Notes under the pieces: generated by a model | What the model was told of the DNA's origin: nothing | The model's input: the letters and a program-made list of their open reading frames with translations, nothing else | The model's database searches: none | Translations under genes and position numbers: made by a program | Shown: positions 1-47,947 of the stretch, piece after piece | Numbering within the stretch: position 1 is the stretch's first letter | Layout: each line of letters opens with the position of its first letter | From: Terriglobia bacterium | Lineage (GTDB): Bacteria > Acidobacteriota > Terriglobia > 20CM-2-55-15 | DNA length: 47,947 nt | NCBI GenBank assembly: GCA_036496425.1 | Contig: DASXLG010000353.1 | Coordinates: forward strand, 1 to 47,947 | Direction of reading: 5' to 3'

Positions 1-906
1 TCCCTTGGTGTACCAGGAAGCGTGCTTGCGGAAGGAGTGCATTGCCATGCGCTCTCCAAACCAGCCGCACAGTTTACGGGCATGCGCGAACATAATTTCC
101 AGTACATCTGAAAAAACAGGAGGATCGGACGGCTCCCGTCCATCAAACACGTCGGCCAGATCGCGAAAGAGCCATGGCCTGCCGAGACAACCGCGGCCGA
201 CGATGACGCCGTCACAGCCCGTCTGACGCATCATCCTGAGGGCATCCTCGGCCTCCCAGATATCGCCGTTGCCGAGAACCGGAATGGTCAGCGAACCCTT
301 CAGCTCGCCAATCGCCTGCCAGTCGGCATGACCGTGATAGAGCTGCGCTGCGGTTCGGGCGTGCAACCCAACGGCGGCGCAACCTTCGTCCTCCGCGACG
401 CGCCCGGCTGCCAGATAAGTGAGGTAGTCCAGATTGATGCCCATGCGGAACTTGATCGTCACCGGAACATCTTTTGCATTGCTGACGGCCGCCCGAACTA
501 TTTTCCGCAGCAGATTCGGTTTGAGTGGAATCGCAGCCCCGCCGCCCTTTCTGGTGACCTTCGGGACAGGGCAGCCGAAATTCATATCGAGATGGTCGAT
601 GCGTGCTTCCTCCACCAGCCGCTTCACCGCTTCGGAAACGTAATACGGGTCGGTGCCGTACAGCTGCATGCTTCGGGGAGATTCATCCGGACCGAAGTCT
701 GCAAGCTTGAGCGTTTTCTCCCTCCCATCAACGAGCGGACGGGCGTTGATCATCTCGCTGACGTACAGTCCTGCGCCAAATTCGCGGCAGACGGAACGAA
801 ACGGATAATTCGTCACGCCGGCCATCGGCGCCAGTACCACGGGCGGCCATACCCGCATTTCACCGATTCGTACCGGCTTGAATTCTCCGGGCCGCGCGAA
901 CTGCAC
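1..906 (-). CDS. dusB: tRNA-dihydrouridine synthase, DusB-like (3' end outside window)
   Basis: The enzyme reduces specific uridines to dihydrouridine in the tRNA D-loop, using FMN and NADPH in the cytoplasm. The reverse strand reads VVLAPMAGVT near the N-terminus (flavin-site strand of the TIM barrel), then MNFGCPVPKV with the catalytic Cys, GGGAAI, FRMG, GLHARTAAQ, VLGNGDI and GCDGVIVGRG (phosphate-binding turn), and near the window edge KHASWYTKG, typical of DusB. About 300 residues are present and the C-terminus is cut off. The frame is open back to a TGA at about 965. GTG at 906 leaves the usual lead-in before the barrel; GTG at 942 and ATG at 858 are alternatives, and none has a clear Shine-Dalgarno. 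It is divergent from the RRM gene. Family is certain; the DusB subtype is likely. Confidence 0.9.
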   Translation of the reverse strand, partial: MQFARPGEFKPVRIGEMRVWPPVVLAPMAGVTNYPFRSVCREFGAGLYVSEMINARPLVDGREKTLKLADFGPDESPRSMQLYGTDPYYVSEAVKRLVEEARIDHLDMNFGCPVPKVTRKGGGAAIPLKPNLLRKIVRAAVSNAKDVPVTIKFRMGINLDYLTYLAAGRVAEDEGCAAVGLHARTAAQLYHGHADWQAIGELKGSLTIPVLGNGDIWEAEDALRMMRQTGCDGVIVGRGCLGRPWLFRDLADVFDGREPSDPPVFSDVLEIMFAHARKLCGWFGERMAMHSFRKHASWYTKG

Positions 907-1006
907 GCCGCGATTGATGGTGCTGCGATAGATACTGTCCACAGGACGATCATACCCGTTCCTGGAATCTCAATTGCCACCAAAGTCCAGCAGAGGTGTA
1001 AGAAAC

Positions 1007-1315
1007 ATGGCAAGGCTTTACATCGGAAACCTTCCTCATATGACTGCGGAACTTGAGCTTCAGGCCTGGGTTGAGCAGCATGGTTTCAAGGTCGAGGCTG
1101 TCCAGGTGATTCGCGACCTCGATTCCGGAACGTCACGCGGGTTCGCTTTTGTGGAATTGCCGGAAGTCCTGAAGGCAGAGGAAGCGGTCGGTGCATTGAA
1201 TGGTGAGAAATTGGAAGGACATAACCTTCGAGTCAGCGAGGCACGACCATTGCCGTTTCGCAATGAGGGCCGCCAGGTCAGCGGCACCCGCACCCCGAAA
1301 AAAAGAGCTTCTTAA
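1007..1315 (+). CDS. small RRM-domain RNA-binding protein
   Basis: A 102-residue protein made almost entirely of one RNA recognition motif. RNP2 is LYIGNLP at residues 4-10 and RNP1 is RGFAFVEL at about residues 43-50; the fold ends near residue 82 and is followed by a basic tail ending PKKRAS. Such single-RRM proteins occur in cyanobacteria, Acidobacteriota and others and bind single-stranded RNA, some of them cold-induced. ATG at 1007 is preceded by GAGGTG at 993-998. An upstream in-frame start at 974 would add residues unlike the family and lacks a better ribosome site. Its stop overlaps the stop of the convergent Crp/Fnr gene by four bases. The target RNA is unknown. Confidence 0.88.
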   Translation: MARLYIGNLPHMTAELELQAWVEQHGFKVEAVQVIRDLDSGTSRGFAFVELPEVLKAEEAVGALNGEKLEGHNLRVSEARPLPFRNEGRQVSGTRTPKKRAS

Positions 1316-1995
1316 TACCGTCTCAGAGTGATGAACTTGTAACAATTGCACGCCGCCCGCTCGAGCGCCTTTCGTGAGCGGATCGTAATCGAACCCGGCG
1401 TATACCGGATCAGCCCGGCGTCCTGCAGCGCCGCCGCCGCAACGGAAATCGTGGCGCGGCGCGTGCCAAGCACGCCTGCAATAGCATCCTGAGTAAACTT
1501 CAACTCGTTTGAGCGCGCCCGCTCCTGCATCATCAGAAGCCAGCGGCTGAACCGGTGCTCTATGGAATGGTTGTTATTGCAAATGCCGAGGTACGATATC
1601 TGGAGGAGCAGGTAGTCCAGATACTGCAGCATCGCGTCATGAAACGTACGGCATTGCTGAAAATGCTTTCGCAAAGCAGACGCTCTCGCAACCAGCGCCG
1701 TTCCGGAAATCTGAACGACTCCGCGAAACGGTTTGGTGCGTCCGACAATGCCACAAATTCCCGCAATGCCCTCACTGCCCACTGCCCAGACTTCAACGCT
1801 GCCGCCTTCCCCTGTGTCTCCAGTGAATGAGACCACGGAAGTAATCGGAAAATATACGTAGGACGGAGTCTGATGCGGTTCATAAACCGAAGTCCCCTTG
1901 GTCAGCTCGACCATCTTCAGGTCGCTCGCGACCAAATTGAAATCAGCCGAAGGCAGGCGTTGGAGTATGGCGTTTGGATATCGTTTGTCGACCAT
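1312..1995 (-). CDS. Crp/Fnr-family transcriptional regulator (paralogue 1)
   Basis: About 227 residues with the two-part Crp/Fnr plan. An N-terminal cyclic-nucleotide-binding-type beta barrel (residues about 20-125, with VYFPITSVVSF and VGSEGIAGICG) is followed by the dimer helix and a C-terminal winged helix (about 150-210) whose recognition region is FTQDAIAGVLGTRRATISVA. The classical cAMP-site Arg/Glu pattern of E. coli Crp is not evident, and there is no Fnr-type N-terminal Cys cluster, so the ligand is unknown. ATG at 1995 is taken as start; GTG at 2001 is two codons upstream. It is the last of three co-directional paralogues, and a GTAC-N6-GTAC palindrome lies about 50 bases upstream, suggesting it is a target of itself or of a sister protein. 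Confidence 0.88.
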   Translation of the reverse strand: MVDKRYPNAILQRLPSADFNLVASDLKMVELTKGTSVYEPHQTPSYVYFPITSVVSFTGDTGEGGSVEVWAVGSEGIAGICGIVGRTKPFRGVVQISGTALVARASALRKHFQQCRTFHDAMLQYLDYLLLQISYLGICNNNHSIEHRFSRWLLMMQERARSNELKFTQDAIAGVLGTRRATISVAAAALQDAGLIRYTPGSITIRSRKALERAACNCYKFITLRRY

Positions 1996-2045
1996 GCGCA
2001 CCGAAAACCCCGGTCTTAAAAAAGTATCACAGAGTTTTCGGATCT

Positions 2046-2059
2046 GTACGCAGCGGTAC
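2046..2059. promoter_or_regulatory. candidate operator, GTAC-N6-GTAC, upstream of Crp paralogue 1
   Basis: The 14-mer GTACGCAGCGGTAC lies in the 58-base gap between paralogues 2 and 1, about 50 bases before the start of paralogue 1. Two similar sites precede paralogue 2. Four-base half-sites six bases apart match the geometry of Crp/Fnr operators (GTGA-N6-TCAC). The function is inferred. Confidence 0.5.
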
Positions 2060-2740
2060 TTAGCTATCGAGCTTTAAATGCGCGGCAAAAATCGCTTCGT
2101 AACATTCGCAGCTCGCGTGTTCCAGAGGTTTGCGATCGAGGATGTCGATTACACCTCTGGTGTAACGAATCGCACCCTTTTTCTGGAACGCACTTGCCGT
2201 TACGGACACAGAAGCCCGCCTGCTGCCGAGCACTCGCGCCAGCGCTTCCTGAGTCAGGGGCACGCGGTCGGCAACCGAACGGTCATGAGCCATCAACAGC
2301 CAACGGCAAAACCGTTCTTCGACCGAGTGGAATTTGTTGCAGACAGCCGTTTGGGCAATCTGGATCAGCAGGGCGTTGGTGTAATGCAGCAGAATACGGT
2401 TCAACGTTTCGCACCGTTTGAATTCCTTGCGCAGCAAATCCCGCCTCATGGCATAGGCCCGCCCGGGAAGCTGAACCACGGCGCGGAATGCGGTCGTGTC
2501 CGCCAGAAGTGAAGCAATCCCAACGACCCCCTCATTGCCGATCACACAGACTTCGAGTGTTTCACCATCGGAAGTGCCCGAGAGATATGAGATCGTCGCC
2601 TCTTCCGGAAAATAGACGTCCTTGATTCGCGCTCCGGTCTCATACAGCACCGCTCCCTGCGCGAGTTCGACGGGTTTCAACTGGTTCATGATCACTCGAT
2701 ATTCTTTGTGAGGCAGCGCCTTCAGTATGCGGTTCTTCAT
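2060..2740 (-). CDS. Crp/Fnr-family transcriptional regulator (paralogue 2)
   Basis: A 226-residue protein with an N-terminal cNMP-binding-like barrel (about 15-125; VYFPEEATISYL and VIGNEGVVGIASLL) and a C-terminal helix-turn-helix (about 150-205; LTQEALARVLGSRRASVSVT). It resembles paralogues 1 and 3 along its whole length, so the three arose by duplication. The start is ATG at 2740, and its N-terminus (MKNRILKALP) aligns with an internal Met of paralogue 3. Two GTAC-N6-GTAC palindromes lie 42 and 81 bases upstream. No metal-binding Cys cluster is seen and the effector cannot be named. It most likely regulates transcription as a dimer. Confidence 0.88.
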   Translation of the reverse strand: MKNRILKALPHKEYRVIMNQLKPVELAQGAVLYETGARIKDVYFPEEATISYLSGTSDGETLEVCVIGNEGVVGIASLLADTTAFRAVVQLPGRAYAMRRDLLRKEFKRCETLNRILLHYTNALLIQIAQTAVCNKFHSVEERFCRWLLMAHDRSVADRVPLTQEALARVLGSRRASVSVTASAFQKKGAIRYTRGVIDILDRKPLEHASCECYEAIFAAHLKLDS

Positions 2741-2781
2741 TGTGTGCGAATTGTAAGTACCAGACTAAACACGCTCAGTCG

Positions 2782-2795
2782 GTACGCTGCCGTAC
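2782..2795. promoter_or_regulatory. candidate operator, GTAC-N6-GTAC, proximal site of Crp paralogue 2
   Basis: GTACGCTGCCGTAC, centred about 48 bases upstream of the ATG of paralogue 2, has five-base arms that are exact inverse complements. It shares spacing and arms with the sites at 2046 and 2821. Confidence 0.5.
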
Positions 2796-2820
2796 ATGGC
2801 TGCGAGAATTTCTTGTGCGG

Positions 2821-2834
2821 GTACGGCACCGTAC
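2821..2834. promoter_or_regulatory. candidate operator, GTAC-N6-GTAC, distal site of Crp paralogue 2
   Basis: GTACGGCACCGTAC has six-base perfect arms around a CA centre. Its centre is 39 bases from that of the proximal site, close to four helical turns, so two dimers could bind the same face. Regulation is inferred. Confidence 0.5.
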
Positions 2835-2861
2835 GTGTAAAAACAACGCTGGGACGTGGAA

Positions 2862-2879
2862 CGCGGGCTAAAGCCCGCG
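2862..2879. terminator. GC-rich hairpin downstream of Crp paralogue 3
   Basis: CGCGGGC, TAAA, GCCCGCG forms a seven-pair hairpin 15 bases beyond the stop of paralogue 3. A T-rich run comes only later on the minus strand, so termination would be imperfect. The same GCGGGCTAAAGCCCGC motif is a common dispersed intergenic palindrome in bacteria. Confidence 0.45.
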
Positions 2880-2893
2880 ACTATCGCGTTTTG

Positions 2894-3610
2894 CTATGAA
2901 GATTGACGGCGGTGCACACCGTGGCGGAGAATGCCGTAGCATTCGCAAGCCATGGCCTCCAGTCCGTGCGGATCCAGAATCGTGATTTGACCGCGGTTGA
3001 TCTTGATAAGGCCGGCCCGCTGAAGAAGGCCCGCCGCGACCGTCACGCTTGCCCTTCTGGTGCCGAGCAGCCGCGCGATGACATCATGCGTAAGCACCAG
3101 CACGTCGCTTCGAACGGCATCTCTGGCGACCAGAAGCCAGCGGCAAAAGCGCTCCTGCAGCCTATGGTAGCAGTTGCAGATACTCGACTGCGCAATCTGA
3201 ATCAGGAACGTGTTGGTATATTTCAGCAGCAGGTCGCGGAGGAGCGGGTTACGTCTAAATTCGTCGTAAAGCCGGCGGCCGCGGATTCGAAACGCGTCCC
3301 CTCCCATTTGAACAATCGCCCGATAGGGCATAACACCCCCGAGGATGGCGGGAACACCGACCATTCCTTCATAACCGATCATCCCGATCTCGACCGTCGC
3401 GCCCTCGGAATTCAAGGAAACGATGGAGACAAGAGCGTTCGTCAGGAAATAGACGTGTTCGACGGTCTCATCGGGTTCGTACAGTATCGTACCGGCCGCA
3501 AGCCTTACAGGTTCGAGGGTTTTCATCCAGTCCCGGGACGCGGTAGGCAGCGCAGCGAGGATTTTGTTCATGGATCTTTCGGAACTCTCTTCGTATCTCT
3601 TCGGTTTCAT
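2894..3610 (-). CDS. Crp/Fnr-family transcriptional regulator (paralogue 3)
   Basis: Third member of the tandem family, 238 residues from the ATG at 3610. The cNMP-like barrel (about 30-140) contains VYFLTNALVSIV and MIGYEGMVGVPAIL; the winged helix (about 165-220) contains LTHDVIARLLGTRRASVTVA. The first 13 residues are absent from paralogue 2, whose start aligns with the Met encoded at 3571, so 3571 is an alternative start. Unlike its sisters it has no GTAC-N6-GTAC site in the 200 bases upstream, so it may be controlled differently or sit upstream in the regulatory chain. The ligand and targets are unknown. Confidence 0.87.
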   Translation of the reverse strand: MKPKRYEESSERSMNKILAALPTASRDWMKTLEPVRLAAGTILYEPDETVEHVYFLTNALVSIVSLNSEGATVEIGMIGYEGMVGVPAILGGVMPYRAIVQMGGDAFRIRGRRLYDEFRRNPLLRDLLLKYTNTFLIQIAQSSICNCYHRLQERFCRWLLVARDAVRSDVLVLTHDVIARLLGTRRASVTVAAGLLQRAGLIKINRGQITILDPHGLEAMACECYGILRHGVHRRQSS

Positions 3611-3810
3611 GCCACCGCCTCAATACGTTCATAAGTGAGTTCTGCAATCGCATTTCCAAAACCGCGGCACCCTATGACCTTATTAGATGGAAATTAAGAG
3701 GTCCCGTACTCGTAAGATGGGCGCGAAATTAGGGCGGGGTGTCCTTCATCAACATTCATCAACCTAACGAGCACCGTAAGAAGCCGCTTAGCCTCCCTTT
3801 GACAGGAGCG

Positions 3811-3884
3811 GACGGGGTGGTCCGGTATGGAACAACTAGAAAACAGGCCTTTCGAAAGGTTTCGTCGATCCGGACCACCCCGTC
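3811..3884. repeat. long intergenic inverted repeat with inner palindrome
   Basis: GACGGGGTGGTCCGG at 3811-3825 is matched perfectly by its inverse complement at 3870-3884. In the 44-base loop, CCTTTCGAAAGG (3848-3859) is itself a perfect palindrome, giving a nested cruciform. It occupies the centre of the 398-base gap between Crp paralogue 3 and the receiver genes; nothing else coding was seen there. The right arm recurs at 23349-23359. Confidence 0.75.
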
Positions 3885-3928
3885 TGCGCCGCTAAGGTGA
3901 CTTCGCAACTTTTTGTTCATGGCGCAGC

Positions 3929-3953
3929 CACCCCTCCTGTCTCAGGAGGGGTG
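3929..3953. terminator. 11-bp hairpin downstream of the response-regulator operon
   Basis: CACCCCTCCTG, loop TCT, CAGGAGGGGTG: a perfect, very stable hairpin about 55 bases past the stop of the last receiver gene on the minus strand. No long T run follows directly. It belongs to the same dispersed repeat as the hairpin at 23393-23414, so it may be a repeat element used as a terminator. Confidence 0.5.
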
Positions 3954-4008
3954 TTGCCAACGGTAAATGCGGTCACAGCCCGCGCCTGTAGAGATGGTCC
4001 GATAACAA

Positions 4009-4452
4009 TTAGTATGGAAGCTTGTTCAGGAGCCCCCAGTAGACTCCAAGCTCGGAGACGGCATGGACAAAGTTGCTGAAGTCCACAGGCTTCACGATGT
4101 AGCTGTTCACGCCGAGATTGTACGTGTCGAGCACATCGCGCTCTTCCTGGGACGACGTCAGCATGACAACCGGGGTGTGTTTTGTGCGGTTGTCGGCTTT
4201 GATTCGCCTCAGGACCTCGATTCCGTCGACCTTGGGCAGTTTCAGATCGAGTAGAACCACTTTGGGGTGGTTCTCAATCTTTCTGGTTGCGAACGCGCCG
4301 GTCGCAAAAATAAAGTCGAGGGCCTCGGCTCCGTCCTTTACGACAAAGACCTTGCCTGCCATGTTCTGCTTCTGGAGCGCGCGGATCGTGAGTTCAACGT
4401 CGTTCGGGTTGTCCTCTACCAGGAGAATCTCAACATCCTCAAGCGTGGTCAT
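4009..4452 (-). CDS. single-domain response regulator (Rcp1-like receiver)
   Basis: About 147 residues forming one receiver domain with no output domain, like the phytochrome partner Rcp1. Visible are the acidic pair in [10 protein letters not shown], phosphoacceptor Asp in VVLLDLKLP, Thr/Ser in [10 protein letters not shown] and the Lys-Pro turn in IVKPVDF, so it should accept phosphate. ATG at 4452 follows the previous gene's stop by 17 bases; an upstream TTG at 4500 would overlap that gene and lacks family support. It is the last gene of the kinase operon. Receivers of this type usually relay phosphate or bind partner proteins rather than DNA. Confidence 0.9.
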
Positions 4453-4469
4453 GTCTTCAATCTCTACGG

Positions 4470-4889
4470 TTAAAGTGGTGACTTGTTTAAAACCAGCCAA
4501 TACGTGCCTAAATCGCCAACAGCTTTATAGAACTTGTCGAACTCGACGGGCTTTACAACATAGCTGTTCACTCCGAGTTTGTAGCACTCGTTGATATCGC
4601 GCTCTTCCTGGGACGAGGTCAGGACGACGACGGGGATTGAATGAGCGCGCTCGTCCGCCCGAACGCGGCGCAACACCTCGATGCCGTCGATCTTAGGCAG
4701 CTTCAAATCGAGAAACACGACTCTGGGTTTCGGACGGCTGCTCAGCAGGTATTCGAGCGCTTCGGCGCCGTCACGCGCAATCGCAAGCCGCGCGCCGATG
4801 TCGCTTTTGCGCAGCGCACGCAGCGTGAGTTCGGCATCGTTGGGATTGTCTTCAACGAGCAGAATGTCGATTTCTTCGGCCGCTTTCAT
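4470..4889 (-). CDS. single-domain response regulator (Rcp1-like receiver)
   Basis: A 139-residue receiver-only protein with all core residues: acidic pair in [11 protein letters not shown], Asp in [19 protein letters not shown] and VVKPVEF. It is close in sequence to the following receiver, so the pair is a tandem duplication. Its ATG directly abuts the TAA of the histidine kinase upstream, implying translational coupling. Having two receivers behind one kinase suggests a branched relay or a phosphate sink. The kinase lacks its usual phosphoacceptor His, so the phosphate donor may be another kinase. Confidence 0.9.
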
Positions 4890-7118
4890 TTAGGCCTTTG
4901 GTATTGAGAAATAGAACGTCGCGCCTTCATTCACCTTACCTTCAGCCCAGACGCGGCCGCCGTGGCGGTGAATGATCCGTTGGACGAGGGCCAGTCCGAC
5001 TCCGGCGCCTTCAAAATCATCGACGCTGTGCAATCGCTGGAATACTCCGAACAATTTAGGGCTGTATTGCATATCGAAACCTACGCCGTTGTCACGAATG
5101 AAATACGTGTTCTGGTTGCCGCCGGCCTGATGTCCGATTTCGATTGCCGGATCCGATTTCGGCCGCGTGAACTTGAACGAATTGGAAATCAGATTATAGA
5201 GAACCTGCCGGAGCATCGTTCGATCGCCGAACGCCGCCGGGAGTTTCTGGATCTCAACTTTGACCGGGCGTTCCTTATTGGCGGCCTGCACTTCTTCGAA
5301 CACGTTCTTCGCCAACTCGTCCATATTGATATCCACCTGGTCGAGGGGTTGGCGGCCGAGGTGCGAAAACGTCAAGAGGCCGTCGATCAATTCGCTCATG
5401 CTCCGCGCATTGCTGCGAATGATGTTCAGCAGACGCTTCCCTTCCTCGTCCATTTTGTCGGGATACTCTTCCATCAACACCCGGGAGAAGCCGTCGATGG
5501 CCCGGAGCGGCCCGCGCATGTCATCCGAGATGGAATAGGTGAAAGCTTCGAGTTCCTTGACCATCATTTCCAGTTGCGCGGTGCGTTCCTTGACGCGCTG
5601 CTCCAGTTCCCCGTTCAGGCGCTGGATCTCATCGGTCTTCGATCGCACCTCGTTCAGCGCACTCTGAGTGTCGCTGTGCAACCGCGCGTTATCGATGCCG
5701 AGTGCCGCGCGGCGGGCCAGTTCTTCCGCGAAGTGAAGGTCCGCCTCCGTATATCGCCGCGCCGGATTCTCCGATGCCAGTGTGATGGCGCCGAGGGTAC
5801 GGCCGCGCGCAACGAGGGGCACGACCATAGCGGAGGCCAGCCCGAGTTCCTGCAGAATTTTGAAGTGTTCGGCGTCCTGGGCCAGCGCGATCAACATGGA
5901 ATCGGGAATGTCGGTATAGATTTTGGCTTTCCCGCTCCGCATGACGTGCGCAACGCCATGAGGCGCGGCAGGATTCGAGGAAAACTTTTTCTGGAACTCC
6001 CGTGCCCATTCCGCGCGCTGCGGATCCCGATGCGTCAAAGCGACGCGGTGAAAACCGTTGTTTTCATCGACCACATCTACGGCGCACCAGTCCGCCAGAC
6101 GGTTGACGGCCAGCTTCGCCACCGTCATGAGGTTCGTCTGGTAGTCCAGCGATGACGCCAGTACGGTGCTGGCCTCACCCAGAAACGCCAGTTTTTCGGC
6201 GTTCGTCTCGGCTTCCGAACGAGCCACGCGTTCGTATATGAGAAGCTTGTCGCGTTCCTCTTCAGCCCGCGTGCGCTTGATGAAATCGCCGACCTGCCGG
6301 CCCAGCGCATCGAACATCTGGAGCATTTCGTCGTCGGGCTGAACAACCTCGCGGTTGTAGAACGCAATGACGCAGGCGACGTGCTCTCCTACCCGAATCG
6401 GGAAGGCAAAGGCTCCGTGCAGACCGACGCGTTCCGCAATCGGCGCCCGCGGAAAATTCTTATCGTCAACCACGTTATCAATCCAGGCCGGCTGGCTGCT
6501 CACGAGAACCCGGCCAACCAGATCAATCCCTGGAAATAAGATAGTCTTCCGTCCGGCCTTCTCGAATTCTTCGACTTCATAAGCCGGCAAATGCCAGCTG
6601 CCTTCAATGTGCAACGTATTGGAATCGGCGTTGACGACCCACAGTTCTCCGAGTTCCCATCCAACCGCCTCACAGATGTATTGCAACAACTTCGGCGTCG
6701 CTTCCGACAGACTTGACGATTCGGCAAGGGCGCGAGTCACTGCATACTGGGCCGCAAGACGCTGGTCCGTGGATTTGCGCGATGCAATGTCACGGATGAC
6801 GCCGGTGTAGATGTGCCTGTTGTTCTTATTGTATTCGCCGAGCGAAAACTCGATCTGAACCGGTTTGCCCGACTTATGGGTTCCCATTACTTCAACAGCA
6901 GTGCCGCCCTTCAAGCGGCGGCGCGCCTGCTCAACATGCTGTTTGTAGTTCGGAATAATGCGGTCGACGGAGTGGCCGGCCATTTCCGGGACACTATAAC
7001 CAAAGATCCGCTCGGCCGCTCGGCTGATCGACAAAATCCGGCCCTGCTCATCAATGGTGACAATCGCATCTGTGGCCGCTTCTTCGATGATTTCGTATCG
7101 GTCCGTAAGCTCTTCCAT
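4890..7118 (-). CDS. PAS-GAF-GAF sensor histidine kinase with His-to-Asp phosphoacceptor
   Basis: A 742-residue soluble sensor. A PAS domain (about 7-120; GRILSISRAAERIFGYS) precedes two GAF domains (about 130-300 and 335-475), a coiled-coil linker, a dimerisation region (about 520-600) and an HATPase_c domain (about 625-742) with N-box LYNLISNSFKFT, RDNGVGFDM and GAGVGLALVQR. The dimerisation motif, normally SHDLRAPLRAIDGFS in this phytochrome-like class, reads SDDMRGPLRAIDGFS, so the phosphoacceptor His is Asp at residue 532 (codon 5525-5523). ATP binding looks intact while autophosphorylation on His should be impossible. ATG 7118 follows AGAGAGAAGACA; an upstream TTG at 7199 is weaker. No membrane segment is seen. 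It is co-operonic with two receivers. Confidence 0.9.
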   Translation of the reverse strand: MEELTDRYEIIEEAATDAIVTIDEQGRILSISRAAERIFGYSVPEMAGHSVDRIIPNYKQHVEQARRRLKGGTAVEVMGTHKSGKPVQIEFSLGEYNKNNRHIYTGVIRDIASRKSTDQRLAAQYAVTRALAESSSLSEATPKLLQYICEAVGWELGELWVVNADSNTLHIEGSWHLPAYEVEEFEKAGRKTILFPGIDLVGRVLVSSQPAWIDNVVDDKNFPRAPIAERVGLHGAFAFPIRVGEHVACVIAFYNREVVQPDDEMLQMFDALGRQVGDFIKRTRAEEERDKLLIYERVARSEAETNAEKLAFLGEASTVLASSLDYQTNLMTVAKLAVNRLADWCAVDVVDENNGFHRVALTHRDPQRAEWAREFQKKFSSNPAAPHGVAHVMRSGKAKIYTDIPDSMLIALAQDAEHFKILQELGLASAMVVPLVARGRTLGAITLASENPARRYTEADLHFAEELARRAALGIDNARLHSDTQSALNEVRSKTDEIQRLNGELEQRVKERTAQLEMMVKELEAFTYSISDDMRGPLRAIDGFSRVLMEEYPDKMDEEGKRLLNIIRSNARSMSELIDGLLTFSHLGRQPLDQVDINMDELAKNVFEEVQAANKERPVKVEIQKLPAAFGDRTMLRQVLYNLISNSFKFTRPKSDPAIEIGHQAGGNQNTYFIRDNGVGFDMQYSPKLFGVFQRLHSVDDFEGAGVGLALVQRIIHRHGGRVWAEGKVNEGATFYFSIPKA

Positions 7119-7345
7119 TGTCTTCTCTCTGTTTAGGGCAGTCTTGTCAGTCTTGTCCCTGTTCGTAGCAACGCCTTCTGATAGCAACGGATTTACCAAA
7201 CCTGCCCCGGCGTCGAGAATAAAGCAACCTCATGATTAACAATGAGTTATCCTCATGGGCAAGCGGCTCGCCGGCGTGGCCTTTTACCGGAAAGGTAAGG
7301 AGCGGCACTTTCAAAGGGGAAAATTGTCCTGTATAAGGAATACAA

Positions 7346-8146
7346 ATGGTCTCGCTCGTACGGAAGCTCATCGCAAACCGCAACCTTCTAAAGAACCTGA
7401 TTCTACGGGATCTGAAACAGCGCTACGTGGGTTCGTTCGGTGGATTTCTGTGGTCAGTCATCAATCCTATCGTGACCCTCGTGAGCTACATCCTTGTGTT
7501 CGGCATCATCCTGGGCATGAAGGTCGGTAAGGAGACCGGAACCACCAGTTTTGGAATTTTTCTTTTCTGCGGTTACCTGCCCTGGCTTCTGTTCAGCGAC
7601 ACCGTGGTGAGAAACTGCAGCGTCATCCCGGATAATGCGCCGCTGATAACAAAAACCGTGATCCCGGCCGAAATACTGTCGATCTCGGTAACGATTTCGA
7701 ACCTGGTTCACCACCTGATCGGGCTCTCGATTCTCCTGATCGTGTTAACCCGCTTCACCAGCATTCACCTGTCCGCTGCCTGGACCCTCCTATACATGCT
7801 GATCCTGGTGCTTTTCGCTCAAGGGCTGGGCTGGATCGCCGCCACTCTGCATGTCTTTCTGCGGGACACGATTCAGGCGCTTCAAATCCTGATGATGCTG
7901 TGGCTCTACTTCACGCCGATCTTTTATCCCCCGAGCATGGTTGACCGGGCGCCGAAAACGATTCGGTTTCTGGCGGGGCTGAATCCGATGGGAATCATTG
8001 TCACGGGCTACCGCGATGCACTCCTGAATCAAGCCCAACCGGGCGGAATGCAGGTCGGAGGCGTCATGGCCCTGAGCCTCGTGGTCTTCGTTTTCGGAGC
8101 TTTTCTATTCCGGCAGGCCAAACCGGCGTTCGCGGATGTACTCTAA
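7346..8146 (+). CDS. wzm: ABC-2 type polysaccharide export permease (Wzm/RfbA/TagG-like)
   Basis: A 266-residue inner-membrane protein with about six membrane spans. The N-terminal amphipathic stretch (NLILRDLKQRYVGSFGGFLW) is the hallmark of O-antigen and teichoic-acid export permeases, and FTPIFYPPSMV occurs in the later part as in the family. Such permeases pair with a Wzt-type ATPase to move lipid-linked glycans, but no ATPase gene lies next to it or elsewhere in the window, so the partner must be encoded outside. ATG 7346 follows AAGGA. It is divergent from the kinase operon and ends one base before the stop of the convergent methyltransferase. The substrate is probably a surface glycan. 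Confidence 0.87.
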   Translation: MVSLVRKLIANRNLLKNLILRDLKQRYVGSFGGFLWSVINPIVTLVSYILVFGIILGMKVGKETGTTSFGIFLFCGYLPWLLFSDTVVRNCSVIPDNAPLITKTVIPAEILSISVTISNLVHHLIGLSILLIVLTRFTSIHLSAAWTLLYMLILVLFAQGLGWIAATLHVFLRDTIQALQILMMLWLYFTPIFYPPSMVDRAPKTIRFLAGLNPMGIIVTGYRDALLNQAQPGGMQVGGVMALSLVVFVFGAFLFRQAKPAFADVL

Positions 8147-8968
8147 TCAGGATTCTTTCTGCGCTTCCCACACAAAAGGAGAGGCTAAAGCCCGGAAAAA
8201 CGCGAAGCGTTCGAGAATCCAGGAATCCATTTCATGCGATTTCTTCATTGCCGGAACATGCCGGATACCCAGGCGTTCGAGCACCCGGCTGGTCAGCATG
8301 AATTTTCTGAAGCGGCCGGGTCTTCCGACGGCACGGCTGACCGAACAGATCTGCCTGGTCGTCAGCGGACCTTCGTGCTCGATGACGTGATCCGGTCTGG
8401 GGAACAACCTTCTGATCCTGGCCAGCCAAGCCGGTCCGGCAATCTGTTCAATAAATGACGCGCGTCCGCCGGGCTTTAATATCCGGCGAATCTGCCGCGC
8501 CGCGGCGAGACAATCGACGTGGCGCAATACGCCCGCGCACAGCACACCATCGATGGTGCCATCTGCGACAGGAATTGCAGCCGCGTCTCCATGGACAAGC
8601 AGAACTCGTCCCTCGACTTTATTGGCGTGAACGCGGTCACGGGTTGTCTCGAGGCTTTTGTCGGATACGTCGATCGCGATAACCTTCGCTCCCAGCGCTG
8701 CCAGAATGACAGTATTGAATCCATCGCCGCAGCCACAATCGACGATTGTTTTGCCCTGAACATCGCCCAGAAGATGGAACGCGTACTCGAGCGGAAAGGG
8801 AGTTAGAGAAGAAGGTTCATCGTAACGAAGGATATTCCGGCGAGACATCACCAGATCCGGCGGAAAGCTGCGAATCGCTACCTTATTAAAATGGATCCGC
8901 TCGCGATCGAGCCGCTCCTGGAATGCAGGTTCACTTCCGAGGTCGAGCACATCATCACTCCGGCCCAC
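8147..8968 (-). CDS. class I SAM-dependent methyltransferase
   Basis: A 273-residue Rossmann-fold methyltransferase. Motif I is VDCGCGDGFNT (about residue 76), then AIDVSDKSL (acidic ribose ligand), HGDAAAIPVADG, and RILKPGGRASF (motif III region). The C-terminal third is variable and probably recognises the acceptor. GTG at 8968 is preceded by AGGAGAGG at good spacing. It is the last gene of the minus-strand operon with the carrier protein, adenylation enzyme and flavin monooxygenase, so it probably modifies the acyl or aminoacyl product made there, or its final acceptor. Whether it methylates O, N or C cannot be told. Confidence 0.85.
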   Translation of the reverse strand: MGRSDDVLDLGSEPAFQERLDRERIHFNKVAIRSFPPDLVMSRRNILRYDEPSSLTPFPLEYAFHLLGDVQGKTIVDCGCGDGFNTVILAALGAKVIAIDVSDKSLETTRDRVHANKVEGRVLLVHGDAAAIPVADGTIDGVLCAGVLRHVDCLAAARQIRRILKPGGRASFIEQIAGPAWLARIRRLFPRPDHVIEHEGPLTTRQICSVSRAVGRPGRFRKFMLTSRVLERLGIRHVPAMKKSHEMDSWILERFAFFRALASPFVWEAQKES

Positions 8969-9015
8969 TGGTCCTCTCCTGAGATACGACGGAATTTCAG
9001 CCTACCGTAATGAAC

Positions 9016-9303
9016 TCAAACTGCCGAGTGCAAGCCAAGGGGAACCTTATCGATGGAATCGTCTGATAACTGAATGTAGTCACTGATCGCAGCAATACTG
9101 CGAAAATCGGCCAGGTCCACCTGATCCAGTGCGATCTGGATCGTAAACTCTTCTTCCAGAGCGACCAGCATATCCACAAATGACAGGGAGTCGAGTATCC
9201 CGCTTTGAAACAAATCCTCACCGGCAGCCGGCGCGTCGATCTGCAGCCGGTCATGGAAGATTGTTCTAATTCGTTGTTGAACGCTACCGCGACTGGTTTC
9301 CAT
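9016..9303 (-). CDS. acyl/peptidyl carrier protein
   Basis: A 95-residue four-helix carrier protein. The phosphopantetheine attachment serine lies in GILDSLSFVDML (Ser near residue 39), followed by the acidic recognition helix LVALEEEF and a third-helix segment DFRSIAAISDYI. It resembles DltC-like and stand-alone carriers more than fatty-acid AcpP. The carrier presents a thioester-bound substrate to partner enzymes; its loading enzyme is very likely the adenylation protein directly upstream, separated by two bases. ATG 9303 has an AAGGT ribosome site. No phosphopantetheinyl transferase is present in the window. Confidence 0.88.
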   Translation of the reverse strand: METSRGSVQQRIRTIFHDRLQIDAPAAGEDLFQSGILDSLSFVDMLVALEEEFTIQIALDQVDLADFRSIAAISDYIQLSDDSIDKVPLGLHSAV

Positions 9304-9305
9304 TT

Positions 9306-10904
9306 CTACCTTCTTTCGCCTGCCTGACGCGTGCCGTGCTGAGCCACGGCGTCAGGCGCCTTCATAAACCATTCCTTCAAAAGAGACCGGTCGATTTTCC
9401 CATTCATGTTCTTCGGCAATTGTTCTGAGACCAGCCAGCGCGATGGCAGCATGTGACTGGGCAGCCGCTTCCGCAAAGCCTGTTTGACGGCGGCCGGCGT
9501 CACAGGTGCTGCCGAAAATGGCGCATAAACGCAACAGATCTGAGTATTGTCGAAGCCGTCGCTCTTGAGAGCAACGACGGCTGCTTCCTTCACATCTTCG
9601 AGTTCGTTCAATGCCGCCTCAATTTCACCCAGTTCAATGCGATAACCGCGGTTCTTGATCTGCGAATCCGTCCGCCCGACGAAATAAACCAGGCCGTTGG
9701 CGTCCTTCCTCGCAAGATCCCCCGTGTTATAGATCCGGCTCGATGGATCGCCGCTGAAGGGATTCGGCAAAAACGCTGCTGCTGTTTTCTGCGGATCTTG
9801 CCAGTAACCGGGACTGAGTCCTTTGCCGGCGATATAAAGCGTACCGGTATCGCCCGGCGCGACCGGGTGAAGTTGTTCGTTCAACACGAAGAGTTCTTCG
9901 TTGCCGCACGGCCGGCCGATGGGAATCATCGCATCTGCTTCGGGTAGACCGGGCACCGTGAAATAGCTGCTCGCGATTGTGGCTTCCGTGGGGCCATAAA
10001 GATTCGTGAAAGTCACGTGGGGCAATCGTTGCATCCAATAACGAAGCACCGGCGCCGGGAGAACTTCCCCGCACCATAGCAGCCGTTTTAAAGAAGGAAA
10101 ATCGTTCGGCCGGATCACATCGAACTTTGCCAGATACGTCAAAAGCGAGGGTACCGAAAACCACTGCGTGAGTTCGGCACCGCGAATAAAATCCGCCGTA
10201 TCCTTCGCAGAAACATTCAGTTCAGGGGGAACAAGATGAAGCTGAGCTCCAGCCGCAAACGCTCCGAAGATATCAAAGACCGACAGGTCGAAGTGAAGCG
10301 GCGGGTGTCCGGAAAGCCTGTCATGGGTATCAAGCCCGAAATACGGTTTCGCCCATTCAATGAAACAGATGACGTTGGCGTGCGTTATAACGACACCCTT
10401 CGGCGGACCGGTCGAGCCTGACGTGTACAGGATATAAGCCGGATCCCTGCTCACGTTCCCGGACTCCAGCGGATCGGATGAAAACGGCGCCACGCTGGAT
10501 TGCACGTCCAGCCGTAATACGGGGGTGCTGCGAATCGCGTCCGATGCGCCGGAAAGCTCCGTCCACAAGGGCAGCCCGGCATCGTCAACCAGCAGGAGCC
10601 GGGGGTCGGCCGACTGAAGAATCTTCAGCGCCCGGGGGGATGGGCTGTTCGTATCGACCGGAACGTAAGCGCAGTCTGCTTTCAGGATGCCCAGGATGCC
10701 TGCGATGGTGCGGGGTGTCTTTGGAAGAAGCATCGCCACCCTGTCGCCACGCCGGCAACCGGCAGCGCGGATCGCCCGCGCCAACTGGTTGCTGAGCTTT
10801 TCGATCTCCTCATAACTCAACCGCACTGGACCTAGAGCGACAGCCAGGCTTCCCGGAAGGTTTTGAGCCGCGCGGCCGGAGTACTCTTGCAGGAGTTGCG
10901 TCAT
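9306..10904 (-). CDS. stand-alone amino-acid adenylation enzyme (DltA/NRPS A-domain-like)
   Basis: A 532-residue ANL-superfamily ligase that activates a carboxylate as acyl-AMP and loads it on a carrier thiol. Core motifs in order: LSYEEIEKLSNQLA, YVPVDTNSPS, YILYTSGSTGPPKGV (P-loop), FDLSVFDIF (with the Asp that contacts an amino-acid amine in NRPS A-domains), NLYGPTEAT, YNTGDLARKD, KNRGYRIELGEIE and the catalytic Lys in NMNGKIDR. Presence of that Asp suggests an amino acid substrate, but the identity is not predicted here. Its ATG overlaps the stop of the monooxygenase gene (ATGA), and the carrier protein follows after two bases. Exosortase-linked acyl ligases are a similar alternative class. 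Confidence 0.88.
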   Translation of the reverse strand: MTQLLQEYSGRAAQNLPGSLAVALGPVRLSYEEIEKLSNQLARAIRAAGCRRGDRVAMLLPKTPRTIAGILGILKADCAYVPVDTNSPSPRALKILQSADPRLLLVDDAGLPLWTELSGASDAIRSTPVLRLDVQSSVAPFSSDPLESGNVSRDPAYILYTSGSTGPPKGVVITHANVICFIEWAKPYFGLDTHDRLSGHPPLHFDLSVFDIFGAFAAGAQLHLVPPELNVSAKDTADFIRGAELTQWFSVPSLLTYLAKFDVIRPNDFPSLKRLLWCGEVLPAPVLRYWMQRLPHVTFTNLYGPTEATIASSYFTVPGLPEADAMIPIGRPCGNEELFVLNEQLHPVAPGDTGTLYIAGKGLSPGYWQDPQKTAAAFLPNPFSGDPSSRIYNTGDLARKDANGLVYFVGRTDSQIKNRGYRIELGEIEAALNELEDVKEAAVVALKSDGFDNTQICCVYAPFSAAPVTPAAVKQALRKRLPSHMLPSRWLVSEQLPKNMNGKIDRSLLKEWFMKAPDAVAQHGTRQAGERR

Positions 10905-11905
10905 GATGCGACCCGCTCTCTGGCAAGTTCGAATACCCTGCCGATGCTCTCGAGCTCCTCGGCGTTTGGCGGAATATCCAGGATAAACGTTCCGTATCCC
11001 AGTTCCAGATAGCGCGAGACCTCTTCGGCTACGCGATCGTAGGCGCCCACCAGATAAGGACAGAAGGTTTTGTAGTTTTGAAACGGACCCAGCCAGTAGG
11101 GAGTTTCCGGAGATTCGGCAAGCTTCGACAGTTGTTCATGCCATTTCGAATCCGAAGACTTTATTGCAAGCTCGTGGGTGATCTGTCCTTTCCGCGTTTC
11201 CGGGAACCGCTCCATCGCAACCCGCCAGGCTTCGGCTTCGCTTGCCCGCGCGATGATCCCGATCCGGATACCCGTTTCCGAGCCGCCGGCCGGCGCTTCA
11301 GCTTCTTCCGAAGTAGGCTTCGGATATTTCACTGCCGTGGCACCGATCGCTTTGGCAGCGGACAGTCCGGCCTCCGACGAACCTGAAACCAGAAATCGAG
11401 GTTCTAAATCCGGAGACGGCGGTGGTCCCAACTTGGCGTTGCTGATCGTGTAAAACTCGCCTTCAAAGCTGACCGGTGTGCCGGATGCGCAGAGTTTTTT
11501 GATGATCTGAGCGTACTCGATCAGACGATCATAGCGTCTGTCATGGGGCGTGGTGTCATTGAGGCTGCTCAAGTCGTTCACGAAACCGCCGGCTACCATA
11601 TTGAGATAAATGCGGCGGCGATACAGAAAACCCAGCGAACTGACCATTTTCGCCACGCTATAGGGGTGCAGGTAAATGGGCTGGACGGCAACGAGGGGAG
11701 AAAGCCTCTCCGTATTCTCGATGATGATCTGTGAAACCAACCAGGGATCGGCGATCCGGTTGTCCGTATAGACCAGGATGCCTTCGCACCCATGCGCTTC
11801 GCTCCAGCGGGCAACGTCGATCACTTTTTTCAGATAGGCAGAGTGGCTGTGATCACTGGATTGGGGACATGTCGAAAATATTCTAAGTTCACTATTCGGA
11901 CTCAT
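10901..11905 (-). CDS. LLM-class flavin-dependent monooxygenase (SsuD/luciferase-like)
   Basis: A 334-residue TIM-barrel oxidoreductase of the bacterial luciferase family. Evidence is the N-terminal barrel pattern (SHSAYLKKVIDVARWSEAHG, GILVYTDNRIADPW), the conserved HPYSVAKMVSSLGFLYRRR segment, YLNMVAGGFVNDL, the ERLSPLVAVQP strand, and RFLVSGSSEAGLSAAKAIGA (phosphate site), close to alkanesulfonate and NRPS-associated monooxygenases. It uses reduced FMN (or F420 in some members) to oxidise its substrate. As first gene of an operon with an adenylation enzyme and carrier protein it probably acts on a carrier-bound or released amino acid derivative, for instance by hydroxylation. ATG 11905 follows CGGAG. 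A 290-base divergent spacer without recognisable genes separates it from the carbamoyltransferases. Confidence 0.86.
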   Translation of the reverse strand: MSPNSELRIFSTCPQSSDHSHSAYLKKVIDVARWSEAHGCEGILVYTDNRIADPWLVSQIIIENTERLSPLVAVQPIYLHPYSVAKMVSSLGFLYRRRIYLNMVAGGFVNDLSSLNDTTPHDRRYDRLIEYAQIIKKLCASGTPVSFEGEFYTISNAKLGPPPSPDLEPRFLVSGSSEAGLSAAKAIGATAVKYPKPTSEEAEAPAGGSETGIRIGIIARASEAEAWRVAMERFPETRKGQITHELAIKSSDSKWHEQLSKLAESPETPYWLGPFQNYKTFCPYLVGAYDRVAEEVSRYLELGYGTFILDIPPNAEELESIGRVFELARERVAS

Positions 11906-12195
11906 TCGTCAGCGCTCCGTCTGTTCTCCTGCTGCTTGGCCTAGCAATGCGCGTACCTTAAATCTTTTCCGCAATTCGTTGTGGAGGCGGTCATGGAAGG
12001 TATTCCTGCTACAAAGCCATATGGAGCGGCAATTCCAGAACACGGCAATTCGGGACATCTCAGTGCGCGGATGTTCCACTCCGGTCAGGACAAACCAGGT
12101 GTCAAGTCAAGCCGATACCGCGTCGTGCATAGACGCTCCGAATGGCGCCTCGATTGCCTTCCCCATTCCGTCTCGGAGCGGAGAAGGACGGTTTC

Positions 12196-13959
12196 TTGAA
12201 CATCCTCGGAATCAGCGGCCTGCCACATTCAGCCAACTACAAGATGAGTCATGGAAGTCCCGAGCCCGGCGAACTTCGCATTCGTCAGGGCCTCGATGCG
12301 GCAGCGACCCTGGTCGTCGACGGGCAGATCGTCGCGGCAGCTGCGGAAGAGCGCTTTACAGGCGAAAAGCAGACCGGTTCCTTCCCGTCCGGCGCAATAA
12401 ATTATTGTCTGTTCGAGGGCGGCCTGCACATCGGCCAGATCGATGAAATCGCGCATGGTTTCGAGTTCTCGCCTTATGAACAAATCTCGCGGCTCGATCC
12501 GGTTTCGGCGGAACGTTACGATGCCGTTTACTCGCGGGCCGCGCTTCTCAACGATGTCCAACATCATTTACCCGGATTTCCGGCGCATAAAGTCCATCAT
12601 GTGCCTCACCACCTCGCTCACGCAGCCAGCGCTTATTTCACTTCGGGATGGGACGAATGCCTGGTGGCCGTCGTCGACGGCATGGGAGAAGTGGACAGTG
12701 CGACGATCTATCACGCGCGCGGCGGGAAGCTGAAGAAGCTGCAGTCGATCGCCGCACTACACTCCATTGGAATACTCTATTCCCTGATCACGCTGCATCT
12801 CGGATTCGATTTCAACGGAGACGAGTACAAGATCATGGGGCTCGCTCCATACGGCTGCCCGCAGAAGTTCAGACCCTTCTTCGAAAAAACGGTGGAGTTT
12901 CTGCCGAACGGAGCGATCCGCATTCCGCTCCTTTCAATCAACAGGACCGGTGAAGAACGAGACAACTATCGCGCCTCCCGCCGCTTCCTCGACAAAGAGC
13001 TGGGGCCAAGGCGAAGAGGAGACGAGGACGTCACCGCGCATCATCGCGATATAGCGGCGGCCTTGCAGGAATGCCTGGAAAGAACCATGCAACACATCTG
13101 CGGTTATTTCCAGAAGAAGACCTCGTTGCGGCGCCTGGCGCTTGCCGGCGGCGTCGCCCTCAATTGCACGTCGAATGGAAGCCTTGTGCGGTCGGGCTTA
13201 TTCGACGAAATCTATGTGCAGCCGGCAGCGGGCGACGACGGGACGGCCCTTGGAGCGGCATTACACCGCGCGGCAGTGCATGGTGAGATCCGGAATCACA
13301 GGCTTCCCGTTCCTTTCTTCGGCCCGGCATCATCGAGCACCGAGATTGCGAGCGCTCTTGCTGAGTACCAGGACAGCATCAACGTCACGCAATTCCCCGA
13401 TCTGGCTGCTGTTTCGTCCGAAGCTGCCCGCTGGATTGCCGGCGGCAAGGTCATCGCATGGCACCGGGGACGGATGGAATTCGGTCCGCGCGCTCTCGGA
13501 AACCGCAGCATCCTGGCGGATCCTTCACATCCGGAAATGCGCGATCGCATCAATGCGATGGTAAAAAAGCGCGAGGCATTTCGTCCGTTTGCTCCTGCCG
13601 TTTCTCTCGAACAGGCACACGTCTGGTTCGAAATGCCGGCCGGAACACACCAGCCTTACATGATCACGACGGTCAATGTGCGAGAGGCGCACCGTCAAAC
13701 GCTGCCGGCAATTACGCACGTCAACGGAAGCGCTCGCGTGCAAACGGTTTCTGAAGGCGATAACCCGGACTTCCACATCCTGCTGAAAGAGGTCGGGAAA
13801 ATCACCGGCCGCGAAATGCTCCTCAACACAAGCTTTAATGTCAAAGGGCAGCCGATGGTCAACACTGCCCGCGAAGCAATCGCCACATTTCTCGGCACGG
13901 GAATCCAGGCATTATTTCTGGAAAACCATCTGGTGACGAAACGGAACAATCCCGACTGA
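12196..13959 (+). CDS. O-carbamoyltransferase, NodU/TobZ family (catalytically intact)
   Basis: A 587-residue enzyme that uses carbamoyl phosphate and ATP to form carbamoyl-adenylate and then carbamoylates a hydroxyl group, often on a sugar. The Kae1-like N-terminal part has HHLAHAASAY with the metal ligands His138 and His142, VVDGMGE with Asp161 (the same 19-residue spacing as His118-Asp137 in TobZ), GGVALNC and GDDGTALGAA (Asp347). The C-terminal YrdC-like part has FGPRALGNRSILADP and LLNTSFNVKGQPMV. TTG at 12196 is chosen because GGAGAAGGA lies just upstream and the protein then begins NILGISG as in the family; ATG 12142 adds 18 atypical residues. The second carbamoyltransferase follows after 11 bases. 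Confidence 0.9.
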   Translation: MNILGISGLPHSANYKMSHGSPEPGELRIRQGLDAAATLVVDGQIVAAAAEERFTGEKQTGSFPSGAINYCLFEGGLHIGQIDEIAHGFEFSPYEQISRLDPVSAERYDAVYSRAALLNDVQHHLPGFPAHKVHHVPHHLAHAASAYFTSGWDECLVAVVDGMGEVDSATIYHARGGKLKKLQSIAALHSIGILYSLITLHLGFDFNGDEYKIMGLAPYGCPQKFRPFFEKTVEFLPNGAIRIPLLSINRTGEERDNYRASRRFLDKELGPRRRGDEDVTAHHRDIAAALQECLERTMQHICGYFQKKTSLRRLALAGGVALNCTSNGSLVRSGLFDEIYVQPAAGDDGTALGAALHRAAVHGEIRNHRLPVPFFGPASSSTEIASALAEYQDSINVTQFPDLAAVSSEAARWIAGGKVIAWHRGRMEFGPRALGNRSILADPSHPEMRDRINAMVKKREAFRPFAPAVSLEQAHVWFEMPAGTHQPYMITTVNVREAHRQTLPAITHVNGSARVQTVSEGDNPDFHILLKEVGKITGREMLLNTSFNVKGQPMVNTAREAIATFLGTGIQALFLENHLVTKRNNPD

Positions 13960-13970
13960 ATGGATTCGCA

Positions 13971-15500
13971 ATGACAATCCTCGGAATCAACACGGAGTCT
14001 GACGGCTTTGGCGCCGCAGTCCTTCGCGACGGACGCGTGTTGGCCGCAATCGAGCAATTCAAAATCCGCCAGCACTGGTCTTCGATGGACAAAGCGCCTG
14101 TGCCGAAGGACGCCATCCTGACGGCACTCCAGGCGGCCGGAACCGATTGTTCCGAAGTCGGCGCCATCGCCCTGACCGGCGATGTGAACTCTGCCGAGAA
14201 AATCATTCCGCACATCCGGAAGCTCGGCCTGAATCCCCGCGCAATGATCGAGCCCGTTGATCTTCAGACCGCGCATGTCACAGCCGCGTTCGCGGGTTCG
14301 CCCTTTGACCGCGCCGCAATACTCATCCTGAACTGCGGCCGCGAGCCCGGCAGCCTCTGTCTTGCTGCGGGCGATGGAGCCCGGATCGAGATAGAGAAAA
14401 TTCCGCGGCGTTATTCGTTGCTTGGACCCGTGTACAGCAGTGTTTCCAGTGCATTGGGCTTTCAGCCATGGACTTGCAGCAAGATGGCATGGCTGGGCGC
14501 GACCGGTCAGCCCGAATTCCTGGATGTCTTCCATCACATGATGCCATCAGACCACGCCTATGCGCCTGTGGAAGAACTGGTAAGGGCGGTCGACCTCAAT
14601 CGGCCGCAAGACGCCGCTGCCAGCCTGCAGGCCTGGACCAATGAGATCGTGACGGATCTGGCCGAAGGCCTCTGCCGCCGGCATTCCCTTTCGAACATTT
14701 GTGTTGCCGGACATCTTGCAGAAAACCCATTCCTGATCCGAGAGCTGGAAAAGCATTTCGGTGCGGAGCGCGTGTTTGTTCCACCGGCTCCGGGAAGAGA
14801 AAGTCTCAGCATTGGCGCCGCATGGGTCCGTTCGCGCCGCGAAAGACGTTTTGCACAGAACTTGTGTTTTCCATACCCGGCGCTGGGACCGGAGTTTGCA
14901 GATCCTCAGATCAAAGAGGAAATGGATAACTGCAAACTGGTCTGCAATTTCTTTCCCGGCGTGGATGCGCTCGCCGAAACCGTCTGCCGGACACTGAATT
15001 CCGGCGGGTTGGCCGGCTGGTTTCAAGGCCGCTGTGAATTTGGCCACCGCGCTCTTGGATTCCGCAGCATTCTGGCAAATCCCTTCACACCCTTCATCGA
15101 TGAGAACATCAATCGCTTCCTGAAGCATCGCGAGACGTCTCATCCTTTTGTCATCTCTGTTCCAGAGGAGTCTGCATCGGAATACTTCGACCAACCCGGC
15201 GCCAATGCACGGACAATCGCATCGATGTATCCGGTCCGGATGGATAAAAGCAGCCTGCTTTCAAGGTTTGTGATCCAGGATGAGTGTGTTCGCGTTCACA
15301 CCGTGAGTTCAGCAGACAATCACCCGCTCTGGATGCTGTTGCACAGGATGAAGGGGTTCACCGGTCATCCGCTGCTCATCAATACTTCTTTCAATCTTCC
15401 AAGCGAACCTCTCGTTATGACGCCGCGTGACGCGATACGCAGCTTTTATGCGTCGGGCCTGGACGTACTGGCCATCGGCCGCTTTCTGCTGACGAAGTAG
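13971..15500 (+). CDS. degenerate carbamoyltransferase homologue (NodU/TobZ family)
   Basis: A 509-residue paralogue of the preceding enzyme, about 80 residues shorter. The N-terminal pattern (TILGINTESDGFGAAVLRDG) and the C-terminal motifs FGHRALGFRSILANP and LLINTSFNLPSEPLV are kept. The metal site is not: the first His of HxxxH is Leu98 (only His102 remains), the Asp 19 residues on is Asn121 inside ILNCGRE, and the GDDG motif reads GRES (Arg276-Glu277). GGVALNC is replaced by AGHLAENPF. It should not hydrolyse carbamoyl phosphate itself, though the adenylate or transfer half may work with the intact neighbour. ATG 13971 is 11 bases after that gene's stop, implying co-translation and perhaps a complex. 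Confidence 0.85.
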   Translation: MTILGINTESDGFGAAVLRDGRVLAAIEQFKIRQHWSSMDKAPVPKDAILTALQAAGTDCSEVGAIALTGDVNSAEKIIPHIRKLGLNPRAMIEPVDLQTAHVTAAFAGSPFDRAAILILNCGREPGSLCLAAGDGARIEIEKIPRRYSLLGPVYSSVSSALGFQPWTCSKMAWLGATGQPEFLDVFHHMMPSDHAYAPVEELVRAVDLNRPQDAAASLQAWTNEIVTDLAEGLCRRHSLSNICVAGHLAENPFLIRELEKHFGAERVFVPPAPGRESLSIGAAWVRSRRERRFAQNLCFPYPALGPEFADPQIKEEMDNCKLVCNFFPGVDALAETVCRTLNSGGLAGWFQGRCEFGHRALGFRSILANPFTPFIDENINRFLKHRETSHPFVISVPEESASEYFDQPGANARTIASMYPVRMDKSSLLSRFVIQDECVRVHTVSSADNHPLWMLLHRMKGFTGHPLLINTSFNLPSEPLVMTPRDAIRSFYASGLDVLAIGRFLLTK

Positions 15501-15552
15501 GCCGCGCCCTCCAGGCAAAGAACCCCTTTTATATTCAGCTACTTGGCGGCTT

Positions 15553-15572
15553 CCTAAGGTAGATACCTTAGG
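15553..15572. promoter_or_regulatory. 20-bp near-perfect palindrome upstream of the secreted protein gene
   Basis: CCTAAGGTA, GA, TACCTTAGG has nine-base perfect arms. It sits in the 286-base gap after the second carbamoyltransferase and 215 bases before the secreted-protein start. The compact symmetry looks like a dimeric-regulator operator. It lacks a T tail, so a terminator is less likely. Function is inferred. Confidence 0.4.
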
Positions 15573-15786
15573 CCAGCCTAGGTCCGATTGCCGCGCCGGT
15601 TAGGGCGTCTCCCCAATTATCCCGGCCTTACCCCGCACGCTATAGTCGCTTCATCAGTTACGAGAGATCACAAACAACTATCCCAGCTCGCTGGCCCTTT
15701 TTTTCAAAAAACAATCAGTAATTTGACCGACACCAAGGCAAGATGTCGCGTGTGCCGGGCCACTGGGGACAAGGACAGAAAGAAGA

Positions 15787-18700
15787 ATGAAACTATCTTT
15801 TGCGCATCACAGGAAGTCAGTTCTGGCAGTCATCGTAAGCATCATGCTTGGTGGATTGTGTGCGTCCGTAAACGCGCAAACGGCGCCATCCACGTATTCG
15901 GCATATACGGGAACCGATATTAAGACACCACCGCCGGCACCGGCATTGGGACCGGCGAATTCCGTAATTGCAGACCCGACTTTCGGTTCTCAAATCCTGC
16001 GGGTTACAGACCCGAATACAAACAGCGGCGAATCTTTTATTCCGACCGATGCGGGATCTCACCGGACATGGAATGCCAACTCGACGGCTATAAAACTGAC
16101 AGGCCCTCATGGCGACGGATATTGGCTTGAATTCGATCCGAATAACTTCAAAGTCGGCGACGGCTCGGCTAACCCGAAGATTCACTCGGTCCCTTATGGA
16201 GCGACATGGGAATGGTCTACGGTCGATCCGGACGTCATGTACGTTTTACACGGCAGTCAGATCGCGAAATACAATAAAGCCACCGGCGTTACAACCGACA
16301 TCGCCGGACCATCGACCGGTGAACCGCTTGACTATTTCGCGGTGGTGATCGGACAGGATAACTGGATTTGCGCGGCGGCGGGTTCGGGAAATCAGGATTC
16401 GTACACGAAGATCTTCTGCGTCAATCCAGTGAGCCCTTCGACAAGCAAGTTCATTGACGTCTATAACAAGACCATCAACGGCGTAGCGCAAAGCGATCCG
16501 AATTGGCCGAAGTCGGCCGCCGGACAGGTTCTCGGTATTCACGGCATTTCGGGTGGCACCGGCGCAAACTGGCTGCCGGTGACCTTCCACCAGCAGAGTT
16601 GGGGCGGAAACGGCGACGCCATTTTTGATCTCGCAACAAACACATGGTCGCTGGTCTCCAATGCCGATTATTACTGGTCCGGGCACATTTCAATGGGCAA
16701 CGGGACGTATGCCAACTCCGCCGGCTCGCAGAACGGCATCGATTCACGCGGCATACTCCTGCGAAACCCCGACAACTTGATGAATGCCTCTCAGTATCAC
16801 TTTATCGGGCAGCCGACGGCGCCCTGGAATGGCTGGTGTGATGCCGATCACAATTCGTGGTTGAACTCTGTTACGAATCCCAACGCACCGATTGTTTCAT
16901 CCCGCTACGGCGGTAATACGGGCTGCGCTTACGCCTGGACCAGTGAAATTATCGGCATGGCCGTGGACGGCTCGAACACGGTGTACCGCTTCGCGCACAA
17001 CCACAACCTCGCAAGCGTCTGCTATTACGGTCAGGCCTTCGCGCAGATTTCCAACGACGGGAAATGGATATTGTTCTCCACTCCCTGGGACGGCAAACTG
17101 GGATCCGACACGGCCTTCGGCTGTGGAACCCGAATCGACACCTTCATACTGTCGCTTGTTCCCGGTTCTTCCAGTTCCGGTGGCACCACTGTCGGCACCG
17201 GTACAGGCTCGACGGGTTCGGGCGGCTCGACCGGGACCAGTTCCGGCGGTTCCACAGGCACGGGTACCGGTACCTCGACGGGTTCCACCGGTACGGGTAC
17301 CTCGACAGGAACTTCGACTTCATCGGGCGGGTCAACCGGGTCAACCGGTTCGACTTCGACTGGTTCAGGTTCTTCGACGTCGACAACGGCCTCCACAACA
17401 CGCGTCGAGCAGAACGGTGCAGGCATCGTCTACTCCGGAACCTGGTATCCCAATACCGGAGCTTTCAACAGCGGCAGCAGCGCCGTATTGGCTGAAGACG
17501 CGAGCGCACGCGCAACATTCACTTTCAACGGTACGGGCGTGAACTGGATTGGATACCGGGATCAGTGGTCCGGCATCGCGCAGGTCTATGTCGATGGCAA
17601 GCTGGCGGCGACGATCGACACGTACTCCGCAACTGAACAGGCGCAGCAGGTGATCTACTCCGCCTCCGGCCTGGCTTCAGGAACCCATACGTTCGCTATC
17701 CAGGTCACTGGGACCAAAGGCGCCTCCTCCTCCGCGCCGTGGGTCTGGCTGGATGCTTTCGACGTCACTTCAGGCAGCAGCACGACTTCTGGAACGGGCA
17801 CAACCGGCAGCACTGGTACCGGCACGACGTCGACAGGCACCTCGACAGGCACAGGCACGTCGACGGGTACGTCGACAGGCACGGGCACTTCGACAGGTTC
17901 AACGGGCTCGGGAACGTCAACCTCGACGGGTTCCTCAACGTCTACAACCTCGGGTACGACGGGAACGACAACCACAACGGCCCCGGCAGCATCTCAGTAT
18001 CGCGTCGAGCAATCGAGCGCGGCAGTAAAGTGGACGGGTTCGTGGAGCTTGAACAACGGCAGCTTCAACAGTGGCGGAAGCGCCAAGCTTTCAATGACCG
18101 CCGGAGCGCGAGCGACCTTCACGTTCACTGGTACTTCGGTCAGCTGGATTGCTTATCGTGATCAATGGGCCGGAATCGCCAGGGTCTATATGGATGGATC
18201 CGTGGTCGCCACCGTGGATACATACGCCTCACCGGCGCAAGCCAAAACGGTTATGTACACGGTATCCGGTCTGACTTCCGGCACGCACACGATCGCGATC
18301 GAGGCGGCAGGCACGAAGAACGCCAATTCGGCCGCATCCTGGATCTGGGTCGATGCCTTCGACTACACCGGCGCCGCCTTGACGAGTTCGGCATCAACTG
18401 CGGATTCCGGCAGCGCGACGGTTTCGCTGGCCGGCGGGATGACCATGACCAGCAGCGGCACTACGCCGCTGACGGTCGGGTCGGCTGAGGTTGACGGGAC
18501 CGGGGGGGCAACCCCCGCTGGTCTCGCACTCATCAGCGATACGGAAAACGGTGTCATCGCATCGGAGGCTGGCGTCCCAGCCTCTGCTCCTCTTTTAAGG
18601 GGCCGGATCGATTCAGAGATCTCTTCGTCAGTGAATACCGGCTTCGCCCTCGCCAATCCGAGCGACTCGGCGGCGACAATTTCTTTTTTTTTCACGGATG

Positions 18701-19743
18701 CCAATGGAACAGACTCCGGCTCGGGTAGCCTGACGTTGCCGGCGCACGGGCAACTGGCTCAGTTTCTGAATCAAGCGCCATTCAACGGCGCCTCCACGAG
18801 TTCAACCTTTACGTTTTCGTCGACTGTTCCCGTGTCGGCTATCGCTCTTCGCGAACTGACGAATGAGCGCTCCGAATTCCTGATGACCACTCTCCCGATC
18901 GCAAACCCGGACCTGCCGTCGCCGGCCACCGCTTACTTCCCGCATGTACCGGACGGCGCCGGCTGGACAACGCAGTTCGTTCTCGTCAACCCGACCGACA
19001 GCGCGATCACGGGAACCCTCCTATTTGTCAATCAAGCGGGTCAGGCTGGTCAATCCCTGCCGTATCAGATTGCGGCACGTTCGGCCTGGCGCTACTCCAC
19101 TCCGGATACGGCCTCATCCGTTACAGTCGGATCGGCCGAGGCGATTCCGGATGAATCGAACGTCGCGCCCGTCGGCGTCGCCATCTTTTCGCTTCAACAG
19201 AACGGCATCACCATCTCGACAGCGGGTGTTCCGTCTCTTGAAAGCAGTCCTGCATTCCGGCTATATGCCGAAGCCTCGGCGGATGGAAGCATTCGCACCG
19301 GCATGGGCATCGTGAATGTGACCGAGATACCGACAACCGTTCAATTCGACCTCGTAAACCTGGACGGAACACCGACCGGGTTGACGGGAACGCTCAGTCT
19401 GCCCGCGTTCGGCCAGCAGGCTCTCTTCCTGGACCAGGTGCCGGGCTTCGCATCCTTGCAGAAACCTTTCCAGGGGATTGTTCGTCTCTCCAGCGTGGAC
19501 GGCGTGGATCTCGCAGTGATCGGGCTGCGCGGACGCTTGAACCAGCGCTCCGAGTTCATCATGACCACGACGGCGCCCACAAACGAAAATGCGGCGCCCG
19601 CGCCCCAACTGATGTTTCCGCAGATGGCCAATGGAGGCGGATTCCTGACGCAGTTCGTTCTGTATAGCGGCACGGCCGGTGAACCTGCAACGGGTACTCT
19701 GAACGTCCATGACCAGTCCGGTGGCACAATGAATCCATTCTAA
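15787..19743 (+). CDS. large secreted modular protein with two jelly-roll-like modules and a duplicated C-terminal domain
   Basis: 1318 residues. A signal peptide (hydrophobic VLAVIVSIMLGGLCASVNA, cleavage about residue 31) is followed by a roughly 420-residue domain rich in aromatic and Gly residues with beta-propeller-like character, which I do not recognise. Then come a Gly/Ser/Thr linker, a module at about 536-662, a second linker, a second module at about 736-860 (pattern RVEQ, GTWY, FNSG, RATFTF, W.GYRDQW.GIA.VY.DG, GTHT, VWVDAFD), and two copies of a roughly 210-residue domain (about 897-1108 and 1114-1318; shared pattern ERSEFLMTT, TQFVL). The second copy stops short of the first one's end. 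The modules resemble carbohydrate-binding jelly rolls. The start has a plausible ribosome site (AGAAAGAAGA). A strong hairpin follows. Confidence 0.82.
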   Translation: MKLSFAHHRKSVLAVIVSIMLGGLCASVNAQTAPSTYSAYTGTDIKTPPPAPALGPANSVIADPTFGSQILRVTDPNTNSGESFIPTDAGSHRTWNANSTAIKLTGPHGDGYWLEFDPNNFKVGDGSANPKIHSVPYGATWEWSTVDPDVMYVLHGSQIAKYNKATGVTTDIAGPSTGEPLDYFAVVIGQDNWICAAAGSGNQDSYTKIFCVNPVSPSTSKFIDVYNKTINGVAQSDPNWPKSAAGQVLGIHGISGGTGANWLPVTFHQQSWGGNGDAIFDLATNTWSLVSNADYYWSGHISMGNGTYANSAGSQNGIDSRGILLRNPDNLMNASQYHFIGQPTAPWNGWCDADHNSWLNSVTNPNAPIVSSRYGGNTGCAYAWTSEIIGMAVDGSNTVYRFAHNHNLASVCYYGQAFAQISNDGKWILFSTPWDGKLGSDTAFGCGTRIDTFILSLVPGSSSSGGTTVGTGTGSTGSGGSTGTSSGGSTGTGTGTSTGSTGTGTSTGTSTSSGGSTGSTGSTSTGSGSSTSTTASTTRVEQNGAGIVYSGTWYPNTGAFNSGSSAVLAEDASARATFTFNGTGVNWIGYRDQWSGIAQVYVDGKLAATIDTYSATEQAQQVIYSASGLASGTHTFAIQVTGTKGASSSAPWVWLDAFDVTSGSSTTSGTGTTGSTGTGTTSTGTSTGTGTSTGTSTGTGTSTGSTGSGTSTSTGSSTSTTSGTTGTTTTTAPAASQYRVEQSSAAVKWTGSWSLNNGSFNSGGSAKLSMTAGARATFTFTGTSVSWIAYRDQWAGIARVYMDGSVVATVDTYASPAQAKTVMYTVSGLTSGTHTIAIEAAGTKNANSAASWIWVDAFDYTGAALTSSASTADSGSATVSLAGGMTMTSSGTTPLTVGSAEVDGTGGATPAGLALISDTENGVIASEAGVPASAPLLRGRIDSEISSSVNTGFALANPSDSAATISFFFTDANGTDSGSGSLTLPAHGQLAQFLNQAPFNGASTSSTFTFSSTVPVSAIALRELTNERSEFLMTTLPIANPDLPSPATAYFPHVPDGAGWTTQFVLVNPTDSAITGTLLFVNQAGQAGQSLPYQIAARSAWRYSTPDTASSVTVGSAEAIPDESNVAPVGVAIFSLQQNGITISTAGVPSLESSPAFRLYAEASADGSIRTGMGIVNVTEIPTTVQFDLVNLDGTPTGLTGTLSLPAFGQQALFLDQVPGFASLQKPFQGIVRLSSVDGVDLAVIGLRGRLNQRSEFIMTTTAPTNENAAPAPQLMFPQMANGGGFLTQFVLYSGTAGEPATGTLNVHDQSGGTMNPF
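17161..17394 (+). repeat. Gly/Ser/Thr-coding linker repeat 1
   Basis: Short degenerate direct repeats of the type ACCGGTACCTCGACGGGT encode a low-complexity Gly-Ser-Thr tether between the N-terminal domain and the first module of the secreted protein. Such tracts vary in length by slippage and are often O-glycosylated in other families (inference). Confidence 0.7.
17776..17994 (+). repeat. Gly/Ser/Thr-coding linker repeat 2
   Basis: A second low-complexity tract of repeated ACGTCGACAGGCAC-like units encodes alternating Thr-Gly-Thr-Ser residues between modules 1 and 2. The antisense frames are open and Val/Pro-rich only because of the repeat. Confidence 0.7.
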
Positions 19744-19755
19744 GGGCGGCAGCTT

Positions 19756-19798
19756 GGCCCAAAAGGCACAAAGTCACTGATTTTGTGCCTTTTGGGCC
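19756..19798. terminator. 17-bp inverted-repeat hairpin after the secreted protein gene
   Basis: GGCCCAAAAGGCACAAA and its perfect inverse complement flank a nine-base loop, 13 bases after the stop codon. The stem contains A and T runs in both orientations, so it could terminate either strand. The core CAAAAGGCACA recurs at 46580-46620 and 46800-46812, marking a dispersed repeat family. Confidence 0.65.
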
Positions 19799-19837
19799 CC
19801 TGTTCTTCTTGGCAGCGGTTTTGCTCAGTTCGGGGGC

Positions 19838-20305
19838 ATGTGCAAAGTTTTCGCCCTGTACAAGTGTGGGCACACCCTCCATCGCTGGAAAGTCCCGGTC
19901 CTTCCAAAGCTGATTTACTACTTCGTTCGCTTCTTCTTCACCGCCTCCGTCCCATCTACAGCAGCCATCGGCCGCAACACTACATTCAACAACTACGGAA
20001 TGGGGGTAGTGATCCACCGCCGCGTTGTGATCGGCGAAAACTGCGAGATCTCTCATCAGGTCACGATTGGCGGCCGGGGCGGCTTCTATGAAGTCCCGGT
20101 CATTGGAAACGACGTTTTCATCGGCGCCGGAGCCAAAGTGCTCGGCCCTGTCAAAGTTGGAGACGGCGCCATTATCGGCGCGAATGCCGTCGTTCTGAGT
20201 GACGTGCCGGCGCACTCGGTAGCGGTGGGAATCCCCGCCCGGATCGTCAAACAGAACGTTCAATCGATCGTCGGGCCCGAACCCCGTGCAGTGGTGGCGA
20301 TGTAG
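19838..20305 (+). CDS. serine-acetyltransferase-like hexapeptide-repeat acyltransferase
   Basis: 155 residues. After an N-terminal helical segment of about 45 residues comes a left-handed beta helix of hexapeptide repeats (AAIGRNTTFNNYGMGVVIH, VVIGENCEISHQVTIGG, PVIGNDVFIGAGAKVLGPV, VGDGAIIGANAVVLSDV) ending in the AVGIPARIV cap. The His of EISHQVTIGG matches the CysE-type catalytic region. Full CysE has a longer N-terminal helical domain, which is missing, and the short form is common in polysaccharide loci where it acetylates sugars; that role fits the glycosyltransferases immediately downstream. ATG 19838 follows a G-rich site (CGGGGGC). The stop directly precedes the next gene. Confidence 0.83.
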   Translation: MCKVFALYKCGHTLHRWKVPVLPKLIYYFVRFFFTASVPSTAAIGRNTTFNNYGMGVVIHRRVVIGENCEISHQVTIGGRGGFYEVPVIGNDVFIGAGAKVLGPVKVGDGAIIGANAVVLSDVPAHSVAVGIPARIVKQNVQSIVGPEPRAVVAM

Positions 20306-20311
20306 GTGTTT

Positions 20312-21475
20312 ATGATTGAAGGAAAAGACATCATATGTTTCAGCAACGATTGGGATGGCGATCCGCTCAGCAAGAAACACATCATGCAGCGGCTCGCCAG
20401 GCGAAACCGGATATTATGGGTGAACTCCATCGGGAACCGGAATCCGACCGCTTCCGTCCATGACGTCCGCCGGGTCATCAAGAAACTTCGCGACTTTGCC
20501 CGGGGATCGAAAAACGTCGAGCAAGGGATTCATGTCTTCGCGCCGCTCGCCATTCCCTTTCACGGGAGCGCCGCGGCCAGATGGATCAACCGGAAAGCGC
20601 TGCAATGGAGCATTCAACGGGCATGCCGGAGACTCGGCTTCACCAGACCTATTACATGGTCGTTTGTTCCCGCCTCCGCTGAGGTTGCCGGCTCGCTTGG
20701 CGAAAGCGCGCTGGTGTATCACTGCGTCGATGAAAACACAGGGTTCACCGGCACGGACAAAGATGCGATCCGGTCGCTCGAAGAACAACTGATGGAAAAG
20801 TCGGATTGCGTCTTTGTGTCGTCCGACGTTCTTCTCGGCAGCAAGCGGCGGCACAACCCGAACACGTTTCTGGTAACCCACGGGGTCGACGTTCCCCATT
20901 TCAGAAAGGCGTGCGAAGCCGATACGCCAATCCCGGAAGAAATCCGTTCCCTCCCGAAACCGGTGATTGGTTTCTTTGGATTGATTGCAGACTGGGTCGA
21001 TCTTGAACTCATTCGTTTCCTCGCGCAGTCACGGCCACAATGGACATTTGTACTTATCGGCAAAGTCGTCACGAGCCTCAAAGCGATTGAAGGATTATCG
21101 AACGTCCACCTGCTGGGCCAGAAGCCCTATGCCTCTTTACCCGGTTACGCGAAGGCCTTCGATATCGCGTTGATGCCTTTCGTCATGAATGAACTCACGA
21201 TTGCCGCGAATCCGCTCAAAATCCGGGAGTATCTCGCGGCCGGACTGCCGGTCATATCGAGCGCGATCCCGGAAGCCGAGAAACTCAAAGATGTTCTCAA
21301 GGTGGCACGCTCTCATGACGACTTTCTGACGATTGCCGAAGACATCATCCAATCGGGAAAGACCGGGCCCCAGCTGTCCATCTCGAAACAAATGGAGTGC
21401 GAATCATGGGACGCCAAGGTTGAAGAGTTCAGCCGGATTCTGACGATGCTGGACCGGGGCAGGGCGGCGGCATAG
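20312..21475 (+). CDS. glycosyltransferase, GT-B fold, TuaH-like
   Basis: About 387 residues, cytoplasmic. The N-terminal Rossmann half begins IICFSNDWDGDPLSKKHIMQ, as in TuaH-type and other group 1 transferases; the C-terminal half has PVIGFFGLIADWVDLELI, NVHLLGQKPYASLPGYAKAF, IALMPFVMNELT and NPLKIREYLAAGLPVISS, the acidic/Lys nucleotide-sugar site region of GT4-like enzymes. It would add a sugar to a lipid- or glycan-linked acceptor during surface polysaccharide synthesis. ATG 20312 is six bases beyond the acetyltransferase stop, with TAGGTG upstream; GTG 20306 is an alternative start. It is part of a four-gene run (acetyltransferase, two transferases, small secreted domain protein). Donor and acceptor are unknown. 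Confidence 0.86.
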   Translation: MIEGKDIICFSNDWDGDPLSKKHIMQRLARRNRILWVNSIGNRNPTASVHDVRRVIKKLRDFARGSKNVEQGIHVFAPLAIPFHGSAAARWINRKALQWSIQRACRRLGFTRPITWSFVPASAEVAGSLGESALVYHCVDENTGFTGTDKDAIRSLEEQLMEKSDCVFVSSDVLLGSKRRHNPNTFLVTHGVDVPHFRKACEADTPIPEEIRSLPKPVIGFFGLIADWVDLELIRFLAQSRPQWTFVLIGKVVTSLKAIEGLSNVHLLGQKPYASLPGYAKAFDIALMPFVMNELTIAANPLKIREYLAAGLPVISSAIPEAEKLKDVLKVARSHDDFLTIAEDIIQSGKTGPQLSISKQMECESWDAKVEEFSRILTMLDRGRAAA

Positions 21476-21478
21476 CAA

Positions 21479-22648
21479 ATGCCGGCCGCAACTCCCATCT
21501 TGAAATTCCTGACGAAGTTCGCGGTCGGCGGCACAGAACGGCAATTCGTATATCTCGCCGAAGGCCTCGACCGTCTGCGCTTCGAGATTCGGGTCGGCTG
21601 TCTCTCACGAGAAGGAGAGTTCTTAAAGAAGATTGAAGCCCTGAACATCCCGGTCACGGAATATCCGATCAACAGCCTCTACAGCCCCCGAATGCTTCGC
21701 GGTCAATGGCGGCTCGCCCGGGACCTGCGCCGCCAGCACGTGCAGCTCGTTCACGCGTATGGGTTTTACCCGAACGTCTTCAGCATTCCGGCCGCGCGTT
21801 TCGCGGGATGTGTCGCCGTTGCATCCGTCCGGGACACCGGGGTTTTCTCGAGTCAGGTCGCACTGAAAACACTTTCTCAGAAAACTGCCTGCCGTCTGGC
21901 GGATCACATCATCGCAAATAGCTCGGCGGTGAAAGGTTGGCTTACCGGTCTCGGCTTGAACGAAAATCACATCGACGTTATTCCGAACGGCATCGCCCTT
22001 GACGGACCACCGCGGCGGTCGCTCGCGTTTCCAATCCGCCGGGAACTTGGAATCTCGACTGAAGCGCCTGTCATAGCGGTCGTATCGCGGCTGAATCCCA
22101 GGAAGGGCATCGAATATTTTTTGCACGCAGCTGTGACGGTCGCCGATCGTTTTCCGGCAGCGCGGTTTTTGATCGTCGGGGGATCCGCCGATCCGGCATA
22201 CAAATCGTCTTTAGAAAAACTGGCGGGAGATTTGAAGCTGGAGAGGAAAGTGAAGTTCACCGGGGAACGAAACGATGTGAGAGAACTTCTCAGTGAAGTC
22301 ACTTTGGCTGTCCTGCCTTCTCTCAGCGAAGGATTGTCGAATTCTCTCCTGGAGGCAATGGCGGCCGGCATCCCGGTGGTCTCAACGAATGTCGGCGGCA
22401 ATCCTGAGGTCGTTCAAGACGACAAAACCGGGTTCCTGGTGGGAGCGGCCGATCCGCAAGCGCTCAGTGATGGGATCGCCCGCATTATCGAATCTCCGGA
22501 CCTGGGCCGCCAATTTGGCGAAGCAGGTTATCAACGCGCCGCGGCCCACTTCTCGCTGCGGTCCACTGTGCAAAAAACCGAGGATCTGTACACCGCGCTA
22601 CTCGAACAACGAATGTGGCGGCACGCACGCCTCGCCCGGGCTTCGTGA
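21479..22648 (+). CDS. glycosyltransferase family 4
   Basis: A 389-residue GT-B retaining transferase. It starts PILKFLTKFAVGGTERQFVY (glycine-rich acceptor loop GGTERQ), has HAYGFYPNVF, a linker strand DVIPNGIAL, then the Rossmann strand VIAVVSRLNPRKGIEYFL and the donor site SLSEGLSNSLLEAMAAGIPVV with the E-x7-E pattern, ending VVSTNVGGNPEVV. It transfers a nucleotide-activated sugar in the cytoplasm. The start is three bases after the previous gene's stop, and its own stop overlaps the next gene's ATG as TGATG, so the run is one operon. The sugar specificity cannot be predicted. Confidence 0.9.
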   Translation: MPAATPILKFLTKFAVGGTERQFVYLAEGLDRLRFEIRVGCLSREGEFLKKIEALNIPVTEYPINSLYSPRMLRGQWRLARDLRRQHVQLVHAYGFYPNVFSIPAARFAGCVAVASVRDTGVFSSQVALKTLSQKTACRLADHIIANSSAVKGWLTGLGLNENHIDVIPNGIALDGPPRRSLAFPIRRELGISTEAPVIAVVSRLNPRKGIEYFLHAAVTVADRFPAARFLIVGGSADPAYKSSLEKLAGDLKLERKVKFTGERNDVRELLSEVTLAVLPSLSEGLSNSLLEAMAAGIPVVSTNVGGNPEVVQDDKTGFLVGAADPQALSDGIARIIESPDLGRQFGEAGYQRAAAHFSLRSTVQKTEDLYTALLEQRMWRHARLARAS

Positions 22649-23283
22649 TGCTCATTCAACTCATTCTCGGGCTTTTTCTCCTCGCCGGCGCGCACAATGA
22701 TCGTCTTCTCTTTCAGACGAACCTGGGACAGGCGCCGGCCGACGTTCGCTACGTCCTGGAGACTGCGGCGTATCACCTCCACTTCAAGCGCGGCGAAGTG
22801 ATTTTCTACTTCGGAAACAATGCAATTCGAGTCCAATTTGGCGGCTATCCGGTCAAACGGGTACCCACGGGAAATGCGCGCCTGGACAAAGTCGTGCGCT
22901 ATATCGATTCCGGCGATACTCAAAAACCGGACGTTCCGACGTTCGCGGCCGTGAAATATGAGGCGCTATATTCAGGTGTCGATCTATCGTGCTATGGCCG
23001 CGGCGGGCAACTCGAATGTGATTTCGTTGTAATGCCTCAGGCAGATCCCGGACAGATCCGTCTCGCCGTCGATGGTGCAGACCGGATCAAACTCGATCCA
23101 GCGGGTGATCTCGCTCTGGAAGCCGGTGGCGAGACACTGCATGTGCACAAACCCACCGCCCTGCAGATTGAGCACGGCGCGCGAAACCCAGTCGATGTGC
23201 GTTACCAGATCACCGGCGGTGAGATCGGCATCGTCGTTGGGCAGTACCACCACGGCATTCCGTTGATCATTGATTGCCATTAG
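22648..23283 (+). CDS. free-standing N-terminal domain of SBBP-type secreted proteins
   Basis: 211 residues. A hydrophobic N-terminus (MLIQLILGLFLLAGAHND) is a likely signal peptide or anchor. The rest (FQTNLGQAPADVRYV, AVKYEALYSGVDLSCYG, LECDFVVMPQADPGQIRL, PTALQI, PLIID) matches piece by piece the N-terminal domain of the SBBP protein at 43112 (FEPNRGQF, VEVKDVYPGVDAIYYG, FEYDFTVAPGAS, PTTYQN, PLIID). Here it ends right after that domain with no SBBP repeats. The ATG overlaps the upstream glycosyltransferase stop (TGATG), so it is translationally coupled to polysaccharide genes. Either it is a truncated relic or a dedicated periplasmic partner; its clean start and stop favour a real gene. 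Confidence 0.78.
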   Translation: MLIQLILGLFLLAGAHNDRLLFQTNLGQAPADVRYVLETAAYHLHFKRGEVIFYFGNNAIRVQFGGYPVKRVPTGNARLDKVVRYIDSGDTQKPDVPTFAAVKYEALYSGVDLSCYGRGGQLECDFVVMPQADPGQIRLAVDGADRIKLDPAGDLALEAGGETLHVHKPTALQIEHGARNPVDVRYQITGGEIGIVVGQYHHGIPLIIDCH

Positions 23284-23348
23284 CTGGGACCGAGGGCTTA
23301 GCGAAAGTCGCTCTAGTGGACATTAGGAGGCTTCGCGACCTTTTCCTA

Positions 23349-23414
23349 ACCACCCCGTCCTCGCGTTCTCTAACGGTTTGATCGCTCGGACACCCCTCCT
23401 TGAAAACGGAGGGG
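23349..23414. repeat. dispersed intergenic repeat with CCCCTCC hairpin
   Basis: ACCACCCCGTC (23349-23359) and the hairpin CCCCTCC, eight-base loop, GGAGGGG (23393-23414) repeat in the same order and orientation as at 3874-3953. It lies in the 253-base gap before the protease gene, where no gene or clear promoter was recognised. Confidence 0.6.
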
Positions 23415-23536
23415 AATTCGCCTGAGCCACACCTGCGCTTCCTTCTCCGGCCCCGCCTACACGCGTAGAACCACCGTTCCCCTTTGGCGTAGGAACTGCA
23501 CTACCACCTGTAAAGAGCTTTCACTCGGGGGGAATC

Positions 23537-25045
23537 ATGCATAACCGCATACAGACACCAACCTGGATCGCTGCATCGGCGCTGGGTTTGGCGCTATTGG
23601 TGGGCGGACTTACAGGCAAGGTGGTCCACAGCAGCAGCGAGGAGCCCATTTATACTGTCGGGCCTGAGACCCGCGCACAGGTCGTGTTCGATCAGGGATT
23701 TTCGCCCGTGGTGAAGGCCACGGCTCCAGCCGTCGTAAATATTTCGTCTTCACGAGTCGTAAAAACAGGGGAGGGCGGCGGCCCGCAAGGGACGATGGAT
23801 GAGCAGTTTCTCCGCAAATTCTTCGGCGATGACTTCCTGCGGCAGTTCAAGGTGCCTCGTGAAAGACGGGAACGCAGTCTCGGATCAGGGGTGATCATCA
23901 ATTCCAACGGCTATATCATCACAAACAGTCACGTCGTCGACGGCTCAACGGACGTGAAGGTTTCCTTGTCGGACAATCGAGAGATGCCGGGACAGATTGT
24001 GGGTACCGATCCTGGAACTGACGTAGCCGTCGTCAAAATCAAAGCCGATCATTTATCCGTTCTACCGTTTGCCGATTCCAGCAAGGTTCAGGTCGGCGAC
24101 ATCGCACTCGCGCTCGGAAATCCGTTCGGACTCGGCCGCACCGTGACGATGGGCATCGTCAGCGCATTAGGAAGGGGCGGACTCGGAATCGAGGACTATG
24201 AAGACTTCATTCAAACCGACGCCTCCATCAATCCCGGCAACTCCGGGGGCCCGCTGGTGAACATTCGCGGCGAGCTGGTCGGTCTGAATACGGCGATTCT
24301 GAGTCCGAGCGGCGGCAATCTCGGCATCGGATTCGCTGTGCCGAGCAACATGGTCCGCAGCGTGGTGGATCAAATCATCACGACGGGCAAAGTGACTCGC
24401 GGATATCTCGGCGTCAGCGTACAGGACGTTACGCCGGAAATCGCGCAGGCCATGAAACTGGGAGAAACGCGCGGCGCGCTGGTCGGCGACATCGATCCTA
24501 AAGGACCGGCTGCAGGTGCGGGTCTGCAGCAGGGTGACGTCATCGTTGAGGCGAACGGTAAGGCGATCGAAGATCAGCGTGAGTTGCGCCTGATGGTCAG
24601 CGCAATGGCGCCGGGATCACAAATCACGATGCGCGTCCGTCACGAGGATCAAACCCGTAACGTCACTCTCACTCTTGGTGAAATGCCGGTGAAACAAACG
24701 GCTTCGGCTGAGCAGGAACAAAAACCAAGGCAGAAGCCAACCGCGCCCGATTCCGGCCAACCGCGCATGGGCGTCGCTATCAGCGATCTGACGCCGGATA
24801 TCATCCAACACCTGCAACTGCCGGCTAAAACAACCGGCGTGGTGATCGCAGATGTTCAGGAGGGAAGCCCCGCGGCAGAGGCCGGCTTGGAGATGGGCGA
24901 CGTGATTCAGCAAATGGACCGCAAAGCCGTCAACAACGTCGAGGAATTCCGTACGGGACTCTCCGCACACACTTCGGACCAACCAGTGCTGCTGCTCGTG
25001 AATCGCGAAGGACATACGCTGTTCGTCGCGGTTGAACCGAGATAG
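23537..25045 (+). CDS. degP: HtrA/DegP-family periplasmic serine protease
   Basis: A 502-residue envelope quality-control protease. The N-terminal hydrophobic segment (WIAASALGLALLVGGLTG) acts as signal peptide or anchor. The trypsin-like domain carries the complete triad: His in IITNSHVVDG, Asp in DPGTDVAVVKI and Ser in NPGNSGGPLV. Two PDZ domains follow (about 290-385, starting GYLGVSVQDVTPEIA, and about 410-500, starting RMGVAISDLTPDII). The size and two PDZ domains match DegP/DegQ/MucD. ATG 23537 is preceded by GGGGGGAA. It degrades or refolds misfolded envelope proteins, fitting a region with large secreted proteins. It is convergent with the NarL-type regulator across a strong hairpin. 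Confidence 0.94.
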   Translation: MHNRIQTPTWIAASALGLALLVGGLTGKVVHSSSEEPIYTVGPETRAQVVFDQGFSPVVKATAPAVVNISSSRVVKTGEGGGPQGTMDEQFLRKFFGDDFLRQFKVPRERRERSLGSGVIINSNGYIITNSHVVDGSTDVKVSLSDNREMPGQIVGTDPGTDVAVVKIKADHLSVLPFADSSKVQVGDIALALGNPFGLGRTVTMGIVSALGRGGLGIEDYEDFIQTDASINPGNSGGPLVNIRGELVGLNTAILSPSGGNLGIGFAVPSNMVRSVVDQIITTGKVTRGYLGVSVQDVTPEIAQAMKLGETRGALVGDIDPKGPAAGAGLQQGDVIVEANGKAIEDQRELRLMVSAMAPGSQITMRVRHEDQTRNVTLTLGEMPVKQTASAEQEQKPRQKPTAPDSGQPRMGVAISDLTPDIIQHLQLPAKTTGVVIADVQEGSPAAEAGLEMGDVIQQMDRKAVNNVEEFRTGLSAHTSDQPVLLLVNREGHTLFVAVEPR

Positions 25046-25050
25046 AGTCA

Positions 25051-25123
25051 TGTTTAGCCGCAGATGACGCGGATGACGCAGATGGGGGTCATCCGCGTCA
25101 TCCGCGTCATCTGCGGCTAAACA
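25051..25123. terminator. 27-bp inverted repeat between convergent genes
   Basis: The arm at 25051-25077 (TGTTTAGCCGCAGATGACGC and seven more bases) is perfectly matched by 25097-25123. It fills the 81-base space between protease and regulator stops and could terminate both. The arm is internally repetitive (GATGACGCGGATGACGCAGATG) and belongs to a dispersed family also seen at 35957 and 46681. Confidence 0.7.
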
Positions 25124-25126
25124 GCT

Positions 25127-25777
25127 TTAAACAGCGATCAATTTTTTTTGAATGGCGTATTTGATGAGTTCGGACCTGTCGTGCACATCGATTTTCTTCA
25201 TCAGATTGTGCTTGTGCACTTCGACCGTCTTCACGCTGAGATCGAGGCGGACCGCAATTTCCTTAACCGTCAACCCTTCCGCCAGAAGCTTCAGGACCTC
25301 CCGCTCACGCATCGTCAGGCGATCGTAGCTGGTCTGGGGGCGGTTGGTATTTTTGACATAGCCATCGACAACCTTCTTCAGGACATTCGGGCTGAGATAC
25401 CTCTCACCTTTCTGAACCGTTTCAATGGCGTAAAGGAGTTGCGATGCGGGCGCATCCTTCATGATGTACCCTGCGGCGCCGGCCTCGAGGCAGCGCGCGA
25501 CGAGTTCTTCCTCATCATGCATCGTGAGCATCAGGACCTTCACGCCGGCATTGAATTCATGAACACGACGCGTTGCATCGAAGCCGTTCATGTCGGGCAT
25601 CGACACGTCCATCAGAATGACATCGGGTTTATGCTGCTGCACCATTTCGACGGCCTGGCGTCCGTCCCGGGCTTCCCCCACGATTTCGAGGGATGACTCG
25701 TTACGGAGCATGGCTTTGACACCTTCGACAAAGAGGGTGTGGTCGTCGCAGATGACGATACGGATCTTGCTATTCAC
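25127..25777 (-). CDS. NarL/FixJ-family response regulator
   Basis: 216 residues: a receiver domain (1-120; acidic pair in IVICDDHTLF, phosphoacceptor Asp in VILMDVSMPDM, LTMHDEE, Lys in IMKDAPASQ) and a LuxR-type four-helix DNA-binding domain (about 150-210; LTMREREVLKLLAEGLTVKE, LSVKTVEVHKHNLMKK). It should bind promoters as a dimer after phosphorylation. The start is GTG 25777. It lies 44 bases downstream of the histidine kinase at 25822, its probable partner, at the end of the long minus-strand operon, and may control the polysaccharide genes upstream. Confidence 0.92.
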   Translation of the reverse strand: MNSKIRIVICDDHTLFVEGVKAMLRNESSLEIVGEARDGRQAVEMVQQHKPDVILMDVSMPDMNGFDATRRVHEFNAGVKVLMLTMHDEEELVARCLEAGAAGYIMKDAPASQLLYAIETVQKGERYLSPNVLKKVVDGYVKNTNRPQTSYDRLTMREREVLKLLAEGLTVKEIAVRLDLSVKTVEVHKHNLMKKIDVHDRSELIKYAIQKKLIAV

Positions 25778-25821
25778 GCTGTATTAACACGCTCATATAG
25801 GATACGCAAATTCGAGCGAAA

Positions 25822-26865
25822 TTACATGGCCAGCTCGATCCAGAACCGGCTTCCCTGCCCTGGCCGGGACTCGACCCCGACCCGGCCGCCCATCAATTCA
25901 ACGGCTTTGCGGACGGAAGGGAGTCCGAGCCCGATCCCCGGAAACTCCTGCTCCGAATAAATACGGACAAACGGCATGAAAATCCTCTGCTGATCGGCCT
26001 GGGAAATACCGACCCCGTTATCGTTGATCTCGATCCGGCAAAGGTCGTGTTTCACGCACGCGGAAACCGTAATTTCGGGCTCCACTCCTTCAGGCACGAA
26101 CTTGATCGCATTGGACAGGAGATTCGTCAATGCGATCTTCAGCAAAGTCGGGTCGGCTTGAACGGTGCGCGCCCTCCCCTTGACTTTGATATGCGCGTGC
26201 CGGTTGTTGATCTCGGCTTGCAGATTTCTCAGGCATGTTTCGATATACACCTTCAGATCGATCGGTTCATAGCGGACTTCTCCTCGTCCCAGCCGGGAAA
26301 AGTTCAGGAGGGAGTCGATCAGCTCCCTCATCTCCTGGGCCGCCCACCGGATCCGATCCAGATCCTGCCTGCCGTCTTCGGAAAACCGCTCTTTTTCTCC
26401 TGTGGAGAGCGCTTCGGCGAACATCGTGACGGCGCGCAGCGAAGCCCGCAGATCGTGCGACATCGCCTGAATAAAGGCCTCGAGATCCTCGTTTCTCAGC
26501 TTCAGGTCGAGAGAAATGCGGCGGGCCCGCAGCAGAATCTCGACGCGCGACTGGAGTTCGACCTTCGCGACCGGCACCATGATCGATTCGTCGACCAGCT
26601 GCCACAGATACGGGATCCGGGACCAGACGTCCGGACGATGGGTAACGAGCAGAACCGGCAGAATGCCCGGCTGCTCGGCGTCGCGCCTTCCTTCGAGTTC
26701 CTGCCGGAAGCGGGTTAAATTGGGATCGTCGATGACGCAAAGATCGAACGCCTCTTCCAGCGGCTGGCCGGCTTCATGTTCTCCGATGGAATGGTACGCG
26801 CCCAGAAACTCGCTCAGCAGTCGCCGGTTTTCTTTGTTGTCGAGGATTAAGATGATGCGCGCCAT
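25822..26865 (-). CDS. histidine kinase with degenerate receiver-like N-terminal domain
   Basis: 347 residues without membrane segments. Residues 1-115 look like a receiver fold (RIILILDNKENRRLLSEFLG, FDLCVIDDPN, PVLLVTHR), but the acidic pair is DN, and the Lys-Pro turn reads MVPVAKVEL, so phosphorylation there is doubtful. The dimerisation helix has the phosphoacceptor His in QAMSHDLRASLRAV (Pro of the usual RxPL is Ser), and the ATPase domain has LTNLLSNAIKFV, INDNGVGIS and GIGLGLPSV. It starts seven bases after the KaiC-like gene and precedes the NarL-type regulator. The receiver-like domain may take input from the KaiC-like protein (inference). Confidence 0.88.
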   Translation of the reverse strand: MARIILILDNKENRRLLSEFLGAYHSIGEHEAGQPLEEAFDLCVIDDPNLTRFRQELEGRRDAEQPGILPVLLVTHRPDVWSRIPYLWQLVDESIMVPVAKVELQSRVEILLRARRISLDLKLRNEDLEAFIQAMSHDLRASLRAVTMFAEALSTGEKERFSEDGRQDLDRIRWAAQEMRELIDSLLNFSRLGRGEVRYEPIDLKVYIETCLRNLQAEINNRHAHIKVKGRARTVQADPTLLKIALTNLLSNAIKFVPEGVEPEITVSACVKHDLCRIEINDNGVGISQADQQRIFMPFVRIYSEQEFPGIGLGLPSVRKAVELMGGRVGVESRPGQGSRFWIELAM

Positions 26866-26872
26866 GGGGCAG

Positions 26873-27538
26873 CTACGCCGCGCTCAACGGTATTTGAAGT
26901 CCCTCGCTGGTGAGGCGCATTGGATGGTGGCCGGGATGGAAATCCGAGCCGCGAAGCTTGGTTATCCGGACAGACCGGCCTTCAACGCCGTTTTCAAGAT
27001 GAATCACACCGTCGGCGTCGCGCGCGCACTCGCGTTCATCGGCCGCCACGATCAGCGTCGCATTTCGCCTGGTGGCGAAGCGGAAAAACGATTGGGCCAG
27101 GCGGCGGCGTTGAAAGGCATCGCCCGCGAGGTTCAAAAAATATCCAAAGCTATCCACAAAGATACGCTGTGGATTTTTTTCCTCGATGGTTTGCGAGATT
27201 TGCCGGCTGATCGGCTCCCGCTCGACTTCGCTTGGAGAAAAAATGTCGTAATTCTGCAGATCGCTGAAGGTTTCCGCCGGCGGACTGAAATCCAGAATCG
27301 CTACTTTGCCGGTATCCAGACCGATCGATGCAGCGTCCGCATGGATCAATTCCTTCGCCTGCCCGAAGGTAATCAGCAGAGCGGAGCCTGGCTCCCCGGT
27401 GAGAAAATGCAGGCCAAGCGTTGTCTTACCCGTTCCCGGATCGCCGTAAACAAGGTAGGCCCTCCCTGCCATCAAGCCACCGCGCAGGAGGTAATCCAAG
27501 CCGCTTACACCCGTGGAAACCCTCATCATTCGATTCAT
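26873..27538 (-). CDS. KaiC-like RecA-fold ATPase lacking the catalytic glutamates
   Basis: A 221-residue single-domain KaiC/RadA-type ATPase. It begins VSTGVSGLDYLLRGGLMAG as KaiC domains do, with Walker A GDPGTGKTT (residues 32-40) and Walker B RIFVDSFG. The catalytic glutamate pair of KaiC (TFEE after the second strand) is TFGQ here (Gly59, Gln60), and the following helix AKELIHADAASIGLD is preserved, so ATP binding with weak or no hydrolysis is expected. ATG 27538 overlaps the PHP gene's TGA (ATGA). Single-domain KaiC-like proteins often act with histidine kinases, and one follows after seven bases. There is no KaiA or KaiB here, so a clock role is not implied. Confidence 0.85.
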   Translation of the reverse strand: MNRMMRVSTGVSGLDYLLRGGLMAGRAYLVYGDPGTGKTTLGLHFLTGEPGSALLITFGQAKELIHADAASIGLDTGKVAILDFSPPAETFSDLQNYDIFSPSEVEREPISRQISQTIEEKNPQRIFVDSFGYFLNLAGDAFQRRRLAQSFFRFATRRNATLIVAADERECARDADGVIHLENGVEGRSVRITKLRGSDFHPGHHPMRLTSEGLQIPLSAA

Positions 27539-28257
27539 CCCGCCCAGGGCCGGCAAAGCGGCTGCTTCACGGCGATGGACAACTCCTGCACGAACGTGAG
27601 ATTTCCGGTCGCCGGAATCACCGTGCTGCTGCCGTGCAGGGTAAAACGGCTCGCGCGCATTGCCTGAAGGATTGCATGTTCTTCGAGGCGGTCGGTTTCC
27701 ACTTCCATGTATATGGGCTTGCGCATCTGCGCAATCTGGTGCAGGTCGACGCCACAGAATGCGGCAGTTTTGGGATTCAGCGAACGGATCCGCCGCAGCA
27801 GTTGAAATGAGTCGGCTCGCGGCGCGACGGTGCCGTCATACCGGCCGTTCCAGACTTCGATCCCATCGAGTTTTGTTTTGATGGAATTAATCAGATTGAT
27901 GCTTCCGACCGGCGGATGGGCGAGAACCGCGACCCCTCCGGCATCGTGTATGCCGTCCACCAGCCCCTCCATCGACGAGAACCGGACTCGTTTCCGGATG
28001 CCATATCCAAGAATGTGGATCGTCCCCCCTTTAAGGGCGAACTCCAGGCCCGGAATAACAAGGAAAGCATTGGCGGAAAGCGTCTCACACAGGCGAACGT
28101 ATTCCTCCATCCGGCTGTCATCGAACACTTCGGCGTGATCGCTGACCGCCGCAAAATGCATGCCGGCGATCCGGAAGGCGTCCACCAGCCGATCGAGTGA
28201 TTCATCACCATCCGAGAATCGGCTGTGGACGTGAAGTAGTCCTCTAGTAAGCGCCAT
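27535..28257 (-). CDS. PHP-domain metal-dependent phosphoesterase
   Basis: A 240-residue PHP (polymerase and histidinol phosphatase) hydrolase. Metal ligands are visible in order: HVHSRFSDG, VSDHAEVF, Glu in VIPGLEFAL, HILGYG, AVLAHPPV and the closing GVDLHQI. It resembles YciV/RnaAM-like and other stand-alone PHP phosphoesterases acting on nucleotides or phosphorylated small molecules; the substrate is unknown. ATG 28257 lies 10 bases after the stop of the small membrane protein gene and there is no strong ribosome site, suggesting coupled translation. Its position between polysaccharide genes and a kinase module suggests that it makes or removes a phosphorylated signal or sugar intermediate. 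Confidence 0.87.
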   Translation of the reverse strand: MALTRGLLHVHSRFSDGDESLDRLVDAFRIAGMHFAAVSDHAEVFDDSRMEEYVRLCETLSANAFLVIPGLEFALKGGTIHILGYGIRKRVRFSSMEGLVDGIHDAGGVAVLAHPPVGSINLINSIKTKLDGIEVWNGRYDGTVAPRADSFQLLRRIRSLNPKTAAFCGVDLHQIAQMRKPIYMEVETDRLEEHAILQAMRASRFTLHGSSTVIPATGNLTFVQELSIAVKQPLCRPWAG

Positions 28258-28267
28258 TAACAAAGTT

Positions 28268-28447
28268 TTACCGTGCGATCTTGAACATCTCTTTGACTTC
28301 GACCGGAACGTTGTCGGTCTCTCTCAGGTCTTTCGGTTTGTTACTGACCGTTTTCAAACCAACAAACGCGAGGTACAGAATTGCCACAGTCGCGATCGCA
28401 GACGTAAAGATGACCCAAGCCGTACCGATTGCTTCGTAGATGCTCAT
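28268..28447 (-). CDS. 59-residue single-span membrane protein
   Basis: A short gene with a strong ribosome site (GGAGG, four bases before ATG 28447). The N-terminal half is one hydrophobic span (IGTAWVIFTSAIATVAILYL, roughly residues 7-30). The polar, charged C-terminal half (from LKTVSNKPKDLRE to VEVKEMFKIAR) is probably cytoplasmic. No known family is recognised. It sits 20 bases after the asparagine synthase stop and 10 bases before the PHP gene, so it is very probably translated as part of the operon. It could anchor the cytoplasmic PHP/KaiC/kinase module or the synthesis enzymes at the membrane (inference). Confidence 0.72.
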   Translation of the reverse strand: MSIYEAIGTAWVIFTSAIATVAILYLAFVGLKTVSNKPKDLRETDNVPVEVKEMFKIAR

Positions 28448-28467
28448 TTCGCCTCCGTATTAGGTTT

Positions 28468-30408
28468 TTAGCTGACGTAATGCCCTTGCAACTTAAGCAC
28501 CACGTCCGGCTTACCGGAGGCGCGAAGAGACTGCGATTGTTCGATAAAGTACTTATGCCAATGCTCGAAAACAATCAGCGACCAGATCTCCTGAAACCCC
28601 GAAAGTCTGCCCTCTTCCTGTCGAACCACAATTTGCTCAATAGCTTGGCGATCAAAATAATCTCTGCATGCGGAATCGCGCGCCATCAGCGTATCCCGCA
28701 CAAACTCGCGCATATCCGTCCGGAACCACGCCGCAGCAGGCATCGGAAAGCCTTTTTTCGTGCGATGGAGGATCGAAGGTGGCACCACGTTACCCATCGC
28801 CTGCCGCAGAATCCATTTTCCCTGGTTGCCCTGTACCTTTGCATTGTCAGGCGATGCCGCGAGATATTCGACGAGCTTGTGGTCCAGGAACGGAACGCGC
28901 AGCTCGACGGCCGTCGCCATCGTCATCTTGTCCGCTTTCAGGAGGAGATCTTCCGGAAGCCACACTTTCGTATCGACGTAGAGCATGCGATTCAAGGCAG
29001 AAGCGCCACGCACATGGCCGAAATAGCCGCCGAAGATCTCATCCAGGTGCGCGTCGCATTTGCGCACACGGTCTTCGCCGGTCAGAGCCAGCCTGGCTTC
29101 CAGCGACAATCCTTTCACCATTCCGCGGTAATGCGATTCGAGCGGCGTGCCGGCGCGCCGGAGATACGCGCGTACACGATCTCCGACAGGAAGTGAAGCC
29201 AGCGCAGGAAACGCCGCAGCCAGAGGGCCGGCGCTTCTTCGCAGCTTTTCGAGCTTGAGGATCTTGCGGTAGAAGGTATAGCCCGCCATGGTTTCGTCGG
29301 CGCCTTCGCCGGACAGAACGACGGTGATGTAATTCCGCGCAAGCTTCGAAATGAAGTACAGCGGGATGCACGTGGGGTCGGCCATCGGCTCGTCGAGATG
29401 CGACACCATCATCGGAATCGCATTACGGAAGTCGCGCGACGTCATTCTGAACTCATGGTGCTCCGCTCCGAAATGCGCGGCGGCCTGCCTGGCGAACGTG
29501 AATTCGTTCGCTTCCTCGATCTCCGAATCCGGGTTTCCCCCGGCTTCGTAACCCACGCTGAACGTTTTCACGCGCTCGCCTTTGTTGATCTTCGTCATCA
29601 GCGCCAGCATCGCGGTGGAATCAAGGCCGCCGCTTAGAAAAACGCCGAGCGGAACTTCGGAAATCAACCGCAGCCGCACCGACTCTTCAAGCAAATGCTG
29701 AAACTCCTCGACGTCGATTGCGCGGCGCGATTCATAATCCAGGTCCCAGTATTTTCCTGTCCGGACTCCGCTCTCATCGGCCGTCAACCAGTGGCCGGGC
29801 TGCAGTTTAAAGATGTTTTTGAACATCGTTCGAGGTCCCGGCACATAGCGCAGCGATAGATAAAGATCGATGGCCTGCCGGTCCACCTCGCGCGGAACTT
29901 CCGGATGTTGCAGTAACGATTTGATTTCCGATGCAAAAGCGACGAAGCCCTTGCCGCAATAATAATAAACCGGCTTGATCCCGAGGCGGTCCCTGACGAG
30001 CAGGAGCCGCTTCCGGCGGCGGTCCCACAACGCAAAAGCGAACATGCCGCGGAAGTCGCGCATGCAGGTATCGCCGTATTCTTCGTAGGCGTGAACGATC
30101 GTTTCGGTATCGGAGCGGGTTTTGAAACGGTGTCCCCGTGAAATAAGATCTTCGGTCAAATCCGCGTAGTTGTAGATTTCGCCGTTGAACACGACGGCGA
30201 CCGATTCGTCCTCATTGAAGATCGGCTGCTTCCCGCCGCTGAGGTCGATAATGCTCAAGCGCCTGTGCCCGAGGCCGGCGTTGTCGCCGATGAAATAACC
30301 GTCGTCATCCGGCCCGCGATGGGCCTGAGCCGAAGTCATCCGTTCGATGAGCGCCGGATCGACCGGCTCAGTGACGTTGAAATTGACGATCCCGCAGATC
30401 CCGCACAT
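28468..30408 (-). CDS. asnB: asparagine synthase (glutamine-hydrolysing)-like amidotransferase, copy 2
   Basis: 646 residues. The N-terminal class II glutaminase domain begins MCGICGIVNFN (Cys2 nucleophile after Met removal) with RRLSIIDLSGGKQP and VFNGEIYNYADL. The synthase domain has the PP-loop VFLSGGLDSTAML and LSGEGADETMAGY. ATG 30408 is chosen because Cys must be residue 2; the frame is open upstream but inside the heparinase-like gene. The start overlaps that gene by 41 bases. In exopolysaccharide loci such enzymes are thought to amidate sugar acids or other carboxylates rather than make free asparagine, and a second copy 3 kb upstream supports a specialised role. Confidence 0.92.
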   Translation of the reverse strand: MCGICGIVNFNVTEPVDPALIERMTSAQAHRGPDDDGYFIGDNAGLGHRRLSIIDLSGGKQPIFNEDESVAVVFNGEIYNYADLTEDLISRGHRFKTRSDTETIVHAYEEYGDTCMRDFRGMFAFALWDRRRKRLLLVRDRLGIKPVYYYCGKGFVAFASEIKSLLQHPEVPREVDRQAIDLYLSLRYVPGPRTMFKNIFKLQPGHWLTADESGVRTGKYWDLDYESRRAIDVEEFQHLLEESVRLRLISEVPLGVFLSGGLDSTAMLALMTKINKGERVKTFSVGYEAGGNPDSEIEEANEFTFARQAAAHFGAEHHEFRMTSRDFRNAIPMMVSHLDEPMADPTCIPLYFISKLARNYITVVLSGEGADETMAGYTFYRKILKLEKLRRSAGPLAAAFPALASLPVGDRVRAYLRRAGTPLESHYRGMVKGLSLEARLALTGEDRVRKCDAHLDEIFGGYFGHVRGASALNRMLYVDTKVWLPEDLLLKADKMTMATAVELRVPFLDHKLVEYLAASPDNAKVQGNQGKWILRQAMGNVVPPSILHRTKKGFPMPAAAWFRTDMREFVRDTLMARDSACRDYFDRQAIEQIVVRQEEGRLSGFQEIWSLIVFEHWHKYFIEQSQSLRASGKPDVVLKLQGHYVS

Positions 30409-32773
30409 AGACTTTCCCTTCGTTTTCCCCACCGCGTTCAATGACGATGCCGTTGTCCCAGAAGTAGGCCTGCACGTAGGGGATGGGTTCTTTGCTCTCG
30501 AAAACCGTTTCACCGCCGTACTTGAAGGAGGAGGCGTTGACTGCCAGCAGCCGGCAGAGATTTCCGTTTTGCATCCGCATCCAGAAAAACTCTCCGCGCA
30601 TCGTGCAATCCAGCATGTTCAGATCGCCATCTATGGCAATAGTCGCGGCAACATCATCAAATTCACCGTCGCGAATGGCAGCAGCCATCGCGTGGTTGGA
30701 ATTCGCCTGAAACCGGCGCGACTCCACCGAACGTTTTCCCGGCACCAAAAACGACATCATTGAAACCGGCGCTTCCTCACGTACAGATGCGCGCAGAACA
30801 GGGCTCGGTACCCGTTCTCCATAGCGCTGCGATGACCAGCCTTGAATCGGCTCATATTGTCCGCATTCCACCGAGGCACGAAGCGGCGCCGATGCATAGA
30901 GCATCAATTGCAGGCCGGCGTCGCCAATGTTGGCGCGGCAATCGATCTCGCCGCGGTTCTCCTCGCCGAAGATGGTCAGCCGCGCGTCCGAAGCAAAATG
31001 GTAGAGAAACTCGTAGTCGTGTTTGCCTCGTCCGAGCAGGTCATCGAGCACAATCCAGTAATCCGGACGGATGTAAATGAGCCGCCGCCGGTGAACGACG
31101 GCGGCAGGCTTATGGGCATATCCATCATGCACGGCATCGATGTACTCGATCTCCGGAAGCGAGAACTTCCGGCACACGCGCGTTTCCGTCTTCCTCTTCC
31201 AGGCGAAAGTCCCGCCCACCTCCGCCTGGCCCGCGCCATCGACCACAACGGTGTTGTGCGCCCGGGTTGAGCGAAAATATTCCCGCCATTCCGGCGCGCA
31301 GTTGTATATACCTGTCCCGGGATCGATCAGGAAGTCGCGGCCGCCGGTAAAGAGAGTCAGAGACAACGCGTCGGCGTGTCCGTGCCCTCCGCTCGGTGAA
31401 CCCAGGCCGCCGCAGTCGAAGGTAACGACGGTGTCTTTCGCATCCCAGCCGGAACGCTGCACAAAGTATCGGGCATCGCCATATTCGCTGGAATTATCCG
31501 AAGGGGGCTCCGAACTCAGCGAGTTGAAGACTGTCCAGGCCTCCTCGCCGAGCAGCCATAGCGTGTCCTGGTGGAATCCCGCCGCCTGGGTTTTAAAGTC
31601 GGACCTGCCGGCTAAAACGGCGCCGGTGCAAAGGCCATCGCGAAATGAACGATAGTCGCCGGCTCCAAGCATCAGAAGGCGCCCGCCATCGTCGTCGCCC
31701 AGCAGCGGAATACTCCCGTCCGGCCGCGTGATGCGCATGACGAAGTCCAGCATCTGTCCCAGCTTCGTCCACATCCAGTCCGGAAAGGCCAGCCCATTGC
31801 ACTTCGCAAGCGCCAGCGTATGGAGATAAAAATCCGTGGCGTAACAGTGATAGTAGGACGACAGCTCGCAGTAAACGCCGTCGGCCGGAACCTGGTCCTG
31901 CATTTCGCGGATCAGGGTATTGCAGCCGAATTGGCGCCACTTCTCCGCTCGCGGCAGCTCCCGGAAAAGAACGCCGGCGATAAAAAGGGCCGCGGCTTCG
32001 CCGATCAGGTGCGTGTTCGGGCTGCTGTAAACGGAAGGATAGCGATAGATCTGGTCGAACTGGGCAAACAGGGACCTCATGATACGCCGCAGCCTGGATT
32101 CGTCGAGTGCCTTCGACGGCAGCAGCAGAATGATCGTCCACAACCACGATGTGCATCGAATCCCGATTTCGAGGCTCGATTGCCAGTTAATGCCGGTCCA
32201 TTTCGGGTTCTGTTCGATCCAGCTTTCCATTTGCGCGACGGCCTCCTGCGCATAGGACTCATTGGCCGTCAGACAGAACGCTCTTGCAAGCCGCGGTAGA
32301 TGTTGATGCCGGTTCAGCTCATGAATCACTTTTGCGTCCGCAGGCGGCGCACTGAGAAGGTCGTAATCGACCCAGAACCTGGGCGGCCAGCGGTAGCCCG
32401 ACACCGGATCGCGATGCCAATCGATCGAGTTTCCCAGTTCCAGTTCGGTGTGAGCCAGCAGGCCGATCCGGTGACTGCACAGAACATCCGCATCTTGTAC
32501 GGCGCGGTCGAACCATTCCGGGAATCGCTGCGCGATGAACTGGCTTAAGGATTCCGTATTGTGTGTCGAAGGATAAAAGCGCGGCGCGACGGCGCGCTGC
32601 AAATAGCCTTTCAGGGAAGCCTTCTCCCGCGCGATCAGCGCATCGAGTTCGCGATCGTCATCCAGGCCGGCGCCGGAGCCAAGCCGCAGCCGGTCGGCGT
32701 GATGCCTGAAACGTTCCCGCGTCCGATGAGCGATTTCCCGGGCCGACATTTGACGAAGACGTTTTAAATTCAT
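30368..32773 (-). CDS. heparinase II/III-family protein
   Basis: 801 residues. The N-terminal two-thirds is an alpha/alpha toroid typical of polysaccharide lyases (FCLTANESYAQEAVAQMESW, SSLEIGIRCTSWLW, SSPNTHLIGEAAALF with a likely active-site Asn-His, ELSSYYHCYATDFYL with Tyr). The C-terminal beta-sandwich has the hallmark GHGHADALSLTLF, LIDPGTGIYN and RAHNTVVVDG. No signal peptide is evident at the N-terminus (MNLKRLRQMSAREIAHRTRE), as in many exopolysaccharide-locus members, so it may act in the cytoplasm or as an uronosyl-modifying enzyme. It starts six bases after the glycosyltransferase stop and overlaps asnB copy 2 by 41 bases. The substrate is probably the uronic-acid-containing glycan made by the locus. 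Confidence 0.9.
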   Translation of the reverse strand: MNLKRLRQMSAREIAHRTRERFRHHADRLRLGSGAGLDDDRELDALIAREKASLKGYLQRAVAPRFYPSTHNTESLSQFIAQRFPEWFDRAVQDADVLCSHRIGLLAHTELELGNSIDWHRDPVSGYRWPPRFWVDYDLLSAPPADAKVIHELNRHQHLPRLARAFCLTANESYAQEAVAQMESWIEQNPKWTGINWQSSLEIGIRCTSWLWTIILLLPSKALDESRLRRIMRSLFAQFDQIYRYPSVYSSPNTHLIGEAAALFIAGVLFRELPRAEKWRQFGCNTLIREMQDQVPADGVYCELSSYYHCYATDFYLHTLALAKCNGLAFPDWMWTKLGQMLDFVMRITRPDGSIPLLGDDDGGRLLMLGAGDYRSFRDGLCTGAVLAGRSDFKTQAAGFHQDTLWLLGEEAWTVFNSLSSEPPSDNSSEYGDARYFVQRSGWDAKDTVVTFDCGGLGSPSGGHGHADALSLTLFTGGRDFLIDPGTGIYNCAPEWREYFRSTRAHNTVVVDGAGQAEVGGTFAWKRKTETRVCRKFSLPEIEYIDAVHDGYAHKPAAVVHRRRLIYIRPDYWIVLDDLLGRGKHDYEFLYHFASDARLTIFGEENRGEIDCRANIGDAGLQLMLYASAPLRASVECGQYEPIQGWSSQRYGERVPSPVLRASVREEAPVSMMSFLVPGKRSVESRRFQANSNHAMAAAIRDGEFDDVAATIAIDGDLNMLDCTMRGEFFWMRMQNGNLCRLLAVNASSFKYGGETVFESKEPIPYVQAYFWDNGIVIERGGENEGKVYVRDLRDRQFQRH

Positions 32774-32779
32774 GAATTC

Positions 32780-33748
32780 CTATGCGGCCACCCGCTCCAA
32801 TGAAGTCGTCACGGCCTGGACCAGTTCATTTACATTCCCGGTCTCAAACACCATTGTGCCCGCCGGCCGTGCGGCGGCGCTGCTTGCAACAACCGGCACG
32901 CCCAGGGCCAACGCTTCGCGCACCGAAATCGAATCACCGTCTCTGAACGTCGGACGCACAAAAACCGACGAGCGCGCCATCAGCGAGAGGCACAATTCGT
33001 GGTCCAGATCGCCTGCCAGAATGACGCTGCCGCCGAGCCGCATTTCCGCGATTAAAGCTTCCGCCTCGGAACGGTTCTCACCTGTCCCCATGACCAGACA
33101 CCCGATATCCGGATATCGGTTCCTCAGCCGGGCGACTGCCCGCATCAGGACCTCAAATCCGTACTCCGGCCGGAAGAACATGGCCGTGCTGAGCAACGGA
33201 GAATGCCTTTTCATCCAGCTCTCGATATCCCCGGATGCGGCCACCTCCGGCGCTTCGATGGGAAGGAAAGCGGGCGTGATCTGCATTTTGTCCCGGCTGA
33301 TGCCCAGTTCGGAGACGGCATCCGCCATTTCCCCGCTCACGCAGACAATGCGGTCATAGAACAACGCGGCAAAGCGGGCGAGATGGCGCTTCCAGCCCGG
33401 ATTCAGCCGCAGATATTCCGGGACTCCCCCCGAGTGCAGAGTCAATGTGGCTCCGGGACCCGCCTGGGCGGCAAGTCCGCAAGCCAGCGCGACGAGCCAG
33501 CTTTTAGGGTTCTCACCATTGGTGTGCACGCTCAAAACCCAGTCGTCGCTGACGTGCCGGAAGAGTTCACGGCAAAAACCAGGTGCGCCGGAGATCTTGA
33601 TGTAGGCATCGCTCTCCGGAGCGCGGGGATCGACGTTAAGCACACTCGACTGCTGTCCCGTCCGCTTCATTAGAGCGTGCGCGCTCCACACGTGCACGGA
33701 GATTCCCCCGTGCGGTGGCGGATACGGACCGACAAAAAGCACTTTCAT
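32780..33748 (-). CDS. glycosyltransferase family 4 (short)
   Basis: 322 residues. It starts MKVLFVGPYPPPHGGISVHV, the classic acceptor-side glycine loop of GT4 enzymes. The donor half has STAMFFRPEYGFEVLMRA, GCLVMGTGEN and RPTFRDGDSISVREALALG with the conserved acidic residues, then PVVASSAAARP. It lacks a longer N-terminal insert, so it is at the short end of the family. The start is unmistakable by family pattern, yet it lies 113 bases inside the 3' end of the upstream asparagine synthase gene, in another frame. It probably adds a sugar during assembly of the locus glycan. Specificity is unknown. Confidence 0.88.
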   Translation of the reverse strand: MKVLFVGPYPPPHGGISVHVWSAHALMKRTGQQSSVLNVDPRAPESDAYIKISGAPGFCRELFRHVSDDWVLSVHTNGENPKSWLVALACGLAAQAGPGATLTLHSGGVPEYLRLNPGWKRHLARFAALFYDRIVCVSGEMADAVSELGISRDKMQITPAFLPIEAPEVAASGDIESWMKRHSPLLSTAMFFRPEYGFEVLMRAVARLRNRYPDIGCLVMGTGENRSEAEALIAEMRLGGSVILAGDLDHELCLSLMARSSVFVRPTFRDGDSISVREALALGVPVVASSAAARPAGTMVFETGNVNELVQAVTTSLERVAA

Positions 33749-35597
33749 CTATGAATCTCCGGCACCACAACTCGAACGTGATCATCGTCCAGAGCTGCAG
33801 GTCCAGCGGGCGGCCTCGATCGTTCAATTCGATCAGGCGCTCGATATAGGATTTCTGGAACAGCCCGCGTCCGAGACTTTTACGGGAGAGCAAAAGGTCC
33901 CGGACGTAGAGGCTGAGCTGGCCACGAAACCACCGTCCCAAAGGGATGGCGAATCCGCGCTTCGGCCGGTAAAGAATTTCGTTCGGAAGAATGCCTTCCA
34001 TGGCTTTCTTAAAGATGTATTTGGTTGTCTTGCCCTGAAGCTTCAATTCCGGCGGAATGGTCGCGGCAAACTCCACGAACTTGTGGTCGAGCAAAGGCAC
34101 GCGCGTCTCGATCGAATGAGCCATGCTCATGCGATCGACCTTGGTCAGGATATCGTTCGGCAGGTAATTCTTGATGTCGATGTACTGCAACGTGGACAAC
34201 CAGGGCATTTTGCTGTTCTGCAGAAAGGCGCGCCACGGGCTGCGCGGGTCCTCTTTCTGAATGTGCAGCCAGGCGTCGGGCTCAAACAGCGACATCTTCT
34301 CGATTTCCCGGAACAGCGTGTTGTTGTCGAAGAACCGCTCAGCGCCGCTGAAGCCGAGATGTCTCAGGAAATTCCGCCCCTTCATGCCTTCCTGCATCGA
34401 GCGTCCGATGAATCCCGCCACCTGGCGTAGCGGGTTCGGGATCTGGTCGAGCTTCCGCTCGGCGCGCTCCTTCACGTACTTGTCGTAACCGGCGAACAAT
34501 TCGTCGCCGCCGTCGCCGGAAAGGACCACCGTGACGTGCTCGGCCGCGAGCTTCGAAACCATGTATGTGGGAATCGCTGAAGAGTCGCCAAAGGGTTCGT
34601 CGAGAAACCATGGAAGGTCCTCGATAATGCCCAACACATTCGGATCGACGACCAACTCGTGGTGATCCGTTCCGAACTGGCGCGCCACCTGCCGCGCATA
34701 ATCCAGCTCGTTGTAGTCCTGGTCCGGAAAGCCGATTGAAAAAGTCTTCACCGGTCCCGAACTGATACGCGCCATGGTGGCGACGACCGCGCTCGAATCG
34801 ATACCGCCGCTGAGAAAAGCGCCGAGCGGCACGTCCGCGATCAGCCGCATCCGGACCGATTCTTCCAGCAGGTCGCGCAGGCGTTCGACGAAATACTGCT
34901 CGCTTTTCGTGTAATCCGGATCGAATTGCACGTCCCAGTACTCGCGGACACGAATGCCGTGACGGGCGGAGGCTGTCAGGATGTGCCCGGGTTTAAGCTT
35001 ATGAACGCCGTCGATGATGCTCTCAGACGAGGGCGTCGTCATCCCGTTGAAAAGGCTGTTGACGGAACCCCAATTGAGCTTGCGCTCGACTTCGGGCAGT
35101 TGAAGCACGACCTTCAGCTCGGAACCGAATGCGAGGCGGCCGTCGACGATGGCATAGAAAAGAGGCTTGATGCCGAGCCGGTCGCGCGCCAGCAGCAGCG
35201 TCTTCTGACGCTCATCCCACACCGCAAAGGCGAACATGCCGCGCATCTTTTCGACGCACGCTTCGCCGTATTGCTCGTAAAGGTGGACGATGACCTCGGT
35301 ATCCGTGTCCGTATAGAAACGGTGGCCCTGGCCCTCAAGCTGCGCGCGAAGCGTCTTGAAGTTGTAGATTTCGCCGTTGAAGACGACCCATACGGTCCGA
35401 TCTTCGTTATGTACGGGCTGATGTCCGCCGTCGATATCGATGATGCTCAACCGCCGCATCCCGATCACGGCCTCGTCCGCCGCGTAATAGCCGGCATCGT
35501 TCGGCCCGCGGTGTACCATTGCATCGCACATCGCTTCGACTTCTTCCGGGGCCACCGGTTTTCCGGCCAGACTCAACACACCCGCAATTCCACACAT
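33636..35597 (-). CDS. asnB: asparagine synthase (glutamine-hydrolysing)-like amidotransferase, copy 1
   Basis: 653 residues. Glutaminase domain: MCGIAGVLSL with Cys2, RRLSIIDIDGGHQP, VFNGEIYNFKTL; synthase domain: AFLSGGIDSSAVVATM (PP-loop) and LSGDGGDELFAGYDKY, then YRPKRGFAIPLGRWFRG and LWTMITFELWCRRFID, where most relatives end. About 35 further residues, Arg/Ala/Glu-rich, run over the start of the glycosyltransferase gene, giving a 113-base overlap. ATG 35597 follows GAGGG. It is the first gene of the long minus-strand operon. The likely role is amidation of a sugar acid or amino-acid substituent of the glycan; canonical asparagine synthesis is the alternative. Confidence 0.92.
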   Translation of the reverse strand: MCGIAGVLSLAGKPVAPEEVEAMCDAMVHRGPNDAGYYAADEAVIGMRRLSIIDIDGGHQPVHNEDRTVWVVFNGEIYNFKTLRAQLEGQGHRFYTDTDTEVIVHLYEQYGEACVEKMRGMFAFAVWDERQKTLLLARDRLGIKPLFYAIVDGRLAFGSELKVVLQLPEVERKLNWGSVNSLFNGMTTPSSESIIDGVHKLKPGHILTASARHGIRVREYWDVQFDPDYTKSEQYFVERLRDLLEESVRMRLIADVPLGAFLSGGIDSSAVVATMARISSGPVKTFSIGFPDQDYNELDYARQVARQFGTDHHELVVDPNVLGIIEDLPWFLDEPFGDSSAIPTYMVSKLAAEHVTVVLSGDGGDELFAGYDKYVKERAERKLDQIPNPLRQVAGFIGRSMQEGMKGRNFLRHLGFSGAERFFDNNTLFREIEKMSLFEPDAWLHIQKEDPRSPWRAFLQNSKMPWLSTLQYIDIKNYLPNDILTKVDRMSMAHSIETRVPLLDHKFVEFAATIPPELKLQGKTTKYIFKKAMEGILPNEILYRPKRGFAIPLGRWFRGQLSLYVRDLLLSRKSLGRGLFQKSYIERLIELNDRGRPLDLQLWTMITFELWCRRFIDESAFCRSVSATARGNLRARVERARSNEADGTAVECA

Positions 35598-35758
35598 ATC
35601 GGTCCCTCAGTACTGCGTTCTTCGCAAGCGGGATGCCAATGTAAAAGCCGGAAATTATGGGGATTATGAGGGTTGCGCGCTCCACTAGTGGAATGCCCTT
35701 ACATTCAGAGCGAGGCAACCGGCCGCCATGGCGGCCGTCCAGGAGAGAAGTCGGGATT

Positions 35759-35932
35759 TCAGCGAACGCCGGCAACTTTCTTCGGCATTTTCGTCAACGC
35801 CTGGCAGAGCGTGCCGGAAGGCGTCACGAATGGATTTCCATAGAGAGCCCATCCATCGCGCAGTAAACCATTCACCTGATCATTCAGTTCCGCAGCCTTT
35901 TCCGCAGCACACAATTTGTATTCGATGGACAT
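35759..35932 (-). CDS. small DUF1737-like protein
   Basis: 57 residues with the pattern of DUF1737 proteins: YKLCAAEKAAELNDQVNGLL, then DGWALYGNPFV and LCQALTK. These are short cytoplasmic alpha/beta proteins of unknown function. ATG 35932 is preceded by GGAGATAA; longer frames upstream run into the repeat at 35957 and have no ribosome site. It lies 161 bases upstream of asnB copy 1 on the same strand and could be either the head of that operon or independent. Confidence 0.72.
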   Translation of the reverse strand: MSIEYKLCAAEKAAELNDQVNGLLRDGWALYGNPFVTPSGTLCQALTKMPKKVAGVR

Positions 35933-35956
35933 ATTTATCTCCGTATTAATGAATTG

Positions 35957-35987
35957 TAGCCGCAGATTGCGCAGATGACACAGATGG
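35957..35987. repeat. single copy of the TAGCCGCAGAT dispersed repeat
   Basis: TAGCCGCAGATTGCGCAGAT plus 11 more bases is a diverged single arm of the element that forms inverted repeats at 25051-25123 and 46681-46773. The rest of the 206-base gap between the small gene and the kinase start shows no other feature. Confidence 0.55.
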
Positions 35988-36138
35988 TTCAACGGGAGCA
36001 CTCCACATACCCCCGCCTGGAACGCGGTGTTGACGGGAAGATTGACGTGCCGTTATTCTCTTTAAGCCTCAGGATTAGGCTCACGGCCGACACAATTTAC
36101 TCCGAATCAATATAGGCTCCGGCGAACGGGAGGTCTTT

Positions 36139-38058
36139 CTGCCCTACTGGCGAGCAGTTTTCGAAGAGTTCCTGGATGCCATCCTCGTTGCGAACAACAA
36201 TGCCGAGTACATCGATGCGAACAGGGCTGCGTGTGAACTCCTGGGTTACAGCCGTGAGGAACTGCTGAAGCTGCGGGTTCCCGATATCGTTACATTCGCG
36301 GATCAATCGGAGTTCGACCGGCAGTGGCGGGATTTTCTGACTTCGAACTCGTTCGAAGGAGAACCCACACTGCGCCGGAAAGATGGAACTCTTCGTGTGG
36401 TGGACTATCGGGCTGTGGCGCACATTCAGCCCGGCACTCACGTATCCGTGATCCGTGATGTTACGGACCGCCGGCACATGGGGGAGCAGATCCGCCAGAG
36501 CGAAAAGCGTCTGCAGCTCGCGATGCAGGCAGGCAGGCTCGGTTCATGGGACTGGGATTCCGGACGAAATACACTGGAGGCGTCCGCTGAATGCAAGGCG
36601 ATCTTCGGTCTCGCACCCGGCCAGGATTTTTCCTTTGAGATCGCTTTGAACCTGATTCATCCGGAGGACCGCGAGCGCGTGACCCACCTGCTGCAGGACA
36701 CGATCGGGAACGACAGTGCCTATGAAGCCGAATTCCGTGTTGTCTGGCCGGACGAAAGCGTTCACTGGGTGCGTTCGCACGGCCGCGCCATCTACAGCAC
36801 GGATGAAAATACCGTACGGGTTGTCGGAGTCAGTCTCGATATCACGGAGCGCAAACAGCGCGATGAAGAACGCGATCGCCTTCTGGTCCGTGAACGGGAG
36901 GCGCGGCGGGAGGCGGAGTCGGCGAATCGCGCGAAGGATCAATTCCTGGCGATGGTGTCGCACGAGTTGCGGACGCCGCTGAGCACGATTCTCGGCTGGA
37001 CTCAGATCATCAAGGCGAAAAGGGTTGATGCGGAGACTGCTGCAAGAGCGATTCCAGTCATCGAACGGAACGCGCAGCTTCAGACTCGGATGATCGAAGA
37101 CCTGCTGGATTTTTCACGCATCGTAGCGGGCAGTCTGCGGCTAAGGGTAGAACACGTGAGCCTGAGCGAACTGATTCAGAACGTCGTCGATTCCGTCGGG
37201 CCGCCCGCGGAAGCGAAGGGCGTGACGATCGAGGCCGATGTGCAACCGCCCGCCCTTCGTGTCGAAGGCGACTCGATGCGGCTGCAGCAGGTTCTCCACA
37301 ATCTGGTTTTCAATGCGCTCAAGTTCACACCACAAGGCGGACGGATTTCCATTTCGGCTGGAACCGACGGGAACACCGCAACCATCCGGGTCACGGATAC
37401 CGGCTCCGGAATTGCAGCCGAGTTTCTCCCGCACATCTTCGAAAGCTTCCGGCAGGCCGAGACTAGGCCGGCGCGCAGGCAAGGCGGTCTCGGCTTGGGA
37501 CTGGCGATTGTGAAACACCTTGTCGAGCTGCATGGCGGTCACATTGAAGCATCGAGTGCGGGATTGAATCGCGGATCGACGTTCAACGTGAACATCCCCG
37601 TTTCGAATCGAGTGCGGCAGGCCTTCCAGGAGGGGCTGAGCGATGCAATGGAAGGAGACCAGTCGAAAGACGCTTTGAAGGGCCTCAGGATTCTTGTCGT
37701 CGAAGATGAAGCCGTCATCCTCAGGATGCTCAAGGCCTTCCTGGAACGGCAGGGCGCGGAGGTCCGCCCGTCTGCCAATGCCGGCGAAGCGATCAAGGAA
37801 CTCGAGGAGTGGATACCGGACGTGCTTCTATCCGACATCGGAATGCCCGATGAAGACGGCCTCGAACTCATCTCGCGCGTGCGCGTCATGGACTCGGAAT
37901 CCGTGCGTAATGTCCTGGCGATCGCGCTCACAGGACGGACAAGGGAAGACGACCGCCTCAAGGCCCTGGCCGCCGGCTATCAGATGTTCGTGCCGAAGTC
38001 CGTCAAGCCGGCGGATCTGGTCGAGACCATTGCCACGCTGGTAAAAAACCGCGGCTAG
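36139..38058 (+). CDS. PAS-PAS hybrid histidine kinase with C-terminal receiver
   Basis: 639 residues if started at CTG 36139. PAS 1 (about 5-110; AILVANNNAEYIDANRAACE), PAS 2 (about 117-245; MQAGRLGSWDWDSG ending GVSLDITERKQ), dimerisation helix with His275 in MVSHELRTPLSTI, ATPase domain (about 385-495; LHNLVFNALKFTP, VTDTGSGIAAEF, GGLGLGLAIVK) and a receiver (about 515-635; LVVEDEAVILRML, phosphoacceptor Asp566 in LLSDIGMP, FVPKSVKP). The reading frame contains PAS 1 in full but no ATG, GTG or TTG before it; GGGAGGT at 36128-36134 stands four bases before CTG. The first standard start (GTG about 36394) would delete PAS 1. It is monocistronic and cytoplasmic, with intramolecular phosphotransfer likely. 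Confidence 0.88.
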   Translation: MPYWRAVFEEFLDAILVANNNAEYIDANRAACELLGYSREELLKLRVPDIVTFADQSEFDRQWRDFLTSNSFEGEPTLRRKDGTLRVVDYRAVAHIQPGTHVSVIRDVTDRRHMGEQIRQSEKRLQLAMQAGRLGSWDWDSGRNTLEASAECKAIFGLAPGQDFSFEIALNLIHPEDRERVTHLLQDTIGNDSAYEAEFRVVWPDESVHWVRSHGRAIYSTDENTVRVVGVSLDITERKQRDEERDRLLVREREARREAESANRAKDQFLAMVSHELRTPLSTILGWTQIIKAKRVDAETAARAIPVIERNAQLQTRMIEDLLDFSRIVAGSLRLRVEHVSLSELIQNVVDSVGPPAEAKGVTIEADVQPPALRVEGDSMRLQQVLHNLVFNALKFTPQGGRISISAGTDGNTATIRVTDTGSGIAAEFLPHIFESFRQAETRPARRQGGLGLGLAIVKHLVELHGGHIEASSAGLNRGSTFNVNIPVSNRVRQAFQEGLSDAMEGDQSKDALKGLRILVVEDEAVILRMLKAFLERQGAEVRPSANAGEAIKELEEWIPDVLLSDIGMPDEDGLELISRVRVMDSESVRNVLAIALTGRTREDDRLKALAAGYQMFVPKSVKPADLVETIATLVKNRG

Positions 38059-38159
38059 CAACCGTTATTTCCGTGCGTCCTCGAGCACGGCCATGTACTT
38101 CCGGATATAACCTAACAAACCTCACTTACACGAAATCCCGGACGCCGCCGACACCAAGC

Positions 38160-38440
38160 GGTAAGCCATGGAGTTTTTTCTTCTCTGCTTTACCTCCCGC
38201 GGTAAGCCAGATACTTTTTTCTTCTCTGCCTTACTTCCCGCGGTAAGCCAGAGACTTTTTTCTTCTCTGCCTTACCTCCCGTGGTAAGCCAGATACTTTT
38301 TTCTTCTCTGCCTTACCTCCCGCGGTAAGCCAGATACTTTTTTCTTCTCTGCCTTACTTCCCGCGGTAAGCCAGATACTTTTTTCTTCTCTGCCTTACCT
38401 CCCGCGGTAAGCCAAAGACCTTTTTTTTCTCTCCTTTACC
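38160..38440. repeat. 41-bp tandem repeat (minisatellite), six copies plus a partial
   Basis: The unit GGTAAGCCAGATACTTTTTT followed by CTTCTCTGCCTTACCTCCCGC repeats head to tail at 38160, 38201, 38242, 38283, 38324, 38365 and partially at 38406, with only a few substitutions and an exact 41-base period. Each junction forms a small stem (CTTACC, TCCCGC, GGTAAG) and each unit has a pyrimidine run. No unique spacers are present, so it is not a CRISPR array. A 60-codon frame across it on the minus strand is repeat-derived. The short interval 38059-38159 before it holds no gene. Confidence 0.92.
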
Positions 38441-38577
38441 GGGGGCCAGCTGTCCGGTCCCGACCGCCGAGAACGAATTATTCGCCTTACTGTTCAATGA
38501 GATACGGACCCTGCGCGGACTCATCATCCGATGCAAAAGGGGATGGCGGGTGCCACTTCGAGGGTTGAAGGGCCGTG

Positions 38578-38772
38578 TTACGAGCGAATCGCTTGTGGCG
38601 GTTGCGGGGGGGGGCGAGCGACGCCGACACCGAGTTGATCGATGCGAACGGTGAAGTAGTGTTGGTCGTAGCGGTGCGGCACGACGACCTGGGGAACTCC
38701 GGCTAGCGCGGCCGTGGTCGTCGTGCCCGCACCGCCATGGTGGACAACCCCGGCAGCGCGAGGGAATAGTGC
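38578..38772 (-). pseudogene. fragment of an MGT/UGT-type glycosyltransferase
   Basis: The minus strand encodes ALFPRAAGVVHHGGAGTTTA, then LAGVPQVVVPHRYDQHYFT and DQLGVGVARPPP, the sugar-nucleotide-binding signature of macrolide/UDP-type glycosyltransferases (GT1). The frame is bounded by TAG at 38773 and TAA at 38578, and the preceding parts of a roughly 400-residue enzyme cannot be found. A run of nine G (+ strand) lies where the reading frame leaves the family pattern, and shifting there opens a longer tail, consistent with a frameshift. It is non-functional as it stands. Confidence 0.72.
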
Positions 38773-39309
38773 CTAAGGCATCCAGGGAATGAACGAAGTG
38801 GGCGACGATGCCGTTTGCCTGCTTTCTCCAGTCGATCTTCCGTTTTTCCTCCTGCTCATGAATGACGAGCGTGCGGTCCGCCGTCGCAACGGGTTGTGCT
38901 TTCGGTTCCCGCTACTTGCGATCAGAAGAATTGAAAACGAATCTCAGTGCCTGGTAAACCGCGTTGCCGTAGAAGTGCTTTCCGCCCTGACAAGCGCCGA
39001 AAGGGATAGCCCGACGAAAACGCCTAAGGGTTTAGGCATCTTTGCCGCTGTATGGCTAAACGCTGGGCGACAAGGCAGGATCTATTTCTCTGCAACCGAG
39101 CTTGGGATGGCGCCGGATCAACGGTGATAAGGGGATATATCGACAGCTAATTCCAATTACTAAACGCTGCGGCATTCGGGCAGCTATTTCTTTCTGGGCA
39201 CTGCGTCGCGAAGTAGCACTCCTACGACAACGCGGTTATACGGCCACTTAATCTTTTAAGGAACATTTCTGCTCAAACGGTGTCATATGGGAGAACTGGC
39301 CGACGGAGC
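38773..39309. other. non-coding or decayed stretch
   Basis: In this 537-base stretch I see no convincing gene. A plus-strand frame at 38789-39127 gives a 112-residue product without recognisable family features, and the minus strand, where the rest of the glycosyltransferase should be, is interrupted in all frames. It is best read as decayed sequence upstream of the fragment and the leader of the next gene. Confidence 0.5.
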
Positions 39310-40140
39310 ATGAGGATGAAGGCACTGTCATTTTGGGCTCTGGTATTCGCCGTTTTGTACGCGGCACCTTTGAAGTCACAGTCCCCCGAGTTTGAGGCGG
39401 CAACCATTAAGCCGGCAAGACTCGTAAATATTGGCGTTAAAAGCGCCTGCCATGGTATCGACTCTAAATTTGCTCCAAGGGACCTAGCCGCAACAGTGCC
39501 CCTGGGGCGATGCGTCATTTCGTCCGGCCGTCTCAGCCACATGATTGGAGTCGCATACAACGTAACGATGGACGTCCTTCAAGGAGGTCCGGATTGGGTC
39601 AAAGACGGACAAGACCGGTTCGACCTTGAGGCAAAGGCCGAGAACCCGGAGACTGCCAGAGAAGCCGACCTGCTGTCGATGCTTCAAAACCTTCTTGTGG
39701 ACCGATTCAAACTGAAATTCCACTGGGAGACGCGAGAAATTGATGGATTTCAATTGGTGGTCACGCCGGTTGGCCCGAAATTTAACGAAGCGAAACCCGA
39801 TGAGGAGGAGAAGCTTTCGGATGGCTTTCTCGCCCTCGCCTATGAAAACAGCCTGATCTTTAACGGGGGAAAGGACAACAACGTTGCCCAGTTGCCCGTG
39901 ACATCATCTTTCCAAAAAGTTTCGATGACCCGATTCGCACAGCTCCTTCTACCTGCTGCGGGCCGTCACGTTGAGGATCGAACAAACCTGAAAGGCTTTT
40001 ACGATTTCACGATTGTTGCGCAACCCGGAGATGCCATCTCAGGTCCGCTTGAGAAACAGCTAGGCCTCAAACTCGAACGACGAAAGGTCGCCATTAAATT
40101 TTTTATCGTCGATTCCGCCGAAAAACCTGCTGCCGATTAA
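39310..40140 (+). CDS. TIGR03435-family secreted protein
   Basis: 276 residues with a signal peptide (MRMKALSFWALVFAVLYAAP). The mature part follows the TIGR03435 pattern: PEFEAATIKPAR near the start, CVISSGRLSHMIGVAYNV, GGPDWVKDGQDRFDLEAKAE, LLSMLQNLLVDRFKLKFHWE, GFQLVVTPVGPKF, SMTRFAQLL, DRTNLKGFYDFTI and a C-terminal LGLKLERRK. The family is greatly expanded in Solibacter and related Acidobacteriota, often near regulators or peptidases, and its function is unknown. ATG 39310 is preceded by CGGAG; ATG 39316 is an alternative, and the frame start at 39280 lacks a signal-like beginning. It stands alone between decayed genes. Confidence 0.88.
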   Translation: MRMKALSFWALVFAVLYAAPLKSQSPEFEAATIKPARLVNIGVKSACHGIDSKFAPRDLAATVPLGRCVISSGRLSHMIGVAYNVTMDVLQGGPDWVKDGQDRFDLEAKAENPETAREADLLSMLQNLLVDRFKLKFHWETREIDGFQLVVTPVGPKFNEAKPDEEEKLSDGFLALAYENSLIFNGGKDNNVAQLPVTSSFQKVSMTRFAQLLLPAAGRHVEDRTNLKGFYDFTIVAQPGDAISGPLEKQLGLKLERRKVAIKFFIVDSAEKPAAD

Positions 40141-40414
40141 GGAAGAATCGTTTAATCGACAACGAGACCAGCCACTTCGGCGATAGCGATTTCTCGGGAG
40201 CTACCATAGGTCTGGCGACTAGACCCTCATTTAACACACGTGATTTACCGAGAATTAACGGTCCACGAAGTCGGCATCCCATACAAGTGCCGAAACGACG
40301 AAATTTCGGATCCCGAAAGTTGCCGAGCGTTTACCCATTCCTGGCGATAACAGCCCTTCCCACAAGCAATCGGCAGATAGGTCCTCATTAACGCCGCAGT
40401 GTTTAGGAACTCAC

Positions 40415-40558
40415 ATGGATATTCCCGGCTTCCGGTTACATCCGCTCAAGGGCGGATTGAAAGGTTTGTGGGCGGTAACAGTTCGCGCAAACTGGCGAGT
40501 GACGTTCCGGTTTGCCGATCCCGACGCATTCGATGTTGATTACGCGGACTATCATTAA
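40415..40558 (+). pseudogene. higB: 5'-truncated HigB/RelE-like toxin remnant
   Basis: The 47 residues read DIPGFRLHPLKGGLKGLWAV, then NWRVTFRFADPDAFDVDYAD and YH, which is the C-terminal half of HigB-type mRNA-cleaving toxins (about 92 residues). The N-terminal half is missing. The frames just upstream hold only faint, shifted traces, for example LINAA resembling the usual LNAA before the preserved part. The HigA-like gene follows after 15 bases, as in higBA modules. Without the N-terminal helices the toxin is probably inactive. Confidence 0.75.
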
Positions 40559-40573
40559 GAAGGAGATTGAACA

Positions 40574-40850
40574 ATGCCGATGAAAACTCCACCACCCGGG
40601 AGGCTTTGTTCTGCGTCAGTGCATTGAGCCTTTGGGCTTGAGCATTACGGACGCGACTGCGCTCGGCGTAACCCGCACGACATTGTCGGAACTGGTAAAC
40701 GGAAAACGGGGCGTTTCCACGGAAATGGCCGTGAGATTGTCGAAAGTCTTCGGCGGCAGCGCCCAAAGCTGGCTTGTCCAACAGGCCCAGTATAATCTCG
40801 CCCACGTTCGCACTGATCGCATGAAGTTGAAACGGCTTGAAGTGGTCTAG
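40574..40850 (+). pseudogene. higA: frameshifted HigA-like antitoxin
   Basis: ATG 40574 with ribosome site AAGGAGA begins MPMKTPP as HigA proteins do, but this frame stops at a TGA after about 17 codons. Another frame continues HHPGGFVLRQCIEPLGLSI, then TDATALGVTRTTLSELVNG and MAVRLSKVFGGSAQSWLVQQ to a stop at 40850, the full XRE-type helix-turn-helix antitoxin. One indel near the AAAACTCC stretch explains it. A restart at TTG 40632 could make a shortened protein that retains the helix-turn-helix. It is paired with the truncated HigB remnant. Confidence 0.75.
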
Positions 40851-40914
40851 GAACGGGAAAAAGCACTGCGACCTGGCACGATCTGACAACCCGTATCGGC
40901 CGACCCCGTTGCTC

Positions 40915-40941
40915 CCGTCGTTTCCAAAACGGCAACGACGG
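40915..40941. terminator. 8-bp hairpin between convergent higA and GT-C genes
   Basis: CCGTCGTT, 11-base loop, AACGACGG in the 159-base gap between convergent genes. There is no T run, so assignment as a terminator is tentative. Confidence 0.35.
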
Positions 40942-41009
40942 CGGTCTCCGAATTACGGAATCTCTTCGCTTATCCTTCATACATCTGACTCGGCCAGATT
41001 GAACCTCGC

Positions 41010-42308
41010 TTACCAAGGGCCAATATAAGTGCCCGATTTGGGGTCCCAGCGTAAGCTCACGCAATCTAAACAGGTCTCGGTGGTGCTGTGAACTTCGATC
41101 AGGGCCGGCGTCCAACCCGGCGCGAGTGGAGCCACGTCTCGGGCCAGCATAGTTTCAGTATAGGGAAAATCGTACACCATGACCGGGGTCGGTGCGTGAC
41201 TGCGCAGAAGGCGTAGCAGTTCGGTGGTCGGCTTGGCCCGCCCTTCGAATTGAGCGTCCTTTCGTATCCAAAGATATCCGACATTAAATGACAGAAAAGC
41301 GGCGACAAACGTCTGCTGCAGGCGTACGCTGCGAAGGTTATAAATCAAGAACGCTGTACCGGCATCCAGCACCATCGATATCAGGTAAACGTGCCGGCTC
41401 GGCAAGGCGCCTTGATAGGTGAGAAAAAGGTAAGGTGCCATCGCGGCCCCCAGCCATGGGAGGTACGGCAGTGCGCGCCGCCAGTCGGGCCAGCGGCCGG
41501 TATCAATCCTGAAGGCCACAAGAAGGGAATAGAACCATGGCCATAATAAGCGGTTGAGCGTTTTGACGAAAACCAAAGCTGCGTGCGGGCCCGCGTCGTA
41601 AATACCACCCTGGATATAACTGTTCTTCGACCACGTCCAAAGAAATACCCCACCGAACACGGCCGTCGGAATGAGGAAGAGAAAATAGCGTTTCGGAAAC
41701 AGTGGCTTACCGCGCTGCCATTGGATCAACGGCAGCAGAACCAGCAGGATCACGCCGGATTCTTTCGAAAACAGCCCGAATCCAAACATCAGTGCGCTGA
41801 GGATGTAGCGATCCTTCAGCCACAGCAGAATTGCACTCAGCAAACAAAAAGCAACCAACGGTTCTCCCATGGCCGCCAGCCACAGAATTGCCTCCTGCGG
41901 TGCCTGAACGACGGCGAACAGAACGGCCGCCAGATAAGCAATCCGGATGTTTCCCCATAGCCTGGAAATCAGGGTCCGGAGCAGCAGACAGTTGATGAAG
42001 TGAAGAAAAATCGAAAACACATAAAACACTTCAGGGCGGTATCCGGCAATGTCTTTTAAAGCTGCGAACACGAGGAAACTCGTCATGCGGAAGTTATTCG
42101 GCGGAATCGTAAACAGAAACCAGAAGTTCGTTTTCAGCCGTGCTGCCCAGTCCAGATACGCGTAATCGTCCGCGATAAAGCCGTTATTCAATACCGGAAA
42201 GTAGACCGCGGCACAGATGCCTGCCAACAGCAGAATCTGCAGGAGATTTGAAATGGATTTCGTTCCGCTGGATTGTTCATTCGATATGGGAGCAGTGGTT
42301 TGGAACAT
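41010..42308 (-). CDS. multi-span GT-C-type glycosyltransferase-like membrane protein
   Basis: 432 residues with about ten hydrophobic spans. After the first span (LLQILLLAGICAAVYFPVL) comes the loop NNGFIADDYAYLDWAARL, whose paired Asp residues match the catalytic loop of GT-C enzymes (GT39/PMT and related) that use polyprenyl-phosphate sugars outside the membrane. Further spans include YLAAVLFAVVQAPQEAILWL and ILSALMFGFGLFSKESGVIL, the SKES motif being typical of these proteins. The C-terminal about 70 residues are probably periplasmic. Its ATG directly abuts the TAA of the methyltransferase gene upstream, so the two are co-translated. The acceptor is unknown. Confidence 0.8.
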   Translation of the reverse strand: MFQTTAPISNEQSSGTKSISNLLQILLLAGICAAVYFPVLNNGFIADDYAYLDWAARLKTNFWFLFTIPPNNFRMTSFLVFAALKDIAGYRPEVFYVFSIFLHFINCLLLRTLISRLWGNIRIAYLAAVLFAVVQAPQEAILWLAAMGEPLVAFCLLSAILLWLKDRYILSALMFGFGLFSKESGVILLVLLPLIQWQRGKPLFPKRYFLFLIPTAVFGGVFLWTWSKNSYIQGGIYDAGPHAALVFVKTLNRLLWPWFYSLLVAFRIDTGRWPDWRRALPYLPWLGAAMAPYLFLTYQGALPSRHVYLISMVLDAGTAFLIYNLRSVRLQQTFVAAFLSFNVGYLWIRKDAQFEGRAKPTTELLRLLRSHAPTPVMVYDFPYTETMLARDVAPLAPGWTPALIEVHSTTETCLDCVSLRWDPKSGTYIGPW

Positions 42309-42959
42309 TTAGTTTTTACGCAACATGACGACGACTTCCTTGCGATAAAAATGTGCATTCCAGGAAAGAATCCGGCGCCATGACAGATTCCAGTTATCGA
42401 TTGTGTAGTCGAGAATGGCTCGCACGTCGTCTTGCGTCCAGACGTGACAGTGAATGCTGAATTTCCTGCCCATCAAGTCGTCGACGCTGGATTCAAAGTT
42501 CGACTGGCTTCGCGGTGTTTTATAGATGTGTTCGACCCAATCCGCATAATGACTCCGGAGATCATGGGTTTTCGGATCCGAATGTTCGCGGATCAAATGA
42601 TCGAGTGTCGTCCGTTGGCGCGGAGCATCGAGCGTGAACCTCTTGTCGGGCACTCGCAACAACAATATTCCGCCCGGCACTAAGCATTCATACCAGCCTC
42701 GCAAAGCGGCCAGAGGAAAGTGCAGATGCTCCAGAATATGACTCGCGATAATGAAGTCGAGGGATGAGGCAAAAGGAAGTGCTTCGGCGTCGGCAATAAC
42801 ATCGGGCGGGATAATGGCGCGCTTCAGATCGGGATAGTCCCCTTCAAGACCCTCAACGGAAAGCCTATCGGCATACAAGACCCGAACACCGGCAGAAACC
42901 GGGAAACGCTTCCATAGTGCTCCGATTTCAAGTCCGTAACCGCAGAGATATCGACGCAG
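42309..42959 (-). CDS. class I SAM-dependent methyltransferase with unclear start
   Basis: About 216 residues if translated from CTG 42959. GYGLEIGALWKRFP is the SAM-binding motif I of a family that normally reads GLEIGALHNP, then VLYADRLSVEGLEGDYPDLK, DAEALPFASSLDFIIASHIL with EHLHFP, VPGGILLLRVPDKRFTLD and RTTLDHLIREH. The frame is open back to a TAG at 43013-43011 but offers no ATG, GTG or TTG before motif I; TTG 42878 would cut motif I off. So either a rare start (CTG 42959) is used or the 5' end is damaged. It is followed without gap by the GT-C gene and is divergent from the SBBP protein gene. Likely modifies a sugar or glycan precursor. Confidence 0.8.
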   Translation of the reverse strand: MRRYLCGYGLEIGALWKRFPVSAGVRVLYADRLSVEGLEGDYPDLKRAIIPPDVIADAEALPFASSLDFIIASHILEHLHFPLAALRGWYECLVPGGILLLRVPDKRFTLDAPRQRTTLDHLIREHSDPKTHDLRSHYADWVEHIYKTPRSQSNFESSVDDLMGRKFSIHCHVWTQDDVRAILDYTIDNWNLSWRRILSWNAHFYRKEVVVMLRKN

Positions 42960-43111
42960 TATTCGATTCTCAAGCCAGCGGATTGGCGCGCCTCGTCCTA
43001 CGCCGACATGCTAAACGGTTTAGCGGATGTATGTCGACAGCTGAGCCCCGGAGCGGCGACAGATTTGCGGTGTTCAAGATGCATCTTGCCTCCCGGTGGA
43101 GGTCTGTCAAC

Positions 43112-46100
43112 ATGAAGACTCGCCTGTTTGCCCTTACCCTCTGTGGAATTGTCCTTCTTTCATTAGGGTCCGAAACACGGCATGTGGCCGCGGCCACGGC
43201 AAGCCGATCGATAAGCGCTGCAAGGGATTACGGGAATCTGCCGATGAGCTTCGAACCGAATCGAGGACAGTTTGACCGCCGTTTCGAGTTCGGCGCGCGC
43301 CGGTTCGGCTACTCCCTCCTGGTGAACTCGACAACCGTCGAGTTGAAGTTCCGTACTCCGGGTAGCTCGGCACACACAACACTTGAAATGGTGTTGCATG
43401 GCGCAAATCCGGGAGCCGGAGTCCGCGGAACGGACGCTCTTCCCGGCGAGGCGAACTACTTTCAAGGCAGCAGCGAGAACTGGATCACGCACATCCCTAC
43501 ATATCAAGATGTTGAAGTTAAAGACGTCTATCCCGGCGTCGACGCCATTTATTACGGCAACGAAGGAAGATTTGAGTACGATTTCACGGTCGCACCGGGC
43601 GCTTCAGCCAAGCTGATCGACATCGGATTCGAGCGTGGAGCGAAGTTGAAGTTATCCGGGGAAGGCGATCTGCTGATTACTGTTGGGCGACAGGAAATCC
43701 GGCAATCTAAACCAACGACCTATCAGAATATCGATGGGCGCAGGACCCTCGTCGACAGCAAATATGTCCTTCATGGCGGCGGCCGAGCCGGATTTGAGGT
43801 TGCCGGCTATGATCACAGCAAGCCTCTTATCATCGACCCGCAACTGGTGTATTCGACTTTCGCCCCCGGAATGACCCGCGAATATGGCATCGCCGTGGAC
43901 TCCGGCGGAAACGCGTACCTCGCCGGAACGACCGACGACGGCGGACCGAACGATCAGGCGACAAACGCCTTTGTCGCCAAGCTGAATGCGTCAGGAACGG
44001 CGTTTCTGTGGTTCAGTTCGTTTGGATCTTCCGGGTACAGTGACAGCGCCACGGCCATTGCAGTCGATGCCGCGGGAAATGCATATGCTACCGGCTGGAC
44101 GGAGTATGGCTTCCGGCCTCCATACCCGCCATTCCCAACGACCTCGAATGCGATTCACCCTGCACCCACGGCGGGCTGGAACGCGTTTGTGACAAAGTTT
44201 GACACGAACGGCAATGTGACATATTCGACGTACCTTGGCGGCGATCGCGCGGACGGCATCGCCGTCGATCCGTCCGGCAACACGTACATCGCCGGCCAGG
44301 CCTCATCGGCGGCCTTTCCCACAACGAGACCCTTCCAGTCGACTCTGCGCGGGAGTGCGGATGCCTTTGTCACGGTTTTGAATGCTCAAGGCTCCGCATT
44401 TATCTACTCGACGTATCTGGGCGGCGGCGGAAGCGATGCCGCGACAGCAATTGCCGTGGACGGAAGCGGAAACGCTTATGTCGCCGGAACGACCACCTCA
44501 ACGGACTTTCCGACGGCGGATCCGATTCAATCGGCGGCAAGGGGAGGGACCGACGCATTCATCGTCAAACTGAATCCCGCAGGTTCGGCATTGATGTACG
44601 GAACGTATCTCGGCGGCAGCGGAACCGACATCGCTACAGGTATCGCTCTCGACACCTCCGAGAATGCCTATATTTCCGGGAGGACCAATTCTCCCAATTT
44701 CCCGACGGCTTCGGCATTCCAGCCGGCACTGCATGGGGGCTTCGACGTTTTCGTGACCAAAGTGAATTCGGCGGGAACCGCGCTTGCGTACTCCACGTAC
44801 CTGGGCGGAAGTAACGATGAAATAACTGCCGGCATATGGTGCGAAGAAAAGCCGACTTGCGCTGGTATCGCGGTTAACGGCAATGGTAACGCCTATGTCA
44901 CCGACGTCACGGCATCCCCGGACTTTCCTCAAGTCAATTCCATGCAGCCTTTCAAAGGCACAACGGACGCATTCGTCAGCGAATTTTCCGTCGATGGTAA
45001 GAGCCTGGTGTACTCGACGCTTATCGGGGGAGCTAATGCCGGGAATACCAATGCACCACCGCGTGGATCAAACAATGCCTTCACTTCAGGCAGCGCCGTC
45101 GCATACATGAATGGAAATCTATACGTCACCGGACTGACCGATTCGTACGACTTTCCCGGGATTCCCAATGCGCAGGGCACCTGTTGCGTCAATCCGGTGT
45201 GGAATGGTACTGGCGGCTTCATCGCAAAGGTGGCCGATGATACGACGACTTCCGGTGGCGCTACTACCTTCACACGCGTCGAACAAAACAGCTCGGCTGT
45301 AACCTACACCGGCACCTGGTATTCGAACTCCGGCTCATTCAACAGCGGCAGCAGCGCCGTCCTGGCGGAAAGTCAGGGCTCGCGCGCGACATTCACCTTC
45401 ACCGGCATCGACGCCCGATGGATCGGATATAAAGACGCCTGGTCCGGTATTGCCAACGTCTACGTTGACGGCGTTTTGAAAACGACTGTCGATGACTACT
45501 CCGCCAGCGATCAGGCTCAGGCGGTCCTGTACACCATCTCCGGACTGGCCGCCGGTACGCATACCCTCGCCGTCGAAGTGTCCGGAAACAAGAACCCATC
45601 CGCTCAGGCCGACTGGATCTGGGTCGATGCCTTCGACTACGCATCCAACGGAACTTCGAGCGGTGGTGGTGGCACCACAACAGGCGGAGGGGGCACGACG
45701 ACCGGCGGAACCGGCACGTTCACCCGTGTCGAGCAAAACAAATCCGCCGTCACTTACACGGGCACCTGGTACACGAACAACGGTTCATTCAATAGCGGCG
45801 GCAGCGCGGTTCTGGCTGAAGACGCAGGCTCGCGCGCCACGTTCACCTTCACCGGCACCGATGCCCGGTGGATCGGATATAAGGATGCCTGGTCCGGTAT
45901 CGCCAACGTCTATGTCGACGGCGTTTTAAAAACGACTGTCGACGCCTATTCCGCAAACTCCCAGGCGCAGGCTGTCCTGTATACGATTTCCGGCCTTGCC
46001 GCCGGCACTCATACCCTCGCCGTCGAGGCGTCCGGAAACCAGAACCCATCCGCTCAGGCCGGCTGGATCTGGGTCGATGCCTTCGACTACGCGTCCAACG

Positions 46101-46558
46101 GCTCCGGCTCCGGTTCCGGTTCCGGCAGTGGCGGAACCACGACTGGCGGTGGAACGACTTCGGGTGGCACGACCACGTTCAAGCGAGTTGAACAAAACAA
46201 CTCCGCGGTGGTCTACACCGGCTCCTGGTACGGGAACGCCGGCTCATTCAACAGCGGCGGCAGCGCCGTTCTCGCGATCAATTCCGGCTCGCGGGCCACC
46301 TTCACCTTCACCGGGACAGCCGTCAAGTGGATCGGCTATCGGGATCAATGGTCCGGCATTGCCAATATCTACATCGACGGCGCGCTGAAATCTCAGGTGG
46401 ACACCTACTCGGCATCCGAACAGGCTCAAGCGGTCAATTACGCGACGACCGGCCTCGCTTCCGGAACCCATACCATCACTATTGAGGTTACGGGCAATAA
46501 GGACGCATCCGCTCAGTCCGCCTGGGTCTGGGTCGATGCCTTCGACTATCTGCCATAG
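43112..46558 (+). CDS. large secreted SBBP-repeat protein with three C-terminal jelly-roll-like modules
   Basis: 1148 residues. Signal peptide MKTRLFALTLCGIVLLSLGS with cleavage about residue 28. An N-terminal domain (about 40-235; MSFEPNRGQFDRRFEF, VEVKDVYPGVDAIYYG, KPLIIDP) is followed by about seven SBBP beta-propeller repeats (about 240-710; pattern YSTYLGG, D.A.GIAVD..GNAYV.G.T....FPT), and three modules at about 718-846, 869-994 and 1022-1148, joined by Gly/Thr/Ser linkers. The modules (FTRVEQN, GTWY, RATFTFTG, RWIGYKDAWSGIANVYVDG, GTHTLAVE, WIWVDAFDY) match those of the protein at 15787. ATG 43112 follows GGAGG; the frame extends to 42917 without signal-like features. Probably surface-exposed and adhesive or glycan-binding (inference). 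Confidence 0.88.
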   Translation: MKTRLFALTLCGIVLLSLGSETRHVAAATASRSISAARDYGNLPMSFEPNRGQFDRRFEFGARRFGYSLLVNSTTVELKFRTPGSSAHTTLEMVLHGANPGAGVRGTDALPGEANYFQGSSENWITHIPTYQDVEVKDVYPGVDAIYYGNEGRFEYDFTVAPGASAKLIDIGFERGAKLKLSGEGDLLITVGRQEIRQSKPTTYQNIDGRRTLVDSKYVLHGGGRAGFEVAGYDHSKPLIIDPQLVYSTFAPGMTREYGIAVDSGGNAYLAGTTDDGGPNDQATNAFVAKLNASGTAFLWFSSFGSSGYSDSATAIAVDAAGNAYATGWTEYGFRPPYPPFPTTSNAIHPAPTAGWNAFVTKFDTNGNVTYSTYLGGDRADGIAVDPSGNTYIAGQASSAAFPTTRPFQSTLRGSADAFVTVLNAQGSAFIYSTYLGGGGSDAATAIAVDGSGNAYVAGTTTSTDFPTADPIQSAARGGTDAFIVKLNPAGSALMYGTYLGGSGTDIATGIALDTSENAYISGRTNSPNFPTASAFQPALHGGFDVFVTKVNSAGTALAYSTYLGGSNDEITAGIWCEEKPTCAGIAVNGNGNAYVTDVTASPDFPQVNSMQPFKGTTDAFVSEFSVDGKSLVYSTLIGGANAGNTNAPPRGSNNAFTSGSAVAYMNGNLYVTGLTDSYDFPGIPNAQGTCCVNPVWNGTGGFIAKVADDTTTSGGATTFTRVEQNSSAVTYTGTWYSNSGSFNSGSSAVLAESQGSRATFTFTGIDARWIGYKDAWSGIANVYVDGVLKTTVDDYSASDQAQAVLYTISGLAAGTHTLAVEVSGNKNPSAQADWIWVDAFDYASNGTSSGGGGTTTGGGGTTTGGTGTFTRVEQNKSAVTYTGTWYTNNGSFNSGGSAVLAEDAGSRATFTFTGTDARWIGYKDAWSGIANVYVDGVLKTTVDAYSANSQAQAVLYTISGLAAGTHTLAVEASGNQNPSAQAGWIWVDAFDYASNGSGSGSGSGSGGTTTGGGTTSGGTTTFKRVEQNNSAVVYTGSWYGNAGSFNSGGSAVLAINSGSRATFTFTGTAVKWIGYRDQWSGIANIYIDGALKSQVDTYSASEQAQAVNYATTGLASGTHTITIEVTGNKDASAQSAWVWVDAFDYLP

Positions 46559-46568
46559 GGCGGGGCGG

Positions 46569-46824
46569 AACGGGAATAGCCACAAAAGGCACATAGCAGA
46601 ACACAAAAGGCACAAAAACATCATGAATGACCTGCCTTATGTGTAACAAGGTCATAGCTTTTAGTTTTCCTGACAAAGTTTTTAGCCGCCGATGACGCGG
46701 ATGACGCAGATGGGGCGCCCCAAAAGTTCGTTTTTGCGTCCCATCTGCGTCATCCGCGTCATCCGCGGCTAAAAAAGTTTGGTTGCGGCATAGCCGCGCT
46801 ATGCCTTTTGTGGCTATTCCCGTT
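46569..46824. repeat. nested inverted repeats in the gap after the SBBP gene
   Basis: An outer pair (46569-46597 and 46798-46824, AACGGGAATAGCCACAAAAG and more, differing by a two-base insertion) encloses an inner pair (46681-46714 and 46740-46773, TTTAGCCGCCGATGACGCGG and more, one mismatch). The inner arm belongs to the family at 25051, and the outer contains the AAAAGGCACA element of 19756. The pairs fill the 316-base gap before the acyltransferase, where no gene is seen. Confidence 0.75.
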
Positions 46825-46874
46825 CCCGTTGGGCAAAGCCCAGCTGCTGGAAGACGACTTGCAGCGCTGGAGCC

Positions 46875-47947
46875 ATGAAGCACGAGACGAATCGCATTCC
46901 GTCCCTGGACGGCTTGCGCTGTATCGCGGTGATGATGGTCCTCTTCAGCCATTTGCTGGGAACGCAGGGGTTTCTGAATCCAACACCGGGAACATTCCTT
47001 TATGAATTTGGAAATCTCGGGGTCAAGGTCTTCTTTGTCATCTCGGGTTTCCTCATTACGAACCTGCTGCTGAGCGAACTGGAAAAGACAAACAAGATTC
47101 ACCTCGGAAAGTTCTACTTCCGCCGCACATTCAGGATATTTCCGGCGTGCTATTTCATGATTGTCGGATTGATCCTTTTCAACGCGATGGGCCTCGTCTC
47201 CTTGACCCCAAGAGACGTGATACATGCCGTGACATATACGTCGAATTACTATCCCGGACGATCCTGGGCTGTCGGCCACACCTGGTCCTTAGGCGTCGAA
47301 GAACAGTTTTACCTGCTCTGGCCGGCCGTCCTTGTTTTTCTCGGCAGGCGAAAAGGGTTTATGGCGGCAGCCTCCGTGATCTTCATATGTCCGATTATTC
47401 GCGTCTTCCTGTGGCACTACTACAAGCTGGAAGGAATCGGATTCCGGTTCGAAACGGTCGCAGACGCAATCGCGACCGGTTGCCTTCTGGCGGGCGCCGG
47501 CGGTTGGCTCAAAGCTCAAGCAGCTTATAGAAAAATACTCGAATCGAAATTCTTTGTGGCGGTTCCGGCGGCCGTTCTGTTCTTCCATATGTTCTTCGGC
47601 CACCCGACGATCTACTACCTGATCAGCCATACGATGATGAACATCGGTATCGCCTTGTGCCTGGACTGGTGCGTTACGTATCACACCGGAATAGTTGGAC
47701 GGATACTCAACTCCAAACCGCTTGTCGGAATTGGAGTCATCAGCTACTCGCTTTATCTATGGCAGCAGATGTTCTTCAATCGTCATTCCCCTTCCGCAAT
47801 GACCTCATTCCCTGCCAATGTCGCGCTTGTGGCGGCGGCGGCGCTGATGTCGTATTTTGTCATCGAAAAACCGAGCCTCCGGCTGCGACAACGATTCGAA
47901 CGAAACATCTTCTCGGCATCCGCCAGAAGGGCCGGTGCGTCCGAAGG
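46875..47947 (+). CDS. OafA/YrhL-type membrane acyltransferase (3' end outside window)
   Basis: About 357 residues are visible and the frame is still open at the window edge. It begins RIPSLDGLRCIAVMMVLFSH, the defining motif of acyltransferase-3 proteins with the active-site His. GNLGVKVFFVISGFLIT, FYFRRTFRIFPACYF (Arg-rich) and GHTWSLGVEEQFYLLWP follow in canonical order, then several hydrophobic spans and ISYSLYLWQQMFF and VIEKPSLRLR near the end of the usual domain. Such inner-membrane enzymes acetylate sugars of O-antigen, peptidoglycan or exopolysaccharide. ATG 46875 follows GGAG. Only a few residues, or a C-terminal extra domain, can lie beyond the window. Confidence 0.93.
   Translation, partial: MKHETNRIPSLDGLRCIAVMMVLFSHLLGTQGFLNPTPGTFLYEFGNLGVKVFFVISGFLITNLLLSELEKTNKIHLGKFYFRRTFRIFPACYFMIVGLILFNAMGLVSLTPRDVIHAVTYTSNYYPGRSWAVGHTWSLGVEEQFYLLWPAVLVFLGRRKGFMAAASVIFICPIIRVFLWHYYKLEGIGFRFETVADAIATGCLLAGAGGWLKAQAAYRKILESKFFVAVPAAVLFFHMFFGHPTIYYLISHTMMNIGIALCLDWCVTYHTGIVGRILNSKPLVGIGVISYSLYLWQQMFFNRHSPSAMTSFPANVALVAAAALMSYFVIEKPSLRLRQRFERNIFSASARRAGASE

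Follow-up and report, generated by a model that had tools for sequence, protein, structure and literature searches.

An LLM-A-ACP gene cassette with alternative modifying enzymes is widespread in bacteria and is predicted to build a capped glycyl group on a carrier protein

Two model systems, Dlt and Alm, represent surface aminoacylation by way of a carrier protein, and both add a plain amino acid, D-Ala or Gly. DltABCD carries out the D-alanylation of teichoic acids. The acyltransferase of the Alm system, AlmG, is not known to be a GNAT. In Vibrio cholerae, AlmEFG is responsible for glycinylation of lipid A (PMC11253843, PMC12930378). The locus described here has the AlmE/DltA-type arrangement of a freestanding amino-acid adenylation (A) domain and a separate carrier (ACP), and by analogy it may work like AlmEFG or DltABCD with added chemistry; membership in either system is not claimed. 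As in AlmEFG, the standalone A domain, for which glycine is predicted, would load a separate small carrier, but AlmEFG contains neither a luciferase-like monooxygenase (LLM) nor a capping enzyme, and its acceptor is lipid A. A third system, LgrA of linear gramicidin (F-A-PCP), joins a formyltransferase to both A domain and carrier, as does the formyl version of the cassette, and a PDB comparison with the A domain studied here ranks LgrA first. LgrA is, however, a fused NRPS starter, whereas the cassette consists of freestanding genes, is not predicted to use valine and is linked to glycan clusters.

The window, by which we mean the whole 47,947-nucleotide stretch of Terriglobia DNA that was analysed (contig DASXLG010000353.1), contains the features listed in Table 1. 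The seven open reading frames on which an earlier, sequence-only reading was based (the first seven rows) were all present at the positions given there, and all of them score above curated Pfam cut-offs. The minus-strand genes are tightly packed, with a 4-nt overlap between LLM and the A domain and a 2-nt gap between the A domain and ACP. The carbamoyltransferase gene CT1 is divergent from this LLM-A-ACP core and lies 11 nt from its paralogue CT2. CT1 most likely starts at the TTG at 12196, not at the ATG at 12142: its orthologues begin with MNILGISG, and LNILGISG of CT1 lines up with that sequence. The sequence-only reading had recognised no characterised cluster with these genes, and our search of open-access papers likewise found no described cluster with this combination.

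Table 1. Features of the locus and of the polysaccharide genes around it (positions in the window).
Feature	Position	Strand	Matches and remarks
Wzm-like ABC2_membrane permease	7346-8146	+	PF01061, 49.6 bits
Class I SAM methyltransferase, adjoins carrier gene	8147-8968	-	PF08241
PP-binding carrier protein (ACP), core gene 3	9016-9303	-	PF00550, 42.8 bits; LDSL phosphopantetheine motif
Standalone adenylation (A) domain, AMP-binding enzyme, core gene 2	9306-10904	-	PF00501; TIGR01733
Bac_luciferase, luciferase-like flavin monooxygenase (LLM), core gene 1	10901-11905	-	PF00296, 103.8 bits
NodU/TobZ-type carbamoyltransferase (CT1), cap gene	ORF 12142-13959; likely 12196-13959	+	PF02543 and PF16861
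Degenerate carbamoyltransferase paralogue (CT2)	13971-15500	+	Carbam_trans-type; 27% to CT1
EpsC-like hexapeptide acyltransferase, surrounding polysaccharide locus	19838-20305	+	NF041874, 131 bits (cut-off 150)
Two glycosyltransferases, surrounding polysaccharide locus	20306-22648	+	First: PF13692; second: ORF and match to relatives' glycosyltransferases

The sequence-only reading was to be given up if the genes proved not to be conserved together, but in relatives they are. The LLM-A-ACP core was found in about 90 distinct loci from several phyla, a recurrence that argues against a chance grouping of genes, and the LLM proteins of these relatives are 53-67% identical. Among 299 Terriglobia genomes a minority of 20, including the window's own genome and one distant 33% match, gave an LLM match at E<=1e-30. 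When about 85,000 species were scanned, 80 LLM loci at 56-66% identity were found, part of them on the same contigs as in the Terriglobia search and some of them possibly on mis-binned MAG contigs. LLM loci were present in Acidobacteriota, Gemmatimonadota, Pseudomonadota, Nitrospirota, Actinomycetota, Planctomycetota, Verrucomicrobiota, Myxococcota, Deinococcota, Rokuibacteriota and others; the distribution is scattered and spans at least ten bacterial phyla. Named genomes with the cassette include Nitrospira defluvii, Conexibacter arvalis, Bradyrhizobium, Methylocaldum and Pseudohalioglobus. After removal of duplicates, 77 distinct loci extended at least 2.5 kb downstream of LLM, and in 74 an A domain followed directly within that distance. 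Wide flanks were available for 51 loci, of which 47 also had a carrier gene. Two Gemmatimonadota loci (L057 and L061) and one Terriglobia locus (L068) have LLM but no A domain. The LLM-A-ACP cassette with alternative modifying enzymes is real, widespread and horizontally spread.

These counts bear on a rival explanation, plain surface aminoacylation as in DltABCD or AlmEFG, in which glycine would be moved unmodified while LLM and the capping enzymes served other substrates of the cluster. The A domain and the carrier do resemble AlmE and DltC, yet no other gene accompanies the A domain as constantly as LLM, which usually overlaps it, even in standalone cassettes. We regard plain aminoacylation as very unlikely.

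The A domain of the window scores 392.6 bits against TIGR01733 (cut-off 317.4). An identity as an exosortase A type acyl-CoA ligase was rejected (255.7 bits against a cut-off of 592). Its nine-residue pocket code, DLFFLCLIA, is identical to that of AlmE (DLHLFCLIA) at 7 of 9 positions, and D235, L236 and C301, the residues used as a test for a glycine or D-Ala pocket, are all present. The code is near-invariant in relatives (DL[FH]FLCLIA), where DLFFLCLIA (47) and DLHFLCLIA (16) dominate and the rest are mostly one-residue variants or fragments. The best PDB matches of the specificity segment were PigI, a proline A domain, and 4OXI, which is AlmE with Gly-AMP (PMC11253843). In AlmE, L248 and C316 are thought to limit the pocket to glycine (PMC11253843), and the matching Leu and Cys are both kept in the window. 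Because a near-constant pocket matches that of the glycine-activating AlmE, glycine is the best prediction for the substrate and a well supported one. D-Ala is a weaker alternative. The DltA pocket for D-Ala reads DLMTLCTVA, and its Thr at position 278 is Phe in the cassette A domains, which makes D-Ala less likely. DltABCD does share with the cassette an A domain with the DL..C motif and a carrier, but the A domain of the window reaches only 302.8 bits with the DltA model, below the cut-off of 476, and neither DltB nor DltD was noticed. The nearest NCBIfam models for the carrier are AmcB- and DltC-type, and it falls below the cut-off for both.

The core gene that had been called a flavin monooxygenase is indeed of that type, but it is described more exactly as a luciferase-like (SsuD-type) enzyme, presumably one that uses FMNH2. 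Its AF2 model (pLDDT 84.5) has MsuD/SsuD as the best fold match, and its overall sequence is also shared with these alkanesulfonate monooxygenases. In contrast, it scores only 104 bits against the SsuD family, far under the cut-off of 510 (103.9 bits with TIGR03565, where the cut-off is 518.2), and it thus represents a separate subfamily. The alignment places Tyr, Gly and Pro at the positions of SsuD R297, H228 and Y331, which we take to be active-site or sulfonate-site positions. With a score below the cut-off and the sulfonate-site residues replaced, LLM does not belong among the SsuD alkanesulfonate monooxygenases. Distant homologues (41-47%) on plasmids adjoin A domains, carriers, halogenases and P450s, and distant homologues also lie near acyl-CoA dehydrogenase in secondary-metabolite clusters. 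Since such homologues adjoin carrier systems, action near carrier-bound substrates looks like a trait of the family. Their A-domain codes are mixed, and the plasmid homologues were dropped as a guide to LLM specificity.

CT1 has the N and C Carbam_trans domains with HHxxH and keeps the HHLAHA motif, as in NodU/TobZ enzymes, but it scores 154 bits against the 1000 bits of the curated NodU equivalog and forms a subfamily of its own that is tied to glycine A domains; its substrate is probably carrier-bound. Few genomes encode CT1, and it stands well apart from other NodU proteins. Orthologues at 61-65% identity occur also in Gemmatimonadota and Bradyrhizobium, and the protein was found in 14 of 299 Terriglobia genomes (10 of the 13 others also hold LLM), 4 of 249 Gemmatimonadota genomes and 1 of 249 genomes of the Bradyrhizobium family. 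In three Terriglobia genomes that lack LLM, CT1 (61-62%) directly adjoins an A-PCP didomain with the code DILQLGMIW or DIMQLGMVW, which we take to be the canonical NRPS glycine code, and one of these loci continues with a PKS-NRPS. Plasmids of Burkholderia glumae carry a 47% relative ahead of a PKS, and the code of the loading A domain in that PKS is DIAQVGVVW. CT1 is thus paired with glycine-loading domains across two unrelated A-domain lineages, and the pairing with canonical glycine A domains is evidence for glycine that is independent of the cassette pocket. One Gemmatimonadota locus (L150) retains CT1 and an ACP, but LLM and a glycine A domain are both missing from its vicinity.

A glycyl-carrier offers only an amine, so CT1 acting there would be N-carbamoylating. 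This would be unusual, because known enzymes of the NodU/TobZ family carbamoylate oxygen, at hydroxyls. If CT1 is instead a usual NodU O-carbamoyltransferase, its target would be a hydroxyl, either one introduced by LLM (to give alpha-hydroxyglycyl or N-hydroxyglycyl) or one on a sugar of the polysaccharide, and not the glycyl amine. Apart from the known chemistry, this agrees with the divergent or distant placement of CT1 in several loci and with the occurrence of NodU relatives of lower identity (36-39%) near the cassette in L090 and L121. On the other hand, there is no obvious hydroxyl where CT1 adjoins a glycine A-PCP and no LLM was found, and the replacement of CT1 by formyl, methyl and acetyl partners fits an amine better. 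We consider O-carbamoylation quite possible, at slightly less than an even chance.

CT2 has a short N-terminal half and lacks metal-site residues that CT1 has; relative to CT1, it has other residues in place of the first His of HHLAH and of the Asp in both VVDG and AAGDDG. A counterpart was found only in L063 (33%). The description of the locus as having two carbamoyltransferases therefore stands for family membership but not for activity: CT2 looks inactive and is probably not an ordinary carbamoyltransferase, and because of the motif loss we rejected it as a second active one.

The 47 complete loci included 9 with a formyltransferase, 5 with an MT19 methyltransferase and 19 with CT1 (counted as a cap at >=50% identity). 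No two of these occurred in the same locus, compared to 5.9 such loci expected from shuffling (p about 1e-4), and after thinning to 37 loci (<75% LLM identity) the result was 0 compared to 4.0 expected (p 0.0014); the test was framed after the loci were seen, and the thresholds have a slight effect on it. Below the identity threshold, L090 holds a CT1-like protein at 36% together with MT19. Formyltransferase, MT19 and CT1 are all missing from 14 loci, and 8 of these have a small GNAT (Acetyltransf_3). The small GNAT is accompanied by another cap in 4 of its 12 loci (CT1 in three, MT19 in one), which rules out strict four-way exclusivity; with the small GNAT counted as a fourth cap family, 4 of 47 loci hold two caps compared to 11.2 expected. 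Cap labels change many times on the LLM tree, and for CT1 at least 5 changes fall on well-supported branches, so caps have been swapped repeatedly between lineages. At least four caps are interchangeable, the carbamoyl group among them. An amine is the common natural acceptor of formyl, methyl, acetyl and carbamoyl groups.

The SAM methyltransferase of the window is not of the MT19 cap family, and only one relative, L112, gave a match to it at E<1e-10 (36%). It is almost never present in relatives and was rejected as a core gene, contrary to the sequence-only reading, which had made it part of the pathway. The proposed export through the adjacent Wzm permease fared no better. No Wzm homologue was found near the cassette in relatives at E<1e-10, and the Wzt_C proteins of the genome are encoded on other contigs, with none on the contig of the window; the permease was therefore set aside as a dedicated exporter.

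Many of the loci are XrtA-like polysaccharide clusters with Wzy, a sugar-phosphate transferase, glycosyltransferases, a deacetylase, FemAB and an asnB-type amidotransferase. At least 23 of the 47 complete loci have one or more polysaccharide markers, a lower bound from a limited BLAST search. Relatives such as L089 give matches to families of the XrtA/PEP-CTERM exopolysaccharide cluster (EpsB-type sugar transferase, O-lig_1, ligase_PEP_1, amidotransferase and FemAB), but mostly below curated cut-offs. The cassettes of Bradyrhizobium and several Gemmatimonadota stand alone among unrelated genes, which rules out a polysaccharide context for every locus. With about half of the complete loci showing no marker in this search, a glycan acceptor is not general.

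The standalone cassettes are also what would be expected if the product were a small metabolite, diffusible or stored, in the form of a modified glycine amide with an N-cap. The polysaccharide setting would then reflect shared regulation or chance insertion, and the tandem-GNAT proteins found near many cassettes would free the group by transfer to a small amine. The occurrence of CT1 relatives in PKS/NRPS clusters and of distant LLM homologues in secondary-metabolite clusters points the same way. However, the core turns up in many polysaccharide clusters from different phyla, and neither a thioesterase nor a dedicated exporter was seen to recur with the cassette. We think a small metabolite rather unlikely.

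The pathway that we propose for a surface or exported glycan has four steps. The A domain would activate glycine and load it onto ACP, as predicted from the pocket. LLM would then monooxygenate the glycyl unit on the carrier, with N or C-alpha as the most likely site, a step suggested by gene order and by the distant homologues beside carrier systems. The glycyl nitrogen would next be capped, with a carbamoyl group from CT1 in the genome of the window and with a formyl, methyl or acetyl group (the last from the small GNAT) in relatives. The alternation of caps is seen directly in the loci, and the nitrogen is the atom that we would expect to carry them; were LLM to produce a hydroxyl, this could be the target of CT1 instead. 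Finally, a tandem-GNAT acyltransferase would move the capped group to a sugar amine or hydroxyl. Formation of a carrier-bound glycyl group that is oxidised, capped and then delivered to a surface or exported glycan seems to us about as likely as not. The core of the sequence-only reading is supported: a compact pathway that builds a modified, carrier-bound aminoacyl group, plausibly destined for an exported glycan. The full version, a mobile cassette that decorates surface glycans with N-carbamoyl-, formyl-, methyl- or acetyl-(hydroxy)glycyl groups by swapping its cap, with LLM acting on glycyl-S-ACP and CT1 carbamoylating a carrier-bound amine, is offered more tentatively. If correct, it would add oxidation and interchangeable capping to carrier-based aminoacylation before transfer and would extend such aminoacylation to the polysaccharides of soil and sediment bacteria of many phyla. 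It would also give functions to the LLM subfamily, the CT1 subfamily and the tandem-GNAT family, for which no function assignment was found in curated libraries.

The candidates for the transfer step are the recurrent acyltransferases near the cassettes. Tandem-GNAT proteins accompany 22 of the 47 complete loci. Because they are found with formyl, methyl and carbamoyl partners alike, they were set aside as a cap. The confident model of one of them (pLDDT 88.9) is nearest in fold to N-myristoyltransferase, whose fold serves acyl transfer. No tandem-GNAT gene lies in the window; the genome from which it comes encodes, on another contig, a tandem GNAT fused to a FemAB domain (425.6 bits), which is the likely gene for the last step here.

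The carbamoyltransferases CT1 and CT2 lie in tandem in the window, CT1 with its motif intact and CT2 motif-deficient; CT2 may act as a partner with a regulatory or structural role. A CT1 relative (47%) is found on the Burkholderia glumae plasmid NZ_CP045091.1, where it is followed directly by a PKS; the code in the loading A-PCP module of this PKS, DIAQVGVVW, is glycine-like. The genes upstream are a BioB-like gene, an aminotransferase and an FAD oxidoreductase.

The cassette consists of a luciferase-like monooxygenase (LLM), an adenylation domain and a carrier. At L089, a fusion protein encoded next to the cassette combines an ACP and an ATP-grasp domain, and ATP-grasp genes also accompany the loci L045, L051, L059 and L097, which suggests that the group is lengthened by another amino acid. 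A Pfam-less family that goes with the standalone Bradyrhizobium cassette looks, from its sequence, like a divergent tandem GNAT. Distant LLM homologues on plasmids of Tritonibacter, Rhizobium, Gemmobacter and Streptomyces (L132, L134, L153 and L133) neighbor AMP-binding enzymes, carriers, acyl-CoA dehydrogenase, PPTase and a P450 or a tryptophan halogenase. These appear to be carrier-linked clusters for secondary metabolites that form a related family.

Elsewhere in the window, the genes at 28468-35597 belong to the polysaccharide locus as its second block. The two Ser/Thr/Gly-rich proteins apparently have repeated domains in common, and the first matches CE2_N.

Coordinates of features in the window and at loci of other genomes
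Feature	Location	Strand
Three Crp-like regulator ORFs, tandem	window 1312-3610	minus
CT1-CT2 tandem	window 12142-15500	plus
Large Ser/Thr/Gly-rich protein, first	window 15787-19743	
Two asparagine-synthase-like genes, heparinase-like gene, glycosyltransferase	window 28468-35597	minus
Large Ser/Thr/Gly-rich protein, second	window 42917-46558	
Pfam-less family member	L104:11958-13265	
Pfam-less family member	L130:11779-13197	
Pfam-less family member	L083:7275-8786	
Pfam-less family member	L063:6559-7728	
ACP/ATP-grasp fusion	L089:15753-17678	
B. glumae plasmid locus	L152:10001-19799

Follow-up and report, generated by a model that had tools for sequence, protein, structure and literature searches.

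A carbamoyltransferase gene in a Terriglobia bacterium, here called CT1, is followed on the same strand by a second gene, CT2, whose product combines a dead Kae1-like metal site with a preserved YrdC-like motif. The reading that we favour, at a probability of about one half, is that CT2 is a maintained class III variant whose transfer site is dead and whose carbamoyl-adenylate site is retained, and that it was recruited to the CT1 pathway; both the activity and the partnership are what we infer. Characterised class III carbamoyltransferases hold the adenylating and the transferring sites in one chain, and a maintained member with the adenylating site alone would, if this reading is true, mean that carbamoyl-adenylate can be made or used in trans. 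It would also provide a second case, beside TsaD-TsaB, of active and inactive Kae1-like proteins that cooperate, and nature would here offer an experiment on which parts of the Kae1-like metal site are required for the chemistry.

Two adjacent carbamoyltransferase genes

The window is the whole stretch of DNA that was analysed, 47,947 nucleotides of contig DASXLG010000353.1, and the two genes and their diagnostic residues are located within it as follows.

12196..13959, plus strand: CT1, class III (TobZ/NovN/GdmN-type) carbamoyltransferase, 587 amino acids from TTG
12292-12294, plus strand: Leu33 of CT1, replacing the HD-motif histidine
12607, 12619, 12676 and 13234, plus strand: CT1 metal-ligand codons His138, His142, Asp161 and Asp347
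13960..13970, plus strand: CT1-CT2 spacer, 11 nt, operon-like spacing
13971..15500, plus strand: CT2, carbamoyltransferase-like protein, 509 amino acids, dead Kae1-like metal site
14262, 14274, 14331 and 14796, plus strand: CT2 positions facing the metal ligands, Leu98, His102, Asn121 and Arg276
15123, 15129, 15387 and 15393, plus strand: preserved YrdC-like motif of CT2, Lys385, Arg387, Ser473 and Asn475

The open frame of CT1 spans 12142/12196-13959, and the TTG at 12196 was taken as the start, in agreement with the orthologue L187, which has Met at the equivalent place. Numbered from this codon, the four ligands that the initial annotation had assigned, including Asp347 of GDDG, are all confirmed by the sequence and sit in the motifs HHLAH, VVDG and GDDG. 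Both Pfam domains of CT1, PF02543 and PF16861, score above cut-off (175 and 223 bits), and its best solved structures are NovN (6.6e-121) and GdmN (about 1e-111). For CT2, the Carbam_trans_C match reaches 145 bits, that to Carbam_trans_N is confined to residues 210-284 (45 bits), and the best solved structure is TobZ (3.7e-38). In a phmmer alignment, Leu98 and His102 of CT2 face the histidines of TobZ HHLAH, Asn121 the Asp of IVDG and Arg276 the Asp of SDIG, which bears out the earlier placement of Leu98, Asn121 and Arg276. The accompanying claim of multiple ligand loss holds for three of the four positions, but His102, which had gone unmentioned, is kept and is the sole ligand to remain. Intact ligands shifted elsewhere in CT2 are ruled out, as the alignment with TobZ has no gap inside the four motifs, the nearest lying just before Val96. 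The C-terminal RALGxRSILA and NTSFN motifs reported for the second gene are indeed there, the former as RALGFRSILA.

Both proteins share domain order and predicted fold with TobZ, NovN, GdmN and VtdB, and in both the YrdC-like half retains KxR...SxN. All four metal ligands of these enzymes are found in CT1, whereas CT2 is without three of them, and the HD-motif histidine is absent from CT1 and CT2 alike. Thus the description of CT1 as intact stands for its metal ligands but not for the HD motif. In GdmN, the corresponding residue, H27, is the general base, and H27N abolishes activity (PMC9633730); because Leu33 takes its place in CT1, the acceptor chemistry of CT1 may, judging from sequence, be altered. 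Among 18 CT1 orthologues the position is His in 12, Met in 4 and unreadable in 2. The four orthologues with Met (L181, L182, L183 and L189) are all followed by another AMP-binding gene.

CT1 also differs from NovN and GdmN in its C-terminus. The dimerisation domain of GdmN is given as D574-L674 (PMC9633730), and CT1 stops at GdmN position 574, so that this domain, some 100 residues long, is absent. The orthologues extend at most 23 residues past the end of CT1 and are therefore without this domain too.

CT2 belongs to a different branch of the family

To place CT2, 123 carbamoyltransferases were aligned, a sample picked by similarity to CT1 or CT2 and by shared loci and thus not a census. Written as the residues at the four ligand positions, the patterns were HHDN (63 proteins), HHDD (53), HHNN (2) and HQ-N (2, L072 and L073), with single members for HHDI (L207), PLNQ (L214) and LHNR (CT2 itself). 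The ligand loss of CT2 is not a trivial departure, because just five other rows among the 123 have a changed histidine or first Asp. In an IQ-TREE analysis of 45 rows, 16 HHDD rows including CT1 were split from the rest with SH-aLRT values of 97-100, and CT2 fell in the other, Asn-bearing group (the Asn branch) on a long branch of 1.38 substitutions per site; FastTree runs likewise placed it there. CT2 thus sits in a widespread branch, separate from that of CT1, where Asn already stands at the fourth ligand position. Identity between CT1 and CT2 is 22% in the Kae1 half and 33% in the YrdC half, as compared with means of 30% and 42% between CT2 and the Asn branch, and these values together rule out an origin of CT2 by tandem duplication of CT1. 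Since CT2 groups with the HHDN branch it is no broken-down version of CT1, and the trees contradict the notion that the pair arose by divergence from CT1.

CT2 has no close relative in the genomes searched. Its best full-length match has 39% identity, and it occurs in one of 11 genomes of its family, this one, with G007 and G010 carrying an HQ-N protein of 32-33% identity. A contig scan with CT2 found six distant relatives and nothing closer, a search of 396 genomes of the phylum with alignment A1 found matches at E 1e-80 or better in four of them, this genome included, and a tblastn search of plasmids returned 297 records, with a best identity of 31.6% among the matches listed.

These distributions bear on the main rival to our reading, which is that CT2 works independently as an Asn-branch enzyme, transferring carbamoyl or another acyl group to its own acceptor with no classical metal site, and that it just shares the operon of CT1. 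The fourth Asp is missing throughout the Asn branch (63 of the 123), whose neighbouring genes are different, and the two HHNN members lack the first Asp as well. For the gutted relatives L214 and L072/L073, no second carbamoyltransferase was found in the fetched DNA, and clusters with two separate carbamoyltransferases do exist (see below). However, CT2 has also lost the equivalents of A143, A144, G164, G319 and G349, which surround the nucleotide site, together with the HD motif, so little of a transfer site is left, and we consider an independent metal-free enzyme somewhat improbable.

Evidence that CT2 is probably maintained

The losses in CT2 are unevenly distributed. With near-invariant columns defined on 50 HHDN proteins, CT2 keeps 53 of 59 columns in the YrdC half (90%) versus 21 of 35 in the Kae1 half (p=0.0013 by Fisher's test, which takes columns as independent). 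In a leave-one-out comparison, the poorest of the 50 HHDN proteins still had 85% and 89% of the respective columns. The Kae1 losses include H138, A143, A144, D161, G164, D165, G319, N347 and G349 (CT1 numbering) and lie around the site, nucleotide-loop glycines among them; the HD motif is gone, histidine included. The KxR...SxN motif, by comparison, is found in 122 of the 123 sampled proteins including CT2, the sole exception being a truncated protein. An AlphaFold model of CT2 shows both domains complete (pLDDT 80.3, pTM 0.81) and matches TobZ with a Z score of 37.0 (496 residues aligned, rmsd 2.9), NovN with 35.9, GdmN with 35.2 and VtdB with 33.3, a fold result that is partly built in by an 8-row input alignment with CT1 and relatives.

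Selection was gauged on similar proteins elsewhere, with dN/dS calculated by the Nei-Gojobori method from one pair in each case. L219 is the counterpart of L214 in a congener, 75% identical and, by eye, without the same site residues; dN/dS for this pair is 0.22 in the Kae1 half (273 codons) and 0.08 in the YrdC half (211 codons), at a dS near 1. For L072/L073 the overall value is 0.38, from few changes (dS 0.08). Comparable metal-less proteins elsewhere are thus under purifying selection. The HHNN proteins L200 (8346-10097) and L201 (7914-9644), in which both Asp residues are replaced by Asn, come from two genomes of another family of the phylum, and their dN/dS is 0.18 and 0.09 in the two halves.

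It is against these data that a decay of CT2 into a pseudogene must be weighed. Consistent with decay are the presence of CT2 in one of the 11 family genomes searched, its long branch (about 1.4 substitutions per site) and the many core residues lost. Set against this, its 509 codons are open, its codon-position composition is normal, with GC resembling that of neighbouring genes, 90% of the near-invariant YrdC columns are kept, and purifying selection acts on similarly gutted proteins. Simple decay is therefore disfavoured, and we rate it as quite improbable. Because the losses are local and metal-less relatives are under purifying selection, CT2 resembles a specialised protein rather than a wreck, and it is a real and probably maintained variant of a known family. 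To this extent the suggestion in the initial annotation of a specialised protein with the rest of its fold preserved is upheld, in that losses are local to the Kae1-like site and the YrdC site is kept.

A more general version of this scheme is that ligands were lost stepwise in one branch, from HHDN to HHNN and then to LHNR, PLNQ and HQ-N, while the carbamoyl-adenylate site was never lost. This would make the group a maintained set of transfer-less proteins that form carbamoyl-adenylate, with CT2 supplying or regulating a complete enzyme in trans. We put this scheme forward tentatively and hold it to be rather doubtful. A single origin of all gutted proteins is likewise tentative: IQ-TREE gives one change, with a support of 65 and very long branches, and FastTree places L072/L073 inconsistently, outside the Asn branch in one run.

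Gene neighbourhood of CT1 and its orthologues

Upstream of CT1, the opposite strand carries the following genes.

10901..11905, minus strand: luciferase-like (LLM) monooxygenase, divergent, upstream of CT1
9306..10904, minus strand: stand-alone amino-acid adenylation domain, divergent; a related AMP-binding protein lies near CT1 orthologues
9016..9303, minus strand: stand-alone carrier protein (PP-binding)
8147..8968, minus strand: SAM methyltransferase, possibly of the same cluster

CT1 is part of a small cluster with the adenylation domain, the carrier protein and the LLM monooxygenase. Among 399 genomes of the class, CT1 orthologues were found in 18 besides this one, with 59-65% identity, the next match falling to 43%. 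An AMP-binding protein is near CT1 in 17 of the 18 loci and an LLM monooxygenase in 9. A large ORF is common to 7 of the loci, and the single member scanned is a polyketide synthase. The CT1 cluster is thus conserved across orthologue loci. Downstream of CT2, 15787-19743 encodes a protein of 1318 amino acids that contains long Ser/Thr/Gly linkers and matches CE2_N.

The same loci speak to the pairing. No second carbamoyltransferase was found in the fetched DNA of any of the 18, which covers at least 2.6 kb downstream of CT1 in each and, because the contig ends at the start of CT1, the downstream side alone in L185 and L190; the genome survey hence goes against an evolved intact-plus-degenerate pair as first proposed. 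An ancient, conserved CT1-CT2 pair is ruled out; within the genomes searched the pairing is a one-genome arrangement, and CT1 is not generally dependent on CT2. This weighs against the idea that CT2 is an obligate heteromer partner that completes the acceptor pocket of CT1, much as loop 4' of the second subunit does in the GdmN homodimer. The tight 11-nt spacing is in its favour, as is the fact that CT1, although NovN and GdmN are its best solved matches, stops at the point where the dimerisation domain of those enzymes starts (PMC9633730), and TsaD-TsaB is a working precedent for a pair of active and inactive Kae1-like proteins (PMC9654439). However, all 18 orthologues, which also lack the dimerisation domain, do without CT2, which makes an obligate partner specific to CT1 less likely. 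We regard it as unlikely, with a CT1-CT2 heteromer possible in this one organism.

At L190, from the same genus, the genes next to the CT1 orthologue on its downstream side (3-1605) are carA and an incomplete carB of which the start is present, not CT2. These genes encode the makers of carbamoyl phosphate, and the arrangement suggests either a carbamoyl-phosphate supply within the cluster or chance.

Loci with two carbamoyltransferases do occur elsewhere. Thirteen fetched loci combine an HHDD enzyme with one from the Asn branch, which is HHDN in 12 of them and HHDI in one. Both lie on the same strand, the HHDD enzyme being first at 12 loci; eight of the 13 (L202-L209) had been fetched because two matches on one contig were already listed. 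At L143 the two open frames nearly abut, 49 nt apart. The HHDD enzymes of the 13 loci all score below the CT1 orthologue group. Homologous loci with two intact enzymes had been named beforehand as a sign that the second copy is decaying; such loci exist only as these 13, all of them non-orthologous to CT1-CT2. The pairing of HHDD and Asn-branch enzymes thus recurs, with a second enzyme better preserved than CT2. A different arrangement is seen at L210 (4764-8572, genome G056), where two HHDD carbamoyltransferase frames lie in tandem, 29 nt apart.

A proposed role for CT2

In published accounts, the YrdC-like domain of the family makes carbamoyl-adenylate, and the iron-bearing Kae1-like domain holds this intermediate and transfers the carbamoyl group (PMC9633730; PMC9654439). 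Because activation resides in the one half and transfer in the other, CT2 should manage the first step and not the second. We propose that CT2 would bind ATP and carbamoyl phosphate and form or hold carbamoyl-adenylate, and that its own Kae1-like site would be unable to transfer the carbamoyl group. Recruited next to CT1 in this lineage, it would aid the same pathway, either as a donor of carbamoyl-adenylate or through contact with CT1 or with the CT1 acceptor.

Such support may be likened to that given to TsaD by its inactive paralogue TsaB. TsaD-TsaB is described as an active Kae1-like protein with a paralogue that lacks the metal and nucleotide site, and TsaB as accompanying TsaD in all bacterial genomes (PMC9654439). 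No such conservation across genomes was found for CT1 and CT2, with CT2 at none of the 18 orthologue loci. TsaB is not known to carry a YrdC domain, whereas CT2 keeps its YrdC-like domain and is known from one genome. Two class III enzymes, Asc21a and Asc21b, have been attributed to one biosynthetic cluster, asc, and are placed in one subclade with active ansamycin enzymes (PMC9633730); in contrast, CT1 and CT2 come from different branches, and the CT2 site is dead. A literature search, with subscription papers outside its scope, listed no title that concerns a metal-less carbamoyltransferase of class III, an absence that counts as weak evidence.

Genes adjoining the HHDN carbamoyltransferases

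A glutamyl-tRNA synthetase gene lies upstream on the same strand at 31 of the 63 HHDN loci (L057, L058, L124-L126, L136, L212 and others), close by in 13 and at about 1.6 kb in most others. At L212, a glutaminyl-type synthetase is found between the glutamyl-tRNA synthetase gene and the Asn-branch carbamoyltransferase.
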